Below, piece after piece: positions 1 through 64,000 of a stretch of 64,000 nt of DNA. The stretch lies in the NCBI GenBank assembly GCA_903813345.2, contig CAIIXF020000010.1, positions 14,139,181 to 14,203,180 of the forward strand, given 5' to 3'. The stretch is from Owenia fusiformis (taxonomy: Eukaryota > Annelida > Polychaeta > Sabellida > Oweniidae). A program made the position numbers and the translations under genes. The notes under the pieces are model-generated. The model worked only from the letters and a program-made list of their open reading frames with translations. It had not been told where the DNA came from and made no database searches. The first letter of the stretch is position 1. Every line of letters starts with the position of its first letter.

Positions 1-2
1 GT

Positions 3-206
3 GCTAATTACTCAAATTACAGAAGCCCCAACATGGCCTTCTATCCAGCCGAAATGCAAACAACTCAAGTTGATTTTGCTGATGATTCTACGTACACAGA
101 AGGAGAATTTGCCGAGAAATTCATCAGATATATCATGACCTTTGATGAATACAAAACCTCAAGGTGGATGCTCTATGGACGGAAGATAAAAACACTTAAT
201 CAATAA
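3..206 (+). CDS. Probable capsid C-terminal end (partial, enters from left edge)
   Basis: Open frame of 67 codons from the window edge to TAA at 204-206, with no start codon needed inside the window. An AATAAA polyadenylation-like signal (202-207) overlaps the stop. The translation is rich in aromatic residues (YSNYRS, MAFYPAEM, KFIRYIMTF, RWMLYGRK), which suits the end of a jelly-roll capsid. The main argument is position: in a circular ambisense genome the capsid gene that starts at 2278 would wrap round and end here, tail to tail with Rep. No capsid family signature is recognised, so the name rests on genome logic. It could instead be an unrelated host exon. Confidence 0.5.
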   Translation, partial: ANYSNYRSPNMAFYPAEMQTTQVDFADDSTYTEGEFAEKFIRYIMTFDEYKTSRWMLYGRKIKTLNQ

Positions 207-511
207 AATGGACTTTCATGGACTTCAATAATGTTTATTTTCGTCCTTATATTAAAGGCGACACCTATATTTTATAATTTTAAACAAAAGACAATTAATA
301 TACGCAACTATTTGTAATATATTTCTATAAGCGTAAAAATCTAGTTTGACCTAGATAATTCATATTGTACATTATACATATAATCAAATAAAAAAACAAA
401 ATGGCCACAAAAACACTATATTGATATCAGTAAATACGCTCTACATTGAGGCTCCATTAATGGAGAATATTGTTATGAGCTCCGGTCACTCAGGCCGGAA
501 TGTAAATTATT
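207..511. other. AT-rich stretch without a recognisable gene
   Basis: About 300 bases, strongly AT-rich, between the capsid-end fragment and the small minus-strand ORF. No convincing ORF on either strand. It probably corresponds to the tail-to-tail region of the viral circle. Confidence 0.4.
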
Positions 512-834
512 TTAATCTAAACACCAGCACTCTGCTATTCTACAGTTAGCGTGAATATAGCGGAATTTAGCCAATTCCTCGTCATTGTATGTGTCCAACC
601 ATGGTTGATTACACCTTTCACCTGCAATTACATAGGTATAAATGTATGATGATATTGTAACCACTTTCTCTGGTCATCTTCGTCCAAATGGTCATACCAT
701 AATTGCTCATATTCATCTGGCATATCGAATGTCACTTCATCACAATATAATGATAAATGGGGATTATTTGTAAAGAATATTTCACTGTTTGCTTCATCAG
801 CTATACTGGCCGCTATTTCTTGTCTAGCGGTCAC
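512..834 (-). pseudogene. Small acidic viral ORF of unknown function, broken by one frameshift
   Basis: A 68-codon frame runs from 834 to 628 on the minus strand, rich in Asp, Glu, Tyr and Trp (YEQLWYDHLDEDDQRKW). Just past its stop a second frame opens without interruption to a stop at 512-514, again with an acidic, Trp/Tyr-containing composition (PWLDTYNDEELAKF). This looks like one gene of about 105 codons interrupted by a single-base change near 620-630. It sits 150 bases past the Rep stop on the same strand, inside the virus-like block. I recognise no family. The whole could also be a fortuitous open frame. Confidence 0.4.
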
Positions 835-982
835 TCTAATACCACCGGTCAGTCACTTATTTTGTCCGAATTCATCCCCCATTTGAGCCAATGTACGCCC
901 CCCCAAAACTATCGACTTACGGGAAGTTAGGCGCTGGCGTTTGAGTGTTGACTCCCCCATCTCCATGTCTGCCGCGCCTGTG

Positions 983-2095
983 TCAGCGGAGCGAATCTGC
1001 TTGACCACTGGTCAGTTCTTGACCAATCCCCTCCTCTTGACCACTGGTCACTCCGGTCATCCAATCAACGAGGTCAAAGCCGTCCTGTACTTGACCAATA
1101 TCCATAAAATCCTGTGTCAATGACGTCACTGGGCTTAACATGTGGTCACGCCATTCATCTTGGACAAACGGATTATCATACATGGACTGGTCAGCGCGTT
1201 CGATCCCATTTATGTCCCATCTATCGGCGCTTAGCTTATCTTTTTGTGGTTCGAAGTTTGCGAAAATCAATACGTGGGGCACCGGAAATACCTTGGACGA
1301 GGACGCATATTTAGAACTGAAGAAATGACCATTCTTCAAATCCTCGAGCACTTCATAATTAATGTGTTCCTGTTGGCTGCGACTATAGTCCATAATTACG
1401 ATACGCTCGCCGTTATAGCCATATTTGATATCGGCCGACTTCCCGTTGCTAAATTTTATAGCCCCATGGTTAATGACCAGCCACTTTGCAAACCACGACT
1501 TGCCCTTGTTGCCTGTATCGTCGTGATACCACATGACCTTACGTGGGTCAACATCTGCCGTTAATTTCACCAGTAGATCATTTTGCCATACGCGTAATGG
1601 CAATCCAGTGAAATGCTTTTGAACTTTATCATCAAAGCTCTCCTTTTTCAACATTTGACACGCACTGTCTATTGACCGCATGTGCCTGATATACATCTCG
1701 GGATCGCTCAAGCTTTCAATCGGTACACACCTTTTTCTATCCTTTGCGATTTCCAATAATGATGCTCTGCATTTACCACTCGATGGTTCACCAATCATTT
1801 CGTAATCACCTTCTTTCGAGCAATACGTAATGTTCGATTTTTCATCGCCTTTCGCCACCTCAATGTGCGCTCCGAACGGTATAATCTTTTTCACTTGATT
1901 CCACGTTTTTTGGTTCTTGTAGCCAAAATTAATGTAGCCTTGAATATGTGGTGTATCCTTGCTACTTCTCTCTTTCGCAAATATCGCAAATGTCCCCGGA
2001 TATTCCTCTTTTAATCTCATTAAACTGTCGTACTGGTCATCTGTCCAGTTATTCAGAGTAAACACCCATCGAGCTGCTTTGTATACGTTCGGCAT
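983..2095 (-). CDS. rep: Replication-associated protein (Rep) of a CRESS-DNA virus
   Basis: Rolling-circle initiator: an HUH endonuclease nicks the origin loop and an SF3 helicase unwinds the circle. All motifs are visible in order. Motif I is FTLNNW (residues 12-17), motif II PHIQGYI (49-55), motif III YCSK with the catalytic Tyr (91-94). Walker A GNKGKS is at 195-200, Walker B VIMDYS at 233-238, motif C IFANFEP at 277-283. At 370 residues it is somewhat longer than typical circovirus-like Reps (about 300); the extra length is a Gln/Asp-rich C-terminal tail. The start codon lies 20 bases left of the origin stem-loop, the usual arrangement. There is no internal stop or frameshift, unusual for an old endogenous copy. 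It was either integrated recently or kept under selection. Confidence 0.93.
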   Translation of the reverse strand: MPNVYKAARWVFTLNNWTDDQYDSLMRLKEEYPGTFAIFAKERSSKDTPHIQGYINFGYKNQKTWNQVKKIIPFGAHIEVAKGDEKSNITYCSKEGDYEMIGEPSSGKCRASLLEIAKDRKRCVPIESLSDPEMYIRHMRSIDSACQMLKKESFDDKVQKHFTGLPLRVWQNDLLVKLTADVDPRKVMWYHDDTGNKGKSWFAKWLVINHGAIKFSNGKSADIKYGYNGERIVIMDYSRSQQEHINYEVLEDLKNGHFFSSKYASSSKVFPVPHVLIFANFEPQKDKLSADRWDINGIERADQSMYDNPFVQDEWRDHMLSPVTSLTQDFMDIGQVQDGFDLVDWMTGVTSGQEEGIGQELTSGQADSLR

Positions 2096-2115
2096 GATCG
2101 CTTACTATTCTAGAA

Positions 2116-2146
2116 ATGAAAGTTGCTAAGTATTACCAACTTTCAT
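2116..2146. promoter_or_regulatory. Rolling-circle replication origin stem-loop
   Basis: Perfect 10-bp stem (ATGAAAGTTG at 2116-2125, CAACTTTCAT at 2137-2146) around an 11-base loop. The loop contains AAGTATTAC at 2128-2136, which fits the NANTATTAC nonanucleotide of CRESS-DNA viruses. It lies between the divergent Rep and capsid starts, as expected. In the family Rep nicks after the second T of TATTAC's TATT. Confidence 0.93.
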
Positions 2147-2162
2147 GGAATAATGGAATAAT
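2147..2162. repeat. Candidate Rep-binding iterons
   Basis: Two exact head-to-tail copies of GGAATAAT immediately beside the right arm of the origin stem. Short direct repeats at this place are the usual Rep-recognition sites in circovirus-like genomes. Specific binding is inferred. Confidence 0.6.
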
Positions 2163-2213
2163 TCCTGACTATAAAGTTCAAGCGGCCCACCGCGACCTCA
2201 TTCTTGTTTATTT

Positions 2214-2468
2214 ATGGCTTCTCGCGATAGCGAAGACGGCTGGAAATTTAAAACCAATATTAAAACACCATTAGGTCATGGCGCCCTGGAAGCGGAGAAG
2301 ACGGATAACCCTGAGAAAAAAGCGCCGTTCAGCGAGGCGCTTCAGAAGATCTATGAAACGTTATCGCGGATCGAAGAAAAGATCAATGCGCTTCAGGAGG
2401 AAATTTATGAAACGGACTCTGAGGAGGAGACGGACTATGCGCCGGACAATCGTAGGGCCTCGATATAA
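2214..2468 (+). CDS. Small acidic coiled-coil-like ORF overlapping the capsid start
   Basis: 84 codons starting upstream of the capsid ATG and reading through the capsid arginine-rich region in another frame. The middle (EALQKIYETLSRIEEKINAL) has heptad-like hydrophobic spacing. The end is very acidic (ETDSEEETDY). The same DNA encodes a poly-basic peptide in the capsid frame, so one reading may simply be the by-product of the other. Overlapping small genes are common in CRESS viruses. No family is recognised. Confidence 0.4.
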   Translation: MASRDSEDGWKFKTNIKTPLGHGALEAEKTDNPEKKAPFSEALQKIYETLSRIEEKINALQEEIYETDSEEETDYAPDNRRASI

Positions 2469-2505
2469 AAAAGACCGCCGTACTTTGACCATTAGAAATA
2501 ATACC
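2278..2505 (+). CDS. cap: Capsid protein N-terminus, truncated at retrotransposon junction
   Basis: The frame begins MAPWKRRRR and continues for about 76 residues with dozens of Arg and Lys, the DNA-binding/nuclear-localisation arm typical of CRESS-virus capsid N-termini. It lies divergent from Rep across the origin. At about 2505-2507 the sequence changes to antisense retrotransposon ORF3 and the capsid body is missing; the frame runs on by chance to 2913. The C-terminal piece at 3-206 may belong to the same gene in a circularly permuted copy. The start is the first ATG with the basic arm. Broken gene. Confidence 0.7.
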
Positions 2506-2506
2506 G

Positions 2507-2829
2507 GCTTGGAGCCGGGGCGCCGAGATCGACGCGGGATCGACCCCCAGCTCCTGCCCCGTGCCATCCCCATCGTCTTCCGTCCTCTTCCTCTTTCGCG
2601 AGGGCTCTTCTGTCCCCAGGTTGAGGTGCCTCCGCCGGTGGAAGGCGAGCTCCTCAACCTGGACAGGGGTATACAACTCGGGGCAGTTGCCCACCCCGCA
2701 GGCAACGGAAGCAACGTGCGTGTTGCTGCGATGCAGCTCCCAGTCTTCCTTGCTTACAAACTGCTCCAGGCAGCGGTAGGGCCTGGTCTCAGGCCATCCC
2801 TTAGGGGACTTCCCCGGCATCTGGCACAC
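2507..2829 (-). pseudogene. Retrotransposon ORF3 copy 1, truncated by virus junction
   Basis: N-terminal 108 or so codons of the recurrent third ORF. The frame opens right after a splice acceptor (TTGTAG at 2830-2835) with V-C-Q-M. A zinc-finger-like block follows: YRCLEQF with H-x4-H, then CGVGNC and HRRRH. Next come a basic patch (KRKR) and the family-wide GVDPASIS motif. At about 2506 it breaks into virus sequence, so the acidic C-terminus is lost. Between this ORF and the primer-binding site at 2859 only about 30 bases remain: gag and pol are deleted and the ORF sits almost directly after the 5' LTR. Confidence 0.75.
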
Positions 2830-2858
2830 CTACAACAAGATAAAACTCTTACCCGCCT

Positions 2859-2876
2859 ATCCCACCACTGCCACCA
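2859..2876 (-). promoter_or_regulatory. tRNA-Leu primer-binding site (left)
   Basis: Plus strand reads ATCCCACCACTGCCACCA, matching a tRNA-Leu 3' end including CCA with one difference from the site at 6686-6703. One base separates it from the LTR start. Its presence shows that the LTR at 2878 also served as 5' LTR for the ORF3 remnant to its left. Confidence 0.7.
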
Positions 2877-2877
2877 A

Positions 2878-5022
2878 TATAAAATACTAGCCCCGGAGTT
2901 ATATAATAAGTAGGTAGCTACGACCGGGGATTATTAATGAAGCTAGCATTTTATGATTCAATAAATGATCGATGATTGTAAAGACAAAGGGCGAATTTTA
3001 TGTCTAGATATTGAAAGACTAAAACAAACCAAAACTCCAAATATTGATAATAATTCACAGATGCAAATCTTTAACTCAAAAGAAGACAATGAACAATTTT
3101 ACCATTCATCTTATTCATTAATTTATTTTACAAACAAAATATTTCACATACCAAAAGCTTACCAGGGTTCTCACCAGGAAATTTTTAGAACCCGGAAAAA
3201 GATTCAACGTTCGCGTCCCCCCCCCCCCCCGTGACTTCTGAATATTGGTTTGACCCCCCCTTCTTGACCCTGTCATGTGGTATGTAACACTGGGCCAGCA
3301 GAGGTTGCAAAATTGCCTCCAAAAATAGTATGTTTATTACTCCAAAGTAAACAGAATAGGCTTTAGAAGATCTTAAAATATGTTTTCTAATCAAACATTT
3401 CAGAGAAAAATTACTGTTTTTATGAGAGTATAAACATTATCATTTCTGTACCAGACCATGTGGTTCAATATTTACATCCTAACTTCTGATCATGTGATGA
3501 GTCATGTGATGAGATCAAGTTATAAATTGACCAATCATGTTGTCATAAACATTCAAATTTAAATTTCCCACTAAACACATTCCTAAATGAAGCTAATATA
3601 GTGGCTGTTTCGTTTAAGAGGTTCCTCCCCGTGATTTAATTATTTAAATCTACATGATAAAATGGAATTGCCAAATTTTATCGGAGGGAGTATGTTTATT
3701 GGAATCAATTACTCCTATTTACTCAATAGATGTCTCCCTTCATACCACATGAAGGAAACAAAAATGTCTTGATTATACGATGATTTCAATTGAAAATCAC
3801 CTGTTTTTAAGACCTTATATTGGAAAATTAGAATCTGTACGGTAAGTGAACACTTTATCTTATGTTTTGAGAAGTTGTAACTCAAAAACTGAAGTTAAAG
3901 AGGATGAAAAGTGGCACTGAAAAAAAAATCCCCAAAATTTAGAGACCGGCGGCATTCATTTTTAGCATTAGACACTGGCGCTATCAGGTCTGAACATGAG
4001 AGAGATCGGCGGGGCGCCGGACTCTAAAAGCCTGGCGAGATCCCTGCTTACTATTAAAGTATCACTTACAATGAGGAAATCAATTCTAGTTAATATAAGA
4101 GCAAACATCAAAAGCAAAATCTGCAGTCAGGTGAATATCATAAATTCCTTAAAAACCTGAAGCTAAGTTGTTCTTAATAATATGAATTGATTCCAATCTT
4201 ACTATAAATCATCTTTAAATCTCTTCCTTCATAAGGCTTTTAGATTTCTCATGATTCTTTTAGTAAAACAAGATAATGAAATAGAAATGGTATAAACTCT
4301 CATTAAAAGTAAAAACTGACGCTTACCTAAATAAGTTCAATTTGTTCCTAATTACCTCTTTTAAAATGACCATCTGTTATTCTGTTCTATTTCAAACCTA
4401 TCACAGCTTCTGTGCATGTTTGACTTCCAACAGACTATAGAAATAATCAAAGTCTAAAAACATGAAACTTCTATTGTACTTTTGACTTCATTTGTCCTCT
4501 TATAGAAACTTGAAAGTTCTAAACTTTCCTTTTCCATCTTTAGAACACTGAAAGTCCTTTACAATACTTTTCATCTAAATCAAATTGTTGTTCCCATCAT
4601 TTACCAGCCAAGATGTGCCCTTGATGATCCGAAATTGCTAACCAAAGAGCTCGTACAATCCTCTCAATTTATACAAGACAATTTTCCATTAAAAAGTGAT
4701 GTCGGTAACAAAATGATGTAGGTACAATAATGACGCTAATACTATACTTAGCATATGACACAATATGACGTACCAAAAATAAAGCAACGTTTCAACTTTT
4801 ACAAGGCTAAATGAAATGGATACTCTGACATAGTTAGAACAACTGCATCATGTTTTTATGACTCAAGAGTGTACTTTATGAGGTGAAATTGACATCACTT
4901 TGCTCAAATCAGCTGACTGCAGTTTTGACTATCTTACTATTCAATTGATACAATATTATTCTAGTATGAATATATGATTACTAAGCAATAACTGATTATA
5001 TTATAATGAGTGGGCCTCTACA
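2878..5022 (-). repeat. Alpha LTR, left copy (interrupted)
   Basis: Minus-strand LTR: begins TGTAGAGGCCC at 5022 and ends near AGTATTTTATA at 2878. Without an 884-base insertion and its duplicated target it is about 1256 bases, nearly identical (only a handful of differences seen) to the copy at 6705-7959. The element is therefore young. Confidence 0.88.
3163..4046. mobile_element. Non-autonomous DNA transposon in alpha LTR
   Basis: 884 bases absent from the sister LTR. Ends are imperfect inverted repeats: CAGGGTTCTCACCAGG at the left, and reverse-complement CAGGGATCTCGCCAGG at the right, with TTTTAGA...CCGG continuing in both. It is flanked by CTTAC at 3158-3162 and 4047-4051; the empty site is at 6984-6988. 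CAGGG ends and a 5-base duplication suit a hAT-like element, but no transposase is present, so the superfamily is tentative. A C-homopolymer lies at about 3218-3230. Confidence 0.85.
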
Positions 5023-5043
5023 CTATCCCCTTCAATAGAAAAA

Positions 5044-5061
5044 TTGTTCGTCCTCGAACAA
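5044..5061 (-). other. Polypurine-tract-proximal hairpin, alpha
   Basis: TTGTTCG-tcct-CGAACAA: perfect 7-bp stem and four-base loop, 21 bases from the LTR. The stem sequence differs from other families but pairing is kept. Confidence 0.75.
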
Positions 5062-6685
5062 CATGTCTAAATATATAAGTCCTGTTTGCTTTAGATGTGC
5101 TATGCAGTGCAATGCAATACATTGTATGTAATATGATACACTACAATTTTTCTAAACTGTTCTTCAGAGATAAGGAGCTATAAGCTGATATATGTATGTC
5201 TATAACAATTTGTATATACATGTATACATTGTATGTCCATCAGAAGGTTTATATAGTTCTTGGTTTCATAACCCTTAGTTGAAATGTTCAAAGGTCAGTT
5301 TCATTTGCTGGTGCTGAGTATGGTATATTTGAAGTCTCTGCCGATCTATGTAGTCAGATGTAATATTGTTCTTTAGCTAGCAGAAAATCTCCTTATTGTA
5401 GGCGGTATTGTTCTCTCCATCTTTTCTCATGTAGACAACTGGATTTTAGCATCCCATCTGACTTGTGCCAACTTGGAGGTAGCTCCAACTACAGTATCAC
5501 TGCATGCTGCACAAATGACACTGAGATCAACACGGGATCAGTGCTTTGTAGTATGCATTGAACTAGAGTAGACATCCTTCATACATTCTCATATCGCATT
5601 ATCGCTACCCAGAGGCCTTCCAAGGGTTCCACCATAAAATGGCAAACCTAAAATTTAATAAGATTCTAACCTCTCTATCCTACTTGAAGGGTTTTAAGTA
5701 TTTCTATACGAACCCCCCTTAGGATCTTAAGGCATTAATCTTCTTAGGTTACTTAGATTAAGTCATATATAATAACTTGTCCAACATTAGACTATAGGGT
5801 GATCATTCCACCACCCTCTTTCTAATCTATACAAGTCTAATAATATACAATAATATATAGAATATAAGGAATTAAACAATACATTCTGTAACAAAATATG
5901 AAACTTCTTCAAAACATCAAACTCAACCTGCTTGTTCCAGGTTCTTCACAATTCTCTTTTGATTCATAACTTAATTCCATGAGATATATTTCTCATATAA
6001 AACAAATCTGGTTTCCCTAACAAAAACAACTATTAATCGCCTGTATATTTTACTTCTCTAATCTGAACAAACCAAGTCTTAAGTGGTTATCTCACCTCCC
6101 CCTGATAAAAGGCAGATTCCCTCTGTGAAACTTAATCTGAAAACGGTCTTGCTAAAGCAACAATACATCTATGCCTAACAAGTTTATATCTGTTGGCCTT
6201 GAAATTCAACACTGTTAAGGTTAAATGAGGATAATTCTCTTGGCCATGAGAACCATAGACATTATAACCTTGTGTTAATCCCAATGTAATTCTATACTCC
6301 AGATAGCACCATAATGATCAGTAGACTCAGTTTCAGTGCTCAAATTAAAAAAATAGTTAAATTTCCTTACCTCAGGTTTATCACACACTTCCGGATCAAA
6401 AGTTATGACATTGAGAAGTCTAGTCTCTGTCTATATGTAATCAATGATACTAAACTGTACCTCCCAACCCCAAGGTCTCAAAAGTTAAAGCCTCCTCAGC
6501 CTGTCATGCTGAGGAGACTGGGTAGCAATTCCTCAAGGGCAACATCTGACAAAAATTTAAATCTGACCCTTCATTGAACACCCTTGCAAATTGTGTGCTA
6601 TATAACAGACAAGCACAACTGATCATCAATCAAGTATCAACCAAAATTAATAAAAAAAGGTCCCTTAAAACAAGGTTTTAAGAGC

Positions 6686-6703
6686 ATCCCACCGCTGCCA
6701 CCA
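6686..6703 (-). promoter_or_regulatory. tRNA-Leu primer-binding site (alpha)
   Basis: Plus strand ATCCCACCGCTGCCACCA is an 18-base match to the 3' end of a metazoan tRNA-Leu with CCA. The minus-strand site therefore reads TGGTGGCAGCGGTGGGAT. One spacer base precedes the LTR. Confidence 0.85.
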
Positions 6704-6704
6704 A

Positions 6705-7959
6705 TATAAAATACTAGCCCCGGAGTTATATAATAAGTAGGTAGCTACGACCGGGACTATTAATGAAGCTAGCATTTTATGATTCAATAAATGATCGATG
6801 ATTGTAAAGACAAAGGGCGAATTTTATGTCTAGATATTGAAAGACTAAAACAAACCAAAACTCCAAATATTGATAATAATTCACAGATGCAAATCTTTAA
6901 CTCAAAAGAAGACAATGAACAATTTTACCATTCATCTTATTCATTAATTTATTTTACAAACAAAATATTTCACATACCAAAAGCTTACTATTAAAGTATC
7001 ACTTACAATGAGGAAATCAATTCTAGTTAATATAAGAGCAAACATCAAAAGCAAAATCTGCAGTCAGGTGAATATCATAAATTCCTTAAAAACCTGAAGC
7101 TAAGTTGTTCTTAATAATATGAATTGATTCCAATCTTACTATAAATCATCTTTAAATCTCTTCCTTCATAAGGCTTTTAGATTTCTCATGATTCTTTTAG
7201 TAAAACAAGATAATGAAATAGAAATGGTATAAACTCTCATTAAAAGTAAAAACTGACGCTTACCTAAATAAGTTCAATTCGTTCCTAATTACCTCTTTTA
7301 AAATGACCATCTGTTATTCTGTTCTATTTCAAACCTATCACAGCTTCTGTGCATGTTTGACTTCCAACAGACTATAGAAATAATCAAAGTCTAAAAACAT
7401 GAAACTTCTATTGTACTTTTGACTTCATTTGTCCTCTTATAGAAACTTGAAAGTTCTAAACTTTCCTTTTCCATCTTTAGAACACTGAAAGTCCTTTACA
7501 ATACTTTTCATCTAAATCAAATTGTTGTTCCCATCATTTACCAGCCAAGATGTGCCCTTGATGATCCGAAATTGCTAACCAAAGAGCTCGTACAATCCTC
7601 TCAATTTATACAAGACAATTTTCCATTAAAAAGTGATGTCAGTAACAAAATGATGTAGGTACAATAATGACGCTAATACTATACTTAGCATATGACACAA
7701 TATGACGTACCAAAAATAAAGCAACGTTTCAACTTTTACAAGGCTAAATGAAATGGATACTCTGACATAGTTAGAACAACTGCATCATGTTTTTATACCT
7801 CAAGAGTGTACTTTATGAGGTGAAATTGACATCACTTTGCTCAAATCAGCTGACTGCAGTTTTGACTATCTTACTATTCAATTGATACAATATTATTCTA
7901 GTATGAATATATGATTACTAAGCAATAACTGATTATATTATAATGAGTGGGCCTCTACA
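6705..7959 (-). repeat. Alpha LTR, right (5') copy
   Basis: 1255 bases, TATAAAATACTAG at the left to GGGCCTCTACA at the right. Holds the empty target site (6984-6988) of the transposon found in the left copy. Confidence 0.9.
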
Positions 7960-8008
7960 AAGTTATATAGTATATAAAATACCGTCCAATTATAAAATAC
8001 CATCCAAT
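7960..8008 (-). repeat. Start fragment of a gamma LTR beside nested beta element
   Basis: Contains two near-identical copies of TATAAAATACCRTCCAAT. The second (7991-8008) is the edge of the gamma LTR that resumes at 22275; the beta element was inserted between. Confidence 0.65.
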
Positions 8009-8300
8009 TATAGAATACTAGCTCTGGTCAATGCTAAATATAGAATACTGATCTCGGGAAATGCGAGATTTGATAAACGTGACCGGAAATAGATAATAGA
8101 GCTCGTATTCTAAAGATTATAACTAAAATTAAGTAAAGGGTACAGGAAGTCAGTTTCTCAAGATGAGAGAGTCAGGGTAAAGCTACACACCAGATTTATA
8201 CGGATTAAATAAATGTGCAACAACAATAATGTGCTAAAACAACAACTAGGCCTATCAAGCCTGAAGATACTTACTATAAGATGGTAATGTATATCTATAA

Positions 8301-9375
8301 CCAGAACAACGGTAACGCCAAAGCGTAGCGAATCCCATCGAACAGCCATGGATGGCATTTTTACAAACAAAGTATATAGCAAAAATGGCAGCCATTTTTC
8401 AAAATGGCCGCCTTCTACCAAAAGTGTCATTAGACCATGTGCCATGCTTATAGAATTCACATACCAAATATGAACAAAATCGCTCTACTACTTTTCAAGT
8501 TATAGTAAAATACGTTAAAATGGCGGCCATTTTTCAAAATGGCCACCTTCTACCAAAAGTGCCATTAGACAGGGTGCCAAGCTTATAGTACTCACATACC
8601 AAATATGAACAAAATCGCTTCACTACTTTTCGAGTTATAGTAAAATACATTAAAATGGCGGCCATTTTTCAAACTTTTTTCAAAATGGCCGCCTTCTACC
8701 AAAAATGTCATAGGACAGTGTGTCATGCTTATAGTATTCACATACTAAATATGAACAAAATCGCTCCACTACTTTTCGGGTTATAGTAAAATACGTTAAA
8801 ATGGTGGCCATTTTTCAAAATGGCGGCCATTTTTCAAAATGGCTGCCTTCTACCAAAAGTGTCTTTAAGCAGTGTGCAATGTTTATAGTATTCACATACC
8901 AAATATGAACAAAATCGCTCCACTACTTTTCAAGTTACAGCAAAAATCGTAAAATAACGAGTAAAGGCCGCCATTTTTCAAGATGGCTACCATGTGCTTC
9001 TTTAATATCTACATTTCTAGCTTTATTAATGTCCTATATAATTTTTTTACATCTCAAACATATTGCTATTACAGTTTTACAAATTACTGTAAATTTGGCA
9101 CTAAAATGGCCGCCATTTTAAAATGAGCGGCCATTTTGAAAATCGGCTTTTGAGCAGAACTTCTACCCCCATAGGGTATATGTGTACAAAATATGAACAA
9201 AATCGGGCCAACGGTATTTGAGTTATTGCCCGGACGGACGGACGGACGGACGTACGGACGTACGGACGTACGGACGGACGGATGTACGTATGGACGGACG
9301 GACGGACGGACGGACGGACGGACGGACGGACGGACGGAGGCGTTCCCTATATCCCTCCGAACTTCGTTCAATGGG
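8301..9375. mobile_element. Tandem-core, microsatellite-tailed insertion (pearl/Helitron-like?)
   Basis: 1075 bases missing from the sister LTR (filled/empty comparison with about 19650-19670), flanked by ATAA at 8297-8300 and 9376-9379. It has about four and a half copies of a roughly 140-base core (ATTTTTCAAAATGG ... GAACAAAATCGCT, 8391 to about 8985), then a GACG microsatellite. The right end has a small hairpin (GAACttcGTTC). Subterminal CCCATYGAAC occurs at both ends in opposite orientation. Core repeats plus tetranucleotide tail recall bivalve pearl-type elements; that link is from memory and tentative. Confidence 0.7.
9230..9338. repeat. GACG microsatellite
   Basis: About 27 units of GGAC/GACG with a few GTAC interruptions inside the insertion at 8301-9375. 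The Arg-Thr-Asp and Ser-Val-Arg-Pro ORFs across it are artefacts. Confidence 0.95.
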
Positions 9376-10359
9376 ATAATTAATTTTATTCAATTAAACT
9401 TTATATGAATAAATATGTAATGTGCATGCAATCAAATGCCTTTCAGTTATCTATGAATAACTGCTCAGATTGATTATTATAATATTTATAATTTAATACA
9501 AACAAGAATTCTATAGTCTATCACGTGTTTCAAATGGATACTTTCTATACTACTGATGTAGGACATACACTATAGTACATGAGGTCAACATAAACTCAAA
9601 ATAGTAAGCTTTCTAACTGTATTGTCTTTTACGCCCTCTATAAATGCCAGAAAGTATTAAATGCCTTGTCACTTCGAATAAAGCTAAAAGCCTAACAGGT
9701 CTCGATAATGCCCACAACCAGCAAACTTGATTTATTCTAAACCTAAAGTGCGAAAGGATTGTTCCCAACAAAACTCCAAACAATAAGGGTAATTAACCTC
9801 TAGGGATCTAAACCTTATGTTACTAACAACAATTCCCTGCTCCGCCCCTCAGGTTACGTTTCATAAATTCCTTTTTGAACACCCTAAGACCTCCGAATCC
9901 AAAACAAATGGTTTCCAGATCCTTAAATGACAACTATAACTGTTTTCACCTCGAATTTAGAAACCTGATTCTCATATATTATAGTTCTTATAAAACAATC
10001 CCTAAGTGATAATAAAAACTCTCAACAAGTACAAAGAGACATGCCTCATAAATTTCACAATGGCAAATATGAGCTGTAAACTAGCCTGACTAAGGAAAAC
10101 AAATACCCTTTACTAATGTCGGGCCTACGCACTTATTTTGATATAATGTTCTCGGGTTGTAAACTGCTGATACGATTATCCCGTTAAAGTGATAGCTCAA
10201 TTACAAATAAACCGCAACACTCAAAAGTTATCGGCTAATTAGACAATTAACTCTCTTTCTTGAACTCTTTCAAAGTAATTACTTGCTTTTTCACTCTAGC
10301 GGCTACACGTAAATTGTAAACAATTATGGATTTTGACAGTGAGATGATTATTTCACTCC

Positions 10360-11065
10360 TATTTCTCTCTCAATTCTCTACCACACCAAGTGATCTCTGA
10401 CTGAACTAAATAGACAATGGAAATATTCATCCAAAGCAGATATAAATAACTATTTAATATTCCGATATTTACGTTCAAAGCTTCCTTATATTTTCTACTA
10501 TTTCTTCCGAACCTCAAATGTTCGAACTAAACAGTCAACAGAAAATGAATAAGAAATCGATGACAATCAATCAGCCCTAACTTTCCGATATAAAGTACAA
10601 ACGAGAGAAATCAATTCAGGTTAATCATTCGATCGCCAATCAAATTCCCCGAGTAATCAACCAATTCTAATCATAAACTAATTGTAATTTCTCTCTTTCT
10701 ATCTCTTAATCAAACCTCTGCCATCCAAATGACCTATGTTCGAATCTAGATAGACTACAGAAATCCTATTCAAAGATACCAATTAAATTGAATTTCTCTT
10801 TTCTATTCCTTCCAAATCTTTACCGTTCAGACGGTCTATTATTTGAACTCAAATAGACTATAGAAATCTTATTGCAAGTTATTAATCAAAATATTGAATC
10901 CAATTTCTCTTTTCTATTCTTTCCAAACCTTACTGTTCGAACTTAATAGACTATAGAAATCTTACTCAAAGATTAATAAATTAAATCTCTCTTTTATTCT
11001 TTCCAAACCTTATTGTTTGAACTTAATAGACTATAGAAATCTTCTTCAAAGATATTCATTGAATT
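10360..11065 (-). repeat. Degenerate tandem hairpin units inside beta LTR
   Basis: Six or so units of about 90-100 bases, each opening with a pyrimidine-rich arm (ATTTCTCTTTTCTATT) and closing with AATAGACTATAGAAAT, so the arms pair. Many have a GTTCGAAC-like palindrome in the middle. The same array is at 20635-21325, 39140-39860 and, diverged, 62590-63240; delta LTR has relatives at 46490-47345. Confidence 0.65.
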
Positions 11066-11997
11066 AAATGTTATTAAATGTTGGCTGATTATGATTTTAT
11101 ATTTCAATTATCTCTTGAAACTATGATCTGGCGATTTAATAATCAATTTGTACTTACAAACATTCTCATTGGTGTAGATGACATCTTCTCAGTAATCAGT
11201 GTTTGTGTTCCTCAAACGTATATTTTTATATTTATAACAAACTCGCGTGTAGTCAGCTCGATGGAGAACTATGGAAGGCCGGAAAATAATTTGTCGCTAA
11301 GATATTTCTCTGTATGCTGGGTTCCGGGCCGGTAGGTGTCAAAACTGTTACAACAAAGCAGGTACGAAGAGCATTTTATACTAAACGCTCAAAGACCGGT
11401 ATTTTAAAAGATTCCACCTAGGAATGCATGATATTGCATTTCTAATAGATATTTGAAAGAAATTCTTGCCAGGATTGCACAAGGTTACATATTTTAGAGG
11501 AATTTTTAAAGGTTTTTAGGGTCCCAGTGAATGCCGGGTAAGCACATTCCTACCAGGAATCCAGGCTTCAAGGCAACATACGGATCCCCTCATTGCCCTG
11601 CTGCAACGGAGAAACGGGGAATCCCCGAAATTCCTGTGAGGTATTTTTCTAAATTCCACTACAATTTCTGCATTCTCAAGGCTTAAACACTGATTCACAA
11701 GATATAATTTTTGAGGAACTTTACACCACAGAGCCAGGAACCCACTATCACTATCAGCTGATTACCGGAGTGAAGTTTCATGATCAAGGTCCGCATTCAC
11801 TAAAGCCAGGCAAAACAACAACAAAACAATTCACTACCCAGAAAAGTCCCCATTAACTCCCAATGCACTTAGATTATTCCACAAAATACAAGCAATTTAT
11901 ACTTTCCAAAACCACATACCATTAAGGGATTTTAAAACCATACTGCATTTTCCCTATTTTGCCCTTTGTGCTTTAATAGGTAGAGTGGGTCTCTACA

Positions 11998-12039
11998 ACT
12001 GCCCCCCTTAAAGAAAAAAATGCGTTTGCCCTCAAACGC
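11998..12039 (-). other. Beta polypurine tract and hairpin
   Basis: Plus strand ACTGCCCCCCTTAAAG directly follows the LTR; on the element strand this is the purine run that primes plus-strand DNA synthesis. A perfect 7-bp hairpin GCGTTTG-ccct-CAAACGC follows at 12022-12039. Confidence 0.85.
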
Positions 12040-12380
12040 CAGAGCTTCAAGACAATAACTATGCGTTCTGCTTACTACTATTTACATTATATTACATAGT
12101 TTACAAAAAATTGTACAAGTCCGAAAAAAAAGGTATGAAAATTAACATTAAAAAAGGTTAAAAATTTTCTCTAGCCTAAAAAAGTTATACTTAAAATTAA
12201 TCGTTGTCAAAAGTTAAATTTTGTTAGCCTAAAATTAAAATCAATCTCAAGAGTCCATAAGTAAAAGTTAGCCTACAATTTCAAATATAAAATACTTCAA
12301 AAGTCCAACGATAATTTTAGTGGTTGTTGTTTTTTTTTGTTTTTTTGTTTTAAATTTTAGAGTCCAAAAGGGTATAGTTA

Positions 12381-13069
12381 TCAAAGTTCAAAGGAAAAGC
12401 CTAGGGGCTCTGGAGACCCGATGGACCAGGCCTTGTCCTGACCTGATCCATCCCCTTGATCGGCTTCCTTGCTGTCCAGACATTCCTGCACCCAATCCAA
12501 TAGGTCGGAGTCCAACCCCGACCACAGGGGATCCTTCTCACTGGAGTCCCCTGACCGGCTAGTTGATGTAGTTGCAGAGGTTGAGGGTCCAGTAGCAGTT
12601 GTAGAGGTTGAGGGTCCAGTAGCAGTTGTAGAGGTTGAGGGTCCAGTAGCAGTTGTAGAGGTTGAGGGTCCAGTTGTAGTTGTAGAGGTTGAGGGTCCAG
12701 TTGCAGTTGTAGAGGTTGAGGGTCCAGTTGCAGTTGTTGAGATAGTAATGGCCCGCAGCACCCTCTTGGGCCTTTTACTTGGTGGCTCCGCCTCTCTGTT
12801 GGGGGATTACGCATGCTGCCTTAAGCGATGCAGGCGGAGTTGCTCTATCTCATTTGGGCAGAAGCGGGCTTCACAACCCCACACTCCCCACAATACTCTG
12901 TGGCCCGGTGGGCACATGCTATATGTACCTGTAGCTCCTCTTGGGTCGCAAAGGCTCTCCAACAGAAGAATGCCCTATCCCTATTCCATCCGGCTGGAGG
13001 TGGGATCTGTTCTTTGCAGTCCTGGAAGAAAACAAAGACATTTACTGGTGTCCTTGCCCTTCTCTCCAC
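12381..13069 (-). pseudogene. ORF3 of beta element 1, one frameshift
   Basis: Beta version of the third ORF. N-terminal part (13069 to about 12890) has FFCWRAF and H-x4-H. Two extra bases near 12886-12890, relative to the intact copy at 41192-41830, throw the frame off. Downstream the proper frame reopens: basic patch, six copies of a 27-base repeat encoding GPSTSTTAT-like units (12581-12740), then acidic GLDSDLLDWVQECLD and a stop at 12381. There is no intron-like acceptor upstream, unlike gamma. Probably inactive in this copy. Confidence 0.75.
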
Positions 13070-13192
13070 TCCTGGGCAAACTTTTTACCCCTGAGCGGCT
13101 CTAAAGGCACTATACAATGGTGGTTAATATGATCAATAATAATTATAAATATATATCTAAATCATTCCGCCTGACTCTCCTCCAAAGTGGCC

Positions 13193-14862
13193 CTAATAAG
13201 TCTCATACTCGTCTAGCCACCCTGGTTTCCTGCGTTCCCTTCCCCTTTTTCCCGTAACCTGGACAGGTTCAACAACATCTGGCCCCGGAATTTCGACATT
13301 TCCAGTTGTTTCAAGTTCATTAGCAGATTTTTCTTTGACTTTTGGAACATACTTTTTTAGTCGGTCGTGGTGAATGACTCTCTTATCATTTTCATTAATT
13401 TTGATGAGGTAATTGAGATCGTCTAACTTTTCCACCACCCGATACGGACCATGCCATTTAAGCGCGAATTTTGATGTTTGACCCACTTTCACAGCCGGAA
13501 TATGAACCCAAACTAGTGAATCTTTTTCGTACGCTTTCAGATTGGTTTTCAGATCATAACCCCTCTTTTGCCTATCACTTGCCAATTGAATATTATTTGG
13601 GGCTACCTCATGAATATTGAGCATCATGTCTTGCAATTGCTGACAATAGTTGGTGTAATAATCATCATCCAACTTCCCTTGCTCAATCTCAGGAGGAGGC
13701 CCGAGTAAAAGGTCAACAGAGGTCCTTACCTCTCTCCCAAACATCAAAAAATTGGGGCTATAACCGGTCGACGCATGGACCGCACTGTTATATGCTGTCA
13801 CCACGAAAGGCAAACATTCATCCCAGTCCCGTTGGTCAGTAGCTACAATTTTGGATAACATTGCCTCAACAGTGCGGTTCGACCTCTCTACCATACCGTC
13901 AGATTGGGGATGATAAGGTGTTGTCCTGGTCTTGCTCATCTTAAACATCTCATACAGTTCTTTAAATAATTTTGATTCGAATTGTCGACCTTGATCAGAG
14001 TGAATTTGCAAAGGAGACCCATACAAACAAATGAAATGTTTCAAAAAAGCCCAAGCCACAGTGCTAGCTTCTTGATTTGGAACAGGACCCAAGGCCAATA
14101 TCTTGGTAAAATAATCTTCAATGGAAACCACATATCTATTCCCCAACAAGCTTTCTGGTAATGGCCCCAGAATATCGATTGCCACCCTCTCTAAAGGAGC
14201 ACCCACATTGTATTGCTTCATTGGAGTCTTATGTTTGCGATTAGGTGGATTCCGCCTTTGACATAATTCACACCCAGCTACCCAACGAGCCACATCAGCC
14301 TTGAACCCAACCCAATAGTACTTGTTACGAAGCCTGCCGACCGATTTATTTACACCAAAATAACCACTATCCAAAGCCTCATGAGTGGCTTCTAGAATCA
14401 AATTTTGTAGATCTTCGGGTACAACCATTTGCCAATTAGTCACTCCCAAATCAGTGTCAACCCACTTTCTATACAACATTCCCTTTTCAAGTTTCATCCT
14501 GTCCCACTGAGCCCAATACTGCTTCAAGGTAAGTGACTTATGGGAAATTTCAGACCACTCAGGCCTAATCCCATCCGTGAGCCATTTCACCAAAGTTGCC
14601 AAGGTTTCATCCTTCTGTAATGATTCATCATATTCCCCAGGGGTAATACCAGGAGCCCAATTTGAACCAGAAACTGTGATATTCCACAAAAGAGGAGAAG
14701 AATCATTTGCTGAAAAGACAACATCAAGACTTACAACTTGCAGTCCCTCTTCAGGTTCTCTATTTTCATTAACCTGCTTAGAAACTCTACCCAAGTTTTC
14801 CTGTTTTTCACAGTAAGAACAGTCTTCACAAGGCCTCCTAGATAAACCATCTGCATCTGCAT
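13193..14862 (-). pseudogene. pol: Integrase and C-terminal pol of beta element 1
   Basis: Integrase domain in one open frame. Zinc-binding region ATHEALDSGYFG ... CELCQRR: the second His of the usual H-x-H/C-C set is Tyr here (other copies read GHFG). Catalytic residues: D in ERVAIDILGPLP, D in IHSDQGRQFES, E in SDGMVERSNRT. A GPY/F-type module follows (KWHGPYRVVEKLDDL). No chromodomain; ends at KPGWLDEYETY. Upstream of Met at 14794 the frame continues through the RNase H tail (DGLSRRPC) to a deletion scar near 14862. It is part of pol cut off from RT by that deletion. Confidence 0.9.
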
Positions 14863-17138
14863 AGATTCTGTGTCAAGAATGAACTCTTTGGATTTATCAG
14901 GAAAATTCAACATGGCTGATCCAATGTACCTTCTCTTCAATTCATCAAAGGCTTTTTGACAATCAGAATCCCAATTGAAGCGAACGCCCTTCTCAGTGAG
15001 CTTGTACAAAGGCCTAGCAATACCAGAAAAGTCTTTGATAAATTTCTGATAATAGGAACAGTAACCCACAAAAGATTGAATTTGTTTGACAGTTCTTGGC
15101 ACAGGCCACCAAACAATAGATTCAGTTTTCTTTGGATCAATTCGCACCCCTTGTTCAGAGACAATATGACCTAGATATGACACCTTCTTTTGGAACAGAT
15201 TACATTTCTTCGGGGAAAGCTTCAGACCTGCCCCCCTCATCCGGTCAAATACACTCCCTAGTTTATCCAAATGACTCTGAACATCCTCGCTGAACACAAC
15301 AATATCATCCAGATAGACTAGACAAGACTCTGGGGAAAGTCCAGCAAGGATACATTCCATCAAACGCTGAAAAGTTGCTGGCGCATTAGCCAGACCAAAA
15401 GGCATGACAGTAAATTCAAACAAACCATGTTTAGTACAAAAAGCAGTCTTTTCAGCATCAGCGCTGTCAAGTGATATTTGCCAAAAACCAGAGGAGAGAT
15501 CAAGAACACTGAACCATTTTGCTCCCCCTAATGAGTCCAAAGTGTCGTCAATCCTTGGTAAGGGGTACGCGTCCTTAATAGTCACGTCATTCAATTTTCT
15601 AAAATCTATACACAGTCTATAAGATCCGTCTTTTTTCAGTACCATCACCACAGGTGAAGCCCATGGGCTCTTCGAAGGTCGAGCAAGTCCATGTTTTAAC
15701 ATTTCGTCCAGGGTCTCTTGGTACCCGGCTTCTTTGGATAAAGGCATTCGCCTCACGGCCTGTTTAACTGGTCGAGCATTTCCTGTATCAATTTTATGCT
15801 TAATTACATCTGTCTTGCCCAAGTCATACTTAGTTTTGGCAAAAACATCTTTATGTTTCAACAGAAATTGCTCAACCTGTTTTCTGTCCCCATCTGTCAA
15901 GTGAGTCAGAGAATTGTCTAAAATTGGTTTCATAAAATCGGGATCTTCATTCATAGTGCATTCACGATACTGGCCCTGTGATGTACATACTGCATTGTCT
16001 CCCTCTTGCCGGGACTGGGCCTGATTAGAGCAAGTCTCCTGAGCAGAGGAGGGATAAATCAAACTCCCCTTGAAGCACTGACTAACATTTTCAGTTACAG
16101 TAGTAGGACAAGTCCGAGAGTCGGACCTTCTATAATCAGCCGCGAGATCAGCAACGGCAGCCTCAACCCCCATGGAACATTTATCAAAACTATTTGGTCC
16201 AGGTCTAATATCAGGTTGAGACTCCGTGCTGCTAGCATAGGGCAAGGCGGGACCTCTTACTCTGGATAAAGCACTGTGCCACCCTTCACTTGTCCGGAAA
16301 CATTCATTCGTCCCCACCTCAAGGTCAGTATCATGATCAGTATCATCCTTGACGTCAACATTTTCCCTACAATAAACAACAGGTTCACCCATGTCAAACA
16401 TCGGTTCACCAGTTGCAACTGCAGTATTTTTGTAGAGAAAAACAGGTGCCAAGCTAAGATTAGCCACTCTAATGGGAATAAAAGGTTGACCAGGATCAAC
16501 CAAGGATTTGGCAACAATCAGGGGCGGATACTTTACTCTATTTGCCAATTTCCCACCCGTTTCAATAAGTAATGGTGTATCACCCAAATGTTGACATCTT
16601 ACTTTCCCAGGTACAATCATTTCAGTCATGGGAGGCACTTTAACTGTTTTTTGCATCAAAATTCGGCAACGGGTAGACACATCTGTCTCTAAAATACAAT
16701 CAAAATCTTTGCCATGCATGGTTAAAAGTGCATCCCCGACATTAAGGACTGCATTTTGACTCTTCAGAAAATCATATCCCAAAATAGCTGGAGTTGGAAT
16801 ATTTGCCACAAGAAATTCATGAGTCACCCTTATCCCTTGTCCAAAATAGATATTTAGGTCTAATTTTCCATGACAATTCACTTTCTCCCCATTCGCCACC
16901 GTGATATCTGCGACTCTGTCATCTTTTTCACATTGCCCCAAAAGACCTAAAATTTTGGCAGAATCAGCAGAAAGTATACTTATAGTTGCACCTGTATCAA
17001 TCAATGCTGGGACAGTAACGTCCTCAAATTTCAGTTGCAAATATAAGCCATTATACTCACTATCTGTTAAATGATTAAATATATAGGGTCTCTCAAGTTC
17101 ATTAGTCGGAATCTGACCCCGCGTCCCGACTACTGTCC
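14863..17138 (-). pseudogene. pol: Protease and reverse transcriptase of beta element 1 (RNase H deleted)
   Basis: Begins by -1 frameshift from gag at 17139-17145. Aspartic protease PALIDTGATISIL near the start. A long linker follows, then RT with the palm motif VYLDDIVVF, thumb and connection up to KEFILDT. Relative to element 2, about 340 bases encoding nearly all of RNase H are missing. The frame after the scar is wrong and stops at 14731, so RT and integrase are no longer one protein. ATG at 17040 is not needed if the ribosome shifts from gag; the frame is open from the heptamer. Confidence 0.92.
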
Positions 17139-19175
17139 GTTTCCCGACTTGTCTTCTTTAACATTTCCCCGGGATAGAAATTGAGGGCATTTTGGAAAGA
17201 AATGATCAGGAGATCCACAAAGCCAACAACAAAGAACACCACCTTTCAAAGAATTTGTGTGCCGTCTGGGACACTCTTTAGGGGTGTGCTCAGGAGATTT
17301 GCAGAGGGCGCACTGACGTGATCTTCTGAATGTATTTCTTGCCATATTTTCTTCTAAGGCTTTTAACCGAGTTTCCATTTCAGAGTAAGACATCTTGTTC
17401 ATTGCATAATTTGTATTGACTAATAGAGTGGATCTGTCATTTAATTCGGGCGACATGCGCTTGGCACGCCCTTTTTGAAAAGATTCATATTTCAACGCGC
17501 TAGTAAGAGCATCATTCAAAGTCTTTGGATTAGTAGATTGGACATGCCATTCAAGATCTTTATCATTCAGAGCATCAATGAATGAGGTCATAGCAAAATA
17601 TTCCAAAGTTTCCCTTGGAATTCCCCGAAATGCCTCCCTGGATAACTTTCTAACTTCCTGAACCAATTCTTCAAGAGTTTCTTTCCCACCCCTCAATTTA
17701 TTCTTTAATTTAGCCCTGGAAGTTTCATTCTGTTCTGGTGGTTCAAAGCGATATTTTAGTGCAGCGATCAAAACCCCATAATTGAAACGATCCTCCAGAC
17801 TAAGATCAGTCAATACGGCCAGTGCAGTCCCCTGCAATTGTCCCACAAGTTGCAATGCCTTTGCTCGATCATCCCAATCATTTTCATATGCAATAGTCTC
17901 AAACTGGGAAAGGTAGTCACTCAGGCTACTCTTCCCGTCATATTTATTACATTTAGGAGATTTATGAGTGCTATTATATGTTAATGGGGTCGACGCCCTA
18001 CGACGACTACTTTCATCACAGTGACCTCGACCTGTAACCCCTGATGCCCCGAGGCCCATTGAATGCCTCCTTGAAGCATCTTGGTGACCTGAATTTGGAA
18101 CATCAGAGGGATGGACACGGTTACTACCCCCTTGATGTACACCAATTTGATCTAAGTGATCTTGGAAATATTCCTCAAATTCATTTTCCTTTCCACTAAA
18201 ATTTGGTCTAACCCTAGTTCTAAATGGCGTTTTATCTTCATAAATAGGGAATGGATTCTTTCTTGAGTTTGATTTAACCCCTGCTGCAAAACCCCTTTCG
18301 AAGCTATCGAATGCCTTGTCAGAATCAAATCCGCTGTCATATGGAACATGACTTCTATGGGAAAGTTCACCCCCCTGATTATTGATGAACGCCCCATGTT
18401 TAGATACATTTTCCCTAGTTAATTGACCTTGAAATCGTGTACTTAATGACACAGGAGTTATATGTGGAGTCATAATAGGGCTTTTGTTGATTGCCCCCTT
18501 TGACACATTAGTAGGAGCCCGCGATGGCATGGGGGTACGAACGTGCACTTTCATACCCTTCAATTCATCGTAATTTGGAATCGAAGACTTTTGAACAGGA
18601 GTTGACATTCTAGCCAGATGTTCATCTTGAAAATGTATGGCTGCTTGTAAGTTAGTCATATATTTCTCATCCCGTTCCTGCCTCTGTAAAGGCGGAGGAA
18701 GGTCAAATTTAACAGAAGTTCCCGCTTTGGAAACACGCCCATCATTCCCTCCGAAATTCTCAGCGCCCCTTGTCTTTCCCCTTTTTATAGTTTTATAGTA
18801 AACATCCTGCCTCATATTATCAGAGTCCAATAAAAATGTATCTTCATCATCATTAACCTCGGATTTAATATTCATATGTTTAAATTTCGCTGACAAAGCA
18901 TTCTCTTCACCTTCATTATAAGCTTCAAAAGTGTCTGGATGCCAAGGTAAAGTCGCATCGTCTGGCGGACGGGTTTCTGGCAGAGTTTGTCCATCTTCAT
19001 GGACCACACCAAACTCCACTTCACCATCCCTATAGTTCCGAATATTTACAGTCTCCTCAGCTTCACCTTGTTGCTGAGGAGCCTGGGTAACAGATTTTTC
19101 CTCTACTGGCGGGGATGGATGATTATCAAGATATTTATCCATTTTAAAACAGTGATTTTCACTAATTATCCACAC
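17130..19175 (-). CDS. gag: Gag polyprotein, beta element 1
   Basis: Intact frame of 681 codons; the likely initiator is the Met of MDKYLDNHPSP at about residue 12, matching element 2's start. Long low-complexity, Ser/Asp-rich N-terminal half. Conserved capsid-like core from PKCNKYDGKSSLSDYLSQF through RGIPRETLEYFAMTSF. Two CCHC knuckles (C-x2-C-x4-H-x4-C) at residues 622-635 (CALCKSPEHTPKEC) and 650-663 (CWLCGSPDHFFPKC) for RNA packaging. Ends SGNGQ at the frameshift site. About 60 percent similar by eye to the element 2 gag in the core. Confidence 0.93.
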   Translation of the reverse strand: MWIISENHCFKMDKYLDNHPSPPVEEKSVTQAPQQQGEAEETVNIRNYRDGEVEFGVVHEDGQTLPETRPPDDATLPWHPDTFEAYNEGEENALSAKFKHMNIKSEVNDDEDTFLLDSDNMRQDVYYKTIKRGKTRGAENFGGNDGRVSKAGTSVKFDLPPPLQRQERDEKYMTNLQAAIHFQDEHLARMSTPVQKSSIPNYDELKGMKVHVRTPMPSRAPTNVSKGAINKSPIMTPHITPVSLSTRFQGQLTRENVSKHGAFINNQGGELSHRSHVPYDSGFDSDKAFDSFERGFAAGVKSNSRKNPFPIYEDKTPFRTRVRPNFSGKENEFEEYFQDHLDQIGVHQGGSNRVHPSDVPNSGHQDASRRHSMGLGASGVTGRGHCDESSRRRASTPLTYNSTHKSPKCNKYDGKSSLSDYLSQFETIAYENDWDDRAKALQLVGQLQGTALAVLTDLSLEDRFNYGVLIAALKYRFEPPEQNETSRAKLKNKLRGGKETLEELVQEVRKLSREAFRGIPRETLEYFAMTSFIDALNDKDLEWHVQSTNPKTLNDALTSALKYESFQKGRAKRMSPELNDRSTLLVNTNYAMNKMSYSEMETRLKALEENMARNTFRRSRQCALCKSPEHTPKECPRRHTNSLKGGVLCCWLCGSPDHFFPKCPQFLSRGNVKEDKSGNGQ
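17139..17145 (-). promoter_or_regulatory. Gag-pol -1 frameshift heptamer GGGAAAC
   Basis: Minus strand reads tcG-GGA-AAC-GGA-CAG-TAG in gag frame, a classic X-XXY-YYZ slippery site six bases before the stop. Slipping back one base enters the protease frame, which is open from here. The same site and spacing occur in element 2 at 29455-29461. Confidence 0.85.
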
Positions 19176-19369
19176 TAACTGTGCAATAAGCAGTAAAAAT
19201 AATCACACAATTAATCACAACACACGTGCTAATTACACTAAAAGCGTGTATACCACCGCTAAAGCAAGAATAAGCAAGCAAATCACCACAACCAATTTAA
19301 TTGTATTAATTAAAATTAAGAGGGTTCTTTTAAATAATCTTTAAAAAGATTCCACCAGGCTGCCACCAA
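19176..19369 (-). other. Beta 5' leader and primer-binding region
   Basis: 194 bases between gag and the 5' LTR, much shorter than in element 2. It ends at TGCCACCA (19361-19368) plus one base, a tRNA-Leu-like site diverged by an extra base from the alpha site. Confidence 0.65.
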
Positions 19370-22270
19370 TATAGAATACTAGCTCTGGTCAATGCTAAAT
19401 ATAGAATACTGATCTCGGGAAATGCGAGATTTGATAAACGTGACCGGAAATAGATAATAGAGCTTGTATTCTAAAGATTATAACTAAAATTAAGTAAAGG
19501 GTACAGGAAGTCAGTTTCTCAAGATGAGAGAGTCAGGGTAAAGCTACACACCAGATTTATACGGATTAAATAAATGTGCAACAACAATAATGTGCTAAAA
19601 CAACAACTAGGCCTATCAAGCCTGAAGATACTTACTATAAGATGGTAATGTATATCTATAATTAATTTTATTCGATTAAACTTTATATGAATAAATATGT
19701 AATGTGCATGCAATCAAATGCCTTTCAGTTATCTATGAATAACTGCTCAGATTGATTATTATAATATTTATAATTTAATACAAACAAGAATTCTATAGTC
19801 TATCACGTGTTTCAAATGGATACTTTCTATACTACTGATGTAGGACATACACTATAGTACATGAGGTCAACTTAAACTCAAAATAGTAAGCTTTCTAACT
19901 GTATTGTCTTTTACGCCCTCTATAAATGCCAGAAAGTATTAAATGCCTTGTCACTTCGAATAAAGCTAAAAGCCTAACAGGTCTCGATAATGCCCACAAC
20001 CAGCAAACTTGATTTATTCTAAACCTAAAGTGCGAAAGGATTGTTCCCAACAAAACTCCAAACAATAAGGGTAATTAAACTCTAGGGATCTAAACCTTAT
20101 GTTACTAACAACAATTCCCTGCTCCGCCCCTCAGGTTACATTTCATAAATTCCTTTTTGAACACCCTAAGACCTCCGAATCCAAAACAAATGGTTTCCAG
20201 ATCCTTAAATGACAACTATAACTGTTTTCACCTCGAATTTAGAAACCTGATTCTCATATATTATAGTTCTTATAAAACAATCCCTAAGTGATAATAAAAA
20301 CTCTCAACAAGTACAAAGAGACATGCCTCATAAATTTCACAATGGCAAATATGAGCTGTAAACTAGCCTGACTAAGGAAAACAAATACCCTTTACTAATG
20401 TCGGGCCTACGCACTTATTTTGATATAATGTTCTCGGGTTGTAAACTGCTGATACGATTATCCCGTTAAAGTGATAGCTCAATTACAAATAAACCGCAAC
20501 ACTCAAAAGTTATCGGCTAATTAGACAATTAACTCTCTTTCTTGAACTCTTTCAAAGTAATTACTTGCTTTTTCACTCTAGGGGCTACACGTAAATTGTA
20601 AACAATTATGGATTTTGACAGCGGGATGATTATTTCTCTACCACACCAAGTGATCTCTGACTGAACTAAATAGACAATGGAAATATTCATCCAAAGCAGA
20701 TATAAATAACTATTTAATATTCCGATATTTACGTTCAAAGCTTCCTTATATTTTCTACTATTTCTTCCGAACCTCAAATGTTCGAACTAAACGGTCAACA
20801 GAAAATGAATAAGAAATCGATGACAATCAATCAGCCCTAACTTTCCGATATAAAGTACAAACGAGAGAAATCAATTCAGGTTAATCATTCGATCGCCAAT
20901 CAAATTCCCCGAGTAATCAACCAATTCTAATCATAAACTAATTGTAATTTCTCTCTTTCTATCTCTTAATCAAACCTCTGCCATCCAAATGACCTATGTT
21001 CGAATCTAGATAGACTACAGAAATCCTATTCAAAGATACCAATTAAATTGAATTTCTCTTTTCTATTCCTTCCAAATCTTTACCGTTCAGACGGTCTATT
21101 ATTTGAACTCAAATAGACTATAGAAATCTTATTGCAAGTTATTAATCAAAATATTGAATCCAATTTCTCTTTTCTATTCTTTCCAAACCTTACTGTTCGA
21201 ACTTAATAGACTATAGAAATCTTACTCAAAGATTAATAAATTAAATCTCTCTTCTATTCTTTCCAAACCTTATTGTTTGAACTTAATAGACTATAGAAAT
21301 CTTCTTCAAAGATATTCATTGAATTAAATGTTATTAAATGTTGGCTGATTATGATTTTATATTTCAATTATCTCTTGAAACTATGATCTGGCGATTTAAT
21401 AATCAATTTGTACTTACAAACATTCTCATTGGTGTAGATGACATCTTCTCAGTAATCAGTGTTTGTGTTCCTCAAACGTATATTTTTATATTATAACAAA
21501 CTCGCATGTAGTCAGCTCGATGGAGAACTACGGAAGGCCGGAAAATAATTTGTCGCTAAGATATTTCTCTGTATGCTGGGTTCCGGGCCGGTAGGTGTCA
21601 AAACTGTTACAACAAAGCAGGTACGAAGAGCATTTTATACTAAACGCTCAAAGACCGGTATTTTAAAAGATTCCACCTAGGAATGCATGATATTGCATTT
21701 CTAATAGATATTTGAAAGAAATTCTTGCCAGGATTGCACAAGGTTACATATTTTAGAGGAATTTTTAAAGGTTTTTAGGGTCCCAGTGAATGCCGGGTAA
21801 GCACATTCCTACCAGGAATCCAGGCTTCAAGGCAACATACGGATCCCCTCATTGCCCTGCTGCAACGGAGAAACGGGGAATCCCCGAAATTCCTGTGAGG
21901 TATTTTTCTAAATTCCACTACAATTTCTGCAACCGAAGGCATTCTCAAGGCTTAAACACTGATTCACAAGATATAATTTATGAGGAACTTTACACCACAG
22001 AGCCAGGAACCCACTATCACTATCAGCTGATTACCGGAGTGAAGTTTCATGATCAAGGTCCGCATTCACTAAAGCCAGGCAAAACAACAACAAAACAATT
22101 CACTACCCAGAAAAGTTCCCATTAACTCCCAATGCACTTAGATTATTCCACAAAATACAACAAGCAATTTATACTTTCCAAAACCACAGACCATTAAGGG
22201 ATTTTAAAACCATACTGCATTTTCCCTATTTTGCCCTTTGTGCTTTAATAGGTAGAGTCGGTCTCTACAC
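19370..22270 (-). repeat. Beta LTR, right (5') copy
   Basis: 2901 bases, TATAGAATACTAG to GGTCTCTACA; empty site of the 8301-9375 insertion near 19662. Followed by target duplication CAAT at 22271-22274. Confidence 0.92.
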
Positions 22271-22274
22271 AATA

Positions 22275-24013
22275 ACCCGGAAGTGAATTATAGAAATATA
22301 GGCAGCGTAAGCCAGAACAAAGGGAAATTGGACTAGTACTTCATAAGAAATTACTAATGAGGTAAGTGATGAATCGGTGTCAGGAATATGATAGAATGAT
22401 AGGTCTAGTGTAAAAAGGGTGAAGTTACAAGGTGAAATATAAACCTACACAAATACAACACAGCAAGCTAAAAAGAATAAAGGATTAGGTACTTTAAATA
22501 TCACCACACCAACTACCAACTAATAGTAAATCACACAAGAAATATATTCATTCAATAAAGTCTATTCTATTATACTTGCGTTTTATGTCACAACTGAAAT
22601 ATATATGTACAATGCGAATAAATAGTATTTAAATTATATAGATTATAATTTACATAAATGCTTAATGTCTTTAAATCTATTAGAATGAAATTAAACTCAA
22701 TAACGCTGAAATCTGCAGTCTGATAAAATGTCTTCAAAATTATGACCGGGATACTACTTCAAATCAGAAGAGAATTGCCAACAACGATCTTGTAATAAAG
22801 TTGAATTTTATGCCCTCTATAAATTCAGTCGGGAACTAATAGCATGAAAAGTGACGTCAGATATGCGTTAAAAGCCCGAACGAGATTTTGATAAATGGGA
22901 AAGAGCTGTGAACTTTCAACCGTCAAAGACTAAGGGTGTTATTTTAAACACCAGAGGTGCGAACTCAATGGAATGTGCCCGTAAGGACTTCTTTCAATTA
23001 CAATCAAGTTCAAGTTAAAAGCTGTCTAGGATACAATAATCCACAAAGATGCTCAAGTTTTAATGAATGAATCTAGACTTCAAAAGTGACGTATGTGATC
23101 ACGTGACTAAGTCGTCTGCTTTCCCCAAAGTTATGATTTAATTTGACCAATAATTCCCTTAATTGATAACGTGAATCTCTATTCTGTACTATCTTGAACC
23201 TTCCCAGCATATGGGCTTATCGGGACAAACTCCCAATCTTGTTCAACTGTTACAGACTGCAGATAACACCGTTAGAAAATATGTGCGGGAAAAATGAAAG
23301 TTTTGAAATGTTTTCTCAAAGTTCAATTATCGATCAATGTTACTGTCTTAAATCTCTTCACTCCCTAATGGAATGCTATAGATTTCTATACAGTACTGAA
23401 AATTAACTTACCCAAACGCCGATGCCTCTACGTGTGTCAAACGCGACGTCCATGTGACAAATATTCTCTGAAGCTTTAAGCCTATCGTCAAAGCAAATCT
23501 GAGCTAGCCGAAAGTTAGTCTTAGCGAATGCGTTTAGCAGATGATAGATCTCGATCTCAGCTGTGCAGGAATTGTTACATTGTATCCGCAAAATGCACTT
23601 GTTTATATAGCAACAAATGGACATACGCAATTTCGGGGACGACGTAGGCAGAAATATATGTAATGTTACTAAAAATGGGATATTACCAAAATTTTTAGGG
23701 CTACGTAGGGTAGCAAGAAGGGCAAAAAGAGCAGCTTATTGGACAAGAATTATGAGGAAGGGACTAAAAAATGATGTCACTTTGAAAAGTGACGCGTAGT
23801 TGAGACTGCAAATTCAGCGTTTTACAATGATAAATAGGTTTTTTCTATAAATATACTGCCTCTGATACGATGATTCTGGCATACGTATTGCAATAATATA
23901 ATGATCATGTTAAAGGGACATGATGTGGTTAAATGCTGATTATAGATATTAAAGGAGCACACACTGGTTAAATATGATATTATGAATAGCTATATACAGG
24001 GTGGGTCTCTACA
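22275..24013 (-). repeat. Gamma LTR (3' LTR of element 2), split by beta
   Basis: Continues from 7991-8008 after the nested beta element, ending AGGGTGGGTCTCTACA. Carries TGACGTCA at 22852-22859, TGACGT at 23087-23092 and the inverted pair GTCACTTTGAAAAGTGAC at 23776-23793, all repeated in other gamma LTRs. It matches 34047-35589 far better than element 2's own 5' LTR. Confidence 0.85.
22852..22859. promoter_or_regulatory. CRE-like palindrome in gamma LTR
   Basis: TGACGTCA, the CREB/ATF consensus. Kept at the equivalent place in gamma LTRs at 32978, 34455, about 49728 and 57181. Confidence 0.6.
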
Positions 24014-24052
24014 ACTACCCCCTTCTTAAAAAATTCAGGTTTGTCCTCAAAC
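24014..24052 (-). other. Gamma polypurine tract and hairpin
   Basis: ACTACCCCCTTCTTAAA on the plus strand after the LTR, then GTTTG-tcct-CAAAC at 24039-24052. Same pair at 43140-43178 and 58329-58368, and with a weakened stem at 35590-35628. Confidence 0.75.
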
Positions 24053-24134
24053 ACAGAAACAAGCTAATTAAACTAGCTTCACTATTGTATTGCCAAATAT
24101 TTACAAGAAAATCACTCAAAAGTCTATAGAGTTC

Positions 24135-24731
24135 TTAATTACAAAGGTCCAACAGTGCATCAATATCATGATCGTCTAACGACACGTCAGGCCCTGTCAG
24201 GGCGGCAATGTCCTCATCAGCAATGCTGGACCACCACGGATCAACATCCTCCGCCACGAGTCCTCGAGCAGCGGGCGCGTCATCTACTGAAGGGCAGAGG
24301 GATGTTGAAGGTTTGGGCGATGAGGTGACCAATGGCTCCTCCCTTGCGCTCTCCATTTCCTCCTTCCGGGGACGCACGACGGCTTGGAGCTGGGGCGTCG
24401 AGATCGACGCGGGATCGACCCCCAGCTCCTGCCCCGTGCCATCCCCCCTTCCAAGCTCGCGTCCTCTCCTCCTTTTCTGGGGCGGCTCCCCGGCAGCAGC
24501 CTGCTGACCCCCACCGGAGGAGGTGGAATGGCGCTTCCGGTGGAGGGTCAGCCTCTCCACTTCTGCTGGCGTGAAGCGAGCGTCACATTCACCTACTCCG
24601 CACGGCACCGACTTCACGTGACAACATTCCCTATGCGTCTCCCATTCTTCAGAACTCACATATTGTTTAAGACAGCGGTAAGGCCGCCCAGCCGGCCATC
24701 CCTTGGGTGGCTCACCGCCCATCTGGCACAC
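24135..24731 (-). CDS. ORF3, gamma element 2: zinc-finger-like protein with acidic C-terminus
   Basis: Best-preserved gamma copy, 198 codons counted from the acceptor; first ATG is codon 4 (VCQ-MGGEPPKGW). Residues 18-40: YRCLKQY with H-x4-H. Residues about 43-67: CGVGEC and HRKRH, a C-x4-C ... H-x3-H zinc-finger-like pair. Residues 80-95: basic KRRRGREL, a likely nuclear signal. Then GVDPASIS, a variable Ser/Pro linker, and a strongly acidic end (DIAALTGPDVSLDDHDIDALL) resembling acidic activation domains. It lies between pol and the polypurine tract, where retroviruses carry env or accessory genes; there is no signal peptide or membrane segment, so it is not an envelope. I recognise no named family. 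A self-activating transcription factor is the inferred role. Confidence 0.8.
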   Translation of the reverse strand: MCQMGGEPPKGWPAGRPYRCLKQYVSSEEWETHRECCHVKSVPCGVGECDARFTPAEVERLTLHRKRHSTSSGGGQQAAAGEPPQKRRRGRELGRGDGTGQELGVDPASISTPQLQAVVRPRKEEMESAREEPLVTSSPKPSTSLCPSVDDAPAARGLVAEDVDPWWSSIADEDIAALTGPDVSLDDHDIDALLDLCN

Positions 24732-25080
24732 CTAAAATAAAATAAAACTCTTACCCTCTTTACCCTACTAGAAAGGTTTTAAGTATTTTTATACAAACCT
24801 CCCCTAGGGTCTTAAGGTACTAGTTTTCTTGATATTTAATTAATACATATATACTTGACCATATTGAATTAGAATGAACATCTTCTCATCCCTTTTTCAA
24901 TCTATTCAAGTCTTTACAGTAAAAGTTAATCCTCTACGATGAAAAAGGGCTAAAAGAAAGTTTATAAGAATGGGTACAAGCCATAAGCACAAGTCAAATC
25001 ACAATTAAGATAATCGTTAAAGTAATATAGGATAAATGTACATGATAAGAATATTAAGGCACTTGACTCGACTTATGAAA
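24732..25080 (-). other. Conserved pre-ORF3 block with splice acceptor
   Basis: On the element strand the block ends ...GGGTAAGAGTTTTATTTTATTTTAG and ORF3 begins at the next base. Pyrimidine/T-rich tract plus AG is a good 3' splice site. The preceding stretch (GAGGTTCGTATAAAAATACT and neighbours) is shared with alpha (about 5650-5880), gamma copies (36303-36660, 43858-44215) and delta (48296-48530), far better than noncoding DNA of these ages would require. Probably an intron 3' end of a spliced message. Confidence 0.65.
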
Positions 25081-25106
25081 TCTGAAGTGAGACTACTCTA
25101 TACATA

Positions 25107-25750
25107 GATCACGGTGGACGTTCGCCATTCGCCAATTGCGAATTTTCGAAAGAGGTGGCGAAAAATATGTAAAGGTATTTCGCAGTTATGGCGAATTAGA
25201 GGTGTCACGGTTTCCCGATATTGGACCGAATTTCGGTCCAGATGCTTCGGTTCGGGACATGGGACAGAAAGGGTTAATATCGGTACCTAGATTCCTTCCC
25301 TAAAATGCATAAAAACGTCTATAAATAGCGAGGAACACCTCTGATTTCGTTCTGAAAAATTAAGTATTTTCACTTACCTCGTACCTAGATTACACGTCTT
25401 TGCATTGAAAAGTTAAAAGTTAAATTCAGCAATGATATTAATTTAGTTATGATAACATCACTTACAAGTATTTATTACAGGTCGTGTAGTCCATTGTTGC
25501 TTGATTTATAGCAAAAACGTTGATTTGTGCCGGTTGATGGCCTTGCGCCTTTTTTAATAGATCTCATACCTTAGATGCTTATCGTTTCAGAAAAAATCCC
25601 AGAAAACCTAACATATTCTACCATACCGTGCGCCTATCCATTTAGCAATTCAATAGTAAACTTTTTCTTGAAAAAATAAATCTTCAGGTTTGTTGAATTT
25701 CCTAGCAGAAATTGCCCGCTCCCCCCCTCCGTCCCATATTCACGATCACC
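25107..25750. other. Unrelated sequence replacing the integrase C-terminus
   Basis: Element 2 matches its relatives up to 25106 (CTACTCTATA) and again from about 25751 (CAGTAGTAGCATGAAC). The roughly 570 bases of integrase tail expected between are replaced by 640 bases of unrelated DNA. It contains a short AGAGGTGT ... ACACCTCT inverted pair (about 25199-25338) but no gene. Confidence 0.7.
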
Positions 25751-27261
25751 GGGTGTGAGCCAGTAGTAGCATGAACAGCACTGTTGTAAGCAGAAACAAC
25801 AAAGGGGAGACATCGGTCCCAGTCCCTCTGATCGGATGCAACAATTTTAGACAACATAGCCTCCACAGTCCTGTTTGATCTTTCTACCATACCATCAGAC
25901 TGTGGATGATATGGAGTCGTTCTTGTCTTACTCATGCGGAACATTTCACATAATTCTTTAAATAGTTTTGATTCAAACTGGGCTCCTTGGTCGGAATGAA
26001 TTTGAAGAGGTGACCTGTAAATGCAAATGAAATGATGCAGCAAAGCTTCTGCCACCGTGGCAGCTTCTTGATTAGGGACGGGAACCAATGCCAGGACCTT
26101 TGTGAAATAATCTTCAATTGATACCACATACTTGTTCCCCAATAGACTTTCGGGCAAAACTCCCAAAATATCAATGGCTATTCTCTCAAGAGGGGCACCC
26201 ACATTGTATTGTTTCATCGGTGTTCGATGTTTCTTATTGGGTGGATTTCTCCTCTGACACAACAGGCAACCCGCTACCCATCTGGCAAGGTCAGACTTGA
26301 AACCAACCCAATAGTATTTGGCCCTCAAACGATCAAGATATTTATTGACCCCAAAATGCCCACTCTCAAGAGCCCCATGAGTCATTTCTAAAATGGTTCG
26401 GCGCATATTTTCAGGCACCACGATTTGCCAGCTTACGATCCCAGTATCAGTATCTACCCATTTTCGATAAATAACTCCCTGTTCCAATTTGAACCTGTCC
26501 CACTGAGACAAGTAATGTTTAAAAGTAGGTGATTTGTCTGATACGTCCGCCCAGTCAGGTCGGTTCCCCACTTTAAGCCAATTGTTGATGGTTGAAAGAC
26601 ATGGATCCTGAGCCAAGGCCTCTTCATACTCTTTGAGAGATATTCCCGGTGCCCAAGTGCACCCTGAAACAGGAAGATTCCTCAATTTGGGAGTATGAAC
26701 AAGCTCTGGCCCTAAGTTTGAGTCAAAGGTCATGTCAAAACTTCTAAGAAGCAAGTTAGCCTTAGGATCAGTCAAGGCTTCCTCCTTCCCAGGAACTCTA
26801 CCCAGTTTCTCTTGTCTTTCGCAATATGCACAGCCAGTACAGGGACGTCTAGACATTCCGTCGGCGTTCAGATGTTTTGTACCAGGTCGATGTTCAATTT
26901 TGAAGTCATATTGTCCCAATAACTCTAACCACCGGGCAATCTGTCCTTCAGGATGTTTAAACCTCAACAACCAAGCCAAAGAGCCATGATCTGTTCTGAC
27001 TTTGAAACGACTGCCGTAAAGGTAATGGTGAAACACTTTAACAGCCCTCACTATAGCCAACAATTCCAATCTAGTGACACAATAGTTGCGCTCAGGTTTG
27101 GACAATGATTTGCTATAATGACTGACAACTTTCATCTCACCATCAACTTCCTGTTGTAACACAGCACCAACCTGACAGGCAGAAGCATCAGTATCCAAGA
27201 TAAATTCTTTGGACTTATCTGGGTAAGCCAACAATGCAGAACTCAAATAAAGTCTCTTCAA
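25751..27261 (-). pseudogene. pol: RNase H and truncated integrase, gamma element 2
   Basis: RNase H is complete here: DTDASACQVGAVL, ELLAIVRAV, RTDHGSLAWLL, then HRPGTKHLNADGMSRRPC. Integrase has the zinc region with the normal second His (ALESGHFGVNK ... CLLCQRR), first D (ERIAIDILG), second D (IHSDQGAQFES), and E (SDGMVERSNRT). It is lost after AYNSAVHATTG, where foreign sequence begins. It is out of frame with the RT part to its right. Confidence 0.9.
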
Positions 27262-28132
27262 TTCTTCAAAGGCAAATTGACAATCCCCTGACCAGACAAA
27301 CGGAACACCTTTTCAGTAAGTTTGAACAAGGGTCTGGCCAGTCCTGAAAAACCTGGAATGAACTTCCGATAATAAGAACAGTAACCCACAAAAGACTGGA
27401 TTTGTTTCACAGTACGAGGAACAGCCCAATTCACAATCGCCTCAGTTTTATTTGGATCGATTTTTACTCCATCTTCAGACACAACATGACCCAAACAGGA
27501 TACTTCTTTTTGAAACAACTTACACTTTTTCGGAGACAATTTCAATCCAGAACTTCTCAATTTTCAAAGACTTTCAACATCCTGGCTAAACACAATTATA
27601 TCGTCGAGATAGACTAAACACATCTCCGGAGACAAACCAGCAAACACACATTCCATAAGCCTTTGAAAGGTGGCTGGGGCATTAGCCAGACCAAACGCCA
27701 TTACATTAAATTCATACAAACCACGTTTAGTGCAGAAAGCGGTCTTCTCGGCGTCAGCATCGTCCATAGTTATCTGCCAAAACCCACTAGCCAAATCAAG
27801 TACGGTGAAGTAGTTAGAACCACACAAAGAGTCTAAAGTATCGTCAATTCTAGGCAGAGGAAATGCGTCCTTGATGGTGACGTCATTAAGTTGTCTGAAA
27901 TCTATACAGTACCTATAGCTACCATCCTTCTTTGGCACCATCACAACAGGTGAGGCCCAAGGACTTTTGGACTTTTGGATGGCTTAACTATGTCATGTTC
28001 AATCATTTCGTCCAAAGCTTTGTCATATTCAGTCTGTTTAGACAAAGGCACACGTCTAACAGGTTGTTTGATGGGTCGGGCATTCCCGGTATCAATTTTA
28101 TGCCTTATGATTTCTGTCTTTCCCAGGTCAAA
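27258..28132 (-). pseudogene. pol: Reverse transcriptase remnant, gamma element 2
   Basis: RT in pieces: fingers/palm frame 27564-27944 with VYLDDIIVF, thumb frame 27258-27560. Breaks seen by comparison with element 1: a short deletion near 27560-27565, a frame change near 27270-27290, and a disrupted stretch at about 27955-27985. Dead polymerase. Confidence 0.88.
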
Positions 28133-29454
28133 TTAGGATTTTGCAAAAACATCTTGATCTTGTAACAGAAAATTCTTAACTCTAGTACAGTCGCGATCAG
28201 ACAAACTTTCTGTTGAATCGTCAATCAGATGTCGTAAATAGTCGGGTATAACTTCGTCCGTCTTTTCTGGAGATTGGTATTCAATGTCACCAGCTGTAAT
28301 GTTATTTCCAGTCACCCGTTCAAACCTTGCTACACCATCGTCATGCGAGCAGTGGGCGTGACCTGGATAATCAATCATCCTAGCGGTATAGGGCTGCCCG
28401 AGGTGCAAGTGAGGTGCGTCATTTAGGGACTTTTCAACCTCACTCCGCGGCACCTTGTCAGCTACAGCAGTGCAAGAGGTCAGACCTGAACATAGTCTCG
28501 GATCACTATTAGCACGCAAGTGATCCTCAGCCCCTGAATGATCGTCATCATCGCGTCGAGGCTCCTCGGATACGTTAGGTAAAATGTCAGGTCGTAGTCT
28601 GGCACGGTTGCCCTTCACCTCCTGAGTAACGTTTTCCATTGATCTACCAATCTCCCCAAAAGTACCACCTTCAACGTCAATTTTTTCCCCACAAGAAGCA
28701 ACAAGATTCCCCATATCGAATAGTGGTTCCCCAGTTGCTACTGCAGTATTCTTGTAAAGGAACATGGGTTCTAAACTAAGATTAGCCAATCTAATTGGAA
28801 TGAAAGGTTGACTAGGGTCAACAAGGGATTTGGCAACAATCAGGGGCGGAAATTTTTCTCTATCTGCCAAATTCCAATTCATTTCAATTAACAGAGGTGT
28901 ATCACCCAAGTGTTGACATTGTACTTTTCCGGGAACAATCATTTCTGTCATGGGAGGCACTCTGACAGTATCTTGCATCAAAATTTGGCACTTGGTAGAC
29001 AAATCAGTCTCTAATATACAATCAAAATCTTTGCCATGCATAGTCAACAGTGCGTCCCCGACATTAAGGATTGCCTTTTGATTCTTTAGAAAATCGTAGC
29101 CTAACATAGCCGGAGTGGTGATGTCGGCCACTAATAATGTTTGAACCACCCGTATACCCTGACCTAAATAAAATCCACATTCAATTCTACCATGACACTT
29201 TACTTTGTTACCATTTGCCACGGATATATTCAAATTGCTTGTTTTACATTGTTCAAACACTCCTAATAATTTGCTAGTTTCAGTCGACAAAATGCTCACA
29301 TTTGCACCAGTATCAATTAATGCGGGGACAGTAATTTCCCCAAAGTTCAATTGCAAATATAAGCCATTATATCGACTATCGGTCAAATGATTAAATACGT
29401 AGGGTCTTTTGGAATCATCAGTCGAAGTCTGACCCTGTGACTCGACTATTGGCC
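28133..29454 (-). pseudogene. pol: Protease region, gamma element 2
   Basis: Open from the frameshift site to a premature stop at 28133, just where element 1 reads through into RT (FAKS-stop against FAKTKYDLG). Aspartic protease PALIDTGANVSIL near the start (29340-29290). The downstream linker is shared with beta: LETDLSTKCQILMQ, PPMTEMIVPGKVQC, HLGDTPLLIE. Confidence 0.88.
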
Positions 29455-31503
29455 GTTTCCCGAATTATTTTGAATCCGCTTTGGGCATCCTCGAATAAGG
29501 TGATCCGTGGATCCACAGATCCAACAGCATCGGCTACCGCCCTTGGCATGTGGATGTTTCTTTGGGCAAAACTTGGTAAAATGTTCACTTGAGTTACAAA
29601 TCCCGCATGGTCGATATGGAAGGGGATCATTGCCACCTCGGTTACGCTCAGGCAAGGACTTCTCCAAAGTTTGAATTCTAGATTCCATTTCTGAGAATGT
29701 CATCTTGTTGACAGCAAAGTTGGTCTCAACCAATAAGGTAGAGCCATCATCTCGCTCAAGGTTGGGAGTCAATCGCTTAGCCCGCCCTCCTTTGAAAGAT
29801 TCATATTTCAAAGCGCTTGTAAGTGCTTCGTTAAGTGTTTTTGGACTTGTGGACTGGACATGCCATTCCATTGCACTATCATTGAGTGCGTCAATAAAAG
29901 AGGTCATTGCGAAATATTCAATGGTTTCTCGAGGGATATTTTTGAATGCTTCCCTCGATAAGCCCCTATAATCTTGCGCCAATTCCTCCAGCGATTCTTT
30001 GGATCCGCGTAACTTATTTTTCAACTTTGCCCTAGAAGTTTCATTTTGCTCCGGCGGCTCAAAACGGTACTTCAGGGCGTCCACAAGCAATTGATAATCA
30101 AAACGGTCTTCTAAACTTAAGTCGGCTAAAATGGCCAAAGCAGTGCCCTCTAAATGACCCACAAGTTGTAAAGCTTTTGCCCGGTTATCCCATCCATTCT
30201 CATACGCAATGGTTTCAAACTGAGCCAAGTAATTAGTTAGGCTAGTCTTCCCATCATACTTACCACATTTTGGAAGTTTGTTACCAAACACACTGGCTGG
30301 GAGAGATATATTCTGTCCCACTCCAGTGACATTACTAATGGGGTTGGGTGCCCTACGACGATCATTGTCGTCATAGCGATCACGCCCCGAACGGTGGGCA
30401 CTAAAAGTATGATCGTTAGTCCGCCCTCGCGAAAAATTATTGCTACCCGAGCTATCAATTCCATCGGAATAGCCTGAATCATTATATCTATTGGAACCGG
30501 ACTCAAAAACACCCCCGCTTTTCCCCTGGTAACCTGATACATCGCGGTTAGAATCATTAATTGATGGGTCAACATAGTCGCTATCCTCAAGGTCCTTTCG
30601 GTAGTTACCACTGCAAGGGGTGTTAGGGGGCACCCTCAACCCATGTCCACCCATTGCACTTCCGGTGGAGTTGGACCCATTTGCCCTCCCTATACTACTC
30701 TGGTGAAATACGGAATCTGAAAATTGTACATGATTTCTAGATAACCCTACCCCCTGATTAAAGATGGGTTTCTGTGTCATGTTAGATGGTAATTTTGGCT
30801 GTGCAATATGCATACCAGACGTAGGAATACTAATTTGAGACGATAATAAAGGCCTTTTATTAATCGCCCCAATTCCCACAAGATGGTTCTCCGCGCGCGA
30901 TGGCATAGGCGTAGATACGCGGTTCACATGATTTTTCACAGGCATTGTCATTGATGTCCGAGCGGGCGTGGATGTACGCCTAGTCAGATCATCCTTAAAT
31001 AATTTTGCTGCCTGATCATTATCGGAAAAAATGGTAAATTCCTCCTGCCTTTGCAAAGGCGGCGGGAGATGCCATCCTTTCGAAGGACTATCGGACCGGA
31101 AACGGTTGCCCTGCGCATGAGCACCGTTATTGCTTCCAGTAGCCTTTTGAGTTTCTTCCGCGTTATCCGGATCACTTTTTACGTCTGGCATTACATTTTC
31201 TTTATCGAGCAAATAAGATTTATTATCAACATTCAATTCCGTTTTCACAATAGCGGGCATGGGGTTAACGAGTTCCCCAGTGTCCCCCTCACTAGTGGTT
31301 ACCATGACCTTGTGGTCCCAGGACAGAGTGGTATCGTCTGGGGGGCCTGTTTCTTTCAATGGCTGCGGCCCAAATCCTACCTCCCCGTCCTGGTAATTAA
31401 AAATGGTTACAGACTCCTCGACATCCTGTCGAGAAGGCTGGGTAACAATTCCATCCCCCACAGCTGACGGAGAGCTATCCTCCAGATGTTGTTCCATCAT
31501 CAA
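29446..31503 (-). CDS. gag: Gag polyprotein, gamma element 2
   Basis: Intact 685-codon frame starting MMMEQHLEDSSPS. Ser/Asn/Gly-rich N-terminal half; core KCGKYDGKTSLTNYLAQF ... NIPRETIEYFAMTSF is parallel to element 1. Two CCHC knuckles near the end: CGICNSSEHFTKFC and CWICGSTDHLIRGC. Its preservation next to a ruined pol is notable; it could still be packaged or act in trans. Confidence 0.93.
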   Translation of the reverse strand: MMMEQHLEDSSPSAVGDGIVTQPSRQDVEESVTIFNYQDGEVGFGPQPLKETGPPDDTTLSWDHKVMVTTSEGDTGELVNPMPAIVKTELNVDNKSYLLDKENVMPDVKSDPDNAEETQKATGSNNGAHAQGNRFRSDSPSKGWHLPPPLQRQEEFTIFSDNDQAAKLFKDDLTRRTSTPARTSMTMPVKNHVNRVSTPMPSRAENHLVGIGAINKRPLLSSQISIPTSGMHIAQPKLPSNMTQKPIFNQGVGLSRNHVQFSDSVFHQSSIGRANGSNSTGSAMGGHGLRVPPNTPCSGNYRKDLEDSDYVDPSINDSNRDVSGYQGKSGGVFESGSNRYNDSGYSDGIDSSGSNNFSRGRTNDHTFSAHRSGRDRYDDNDRRRAPNPISNVTGVGQNISLPASVFGNKLPKCGKYDGKTSLTNYLAQFETIAYENGWDNRAKALQLVGHLEGTALAILADLSLEDRFDYQLLVDALKYRFEPPEQNETSRAKLKNKLRGSKESLEELAQDYRGLSREAFKNIPRETIEYFAMTSFIDALNDSAMEWHVQSTSPKTLNEALTSALKYESFKGGRAKRLTPNLERDDGSTLLVETNFAVNKMTFSEMESRIQTLEKSLPERNRGGNDPLPYRPCGICNSSEHFTKFCPKKHPHAKGGSRCCWICGSTDHLIRGCPKRIQNNSGNGQ
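29455..29461 (-). promoter_or_regulatory. Gag-pol -1 frameshift heptamer, element 2
   Basis: tcG-GGA-AAC-GGC-CAA-TAG in gag frame; same heptamer, same distance to the stop, same encoded SGNGQ as element 1 although flanks have diverged. Confidence 0.85.
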
Positions 31504-32374
31504 ATATTAGTCACGTGATCACTTATTGTCTTTAAGATCAATTACACCGCACCCAGCAAGATAAAAATACGAATTAATTCACCGAACTATTTGTACAACA
31601 ATGCAAGCAAGCAAATCACTTAATAATTTTAATTAAGATCGTTAAAATTTAATTGGTAAATCTAACCCAATTCAAGTGGATGATTTAGGGAATTAAAAAG
31701 ATTTCAACTCTCCTTTTATTGTTATTCAAAGTTATTAGCGGAAAACACACTAAAATCTCAATGGTAAAGAATCTTGTGGTCGGGGTACTATAATACCAAA
31801 AGGTAATAAATTACGGCCAAATCAGCAAATGTTCAAGATCAAGGGTCGACTTAAGCCTACGCTGAGAGTAAAAATAAGTCACTCTTAAATATAAATTTCA
31901 ATCCCAGAACCAAATAAAGTATGGAAATGTTCGAATTAAAGTAGTTTTACATGAATTATTCCACTGCTAATTTAGCTCGAAATCAAAATATCCTTAAAAA
32001 GTCTTTTAATTAATTATTCAGAAGTAAGCGTGTAAAACTAGTACACAATTGAACGAGGTATTAATTTCAAACTCCCGATAACATGAGACAGTGTGTATAT
32101 ATTTCCGAAGCAATGTACAGATATTAGCAAATTTAAATAGCTTATATAAGCAATGTCAAACGTATAGGGAATATATCTGCGGTCCCTTAATTAATATCAA
32201 ATTATTTAAGAGATTTAAAAGTACATTCACCACCACCGTATATTAATATAAATCAAACTAAAATTCAAGCAAAAGTATTAAAAAGTATACAGAGATGTAC
32301 ATGAAATGAAAGAGTTAAAAGAGGGTCCCTTAAAACGAAGTATTTTAAGACCATCTCACCGCTAATGCCACCAT
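31504..32374 (-). other. Gamma 5' leader and primer-binding region
   Basis: 870 bases, AT-rich, no ORF. Ends with CTCACCGCTAATGCCACCA (32355-32373), the tRNA-Leu site with a three-base insertion, plus one spacer base. Confidence 0.65.
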
Positions 32375-34046
32375 TATAAAATACTGTCCAAAAACCCGGA
32401 AGTGAATTGTAAAAATAGGTAGTGTAAGCCAGAACAAAGAGAGATTGGACTAGTACTTCATAAGAAATTACTTATAAGGTGAGTGATGAATAGGTTTCAG
32501 GAATATGATAGAATGATAGGTCTAGTGTCAAAAGGGTGAAGTTACAGGGTGAAAATATAAACAAACCTACACCAAATACAACACAGCAAGCTAAAAAGAA
32601 TAAGGGATTAGATACTTAAAATAAACCCACACCAACTACCAACTAATAGTAAATCACACAAGAAATATATTCATACAATTAAGTCTATTCTATTATACTT
32701 GCGTTTTATGTCGCAACTGAAAGATATATGTACAATGTGAATAAATACTATTCAGATTATTTAGATTATAGTTTTACATAAATGTTAAATATCTTTAAAT
32801 CTATTGGAAATGAAATTAATCTCAATAACGCTGAAATCTGCAGTCTGTTAAAAATGTCTTTAAAATTATGTCCGGGATACTACTTCAAACCAGAACAGAA
32901 TTTCCACTAACAATTTCACAGTAGGATCGTATTTTATGCCCTCTATAAATTCAGTTAGGAACCAAAAGCATGAAAAGTGACGTCAGAATGCCTTAAAAAC
33001 CCGAACAAGATTTTGATTGATGTAAAAGAGTTGTGAACTTTCAACTGCTGTAACCTAGGGTTGTTATTCTAAACACCAGAGGTGTTAATTCAATGGAATG
33101 TGCCCGTTAAGTCTAATTTCAAGTTCAAGTTCAAGTTAAAAGCCGTCTACGATACTACAGCACACCGAAATGGTCAAGTTTTATGAATGAATTTGGATTT
33201 CAAAAGTGACGTAGGTGATCACGTGACTAAGTCGTCTGCTTCTCCCAAAGTTATAATTTGATCAATAATTCCCTTTGATTGATAACGTGAATCTCTATTC
33301 TGTACTATCTTGAACCTTCCCAGCATATGGGCTTATTGAGACAAACTCCAAATCTTGTTCAACTTTTACAGACTGCAGATAACACCGTTAGAAAATATGT
33401 GCGGGAAAAATGAAAGTTTCAAAATGTTTCCTCAAAGTTCAATTACGATTCAATTACTGTCTTAAATCTCTCCACTTCTCTAATAAGTGCTATAGATCTC
33501 TATACAGTACTAAGATTTACTTACCCAGACGCCAACCCCTCTTTTGTTATCAAAAATCACACTCATCTGTAAGTTTCCGTCTTGTCAGGATCAGGATAGT
33601 TAGCAGGTATATTTGTCGGATCTCGAGTTCAGCTGTGCGGGAATCGTTACATTGTATCCGCAAAATACACTTGTTTATATAGTAACAAATGGACATACGT
33701 AATCTTGGGGACGACGTAGGGAGAAATATATGTAATGTTACTAAAAATGGGACATTACCAAGATTTTTAGGGCTACGTAGGGTAGTACGAGGGGCAAAAA
33801 GAGCAGCTTATTGGACAAGAATTATGAGGTAGGGACTAGAAAATGATGTCACTTTGGAAAGTGACGCAAAGTTGAGACTGCAAATTCAGCGTTTTATAAT
33901 GATAAATGGATTTCTTCTAAAAATATACTGCCTCTGATACGATGATTCTGGCATACGTATTGCAATAATATAATGATCAAGTTAAAGGGGCACACACTGA
34001 TTAAATATGATGTTATAAATAGCTATATACAGGGTGGGTCTCTACA
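32375..34046 (-). repeat. Gamma-2 LTR (5' side of element 2)
   Basis: 1672 bases, TATAAAATACTGTCC to GGGTCTCTACA. It is a subfamily closer to 49118-56588 than to element 2's other LTR, so element 2 is a mosaic. CRE-like TGACGTCA at 32978-32985, TGACGT at 33207, inverted TGAC pair at 33848-33865. Confidence 0.82.
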
Positions 34047-35589
34047 AACCTACACAAATACAACACAGCAAGCTAACAAGAATAAGGGATTAGGTACTTT
34101 AAATATCACCACACCAACTACCAACTAATAGTAAATCACACAAGAAATATATTCATTCAATAAAGTCTATTCTATTATACTTGCGTTTTATGTCACAACT
34201 GAAATACATATGTACAATGCGAATAAATAGTATTTAAATTATATAGACTATAATTTACATAAATGCTAATGTCTTTAAATCTATTAGAATGGAATTAAAC
34301 TCAATAACGCTGAAATCTGCAGTCTGATAAATGTCTTCAAAATTATGACCGGGATACTACTTCAAATCAGAACAGAATTGCCAACAACGATCTTGTAATA
34401 AAGTTGAATTTTATGCCCTCTATAAATTCAGTCGGGAACTAATAGCATGAAAAGTGACGTCAGCTATGCGTTAAAAGCCCGAACGAGATTTTGATAAATG
34501 GGAAAGAGCTGTGAACTTTCAACCGTCAAAGACTAAGGATGTTATTTTAAACACCAGAGGTGCAAACTCAATGGAATGTGCCCGTAAGGACTTCTTTCAA
34601 TTACAATCAAATTCAAGTTCAAGTTAAAAGCTGTCTAGGATACAATAATCCACAAAGATGCTCAAGTTTTAATGAATGAATCTAGACTTCAAAAGTGACG
34701 TATGTGATCACGTGACTAAGTCGTCTGCTTTCCCCAAAGTTATGATTTAATTTGACCAATAATTCCCTTAATTGATAACGTGAATCTCTATTCTGTACTA
34801 TCTTGAACCTTCCCAGCATATGGGCTTATCGGGACAAACTCCCAATCTTGTTCAACTGTTACAGACTGCAGATAACACCTTTAGAAAATATGTGCGGGAA
34901 AAATGAAAGTTTTGAAATGTTTTCTCAAAGTTCAATTATCGATCAATATTACTGTCTTAAATCTCTTCACTCCCTAATGGAATGCTATAGATTTCTATAC
35001 AGTACTGAAAATTAACTTACCCAAACGCCAACACCCCGTTTTTCGTCGAAGATTACGTTCATAGCCCAACTGGAATCTTGAGACCGTGTTCACTGAGGAT
35101 ACTGTGCTGTAGCGAGTATTTTCCGAATCTTAGGTTCAGCGGTGCAGGAATTGTTACATTGTATCCGCGAAAGACACTTGTTTATATAGCAACAGATGGA
35201 CATACACAATCTTGGAGACGACGTAGGGAAAAATATATGTAATGTTGCTAAAAATGGGATATTACCAAGGTTTTTAGAGCTATGTAGGGTAGTAAAAAGG
35301 CAGAAAGAGCAGCTTATTGGACAGGAATTATGAGGTAGGGACTGAGAAAATGATGTCACTTTGAAAAGTGACGCAAAGTTGAGACTGCAAATTCAGCGCT
35401 TTACAATGATAAATAGGTTTTCTCTATAAATATACTAGCTCTGATACAATGATTCTGGCATATGTATTGCAATAATGTGATCATGTTAAAGGGACATGAT
35501 ATGGTTAAATACTGATTATAGATATTAAAGGGACACACACTGGATAAATACGATATAATAAATAGCTATATACAGGGTGGGTCTCTACA
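34047..35589 (-). repeat. Truncated gamma LTR
   Basis: Starts abruptly inside the LTR (AACCTACACAAATAC, equivalent to about 22442) directly against the end of the previous LTR and runs to TCTCTACA. Nearly identical to 22442-24013. Confidence 0.85.
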
Positions 35590-35713
35590 ACTACCCCCTT
35601 CTTAAAAAATTCAGTTTTGTCCTCAAACATAAAAATCAAGCTAATTAAGCTAACCGCCTCACTGTATTCAGGAGAATTTACATTAACAAGTCACAACAAA
35701 TCACCCAAAAAGT

Positions 35714-36302
35714 CTATGCACTGTTCAAAAAGTCCAGCCCCTCCAAGTCTACATCCGGCCCTTCCAGGTATTCTCCAACCGCTCTGCTGTTCATCCCCAG
35801 CAGAGGATCCCCGCTCTCCGCCAGCAATCCTCGGACCAGAGGGGAAGTTCCGGCACGTCCTCTAAATCCCGCAGGGGATGCACAGCGGCTTGGAGCTGAG
35901 GCGCCGAGATCGACGCGGGATCGACCCCCAGCTCCTGGCCCGTGCCATCCCCCTCGTCCTCTGTCCTCTCCTTCTCCACCCGGGGATGCACGGCGGCTTG
36001 GAGCCGGGGCGCCGAGATCGACGCGGGATCGACCCCCAGCTCCTGGCCCGTGCCATCCCCCTCGTCCTCAGCCCTCTTCCTCTTTCGGAGGGCTCTTCCG
36101 TCCCCAGGTTGAGGTGCCTCCGCCGGTGGAAGGCGAGCCCCTCAACCTGGGCAGGGGTGAACATCCGTGGGCCCACCCCACAGGCTATAGTGGAATCATG
36201 GGCGTTCACCCGGTGGAGCTGCCAGTCCCCCTGGCTCACGAACTGAGCAAGGCAGCGATAAGGCCGCCCGGGCACCCATCCTCTGGGTGGGTCAGCCGAC
36301 AT
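35714..36302 (-). pseudogene. ORF3 copy with internal duplication and frameshifts
   Basis: Opens at the acceptor (CTTTTAG then V-C-Q-M). Zinc-finger-like block YRCLAQF and HRRRH is present. Frame is lost after GTEEPSE. The GVDPASIS region is duplicated (about 35880-35985 and 35993-36075). The original frame reappears and ends in another acidic tail (DVDLEGLDFLNS) with stop at 35714-35716. Confidence 0.72.
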
Positions 36303-36668
36303 CTGGCAGACCTAAAAGAAAATAAAACTCTTACCTTCTCACCCTACTAGAAAGGTTTTTAGTATTTTTATACGAACCTCCCCTAGGATCTCAAGGTACT
36401 AGTTTTCTTTGATATTCAATTAATACATAAGTACTCGACAATATTGAACTAGAATGAACATCCTCTCATTCTCTTTCAATCTATTCAAGTCTCTTTAGTA
36501 AAAGGTTACAGTTCTTTATTTGGAAGTTCAAAAAAGAAAGTTATAAAAATGGGTATAAGCTACAAGCACAAGCTAGGACACATTGAATTACTTTGAAAGT
36601 AATATAGAAAAATGCACACAATAGGGATATTAAGACACTTGACTCGACTTATGAAATCTGAAGTGAGA

Positions 36669-38144
36669 CTACTCTATAACATAATCAGTTAGCCACTCAG
36701 GTTTCTTTCGGGTCCTTTGCCTTCTAGAATTTTCAGTCTCATTTTCTTTAATTTCAGAAGCATTCTCAAAATCTGAGGGTTGGGAATCCTCAACAGGGGT
36801 TTCAGTTTCTTGATCTAGACTCTCATTAGTATTTTGTGAAATGAATGTTTTGAGGCGATCATGGTGAATGACTCTTGTATCTCTCTCATTAATTTTAATT
36901 AGATACCTTAAATCATCTATTCTCTTCGCAACCTCATAGGGTCCATGCCACTTTAAAGCGAACTTAGGAGTCTGGCCAACCTTCACAGCTGGTACATGGA
37001 CCCAAACACGTGATCCCTTTTCGAATGACTTTAAATTTGCTTTGACATCATACCCTCTCTTCTGTCGGTCACTAGATAATTTGATATTGCCGCGAGCCGC
37101 CTCGTGAATATTGAGTAGAACTTCTTGTAATTTCTCACAGTATTTTGTATGACATGTACTATCAAGTTCTCCCCTCTCAATTTCAGGAGGAGGCCCGAGC
37201 AACAGATCGGTGGAGGTCCGAACCTCCCTTCCGAACATCAGAAAATTCGGGCTGTAGCCAGTAGTAGCATGAACAGCACTGTTGTAAGCAGAAACAACAA
37301 AGGGAAGACATCGGTCCCAGTCCCTCTGATCGGATGCAACAATTTTAGACAACATAGCCTCCACAGTCCTGTTTGATCTTTCTACCATACCATCAGACTG
37401 TGGATGATATGGAGTCGTTCTTGTCTTACTCATGCGGAACATTTCACATAATTCTTTGATTAGTTTTGATTCAAACTGGGCACCTTGGTCAGAATGAATT
37501 TGTAGAGGTGACCCATAAATACAAATGAAATGATGCAGCAAAGCTTCTGCCACTGTGGCAGCTTCTTGATTAGGGACAGGAACCAATGCCAGGACCTTTG
37601 TGAAATAATCTTCAATTGATACTACATACTTGTTCCCCAATAGACTTTCGGGTAAAACTCCCAAAATATCAATGGCTATTCTCTCAAGAGGGGCACCCAC
37701 ATTGTATTGTTTCATTGGTGTTCGATGTTTCTTATTGGGTGGATTTCTCCTCTGACACAAAAGGCAACCCGCTACCCATCTAGCAAGGTCAGACTTGAAA
37801 CCAACCCAATAGTATTTGGCCCTCAAACGATCAAGAGATTTATTGACCCCGAAATGCCCACTGTCAAGACCCCATGAGTCATTTCTAAAATGGTTTGGCG
37901 CATATTTTCAGGCACCACGATTTGCCAGCTAATGATCCCAGTATCAGTATCTACCCATTTTCGATAAATAACCCCCTGTTCCAATTTGAACCTGTCCCAC
38001 TGAGACCAGTAATGTTTAAAGGTAGGTGATTTGTCCGATACGTCTGCCCAGTCAGGTCGGTTCCCCACTTTAAGCCAATTGTTGATTGTTAAAAGACATG
38101 GATCCTGAGCCAAGGCCTCTTCATACTCTTTGAGAGATATTCCC
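36669..38144 (-). pseudogene. pol: Integrase module, gamma element 3 (5'-truncated)
   Basis: Complete integrase catalytic core and C-terminal GPY/F module (KWHGPYEVAKRIDDL) ending KPEWLTDYVIE at 36669. A one-base deletion near 37867 separates the zinc-binding part. At 38144 the element ends abruptly and beta LTR sequence begins, producing a chimeric LTR-pol frame (37823-38260) that is accidental. Confidence 0.88.
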
Positions 38145-40794
38145 AAATAACAACTAGGCCTATCAAGCCTGAAGATACATACTATAAGATGGTAATGTAT
38201 ATCTATAATTAATTTTATTCGATTAAACTTTATATGAATAAATATGTAGTGTGCATGCAATCAAATGCCTTTCAGTTATCTATGAATAACTGCTCAGATT
38301 GATTATTATAATATTTATAATTTAATACAAACAAGAATTCTATAGTCTATCACGTGTTTCAAATGGATACTTTCTATACTACTGATGTAGGACATACACT
38401 ATAGTACATGAGGTCAACTTAAACTCAAAATAGTAAGCTTTCTAACTGTATTGTCTTTTACGCCCTCTATAAATGCCAGAAAGTATTAAATGCCTTGTCA
38501 CTTCGAATAAAGCTAAAAGCCTAACAGGACTTGATAATGCCCACAACCAGCAAACTTGATTTATTCTAAACCTAAAGTGCGAAAGGATTGTTCCCAACAA
38601 AACTCCAAACAATAAGGGTAATTAACCTCTAGGGATCTAAACCTTATGTTACTAACAACAATTCCCTGCTCCGCCCCTCAGGTTACGTTTCATAAATTCC
38701 TTTTTGAACACCCTAAGACCTCCGAACCCAAAACAAATGGTTTCCAGATCCTTAAATGACAACTATAACTGTTTTCACCTCGAATTTAGAAACCTGATTC
38801 TCATATATTATAGTTCTTATAAAACAATCCCTAAGTGATAATAAAAACTCTCAACAAGTACAAAGAGACATGCCTCATAAATTTCACACTGGCAAATATG
38901 AGCACTTACGCACTTATTTTGATATAATGTTCTCGGGTTGTAAACTGCTGATACGATTATCCCGTTAAAGTGATAGCTCAATTACAAATAAACCGCAACA
39001 CTCAAAAGTTATCGGCTAATTAGACAATTAACTCTCTTTCTTGAACGCTTTCAAAGTAATTACTTGCTTTTTCACTCTAGTAGCGGCTACACGTAAATTG
39101 TAAACAATTATGGATTTTGACAGCGGGATAATTATTTCACTCCTATTTCTCTCTCAATCCTCTACCACACCAAGTGATCTCTGACTGAACTAAAAAGACA
39201 ATGGAAATATTCATCCAAAGCAGATATAAATAACTATTTAATGATCCGATATTTACGTTCAAAGCTTCCTTATATTTTCTACTATTTCTTCCGAACCTCA
39301 AATGTTCGAACTAAACAGTCAACAGAAAATGAATAAGAAATCGATGACAATCAATCAGCCCTAACTTTCCGATACAAAGTACAAACGAGAGAAATCAATT
39401 CAGGTTAATCATTCAATCGCCAATCAAATTCCCAGAGTAATCAACCAATTCTAATCATAAACTAATTGTAATTTCTCTCTTTCTATCTCTTAATCAAACC
39501 TCTGCCATCCAAATGACCTATGTTCGAATCTAGATAGACTACAGAAATCCTATTCAAAGATACCAATTAAATTGAATTTCTCTTTTCTATTCCTTCCAAA
39601 TCTTTACCGTTCAGACGGTCTATTATTTGAACTCAAATAGACTATAGAAATCTTATTGCAAGTTATTAATCAAAAACTATTGAATCAAATTTCTCTTTTC
39701 TATTCTTTCCAAACCTTACTGTTCGAACTTAATAGACTATAGAAATCTTACTCAAAGATTAATAAATTAAATCTCTCTTCTATTCTTTCCAAACCTTATT
39801 GTTTGAACTTAATAGACTATAGAAATCTTCTTCAAAGATATTCATTGAATTAAATATTATTAAATGTTGGCTGATTATGATTTTATATTTCAATTGTCTC
39901 TTGAAACTATGATCTGGCGATTTAATAATCAATTTGTACTTACAAACATTCTCATTGGTGTAGATGACATCTTCTCAGTAATCAGTGTTTGCGTTCCTCA
40001 ACGTATATTTTTATATTATAACAAATTCCAGTAGATATCAAACGCGGCGACTTGTAGTATGCAAGTTGCAGAAGACCGAAAAATCGTTTAGCGTCCAAAT
40101 GCTTTCTCGTATGCTGGGTGCCGGGCCGGTAGACGATCAAAACTGTTACAACAAAGCAGGTACAAAGAGCATTTTATACTAAACGCTCAAAGACCGGTAT
40201 TTTAAAAGATTCCACCTAGGAATGCATGATATTGCATTTCAATAGATATTTGAAAGAAATTCCTGCCAGGATTGCACAAGGTTACATATTTTAGAGGAAT
40301 TTTAAAGGTCCCAGTGAATGCCGGGTAAGCACATTCCCACTAGGAATCCAGCTTCAAGGAAACATATGGATCCCTCATTGCCCTGCTGTAACGGAGAAAC
40401 GGGGAATCCCCAAAATTCTTGTGAGGTATTTTTCTAAATTCCACTACAATTTCTGCAACTGAAGGCATTCTCAAGGCTTAAACACTGATTCACAAGATAT
40501 AATTTATGAGGAACTTCACACCACAGAGCCAGGAACCCACTATCACTATCAGCTGATTACCAGAGTGAAGTTTCATGATCAAGGTCTGCATTCACTAAAG
40601 CCAGGCAAAACAACAACAAAACAATTTACTACCCAGAAAAGTCCCCATTAACTCCCAATGCACTTAGATTATTCCACAAAATACAACAAGCAATTTATAC
40701 TTTCCAAAACCACAGACCATTAAGGGATTTTAAAACCATACTGCATTTCCCTATTTTGCCCTTTGTGCTTTAATAGGTAGAGTGGGTCTCTACA
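38145..40794 (-). repeat. Truncated beta LTR
   Basis: After four filler bases, matches 19600-22270 but lacks about the first 230 bases. Ends GTGGGTCTCTACA. No copy of the 8301-9375 insertion. Confidence 0.87.
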
Positions 40795-40835
40795 ACTGCC
40801 CCCCTTAAAGAAAAAATGCGTTTGCCCTCAAACGC
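40795..40835 (-). other. Beta polypurine tract and hairpin, second copy
   Basis: ACTGCCCCCCTTAAAG then GCGTTTG-ccct-CAAACGC at 40818-40835, identical to element 1. Confidence 0.85.
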
Positions 40836-41118
40836 CAGAGCTTCAAGACAATAACTATGCGTTCTGCTTACTACTATTTACATTATATTACATAGTTTAC
40901 AAAAAATTGTACAATTCCGAAAAAAAGGTATGAAAATTAACATTAAAAAAGGTTAAAATTTTTCTCTAGCCTAAAAAAGTTATACTCAAAATTAATCGTT
41001 GTCAAAAGTTAAATTTTGTTAGCCTAAAATTAAAATCAATCTCAAGAGTCCATAAGTAAAAGTTAGCCTACAATTTCAAATATAAAATACTTCAAAAGTC
41101 CAATGATAATTTTAGTGG

Positions 41119-41149
<31 letters not shown>

Positions 41150-41191
41150 AGAGTCCAAAAGGGTATAGTTATCAAAGTTCAAAGGAAAAGC

Positions 41192-41830
41192 CTAGGGGCT
41201 CTGGAGACCCGATGGACCAGGCCTTGTCCTGACCTGATCCATCCCCTTGATCGGCTTCCTTGCTGTCCAGCTTTCCTGCACCCAATCCAATAGGTCGGAG
41301 TCCAACCCCGACCACAGGGGATCCTTCTCACTGGAGTCCCCTGACCGGCTAGTTGATGTAGTTGCAGAGGTTGAGGGTCCAGTAGCAGTTGTAGAGGTTG
41401 AGGGTCCAATTGCAGTTGTAGAGGTTGAGGGTCCAGTTGCAGTTGTAGAGGTTGAGGGTCCAGTTGCAGTTGTAGAGGTTGAGGGTCCAGTTGCAGTTGT
41501 TGAGATAGTAATGGCACGCAGCACCCTCTTGGGCCTTTTACTTGGTGGCTCCGCCTCTCTGTTGGGGGATAACGCATTCTGCCTTAAGCGATGCAGGCGG
41601 AGTTTCTCTATCTCATTTGGGCAGTAGCGGGCTTCACAACCCCACACTCCACAATACTCTGTGGCCCGGTGGGCACATGCTATATGTACCTGTAGTTCCT
41701 CTTGGGTCGCAAATGCTCTCCAACAGAAGAATGCCCTATCCCTATTCCATCCGGCTGGAGGTGGGATCTGTTCTTTGCAGTCCTGGAAGAAAACAAAGAC
41801 ATTTACTGGCGTCCCTGCCCTTCTCTCCAC
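41192..41830 (-). CDS. ORF3, beta type, nearly intact
   Basis: 212 codons from MERRAGTPVNV. Cys/His-rich region at residues about 33-80: FFCWRAFATQEELQVHIACAH, then YCGVWGCEARYC and LHRLRQ. Basic PSKRPKR. Five 9-residue GPSTSTTAT-like repeats (one fewer than at 12581-12740). Acidic SGLDSDLLDWVQ. A one-base deletion near 41272, relative to element 1, replaces the last 35 or so residues with an unrelated tail. No transmembrane or signal segment. Shares layout with gamma ORF3 although sequence identity is low. Confidence 0.75.
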   Translation of the reverse strand: MERRAGTPVNVFVFFQDCKEQIPPPAGWNRDRAFFCWRAFATQEELQVHIACAHRATEYCGVWGCEARYCPNEIEKLRLHRLRQNALSPNREAEPPSKRPKRVLRAITISTTATGPSTSTTATGPSTSTTATGPSTSTTAIGPSTSTTATGPSTSATTSTSRSGDSSEKDPLWSGLDSDLLDWVQESWTARKPIKGMDQVRTRPGPSGLQSP

Positions 41831-41953
41831 TCCTGGGCAAACTTTTTACCCCTGAGCGGCTCTAAAGGCACTATACAATGGTGGTTAATATGATCAATAA
41901 TAATTATAAATATATATCTAAATCATTCCACCTGACTCTCCTCCAAAGTGGCC

Positions 41954-42467
41954 CTAATAAGTCTCATACTCTTCTAGCCACCCTGGTTTCCTGCGTTCCC
42001 TTCCCCTTTTTCCCGTAACCTGGACAGGTTCAACAACATCTGGCCCCGGAATTTCGACATTTCCAGTTGTTTCAAGTTCATTAGCAGATTTTTCTTTGAC
42101 TTTTGGAACATACTTTTTTAGTCGGTCGTGGTGAATGACTCTCTTATCATTTTCATTAATTTTGATGAGGTAACGGAGATCGTCTAACTTTTCCACCACC
42201 TGATACGTACCATGCCATTTAAGCGCGAATTTTGATGTTTGACCCACTTTCACAGCCGGAATATGAACCCAAACTAGCGAATCTTTTTCGTACGCTTTCA
42301 GATTGGTTTTCAGATCATAACCCCTCTTTTGCCTATCACTTGTCAATTGAATATTATTTCGGGCTGCCTCATGAATATTGAGCATCATGTCTTGCAATTG
42401 CTGACAATAGTTGGTGTAATAATCATCATCCAACTTCCCTTGCTCAATCTCAGGAGGAGGCCCGAGT
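41954..42467 (-). pseudogene. pol: Integrase C-terminus, second beta copy
   Basis: Only the last 160-170 codons of pol including the GPY/F-type module, ending KPGWLEEYETY. Broken at 42467 where gamma LTR sequence starts with a two-base overlap (AA). Confidence 0.87.
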
Positions 42468-43139
42468 AATTATCGATCAATATTACTGTCTTAAATCTCT
42501 TCACTCCCTAATGGAATGCTATAGATTTCTATACAGTACTGAAAATTAACTTACCCAAATGCCGATGCCTCTACGCGTGTCGAACGCGACGTCCATGTGA
42601 CAAATATTCTCTGAAGCTTTTAGCCTATCGTCAAAGCAAATCTGAGCTAGCCGAAAGTTAGTCTTAGCGAATGCGTTTAGCAGATGATAGATCTCGATCT
42701 CAGCTGTGCAAAGACACTTGTTTATATAGCAACAGATGGACATACGCAATCTTGGAGACGACGTAGGTAAAAATATATGTAATGTTGCTAAAAATGGGAT
42801 ATTACCAAGGTTTTTAGAGGTTTTTTAGAGCTACGTAGGGTAGTAAAAAGGCAGAAAGAGCAGCTTATTGGACAAGAATTATGAGGTAGGGACTGAAAAA
42901 TGATGTCACTTTGAAAAGTGACGCAAAGTTGAGACTGCAAATTCAGCGCTTTACAATGATAAATAGGTTTTCTCTATAAAAATACTAGCTCTGATACGAT
43001 GATTCTGACATACGTATTGCAATAATGTGATCATGTTAAAGGGACATGATGTGGTTAAATGCTGATTATAGATATTAAAGGAGCACACACTGGTTAAATA
43101 TGATATTATGAATAGCTATATACAGGGTGGGTCTCTACA
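42468..43139 (-). repeat. Truncated gamma LTR
   Basis: Begins inside the LTR (ATTATCGATCAATATT, equivalent to 34937) and runs to TCTCTACA at 43139, with two internal deletions relative to 22275-24013. Confidence 0.82.
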
Positions 43140-43260
43140 ACTACCCCCTTCTTAAAAAATTCAGGTTTGTCCTCAAACACAGAAACAAGCTAATTAAACT
43201 AGCTTCACTATTGTATTGCCAAATATTTACAAGAAAATCACTCAAAAGTCTATAGAGTTC

Positions 43261-43857
43261 TTAATTACAAAGGTCAAACAGTGCATCAATATCATGATCG
43301 TCTAACGACATGTCAGGCCCCGTCAGGGCGGGAATGTCCTCATCAGCAATGCTGGACCACCACGGATCAACATCCTCCGCCACGAGTCCTCGAGCAGCGG
43401 GCGCGTCATCTACTGAAGGGCAGAGGGATGTTGAAGGTTTGGCCGATGAGGTGACCAATGTCTCCTCCCTTGCGCTCTCCATTTCCTCCTTCCGGGGACG
43501 CACGGCGGCTTGGAGCTGGGGCGTTGAGATCGACGCGGGATCGACCCCCAGCTCCTGCCCCGTGCCATCCCCCCTTCAAAGCTCGCGTCCTCTCCTCCTT
43601 TTCTGGGGCGGCTCCCCGGCAGCAGCCTGCTGACCCCCACCGGAGGAGGTGGAATGGCGCTTCCGGTGGAGGGTCAGCCTCTCCACTTCTGCTGGCGTGA
43701 AGCGAGCGTCACATTCACCTACTTCGCACGGCACCGACTTCACGTGACAACATTCCCTATGCGTCTCCCATTCTTCAGAACTCACATATTGTTTAAGACA
43801 GCGGTAAGGCCGCCCAGCCGGCCATCCTTTGGGTGGCTCACCGCCCATCTGGCACAC
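43261..43857 (-). pseudogene. ORF3, gamma element 4, one nonsense codon
   Basis: Almost identical to 24135-24731. Acceptor, zinc-finger-like block, basic KRRRGREL, then a GGA-to-TGA change gives a stop at 43576. Beyond it the frame is open again to the acidic DIDALFDL end. Confidence 0.8.
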
Positions 43858-44218
43858 TTAAAATAAAATAAAACTCTTACCCTCTTTACCCTACTAGAAA
43901 GGTTTTAAGTATTTTTATACGAACCTCCCCTAGGGTCTTAAGGTACTAGTTTTCTTGATATTTAATTAATACATATATACTTGACCATATTGAATTAGAA
44001 TGAACATCTTCTCATCCCTTTTTCAATCTATTCAAGTCTTTACAGTAAAAGTTAATCCTCTACGATGAAAAAGGGCTAAAAGAAAGTTTATAAGAATGGG
44101 TATAAGCCATAAGCACAAGTCAAATCACAATTAAGATAATCGTTAAAGTAATATAGGATAAATGTACATGATAAGAATATTAAGGCACTTGACTCGACTT
44201 ATGAAATCTGAAGTGAAA

Positions 44219-45995
44219 CTACTCTATAACATAATCAGTCAGCCATTCAGGTTTCTTTCGGGTCCTTTGCCCTCTAGAATTTCCAGTCTCATTTTCTTTA
44301 ATTTCAGGGGCATTCTCAAAATCTGAGGGTTGGGAATTCTCAACAGGGGTTTCAGTCTCTTGATCTAGACTCTCATTAGTATTTTGTGAAATGAATGTTT
44401 TGAGGCGGTCGTGGTGAATGACTCTTGTATCTCTCTCATTAAGTTTAATTAGATACCTTAAATCATCTATTTTCTTCGCCACCTCATAGGGTCCATGCCA
44501 CTTTAGAGCAAACTTAGGAGTCTGGCCAACCTTCACAGCTGGTATATGGACCCAAACACGCGATCCCTTTTTGAATGACTTTAAATTTGCTTTGACATCA
44601 TACCCTCTCTTCTGTCGGTCACTAGATAATTTGATATTGCCGCGAGCCGCCTCGTGAATATTGAGTAGAACTTCTTGTAATTTTTCACAGTATTTTGTAT
44701 GACATGTGCTATCAAGTTCTCCCCTCTCAATTTCAGGAGGAGGCCCGAGCAACAGATCGGTGGAGGTCCGAACCTCCCTTCCGAACATCAGAAAATTTGG
44801 GCTGTAGCCAGTAGTAGCATGAACAGCACTGTTGTAAGCAGAAACAACAAAGGGGAGACATCGGTCCCAGTCCCTCTGATCAGATGCAACAATTTTAGAC
44901 AACATAGCCTCCACAGTCCTGTTTGATCTTTCTACCATACCATCAGACTGTGGATGATATGGAGTCGTTCTTGTCTTACTCATGCGGAACATTTCACATA
45001 ATTCTTTGAACAGTTTTGATTCAAATTGGGTACCTTGATCGGAATGAATTTGAAGAGGTGACCCATAAATACAAATGAAATGGTGCAGCAAAGCTTCTGC
45101 CACTGTGGCAGCTTCTTGATTAGGGACAGGAACCAATGCCAAGACCTTTGTGAAATAATCTTCAATTGATACCACATACTTGTTCCCCAACAGACTTTCT
45201 GGTAAAACCCCCAAAATATCAATGGCTATTCTCTCAAGAGGGGCACCCACATTGTATTGTTTCATTGGTGTTAGATGTTTCTTATTGGGTGGATTTCTCC
45301 TCTGACACAAAAGGCAACCTGCTACCCACCTAGCAATGTCAGACTTGAAACCAACCCAATAATATTTGGCCCTCAAACGATCAAGAGATTTATTGACCCC
45401 AAAATGCCCACTGTCAAGAGCCCCATGAGTCATTTCTAAAATGGTTTGGCGCATGTTCTCAGGCACCACAATTTGCCAGATAATGATCCCAGTGTCAGTA
45501 TCAACCCATTTTCGATAAATAACTCCCTGTTCCAATTTGAACCTGTCCCACTGAGACCAGTAATGTTTAAAGGTAGGTGATTTGTCCGATACGTCTGCCC
45601 AGTCGGGTCGGTCCCCCACCTTAAGCCAATTGTTGATTGTTAAAAGACATGGATCCTGAGCCAAGGCCTCTTCATACTCTTTGAGAGATATTCCCGGTGC
45701 CCAAGTGCACCCTGAAACAGGAAGATTCCTCAATTTGGGAGTATGAACAAGCTCTGGCTCTAAGTTTGAGTCAAAGGTCATGTCAAAACTTAGAAGGGAT
45801 TTGGCAACAATCAGGGGCGGAAATTTTTCTCTATCTGCCAAATTCCAATTCATTTCAATTAACAAAGGTGTATCACCCAAGTGTTGACATTGTACTTTTC
45901 CGGGAACAATCATTTCTGTCATGGGAGGCACTCTGACAGTATCTTGCATCAAAATTCGGCACTTGGTAGACAAATCAGTCTCTAATATACAATCA
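44219..45995 (-). CDS. pol: Protease-linker/integrase fusion, gamma element 4
   Basis: Open frame of about 590 codons made by an in-frame deletion. The protease-downstream linker (LETDLSTKCRILMQ ... LIVAKSL) is joined near 45795 to the region just before integrase (LSFDMTFDS), removing RT and RNase H. Integrase is complete: ALDSGHFGVNK, CLLCQRR, ERIAIDILG, HSDQGTQFES, GMVERSNRT, GPYEVAKKIDDL, ending KPEWLTDYVIE. Truncated at 45995. An integrase-only product could in principle act in trans, but no promoter or start is evident. Confidence 0.88.
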
Positions 45996-48095
45996 CGCTT
46001 GGCCCTTGCATATAATGTCAACGTGACCGTTCAGAAATACACTAATTTGAACCAATTCCCCGGGAATTAGTATCCCCGAGCGTAAATCAAGTATATAAAA
46101 TGAACCAAAATTATGTTTGGACACTTTACTACGCCTTAAAAGTTACAGACACATATAGAAATAAACGGATTCTTGCGTTTATTAAGATAAATGCGTGTTC
46201 AGCTAACAAAAACAAACACTTCTCGCATTCCGTAGGCGGCCGTGAAATTGGATAATTCAGGTCACCAAGCAGATGTGCGAATTGTATTTTGGTTTTGTCA
46301 ATGTAAAATCACACAAAACTTGCAACAAAAGTGTTCAAAACTAACGATTACAATATTTTGGAACTATCAATCGATCTCTAATGCACAATGAATCATGGGA
46401 AATAAGGGAGGTTAACTACTTGGCTTCTTACTTTGGCGGCAAAGATCAAACCGCGCTAAAGTTGTGAACACTAATTTGGAATTATTCTCCACTATTTCTC
46501 ACGGTCTTCTATCGTTCTAAACGATCTATGATCGAGCTAAATAGACAATAGAATACTTCCTTTCCAGAATCACCGACCAGCTAAATAATTGATAAATTAA
46601 ACCGCGCGTTGACTTTTTAGAATGACAATTTGATGTTTTCTTGCTATTTCTCTCCTGTTCCTCTCAGTCCTTATCAGCCTAATTGATACACGACTGACTT
46701 AACGAACAATTGAAGCCTCAAGAAATAAATCAATGCTGCCGTTAAATATTATAATTTGATATTTTCTTGCTATTTCTCTCTTGTTCCTCTCAGTCCTTAT
46801 CAATCTAATTGATACACGACTGTCTCAATGGACAATAGAAGTCTCAAGAAACCAATCAAAGCGGCTCAGAACTCAATTTACTCGCTAAATTGTAATGATA
46901 GAAATATTCCTCGCTATTTCTCTCTCCCGCTTCTTTCTAATCTCTTGATTACCATCAAGGAGGACCCAGAAATACTATGGAGAAATGGATCTATAGAATT
47001 ATTCCTTTAATTGATATTTTCTTGCTATTTCTCTTCCGTTCTTTTCAACTCCTCTAATCGTTCTAAACGATCTACGATTGAACTTAAGGGCTAGAAATCT
47101 CCAAAAAACAAATCAATCAGAAATAATGCTTAAATTTTGCCCCAAAATTTATATTCCTCGTTATTTCTCTCCTGCCTCTTTCAGACTCTAATCGTTTCCC
47201 ACGATCTATGTCCGAACTAACTAGGCCTCAGAAAAACACCCAAGAAATACAAATAAAATAAAATAATATTTCTCTATTCCAATTCTTTCAAATCTTATCG
47301 CTTCCAGTGATCTCTATCTGAACTATTATTAGACTGCAGAAATCTTGTTCGGTAAAAAATGTTTATTCTTTTTTATTCTCAATTGATTATTTGTTTAAAC
47401 TTCTGTGCTCTCAATCATCAGCAACCTAAGTTTCTATCAAATAATAAATTTTAACTTATGAACATCATAGACATAGAACTTGTTACATCAGCAGTTGTCA
47501 CACGGCTCGTTTATAAACATTTTTGGGACCGGGAATTCTGGGTATCTTAGTATTTACCAGTATGTCATGGGAAAAAACCTAATGTTGCATTGTGGGATTA
47601 AAAGTTACCTCCGAAATGCTTTGCATCATGGGAAAACCTTGGAATGTCGGGAATAAAAGACATTCATCAGAATAATTAAGTCACGTGACACATCGCTATT
47701 ATACATTGAACCCCGGGTAGTATCCTTCAAGATTTTAGCCAAAGTCAGCGATGAATCATAGGGAATTCCCTCCGGAAGTGTTGCACCAATCAGCTGGGAA
47801 AATGTAAATCTAAGGACTTTCTGACAGTTTAAGGGACAAATCGGAGGTAAAACTTAACATTTATAGGCTCTAGTGATATTCAATCAAAGGTAGGAGTTCT
47901 TAACCATATACTCATTCATCTTAACGGACACATTTCATCTGCAGATCGATAATTTCATAAAGTTTGTTTTCATTTCCTGGTTTGCAATTCTGGGCACAAT
48001 TATTCCTTCAATATTTCTCAATGTTAAGGTGAGGAGCTGAAAGAGACCACTCTAACTTGTAAATATTCATAATATATGTAGAGTGGGTCTCTACA
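45996..48095 (-). repeat. Delta LTR (truncated)
   Basis: A different LTR family joined at 45995 to gamma pol, ending GTAGAGTGGGTCTCTACA at 48095. Contains six or so hairpin-like units of the same design as beta (TTGCTATTTCTCTC ... AGAAATA), 46490-47345. The usual start of the LTR (TATARAATACT) is missing. Confidence 0.72.
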
Positions 48096-48295
48096 ACTAC
48101 CCCCCTTAAAGAATTTCCTCCCACAGCCTGCTATCCCGCAGGCCACGGACAGACGATGGGCGCAGTCTTGATGTATTGACAAAGCATCCTGGGATTCAAA
48201 TCCTTCCCAACAAAAGAATTTCTTATTTGGGTCGTCTTTAGCCTTCTTCCCCTTCCACCATATAGGCTTAGGGGTCTCAACCTCACATACCTGGA
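48096..48295 (-). pseudogene. ORF3 of delta element, fused to polypurine tract
   Basis: Element strand: acceptor TTTTATTCCAG, then an open frame starting V-C-E-V with no ATG, running through FFCWEGFESQDALSIH, DCAH and CGIAGCG to a stop inside the polypurine tract. The Cys/His pattern is intermediate between beta (FFCW) and gamma. The basic and acidic parts are deleted, apparently down to the tract. Lack of an ATG right after the acceptor suggests the start codon was on an upstream exon. Confidence 0.7.
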
Positions 48296-48536
48296 ATAAA
48301 ACAAGATTCTTACCTGCCTATCTTACGTGAAGGATTTTTAGTATTTTTATACGAACCCCCCTAAGAACTGCAGGTACTAACCTTCTAAGATTATTTACAT
48401 TCAATTATACATGGTAACTTGTCTAATTGGACACTACGGTGATCTTTTCATCATCCTCTTCCCAATCTATACAAGTCTTATACAATGATCAATATATGGT
48501 CTATATACATATTCTGACCCTCTCTAATCATGAGTC

Positions 48537-49033
48537 TTAATATGTCTCATATTCGTCCAACCATTCCGGCTTTTTTCGAACCCTTGGTTTTCTCCCACAA
48601 AACCCTTCTGGTCCCTTAATTGTTTCTTGGGAGGGAATATTTTCTGAGATATTTTCTGTTTCAAGTTCCACCCCCTGGGGATCCCTCGCTATGAATGGTT
48701 TCAACCGATTGTGGTGAATGACTCGCTTATCCTTATCACTAATTTTGATCTGATATCTCAAGTCATCGATCTTTTCAACTACTTCATAAGGTCCATGCCA
48801 TTTCAATGCGAATTTTGGACTTCGGCCAACTTTGACCGCGGGAATATGCACCTAGACTAGCGATCCCTTCTCATACATTTTCAAGTTTGTTTTTAGGTCA
48901 TAACCTCTCTTCTGCCGATCACTAGCTAGTTGAATATTTGTTATAATAGGTGGTATCAACCTCTCCTTGTTCAATTTCAGGAGGTGGGCCGAATAAAAGA
49001 TCTGTAGAGGTTCGCACTTCCCTTCCGCATAAA
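48537..49033 (-). pseudogene. pol: Integrase C-terminal remnant, delta element
   Basis: End of pol with GPY/F module (KWHGPYEVVEKIDDL) and terminus KPEWLDEYETY. Upstream are an in-frame stop at about 48853 and a deletion near 48940. Homology ends near 49033. Confidence 0.85.
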
Positions 49034-49117
49034 CAAAGCAAACTTCCCGTCTATGACTTGAAATTCAATGATCTGATTGAGTGTTTCTATAAAATACTAG
49101 TCAAAATAGTATAATAA

Positions 49118-49757
49118 TATAAAATACTGTCCAAAAACCCGGAAGTGAATTGTAAAAACAGGTAGTGTGAGCCAGAACAAAGAGAGATTGGACTAGTACT
49201 TCATAAGAAATTACTAATAAGGTGAGTGATGAATAGGTTTCAGGAATATGATAGAATGATAGGTCTAGTGTTAAAAAGGGTGAAGTTACAGGGTGAAAAT
49301 ATAAACAAACCTACACCAAATACAACACAGCAAGCTAAAAAGAATAAGGGATTAGATACTTAAAATAAACCCACACCAACTACCAACTAATAGTAAATCA
49401 CACAAGAAATATATTCATACAATTAAGTCTATTCTATTAATTATACTTGCGTTTTATGTCGCAACTGAAATATATATGTACAATGTGAATAAATACTATT
49501 CAGATTATATAGAGTATAGTTTACATAAAGGTTAAATATCTTTAAATCTATTAGAAATGAAATTAAGCTCAATAACGCTGAAATCTGCAGTCTGTTAAAA
49601 ATGTCTTTAAAATTATGTCAGGGATACTACTTCAAATCAGAACAGAATTTCCACTAACAATTTCACAGTAGGGTTGTATTTTATGCCCTCTATAAATCCA
49701 GTTAAGAACCAAAAGCATGAAAAATGACGTCAGAATGCCTTAAAAACCCGAACAAGA
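49118..49757 (-). repeat. Gamma-2 LTR, part 1 (split by epsilon)
   Basis: TATAAAATACTGTCC onward, matching 32375-33010. Interrupted at 49757 by the epsilon element; continues at 55556-56588. Confidence 0.87.
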
Positions 49758-51250
49758 TGTAGCGTTTTAGCCGAGATAATTAGTTTATATTGAGATAGAG
49801 ATTATATATGTTGAAGTAAAACGTAAAACTTTTAGCTTTACATAACACATTTATATTTAGAATAAAGTGTGAGGTGCTATTTATGTACAAATGTGTTTGT
49901 ATTATATGTAGTCTACAATGTTATATTTATGTGTATTAACAATTAGTTTTAGTGTATTTTAGGAATGGTAAGTAGAATAAGTGAAAGTCACAGTCTTTCT
50001 AAGGTGCCATAAGAATAGGCTGTGAGTGGCACTTAAAATAAAGAGAATGAGAAGATGAGATTAAAGTTTATAACTCTTATTTTAACACATTGCCTGTTAT
50101 GAATTATTATAACCACAAAAGGTGGGTACTTAGAATACATGTATTAAGTATATGAATATTAATTGAAGTTAAAAGAGATCACAACACGCCATAATTAATG
50201 AGTGCTATAAACATGATAGATATGATATGAGAAACATGGTGCGAAAAGTACCACCTTAAATGGGACCCAATTGGAGTTTTCATAATATAAAGAAAGAAAA
50301 CAATTAGGAAGGAAAAGAGTTGCCACGAAGATTTAGAATAATAATTTAGATTGGAAATTGAAGAACACCAGTTCATTCTGTTCGTTAGTTTGGAACGTCC
50401 CGTCGGCATCTCAGAGCTTGAATGGTGCACCTGAAATGGCAATTTGCCTATCACTAACCTGATATTGCACCAATAAGGGTCTTGAATATAACCTGTCAGA
50501 GCCCGTTACACACGAAATACTTACAAAGTGTGTAAATAAACGGGATGAACAGAGTCTAATTGTCTTGAAATCTTGATTAAAACTTGAGTCTTGATAGCGG
50601 CTGTTCAGGTACGAAGGCCCGTGAGCTGCAAGATGTGGCAGATGCCGTAGATGCACGAACTGGTGTAAAAGTAGACAAAATTTGGAACTATTGATGCCAA
50701 TTTGATGGTCGTGGTCTTCTGGAAAACTCAATGGAACTCACAAAAATGCACACAACACAATAATTTATAGAGATAACAATAAAAATGACTATAATTCTGT
50801 TAAAATAATGTGAAAACAGGTTTGAGACATAAAGAGTCTGTAAAATTAAGAGGTTTTAACATGCGATTATAAAGATATTAAAAGAATTAAAAAGTAATAG
50901 AGAGAGACAAAAATAATACCTGTCGAACCCAAAAGACGAAAATCAAGAAGTGACGCTATCTGCCATGGATTGCGTAGCCAACCATGCGAACCAATGAAAT
51001 AACGCCATAGGCACATAAAATCCCCCAAAATGTGACGTAAGCTAAATGGGTTTCCCCGAAAACAAATATGGCGTGAAGAATTTAGAAATTAACAATTTGA
51101 AAGAATAATTACCGAATAATGATGATAAAATATGTTAAGATGTAAAATACGATAAGTTAAAAGATATATGAAGGTAAGAAGAAAAGACTACATAAAGTAT
51201 AATCGCATGTGGAGTTGTAACGTACAAAATATAAAGTGGCCAATGCCACA
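49758..51250 (-). repeat. Epsilon LTR (3' copy)
   Basis: 1493 bases ending AAGTGGCCAATGCCACA. The last 90 or so bases recur at 55466-55551. Contains GGTGC/ATAAT-rich sequence with no convincing ORF. Confidence 0.78.
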
Positions 51251-51270
51251 TTACTCCCCCCTTAAAAATT

Positions 51271-51286
51271 AGCTCGTCCCCGAGCT
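51271..51286 (-). other. Polypurine-tract-proximal hairpin, epsilon
   Basis: AGCTCG-tccc-CGAGCT, perfect 6-bp stem, 20 bases from the LTR. Same place and size as in alpha, beta and gamma with an almost completely different stem sequence. Confidence 0.75.
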
Positions 51287-51621
51287 GTACAATTATAATA
51301 TTCACAATTTACATATTATAAGATAAAAATACATTTAAATACAATACTTTATACAATAAAATACAATACACTGTAATATAATACCTGCAGCAATATAATA
51401 TTTATATCACTATAAATTTTACAATACAATACTTACCGCTAAACAACATATTCTGATGCATAGATCTACAATACAATCACAAGAGAATACAATACCCACC
51501 ACAATACTATATACATTGTCATACATCATTTACAATACAATAACAACAACAACAACAAAAATACAATTCTCACCACAATACTTTACCATGAAATTTAAAT
51601 ATTTACTCCTGTTTAATATTA

Positions 51622-52479
51622 GAGAGATTTCGCACATAAGTGAAAGTACAACTTATACGTATACGTATAGTTTAAAGGGTCATGTCGAACTATTATATTT
51701 ACTAAAATCAATTTTAAATTGTACTTAATGGAACATAACTATTCCCGTTATAGAAAAGCTCCATCAACTAGAGACTGTGAATGCACTGTCATCTGCACGT
51801 GTAGATTATGCACATTATAATTAAATGCTTGCTTTCGTGTCCTTGTAGTTGTAGTGTATTATAAACACAATCCTTTAAAGTGAGTCATGATTCTTTAAAG
51901 TGAGTCATTACATAAGCAAGTTGATTATTTCAATGTTTTCATGATCAGTATAAGTTCAATGAACTTACAATACGGTATATTTACGTAGATGATAACGTAT
52001 ACAGTTGGATCTCCGTATAAAGATTTGCCTACATGTGTGTGGAACAATTTACCGCAAGCATTTTTTTTAATTAATTGGCTGAGTGGGAACAGTATCCAAT
52101 CAAATACTTTAACCATCAATTCGAAACACCAATCAAACCAGTAGGTTCTAGCAATTCATGGAAACGACCCATTCAGTAGCTCAACATATGACATTCAGGG
52201 TGTTTCATAACGAGCATCTCCAAAGGTCAATCTGAGAAGAGATGGTTCTATAACATATGTACTATATATGAGCCTATTTTATTCTAGGCAAACACATTTG
52301 GATCAACTAAACATGCTACAATTCAAGAAAGTACAAATGGCATCCCTTTGACCTGTATTTATTACAGTCCGAGAAGATCTTTCCTGACGAAAAGCCCACA
52401 TTATGAAACACCTTGTACGTTTACCTATAAGTATAAGTATACGTTATAAGTTGTACTTTCACTAGGTGCGAAATCTCTC
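51622..52479. mobile_element. Tc1/mariner-like MITE with about 50-bp inverted repeats
   Basis: Ends GAGAGATTTCGCAC followed by GTGAAAGTACAACTTATA in inverted orientation at both ends (51622 onward; 52425-52479), flanked by TA. No transposase. Contains a 21-base direct repeat (ATTCTTTAAAGTGAGTCAT, about 51870-51910) and a smaller nested candidate. Confidence 0.75.
52196..52415. mobile_element. Possible nested MITE
   Basis: CAGGGTGTTTCATAA at 52196 and its near-perfect inverse (TTATGAAACACCTTG) at 52401-52415. The target duplication is unclear. Confidence 0.45.
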
Positions 52480-52544
52480 TATTAAAAACATTATAACAAC
52501 TTAAAGTCCTGATTGAGATAGATTTATATATATCTGTTAACAGT

Positions 52545-52985
52545 CCAATATATATATGCATTGTCTAGTTGTTGTGAATAAATCCATATTATGACGATTG
52601 TCCAATATACACACGTTGTCTTGTTGTTGTGAATAAATCCATATTATGACGATTGACCAATATATACACGTTGTCTTGTTGTTGTGAATAAATCCATACA
52701 ATGACGATTGTCCAATATATACACTTTGTCTTGTTGTTAATAAATCCATACGATGATGATTGTCCAATATATACACGTTGTCTTGTTGTGAATAAATCCA
52801 TACAATGACGATTGTCCAATATATACACGTTGTCTTGTTGTTGTGAATAAATCCATACGATGACGATTGTCCAATATATACACGTTGTCTTGTTGTTAAT
52901 AAATCCATACGATGACGACTGTCCAATATATACACGTTGTCTTGTTGTTGTGAATAAATCCATAGGATGACGATTGTCCAATGTC
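52545..52985. repeat. Minisatellite, about 53-60-bp units
   Basis: Eight or so copies of a unit with TAAATCCATAYRATGACGATTGTCCAA (shown here split: TAAATCCATA, ATGACGATTG, TCCAATATA) and TTGTCTTGTTG. The long ORFs across it arise from the repeat. Confidence 0.9.
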
Positions 52986-53044
52986 AAAATATGTTGTTCA
53001 TTTAAAATTACGAAGTAGTGTCTTTCAGGGCTAAACTATCAAGT

Positions 53045-53817
53045 TCATAAATATACTCTTTGGCCTCCTCTCTTACAATTAATCTCTCTACACGACGTAT
53101 CGCATGCACACCTATACAAGATGTTTACATTCCTTTTTCCTTGTTTCTTTTCCTTAAAGTTTCTAATGATCTGAGCATTTTTACTGTTAAATCTTGCACA
53201 TGAGCTTGGTGCTCCTAAACCGAACATAGATGCATCCTCACCCTCTGGAACCTTTACTCCATCTATGTGAAGATTGCTATTTTCCTCTGTTTCATTTAGC
53301 ATACTGAAAATCGATCCCATATTTTGAAATCCCATGTCCTGGTCCATGAATAATACATCCTCTTTACGTTTAATTGGAGTGTCCTCATCTTGTTGAAGTT
53401 GAGGAACATATTCACTTCTTGAATCTTGTACTTGTTGGACTTGAGACACAATATTACTTTGTATGATTTGCTCCCGTTGTACTTGAGTTACATATTCACT
53501 TCTTGAATCTTGTACTTGTTTGACTTGAGGCACATTATTACTTTGTATGATTTGCTCCTGGAGGACTTGAGGTACATATTGACTTCTTGAATCTTGTACT
53601 TGTTTGACTTGAGGCACATTATTACTTTGTATGATTTGCTCCTGGAGGACTTGAGGCGCACTAGTACTTTGTGTTACTAAACCATGGCCGGAACGGCGAT
53701 ATTGCCCTTTACAATGTTTGGTATAGCGAAACAAATCACCCCGCCTACTTTCCGGCGTTTTGTAATTACATTTGTCACATGATAAGAGTGGGCTCTTGTG
53801 GTCCCTTAGATGAGCTT
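53045..53817 (-). CDS. Gln-rich repeat ORF with Cys/His motif, function unknown
   Basis: A 229-codon frame from Met at 53734; the same frame is open a further 28 codons upstream, where it has SCDKCNYK ... YTKHCKG, a C-x2-C ... H-C zinc-like pattern. Three 28-residue repeats (PQVLQEQIIQSNNVPQVKQV type) follow, then an acidic Met/Asn-rich part. The basic, Cys-rich C-terminus reads KKQGKRNVNILYRCACDTSC. No ATG precedes the zinc-like part, so a splice acceptor near 53818 is possible. It lies in epsilon where other families keep ORF3. I recognise no family. Confidence 0.5.
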
Positions 53818-53934
53818 TATATTATAAGTCTTCCTACTCTGAAGCAGCTTTTGGCTAATTTGGCACTGATCCATTTTTTAACTGAAATAATTAAAAAAAA
53901 AATTTTAATATTCCTAGAAATATATCTATATATA

Positions 53935-55051
53935 CAGGGTGGGCCAAAAAAAACCAATACCCAACTTCAAATCAGGATAAAAATAGTTACATTCAATATG
54001 GTACATAGACTCGCATATCATTTTAAAGGTTATACAATTTCAAACAATTTGGTATATAACACTATGTCATGAAATCAATAGTAAAGTTTTATTATACTTA
54101 TTTGGGAGGCCGGGTTGCTATTTGGGGTTTCTAGATTTTAGGGAGAAAATAGTAAATCTGCGGGATTATGTTAATTTTTTATTTATAGAATATCATTCTT
54201 TTGTTAGGTGAATACATGCCTCGATATTGATATTTGCATCATCGTGTGACTAAATTTATTGTTTATGAATTTCAATGTTGTTTAATAACATTTTACTCTT
54301 TATTTATTTAAAGAATTTTAACAATTGCTCAATGTACCCCACCCCCTCCCCTCTGCATCAACAATAAGCTTCAAGTGGTAGCGCAATCTACCAATAGTCT
54401 TATTGAGAGATTTCTGTTGCAATTTATTTCAGCACTTTAGGATTCTGTTTCAGCTCGTCAATGCTGTTTATCGGATGCTTTTGTTGTACCATTTCCTCGA
54501 GATGGCTCCATGTTGGTAATAAAACACATTAGCATCGGGGCTGTTGGGTGGCCAAGCATCGAGATCAATCAAATTGACACCTTGTTTGCAAAGAAATGCC
54601 AATGTCTCCTTTGATCTATGGTACGAGGCAATGTCTTGTTGGAAAATAAAATCCTTGTCACATATACATTTAATGTCTTTTAACAGACCCCCTTTGAGTA
54701 CTTATTGATTATAAACAACACAGAAATTCATAAACAATAAGTTTAGTCACACAATATGCAAATATACAAGCATGTATTCATCTAACAAAATGATATTCTA
54801 TAAATAAAAAATTAACATTATTCCGCAGATTTACTATTTTTTCCCTAAAATCTGGATACCTTAAATACCGACCTGGCCTCCTAAATAAGCATAATAAAAC
54901 TTAAATATTGATTTCATGACATAGTGTTATATACCAAATTGTTCGAAAATGAATTACCTTTAAAATGATATATAAATCAATGTGTCATATTGAACATAGC
55001 TATTTTTATTCTGATTTAAAGTTGGGTATTGGTTTTTTTTGGCCCACCCTG
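53935..55051. mobile_element. Mariner-like element with about 340-bp terminal inverted repeats
   Basis: Both ends read CAGGGTGGGCCAAAAAAAAC inward. Similarity continues about 340 bases from each end (53935-54270 against the inverse of 54720-55051), with roughly 10-15 percent differences. TA flanks both sides. Centre holds a transposase remnant. Such long inverted ends make the whole nearly fold back on itself. Confidence 0.85.
54468..54660 (-). pseudogene. Tc1/mariner transposase fragment
   Basis: About 63 codons with FIFQQD and WPPNSPDAN, the second catalytic-Asp region and the WPxxSPD signature of mariner/Tc1 transposases. It stops early at 54468. N- and C-terminal parts are missing. Confidence 0.8.
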
Positions 55052-55465
55052 TATATATTATAGAAATCATATGATATACAAGTACTTATTTGATTGATGT
55101 GCCTTTTTGTTGTTATATTAGAAACATGTTTAGCACTCATTTTAAAAAAACTTGGTCAGATTTGTGAACTCTGTTATTTTACAACTTCAAATTTAATATT
55201 TAATATTTTTGTATATCTTCTTAACCAGGATTTACTTAATGACAAATACTCAAGTTTATTTACAATTATGTACATGTTAAGTCTTAAAATTCTTATTATT
55301 ATTTATTAGTATTTGAACTCAATTATGTACATTAGATTTTTTTAATTATTTCCCTATTTTCTTATAAACATATGTCAGTAGTTATATTTGTCATATTCAC
55401 ATATTAATAGTTAAACTACTTATTCTCAAAATTTGTCTTACATCCAACCAACTAAAGTTTTATAG

Positions 55466-55551
55466 TATATGAAGGTAAGAAGAATAGACTACGTAAAATA
55501 TAATCGCATGTGGAGTTGTAACGTACAAAATATAAAGTGGCCAATGCCACA
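55466..55551 (-). repeat. Epsilon LTR 5' copy, 86-base remnant
   Basis: Matches 51165-51250 (ATATGAAGGTAAGAAGAA ... CCAATGCCACA). Confidence 0.75.
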
Positions 55552-55555
55552 AAGA

Positions 55556-56588
55556 TTTTAATTGATGTAAAAGAGTTGTGAACTTTCAACTGCTGTAACC
55601 CAGGGTTGTTATTCTAAACACCAGAGGTGTTAATTCAATGGAATGTGCCCGTTAAGTCTAATTTCAAGTTCAGGTTCAAGTTAAAAGCCATCTACGATAC
55701 TACAGCTCACCGAAATGGTCAAGTTTTATGAATGAATTTGGATTTCAAAAGTGACGTATGTGATCACGTGACTAAATCGTCTGCTTTTCCCAAAGTTATG
55801 ATTTAATTTGATCAATAATTCCCTTTGATTGATAACGTGAATCTCTATTCTGTACTATCTTGAACCTTCCCAGCATATGGGCTTATTGAGACAAACTCCC
55901 AATCTTGTTCAACTTTTACAGACTGCAGATAACACCGTTAGAAAATATGTGCGGGAAAAATGAAAGTTTTGAAATGTTTCCTCAAAGTTCAATTATCGTT
56001 GAATTAACTGTCTTCAAATCTCTTCACTCCCTAATGGAATGCTTTAGATCTCTATACAGTACTAAGATTTACTTACCCATACGCCAATACCCCTCTTCGA
56101 GTCAAATGTAACGTCCATGGAACGGTAAATCTCGTAGCTCTGTGTATGTGTATTAGTCAGGAAGACTAGCGAATGTGTTTAGCAGATGACAGGATCCGAA
56201 GCTCAGCTGTGCAGGAATTGTTACATTGTATCCGAAAAAGACACTTGTTTATATAGTAACAAAATGGCCATACGCAATCTTGGGGACGACGTAGGGAGTT
56301 AAAAGGGCGGAGAGAGCAACCAATTGGTCAGAATTTATGAGGTAGGGACCGAAAAAGTGATATCACTTCGGAAAGTGATGTAAAAATGAGACTGCAATTT
56401 CAGCGTTTTACAATGATAAATAGGTTTTTTCTATAAATATACTGGCTCTGATACGATGGTCCAGGTCCAGGCCTCTTAAAATAGTATGATCATGTTAAAG
56501 GGACATGATATGGTTAAATACTGATTATAGATATTAAAGGGGCACACACTGATTTAATATGAGAATATGAATAGAGTGGGTCTCTACA
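55556..56588 (-). repeat. Gamma-2 LTR, part 2
   Basis: Resumes the LTR interrupted at 49757, matching about 33010-34046, ending GAGTGGGTCTCTACA. No internal region follows; another LTR starts at once. Confidence 0.85.
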
Positions 56589-58328
56589 TCAATCTAGGCT
56601 GGAAGTGAATTATAAAGTAGGTAGAGTGAGCCAGGACAAAAGAAATTGGACTAGGTTATCATAAACACGAGAAATCGACTAATAAGGTGAGTGATGAATA
56701 GGTTTCTGAGGGATGATAAAGTGATGGGTTCAATGTAAAAGGGTGAAGTTACGGGGTGAAAATATAAACTAACCTATTCAATACAACACAGCAAGCTAAA
56801 AGTATAAGGAGTTAGGTACTATAAATATCACCACACCAACTACCAACTAATAGTAAATCACATAAGAATTATATTAATACAATAAAGTCTACTCTATTTT
56901 ATACTTGTTTTTTGTGTAGCAACTGGAATATATATGAACAATACGAATAGATATGATTCAGGTTAAATATATCAATATTTACATAAAAGTTAAATTTCTT
57001 TAAATCTATTATAAGGAAATAATTTTCAATAACGCTGAAATCTGCAGTCTGTCGAAATGCCTCTAAAATTATGTTCGGGATACTACTTCAAAACAGAACA
57101 GAATTTCCCACGACAATCTTACAGTACGATTGATTTTTATGCCCTCTATAAGTTTAATCGGAAACGAAAAGCATGAAAAGTGACGTCAGTATGCCTTGAA
57201 ATCCCGAACAAGGCTTTGATAAATGGAAAAGGACTGTGAACTCCCAACTTGTCGTAACCTTGGGTGTTATTCTAAACACTAGAGGTGTGAACTCAATGGA
57301 ATGTGCCCGTTAAGACTATCTTCAATTAAATTCTAGTTCAAGATCAAGTTGAAAGCCGTATATGAAACTATAATACACTAAAATGATCAAGTTTTATGAA
57401 TGAATCAAAAGTTGTATTTCAAAAGTGACGTAGGTGATCTTGGACTCCCCAAATCGTCTGCTTTCCCTAAAGTTATGATTTAATTTGATCAAGAATTCCC
57501 TTTGATTGATAACGTGAATCTCTATTCTGTACTATCTTGAACCTTCTCAGCATATGGGCTTACCAGGACAAACTCTCAATCTTGTTCAACTGTTACAGAC
57601 AGCAGATAACACCGTTACAAAATATGTGCGGGAAAAATGAAAGTTTCAGATTGTTTCTTCAAAGTTCAATTATGATTCAATTACTGTCTTAAATCTCTCC
57701 ACTTCTCTAATAAGTGCTTTAGATTTCTATACAGTACTTAAAGTTAACTTACCCATACACCGATACCTCTTCTCGAATCGAAAATCACGTCCATCAAGTA
57801 AGAATTGGCACTCAGTACGAATTGTATAGATCTTGTCCAAGCTAATAGCAGGTGTGTCTATGGGATCTCTTGTTCAGCCGTGCGAGGAGCTGTTACATTG
57901 TATCCGAAAAAGACACTTGTTTATATAGCAACAAAATGGACATACGCAATCTTAAAGGCTACGTAGGGAGAATTATATGTAATGTTACTAAAAATGGATG
58001 ATTACCAGGGTTTTTATAGCTACGTAGGGTAGTTAAAAGGGCGGAGAGAGCAGCCAATTGGACAGAATTTATGAGGTAGGGACCGAAAAGTGACATCACT
58101 TTGAAAAGTGACTCAAAGTCGAGACTGCAAATTCAGCGCTTTACAATGATAAATAGGGTTTTTCTATAAATATACTGGCTCTGATACGATGATTCTGGCA
58201 TACGTATTGCAATAATGTGATCATGTTAAAGGGACATGATATGGTTAAATACTGATTATAGATATTAAAGGAGCACACATTGGATAAATATGATATTATA
58301 AATAGCTTATACAGGGTGGGTCTCTACA
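56589..58328 (-). repeat. Gamma-3 LTR
   Basis: From GGAAGTGAATTATAAA to TCTCTACA, lacking the first dozen bases. TGACGTCA at 57181-57188 and TGACGT at 57426-57431 are retained although the rest has diverged visibly. Confidence 0.82.
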
Positions 58329-58537
58329 ACTACCCCCTTCTTAAAAATATCAAGGTTTGTCCTCAAACACACGTCAATTTATTACCCACTAATACAGTAA
58401 AAATCTTCCACTAGTCCAAGAATAAATGTAGGCGAGGAATTGTCACAAAATAGTAGCGTAAGTAAGAATCCAGTCAACAGGAAACATGTCACATAATATC
58501 CATCCTCATTGCTAAGTTTGTTCAGGTCAATACAGTA

Positions 58538-59078
58538 TTACATAATGTCTAAAAGCTGGTCGATATCCACATCGTCCATGTTCATGTCTGGCAACAGGGC
58601 GGATCCCCCGAGGAGTCTCTCTACTTCACTGGCCCGTCTATGCTCTCTGCCCGTAGTCCTCTGGATTGCGGCGAGTTCAGTTGTTGGGTCGCTGCTTCTG
58701 GTTCTCCCCGGGGAGGCACGGCAGCTGTGAGCTGGGGCGTCGAGATCGATGCGGGATCGACCCCCAGCTCCTGCTCCGTGCCCTCCCCCTTCCGACCTTG
58801 TTTCCTCTCTGCGGCTTCCGGGGCGGCTCCTCGGCAACCGCTTGCTGACCCTCATCGGAGGAGGTGGAGTGAAGCTTCCGATGGAGGGTCAGCTGCTCCA
58901 CTTCAGCGGGCGGGAAGCGAGCATCGCACTCGCCCACCCCACATGGCACGGACGCCACGTGGCAACATCTGTGGTGTATCTCCCACTCCTCTCTGCTCAC
59001 GTATTGTTTGAAACAACGGAATGGCCGCCCAGCTGGCCATCCTTGGGGGGGGGGGGGGGTCACTGCTCATCTGGCACA
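58538..59078 (-). pseudogene. ORF3, gamma-3, frameshifted
   Basis: Acceptor (TTTTAG) then V-C-Q-M. Zinc-finger-like block FRCFKQY, H-x4-H, CGVGEC, HRKLH. The frame changes near 58770-58790, so the GVDPASIS motif and tail are read in another frame, ending in MNMDDVDIDQLLDIM with stop at 58538. A G-run (59045-59058) near the N-terminus may also disrupt it. It is the only gene left in this LTR-ORF3-LTR-fragment derivative. Confidence 0.75.
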
Positions 59079-59211
59079 CCTAAAATAAAATAAAACTCTT
59101 ACCCTCTTTACCCTACTAGAAAGGTTTTAAGTATTTTTATACGAACCTCCCCTAGGGTCTTAAGGTGCTAGTTTTCTTGATATTTAATTAATACATATAT
59201 ACTTAACCATA

Positions 59212-59379
59212 TTCTATAAATATACTGGCTCTGATACGATGATTCTGGCATACGTATTGCAATAATGTGATCATGTTAAAGGGACATGATATGGTTAAAT
59301 ACTGATTATAGATATTAAAGGAGCACACACTGGATAAATATGATATTATAAATAGCTATATACAGGGTGGGTCTCTACA
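59212..59379 (-). repeat. Gamma LTR terminal fragment
   Basis: 168 bases nearly identical to 58163-58328, ending TCTCTACA at 59379, directly joined to the pre-ORF3 block. Beyond it host sequence begins. Confidence 0.85.
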
Positions 59380-59640
59380 ATAGCATACACAACTCAATTT
59401 ATAATAATATGGTAAGTGTGGTAAAAAGTGATGCAATGACTAGTCTTTTATTGTTTGCATTAATAATCAAGCAAACACAAAATATAAAATACCATCCTAT
59501 AACCTGGAAGTGAATTATAGAAATATAGGTAGTAACACTCTATTCTTTAGAATGGGAATTATTTTTTGGAATGGGAAAAGTAAAATATAGATGAATCATA
59601 AACATGAGTGAGATGGCTGAGATTTTATTTTTAATTTAAC
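59380..59640. other. Host-like sequence with a short gamma LTR start fragment
   Basis: AT-rich, no ORF. 59479-59525 matches the first bases of a gamma LTR (TATAAAATACCATCC ... GGAAGTGAATTATAG). Confidence 0.5.
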
Positions 59641-59965
59641 GTGAGGTATAACGTTATACCTAATGTTGAACATAGCATCTCGGACTCAGCATGAGGTATA
59701 ACGTTATACCTAATGTTGAACTTAGCATCTCTGATCCAGCGTGAGGTATAACGTTATACCTAGTGTTGAACTTAGCATCTCTGACTCAGCGTGAGGTATA
59801 ACGTTATACCTAATGCTGAACTTGGCATCTCTGACCCAGCGTGAGATATAACGTTATATCTAGTGTTGAACTTAGCATCTCTGTCTCAGCGTTAGGTATA
59901 ACGTTATACCTAATGTTGAACTTAGCATCTCTGACTCAGCATGAGGTATAATGTTATACCTAATG
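59641..59965. repeat. 50-bp satellite with an 18-bp palindrome per unit
   Basis: Six full copies and one partial at exact 50-base steps (59641, 59691, 59741, 59791, 59841, 59891, 59941). Each holds AGGTATAACGTTATACCT. In the fifth unit both arms change together (AGATATAACGTTATATCT). Confidence 0.95.
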
Positions 59966-60453
59966 AAAAGAGAAAATATTTCTTGCAATTCTGCCATATG
60001 ACATATGCAGTCCATCTTTTGTAAATATTGCTGGTGAAAGCAGAGTTATCGAACAAGGCTAAAAACCCTCAACATTTGTTCTGACCAATGTCAAATGGTA
60101 TCTTAAAATAATCGTCTGGTATTCATGAAATCTTAAAGAGAGAATCAGATCTAGCGAGCAGCCCAACAAAAAATTGTTTCAATTTTAGAATATTTCTGGC
60201 TCATGTCATTCCTTTTCACGTTTATTTTCTTAAAATTCCCAAAGTGCACACTTTATTTTAGAAAAACTAAAGATTTTTACAATAATGTATCATTTTTCTA
60301 TAAGAATGGTTACCATTCTTATTATTTGGGAGAATTTAAACATTTTTCACTCATTTTTGCACTTTGAATCCATTATAATTTCACCAATTTATAACATAGT
60401 GTTTATCTCTTGGGAGATATTGTTTTTGAGAATGTAAGGAATTGATTGATAGG
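59966..60453. other. AT-rich region downstream of a host gene
   Basis: No ORF or repeat recognised. Probably 3' untranslated/flanking sequence of the minus-strand exons. Confidence 0.4.
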
Positions 60454-60641
60454 TTAATTGTATACATTGCATGAATTTTGTCTTAAGTAGTCCAGAATAA
60501 ATTGTCTCTGTTCTTTGAGACGCATTTGGAGGAAATCATTTCTTGCTGTTTTGCTTTCACTCAAGGCCACAGCAGACAGGCACAAATATGTACAGCAAGG
60601 CATGGCAACAAGCTTAAACAGTGGCATAATCTTTTTGGACA
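60454..60641 (-). CDS. Host gene, terminal coding exon
   Basis: Acceptor GTGTTTCAG precedes 60641. 62 codons run to TAA at 60454: KKIMPLFKLVAMPCC, then a charged helical part with RNDFLQMRLKEQRQFI and DYLRQN. It starts in phase 1, matching the end of the exon at 61164-61271. I do not recognise the family. Not part of the retrotransposons. Confidence 0.7.
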
Positions 60642-61163
60642 CTGAAACACATAACATGGGTGGTGATCAATAATGATGTCATAATTATTCAGCACTTAAC
60701 ATTATTTAAAATGGATTCAAATTCCTTATTGCTCTATATTATAGTTATAATTACATTAATACTTGGTGAATGGTGAGTGATCCACAAAAAGTAATACATA
60801 AATGTTTCTCACTCAACCAAGTGGTAACGGCTTAAAACTAACTCAACATACAGATCATCAACAACACTAACCATTCTTCCTGATCATTTTGTAAAAATGC
60901 AAGCTTTAGAACCAGAATTCACACTCATAGGATGGTTTTTATTTTGACTGTTGAACTAAATCAAAACAAATTACTTGATTATAATGTGAGGAAGTAAAAC
61001 AAATTACACATTTTAGAGCATCATAGTTTTAGACCCAGGTAGATACAGCCACCTTAATTCATATATCTCAATTCTTTTTCAGATGATAAACTTGTTTTCA
61101 ACGTTTTGTTATCTTTGGTGTCACCTATGGGCAGTTATAAGCTGCTGATATGAGTAAGTTTAC

Positions 61164-61271
61164 CTTTCTGTTTTGGATATTCACTCAATGGTATGGCATC
61201 CTCATCAGAGCTACTACTGCCGAAATCATTCAAAGATGTAGCTTTTGACCCTTTTGGCCTCCCTCTTTTCC
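61164..61271 (-). CDS. Host gene, AT-hook exon
   Basis: 108 bases between TTTTTGCAG and GTAAAC splice sites. Encodes KRGRPKGSK, an AT-hook (GRP core flanked by basics) that binds minor-groove AT DNA, followed by an acidic Ser run (SSSSDEDAIPL). Phase 1 at both ends, compatible with both neighbours. Confidence 0.75.
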
Positions 61272-61427
61272 CTGCAAAAATGCATAATCTATATTATTCT
61301 GGAATATTTTTCATAATCCAAATACAATTGATTATATGATGCCACAATTTGTACTGATTTACATAAAAAACTGGAACATCATGACATTTTTACTTCATTC
61401 TCAATCCTGCCATTACTTTTAACTTAC

Positions 61428-61513
61428 TTTTTGTACCACCAGTTGTATATGTAATTTCCTCATCGCTTGATGATGATAGATCAGTTGATTCAATGGATAT
61501 TTCTGATACTAAG
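61428..61513 (-). CDS. Host gene, upstream exon cut by an LTR
   Basis: Ends in donor GTAAGT at 61427-61422, phase 1. Encodes acidic/Ser-rich STDLSSSSDEEITY and the Thr-Lys leading into the AT-hook. Open up to 61513, where a beta-like LTR begins; the rest of the exon would lie beyond 63.5 kb or be lost. Confidence 0.65.
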
Positions 61514-63490
61514 TATAGAATACTAGTCCAAGTCAGTGCTAAATATAGAATATTAATCTCGGAGTAAATACGAGATTTGGTTAACGTGACCGGAAATGGA
61601 TAATGGAACTTGTATTCTAACTATTATAACTAAATTAAGTAAAGGGTACAAGAAAACAGGTTCTAAAGGCGGAAGAGTCAGGGTGAAACTACACACCAAT
61701 TTAAAAGGATTAAATAAATAGGCAACAACAATAATGTGCTACAACAACCACTAGGCCTACTAAGCCTGAAGATACTTACTATAAGATGGTAATGTTTATC
61801 TATAATGAATTTATTTGGTTTAACTTTATATGAATAAATACGTAATCTGCATGCAATCAAACGCCTTTTAGTTATCTATAAATAACTGCTCAGATTAATT
61901 ATTGTGATATTTATAATTTACTACAAACAAGAATTCTATAGTCTATAAATATTTCAAATGGATACTTTTTATACTACTGATGTACAGCGTTCACTAACAC
62001 AAAAGGTCAACTTGAACTTAAAGTGGTAAGCTTTCTAACTGTATTGTCTTTTACGCCGTCTATACACGCCAGGAAGTATTAAATCTCTAGCCACACAGGA
62101 TTAAACCAAGACCTAAACAACCACTATATGATTTCAACAGCTGATTGACCGATTTACTCGGAGTGCACAAGTACTCTGCTTAAAGACAAGTCTCAGACCT
62201 GAACATCCAATAAACCCTAAGGATTCACCCTTTGTTAAGTCAATCAACACCTTGTCTGACTCCGCCTCCTATAATGTAATTCCTAAATTCCTTTTACAGC
62301 GCCAAAGGCCTAATATGAGTTTTAAATATGACTTTCGGAACCTCGAAATGACAACCCTATTTATTTTAACACCACGTTCAGATATCTAATTCCCATATGC
62401 AACAATTCCTCTAAACACCCGAACAGCGAAAACAGGAGTTTTCAACGAATACAAAGAGCCAAAACTCAAAATTAGCTGGTTAATTGGACGCTAATTGGTC
62501 GACTCTTTCTTACATGAAAACATTACTTGCTTTTCCTCTCCAGCGGTTACACGTGAATTGTGAATTAATATGGAATTAACGGCGGGACAATTGTTTCACT
62601 TCTATTCCTCTAACAATCCTCTACCACACCAAGTGATCTCTGACTACACTGAATAGACCATAGAAATATTTGCCCTGATAAAATAACTGTTTCCCGATCC
62701 GACATTCACGTTCAAAGTTCCCTTTTATTTTCTACTATTTCTTTCAAATCTCAAATATTCGAACTAAACAGTCAAATAGAGAACAGATCAGAAACCAATG
62801 ATAATCAATCTTTATTGCTGATCAGCCCAGATTTTCCGAAATATAGCCTAATCTTCTAGCTGAAAATAAGTACAAGTGAACGAACAATTTCGATTTAATC
62901 ATTCAATCGCCAATCAAATTCCCAAAGTAATCATCCAATTTTAATCATAAACTAATTAAAATTCCTCTCTTTCTATCTCTACTCAAACCTCTGCCATCCA
63001 AATGACCTATGTTCGAATCTAGATAGACTATAGAAATTATACTTCAAAATATTAATTAAATCGAAACAATTGAATTTCGCTATTCTATTTCTTTTCTCAA
63101 ACCTCCGTCATTCAAACGACCTATGTTTGGACCTAAATAGACTGTTAAAATCTCATTCAAAGTTATTAATTGAATTAAATTTCTCTCTTCTATTCCTTCC
63201 AAACCTTATTGTTTGAACTTAATAGACTATAGAAATCTTATTCTGTGGTTTAGTTTAATTTGACTTAATATCGGTAATGATGATTTTAAATTTTAATTGT
63301 CTCTTTTGGGAACTCCAATCTGACGATTTTAACAATCAGTTTGCACTTACAAATAGCCTCACAGGTGCAGTTGCCATTTTTTCTCTTCTGCGATTCTGGG
63401 TTTCAACGCATATTCAGAAACAATATACGGTGGTCGTGGAAAAACTCTCCAAAGTCAGATTTCCTTTCTGCAGTTCTGTACTATTATAAC
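61514..63490 (-). repeat. Diverged beta-like LTR (right end deleted)
   Basis: TATAGAATACTAGTCCAAG onward, following the beta LTR at about 80-85 percent similarity by eye, including the hairpin-unit array at 62590-63240. The usual GTGGGTCTCTACA end and polypurine tract are missing; the sequence jumps to the hairpin at 63509. Confidence 0.78.
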
Positions 63491-63508
63491 GCATATTCGA
63501 AAAAATGG

Positions 63509-63524
63509 GTTTGCCCTCAAACCA
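63509..63524 (-). other. Polypurine-tract-proximal hairpin, beta-like
   Basis: GGTTTG-ccct-CAAACC, retained although the tract itself is deleted. Confidence 0.6.
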
Positions 63525-63789
63525 TTGCTTTTAGGAAAACATTGATTAAATAATTTGTTAATGATTGATATAATAATATATTAATCCTATATATATACAT
63601 ATATGTATATGCAGTGGTCTCCCCAACATTAAAACAAGCGAGTACCAAACTGAGATCCGGAAAACAAACCCACACTCACCTGAAAATCCGTCAACACACA
63701 CTTGAAAACGGAAAATTAGGCACATTTCGACTAATCTTGATTTGAATGGCGAGAATGATAATTTTGAACTCACTCGAAGTTCAATGGTG

Positions 63790-64000
63790 TGGAGATCACC
63801 GATATGTATAAATTTTACGTCAAGTCACTTTATATGGGGCCTTTAGAAATAATAGTCCAGGCCATAATCCATGTCTAGATCAATTGTTGGGGATCCTAAT
63901 CACTGATAAGTATAAAATTTACGTCAAGTTACTTTATATGGGGCCTTTAGAAATCATAGTCCAGGTCATAGTCCACATCTAGATCAATTGTTGGGAATCC
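63790..64000. repeat. About 104-bp tandem repeat reaching the window edge
   Basis: Two copies of a unit with TTACGTCAAGT, CTTTATATGGGGCCTTTAG and TAGATCAATTGTTGGG at about 63820 and 63924. May continue beyond the window. 63540-63790 holds nothing recognisable. Confidence 0.8.

Follow-up and report, generated by a model that had tools for sequence, protein, structure and literature searches.

The stretch of DNA analysed here (the window), 64,000 nucleotides of the genome of the annelid Owenia fusiformis, is a nest of LTR elements in minus-strand orientation. In a Pfam scan of the 64-kb window, protease, reverse transcriptase (RT), RNase H and integrase all scored above cut-off, gag and CCHC below it. 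The element at 24 kb (gamma1) carries protease, RVT_1, RNase H, H2C2 and rve in this order, all above cut-off, and has LTRs and a polypurine tract (PPT), which places it in Ty3/Gypsy (Metaviridae) by the domain order PR-RT-RNaseH-INT together with LTRs and PPT. Its pol is broken, with protease, RT and RNase H-integrase each in a separate frame. The fuller copies contain a further gene, ORF3, between integrase and the PPT/3' LTR. Copies are referred to as alpha1 and alpha2 (13 kb and 42 kb), beta (48 kb), gamma1, gamma2, gamma3 and gamma5 (24, 36, 43 and 58-59 kb), c2 (a fragment at 2.5-2.8 kb) and f5640 (a decayed fourth family).

The original prediction listed eight copies or remnants of ORF3 in one common slot. 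Related sequence is present at all eight places, always on the minus strand and in the same slot in the fuller copies, but only the gamma1 frame at 24135..24731 is fully open; it is intact, runs for 198 aa to its stop and starts at a predicted splice acceptor. The alpha2 copy (41192..41782) is open, its last part being shifted relative to alpha1 and to the Owenia protein P0006. Frameshifts are found in alpha1 (12381..13021), gamma2 (35714..36311) and gamma5 (58538..59078), gamma3 (43261..43857) has an in-frame stop, beta (48096..48290) is truncated at the PPT, and the c2 fragment (2506..2829) ends inside hairpin B (described below), where it joins CRESS-like DNA. Below 5640 there is also a ninth remnant, in a decayed state. 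The exons, hairpins, splice site and TATA box discussed in the following are all on the minus strand.

Several other features of the nest deserve mention. The LTRs flanking gamma1 (22270-24013 and 32375-34046) are ~16% different and of unlike exon-1 types, so the element may be recombinant. At 2859-7959, two LTR copies with pieces >99% identical surround ~1.7 kb in which the ORF list has no minus-strand frame of 90 aa; a further internal region, which bears ORF3, then follows, and one of the LTR copies holds ~880 bp of inserted sequence. The stretch 983-2913 is a CRESS-DNA-virus-like endogenous viral element, with a replication gene on the minus strand (Pfam Viral_Rep, E 1.3e-15) and an Arg-rich start on the plus strand, which we take to be capsid-like. 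Its junction with ORF3 at 2505/2506 falls at the 3' end of the core of hairpin B, beside a GGTATTATT stretch that presumably resembles a CRESS nick site. A minus-strand frame at 53045-53821 combines a Cys/His stretch with several QVLQEQIIQSNNVPQVKQVQDSRS-like repeat units and gave no Pfam match above cut-off. Short tandem arrays occupy 52543-53048 (units of ~52-55 nt) and 59577-60026 (units of ~50 nt).

Just before the conserved protein lies a potential acceptor, which reads tttgttttcttccag/GACTGCAAAG in alpha, cttgttttattccag/GTATGTGAGG in beta and ttttattttattttag/GTGTGCCAG in gamma (slashes mark splice junctions); in gamma1 the polypyrimidine tract and 3' splice site span 24732..24751. All three acceptors are in phase 0 and are followed by cysteine as the second codon, with AA replacing AG in gamma3. 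The gamma frame meets a stop codon directly at the acceptor. The alpha and beta frames extend some codons further upstream, yet no ATG is found ahead of the Cys/His block. The frame listed in the original prediction is probably exon 2 alone.

In a donor scan, two gamma LTRs showed TGG/GTAAGT following a short frame that opens with ATG, and a search with the peptide so encoded extended this to six LTR copies, all six combining an ATG, an open frame and GTAAGT. The pattern of this likely gamma exon 1, M.V.FD..RG.G.W/GTAAGT, lies inside the LTR downstream of a TATA box, at 23412..23453 (MDVAFDTRRGIGVW/GTAAGT), 42555..42596 (MDVAFDTRRGIGIW), 57753..57794 (MDVIFDSRRGIGVW), 56077..56118 (MDVTFDSKRGIGVW), 33525..33566 (MSVIFDNKRGVGVW) and 35021..35062 (MNVIFDEKRGVGVW). 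Three patterns identified 13 LTR starts in the window, six of which lead to a gamma exon 1; the peptide is absent from the other seven (three alpha, one beta, a fragment at 59379 and two of the 5022/7959 family). The six copies differ far more at synonymous sites (pS 0.85) than at non-synonymous sites (pN 0.17). The pN/pS is 0.20 in frame, a value that none of 5000 column shuffles reached, against 1.3 and 1.6 in the two alternative frames; a cruder count by codon position was not significant. Together with the dN/dS of the finger region given below, this frame test argues against a random open frame. The TATA box at 23596..23610 (CTATATAAACAAGTG), 157 nt ahead of the exon-1 ATG, is identical in all six exon-bearing LTRs, and the stretch just before exon 1 is poorly alignable. 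In the U3 of these six LTRs there is also a dyad, GTCACTTTTCAAAGTGAC or a close variant (23776-23793 and five others), one copy of which has paired changes at both ends; it is a candidate dimer-binding site.

For alpha, the LTR exon 1 is suggestive only. The candidate at 21418..21444 encodes MSSTPMRMF/GTAAGT and has a counterpart, MATAPVRLF/GTAAGT, in a diverged LTR near 63.3 kb (inside 63200-63460). This pair differs at 8 of 27 nt and 5 of 9 residues, so it does not by itself show purifying selection. Up to DCKEQ the sequence of the Owenia protein P0008 is unrelated, which would fit a join at the alpha acceptor. Against the splice model, the partial Owenia protein P0006 runs on across this acceptor. 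Further, gamma1 has a weaker in-phase donor soon after the gag ATG (GAG/GTAGGA, last exon base 31381), so that this copy may use a gag-start exon. Overall, this Ty3/Gypsy-type lineage apparently carries a spliced third gene of two exons, as judged from its sequence.

The layout proposed earlier for the protein was recovered in the aligned ORF3 sequences, in which a Cys/His block is followed by an Arg/Lys-rich basic patch, a variable linker and an acidic Leu-rich C-terminus. Across ten aligned sequences H33, H38 and C44 are invariant, and C20, C49 and H64 are retained in at least 90%. The two finger motifs are atypical; alpha has Gln in place of the last His in finger 2, and finger 1 has its first Cys far upstream, leaving 17-24 residues between the presumed cysteines. 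The Pfam zf-C2H2 family matched one of nine members below cut-off (best E 0.52), and unrelated Pfam families scored as well or better (E 0.05-0.08). When an ORF3 profile was compared with solved structures to E 10, only three matches were returned (E 0.64-1.2), all of them C2H2 fingers and none significant alone. One of these, GLI1 (E 1.2), was aligned over both ORF3 motifs. ORF3 shares C-x4-C and a long C-to-H spacing in finger 2 with the first two fingers of GLI, but departs from GLI-type fingers in the wide cysteine spacing of finger 1 and in scoring below every curated threshold. Structure prediction, proposed earlier as a check, yielded AlphaFold models with mean pLDDT of 55 and 61; fold searches with these low-confidence models gave no meaningful match and were uninformative.

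The claim of an activator-like architecture holds in part. By the composition rule that PMC10550315 gives for acidic activation domains (equation 1), three of nine ORF3 C-termini qualify (gamma1, gamma3 and the Owenia protein P0005) versus none of seven control proteins. However, two of these three are near-identical copies, the other six C-termini, including all three alpha ones, fail, and the finger matches are sub-threshold; under a looser rule that omits the third term, one gag control passes as well. The motif D-[IV]-D-x-L-L-[DN] recurs in gamma1, gamma5, P0002 and P0005 and is missing from gamma2 and alpha. With its C2H2-like zinc module, basic patch and acidic Leu-rich tail, the predicted product looks like a nuclear regulator.

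Selection on the protein, which had been suggested by the preserved layout, is borne out by substitution rates. The finger region has a dN of 0.13 and a dS of 1.32 between gamma1 and gamma5 (ratio about 0.10), with similar values for gamma3-gamma5, and a dN of 0.22 and a dS of 0.91 between gamma2 and c2 (ratio 0.24). In other distant pairs synonymous sites are near or past saturation (pN 0.31-0.38), and the near-identical gamma1-gamma3 pair, with two changes in the finger region and four in the C-terminus (ratios 0.30 and 0.89), carries little information. Where unsaturated, the dN/dS of 0.10-0.24 indicates that the finger region is under purifying selection, in line with the in-frame ratio of exon 1, and the value near 1 that was to count against the prediction is not seen there. 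The C-terminus is loosely constrained: leaving gamma1-gamma3 aside, the five remaining comparisons between gamma1, 2, 3 and 5 give a pN/pS of 0.58-0.67.

Relatives of ORF3 were found only in Owenia. A protein search with the 24135-24731 translation matched five proteins, including the window's own and none from outside Owenia; an alpha query added three more, again from Owenia, and an alignment search to E 10 gave no match beyond these eight. As the protein searches require shared five-residue words and limit length, and the alpha and alignment searches scored the 7993 and 7997 best-sharing candidates, respectively, the absence of relatives elsewhere is weak evidence. No description of these Owenia elements was found in a full-text literature search covering sources other than bioRxiv and most subscription journals.

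Besides the protein, two RNA hairpins are associated with the gene. When 3195 100-nt segments of the minus strand were folded and corrected for GC content, five of the seven strongest outliers were sites of hairpin A or hairpin B. Hairpin A, a predicted intronic stem-loop, lies at 24749..24823 in gamma1, where its folding z is -3.45 (0 of 200 shuffles as good), and a covariance model search places it at 36328..36402 in gamma2 (z -3.2), 43875..43949 in gamma3, 59097..59171 in gamma5, 48307..48380 in beta (z -2.2) and 5664..5738 in f5640 (z -2.6). The RNAalifold consensus of these six copies has 23 pairs, four of them with compensatory double changes. Imposed on the six-copy alignment, the gamma1 structure pairs 91.4% of cells (reached by 3 of 500 shuffles) with three doubly changed pairs (15 of 500), but pair types are not enriched over shuffles (421 of 500), and a control slid by -3 has a covariation score of 0.115, slightly above the 0.110 of the structure itself.

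Hairpin A was also recovered in alpha. Run on either strand of the whole window with E up to 10, the six-copy model, which was built without alpha, returned its own six sites and exactly two more, at 13052..13113 in alpha1 (E 0.046) and 41813..41874 in alpha2 (E 0.063), both just upstream of the acceptors. Once the alpha sites are added, pairing extends to 96.9% of cells, double changes affect 7 of 23 pairs and the covariation score is 0.248; none of 500 shuffles attained any of these values. Slid controls pair 37-61%, and the number of pair types is again not raised (209 of 500 shuffles). It should be noted that the 11 cells counted overstate the number of independent events, because fitting to the model produced this alignment and alpha1 is near-identical to alpha2. 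At the six sites measured, the model stops 16-30 nt short of the AG. By position and covariation, hairpin A is thus a companion of the predicted acceptor in alpha, beta and gamma, and its place in the intron upstream of the acceptor means that it would be present in unspliced RNA only. A TATA-like GTATAAAAATAC upstream of ORF3 turns out to be the apical stem of hairpin A and lends little support to an internal promoter.

Hairpin B, with a stem of 30 pairs, lies inside ORF3 itself, at 24368..24446 in gamma1, 43494..43572 in gamma3, 58710..58788 in gamma5 and, as two tandem copies 108 nt apart, at 35982..36060 (first) and 35874..35952 (second) in gamma2; the block is doubled in P0005 too. A model search of the window matched only ORF3 copies, with weaker matches on the opposite strand at the same sites. 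In alpha, the corresponding position in the linker (12381-12806 and 41192-41845) holds a run of a 9-residue repeat (TTATGPSTS). The gamma stretch with the highest conservation, GDGTGQELGVDPASIS.P.LQA, which the original prediction overlooked, corresponds to hairpin B and is kept as nucleic acid. Among gamma1, 2 and 5, 69-74 of the 79 nt of the hairpin are identical, compared with 145 of 251, 217 of 284 and 146 of 251 in the exon 2 sequence ahead of it. Synonymous change is correspondingly rare, affecting ~1 of 21 sites versus 38 of 51 in the finger region between gamma1 and the first gamma2 copy (Fisher p = 2.9e-8, rounded counts) and 2 of 21 versus 27 of 44 between gamma1 and gamma5 (p = 1.2e-4, rounded counts); pS is 0.05-0.22 over ten hairpin pairs. 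Conservation at the gamma intron end, which includes hairpin A, equals or exceeds that of hairpin B (from 87 of 94 up to 93 of 95).

Over the five copies, 97.3% of the cells of hairpin B pair, against at most 47.3% in slid controls; two pairs are doubly changed (each reached by 18 of 500 shuffles) and 20 never vary. The folding energies of single copies are modestly below those of shuffles (z -1.2 to -2.4), so the case for this hairpin rests on conservation and pairing. Gene conversion may account for the conservation, but in all four pairs compared the preceding part of exon 2 shows less similarity than the hairpin itself, and the few changes within the hairpin include two compensatory ones.

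The nearest precedent found is CERV of Cer1, a Gypsy/Ty3 element of C. elegans. As described in the passages on CERV in PMC10309623, this protein is made by splicing, takes its C-terminal half from the same third-gene slot, has a basic NLS and an essential Cys-rich loop, uses a conserved acceptor TTTCAG or TTGCAG, and is required for export of the genomic RNA. CERV is, however, large and has five exons, four of them in the polyprotein frame (PMC10309623), whereas Owenia ORF3 apparently has two exons, the first inside the LTR, about 200 residues and paired C2H2-like motifs. No sequence match between the two was found, and RNA export is demonstrated for CERV while the Owenia protein is known here as sequence. 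Among viruses, the genes for foamy virus Tas/Bel1 and HTLV Tax adjoin the 3' LTR, and the products have a basic patch and an acidic tail. The likeness of ORF3 to these proteins, in position by the 3' LTR, basic patch and acidic tail, is one of description. In bovine foamy virus, Tas is reported to bind, and to activate, the LTR as well as an internal promoter (PMC4929722). In plant LTR retrotransposons, spliced cases of additional ORFs (aORFs) exist and those in sense orientation are called env-like (PMC7264820); the main text of that paper uses the word "zinc" 0 times, and its account of aORFs does not describe an LTR-coded exon.

The gene structure, the selection on the protein and the RNA structures are supported by conservation, while splicing in cells, nuclear entry, the binding target, activation and the function of the hairpins are what we infer. 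The best explanation, which we put forward tentatively and at somewhat less than an even chance, is a two-exon regulator that acts on its own element, its tail stimulating transcription from the LTR. Transcription would start near the TATA box of the LTR, and the spliced product would combine a paired C2H2-like zinc module, a basic patch serving as NLS or nucleic-acid-binding site, a flexible linker and the acidic tail. This protein would enter the nucleus, be recruited to the element and stimulate the LTR. Hairpin A most probably limits splicing to part of the transcripts, which would yield genomic RNA as well as regulator mRNA; alternatively, it may be the site read by the protein.

Activation is ranked first because of the acidic tail and the zinc module. 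Two atypical fingers are, however, few for sequence-specific DNA binding, and the conserved RNA hairpins suit a role at the RNA level at least as well as an activator. Such a role, to which the splice structure points too, is absent from the original prediction. Export of RNA is ranked second, on the precedent of CERV and the intronic hairpin, and is a possibility we would put below activation. Here the spliced protein, like Rev or CERV, would bind unspliced element RNA, perhaps at hairpin A or B, and export the intron-containing genomic RNA. Cer1 makes a spliced third protein from the same slot that is needed for this very step (PMC10309623, passages on CERV), the Arg/Lys-rich patch of ORF3 would be suitable, and hairpin A, common to alpha, beta and gamma, would mark unspliced RNA only. 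On the other hand, the location of hairpin A 16-30 nt from the acceptor also fits plain control of splicing, and no CERV-like protein was among the matches of our protein searches, limited in reach as they were, to E 1e-3, 1 and 10. A strict export-signal pattern, taken from the account of CERV in PMC10309623 with its last position completed from recall, occurs in none of nine ORF3 sequences and in two of seven controls; a loose pattern occurs in the last 45 residues of four of nine and two of seven, respectively.

A role facing chromatin, in which the fingers and the acidic tail recruit host chromatin factors against silencing or to steer integration and the protein is not a promoter-specific activator, seems unlikely. 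The combination of zinc module, basic patch and acidic tail would suit a chromatin adaptor no less than an activator, and the first two fingers of GLI contribute little to DNA contact, but the conserved RNA structures would be left unexplained. The hairpins could instead be the functional part, in splicing control, packaging or as a small-RNA precursor, with ORF3 minor or structural, for example as a second nucleocapsid-like factor. Hairpin B does constrain nucleotides beyond the protein's need; yet selection acts at the protein level in the finger region and in exon 1, which is far from the hairpins, and makes this very unlikely. An envelope-like gene, for which the shared slot with env would speak, is scarcely credible: as the original prediction held, there is no membrane segment, the maximum 19-residue hydropathy being 0.39-0.91 in five ORF3 proteins and below 1 in two exon-1 peptides as well. 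Beyond the favoured activator, one may imagine an independently evolved, complete circuit resembling that of complex retroviruses, with an LTR-coded exon 1, a spliced zinc-finger-like regulator and, next to the acceptor of the gene, a covarying intronic RNA response element, in which the protein measures and controls both the spliced/unspliced balance and LTR output; in this full form we regard it as doubtful.

The third gene is real, and its anatomy differs from that first proposed. Regulatory genes made by splicing are usually taken as a mark of complex retroviruses. Among Gypsy elements CERV of Cer1 is a known exception, to which the annelid elements would add a second case. With a start codon in the LTR and RNA structures shared across families, this case would suggest that such circuits have originated repeatedly. 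The Owenia elements offer a compact system in which the protein, the promoter and the RNA elements can be tested separately.
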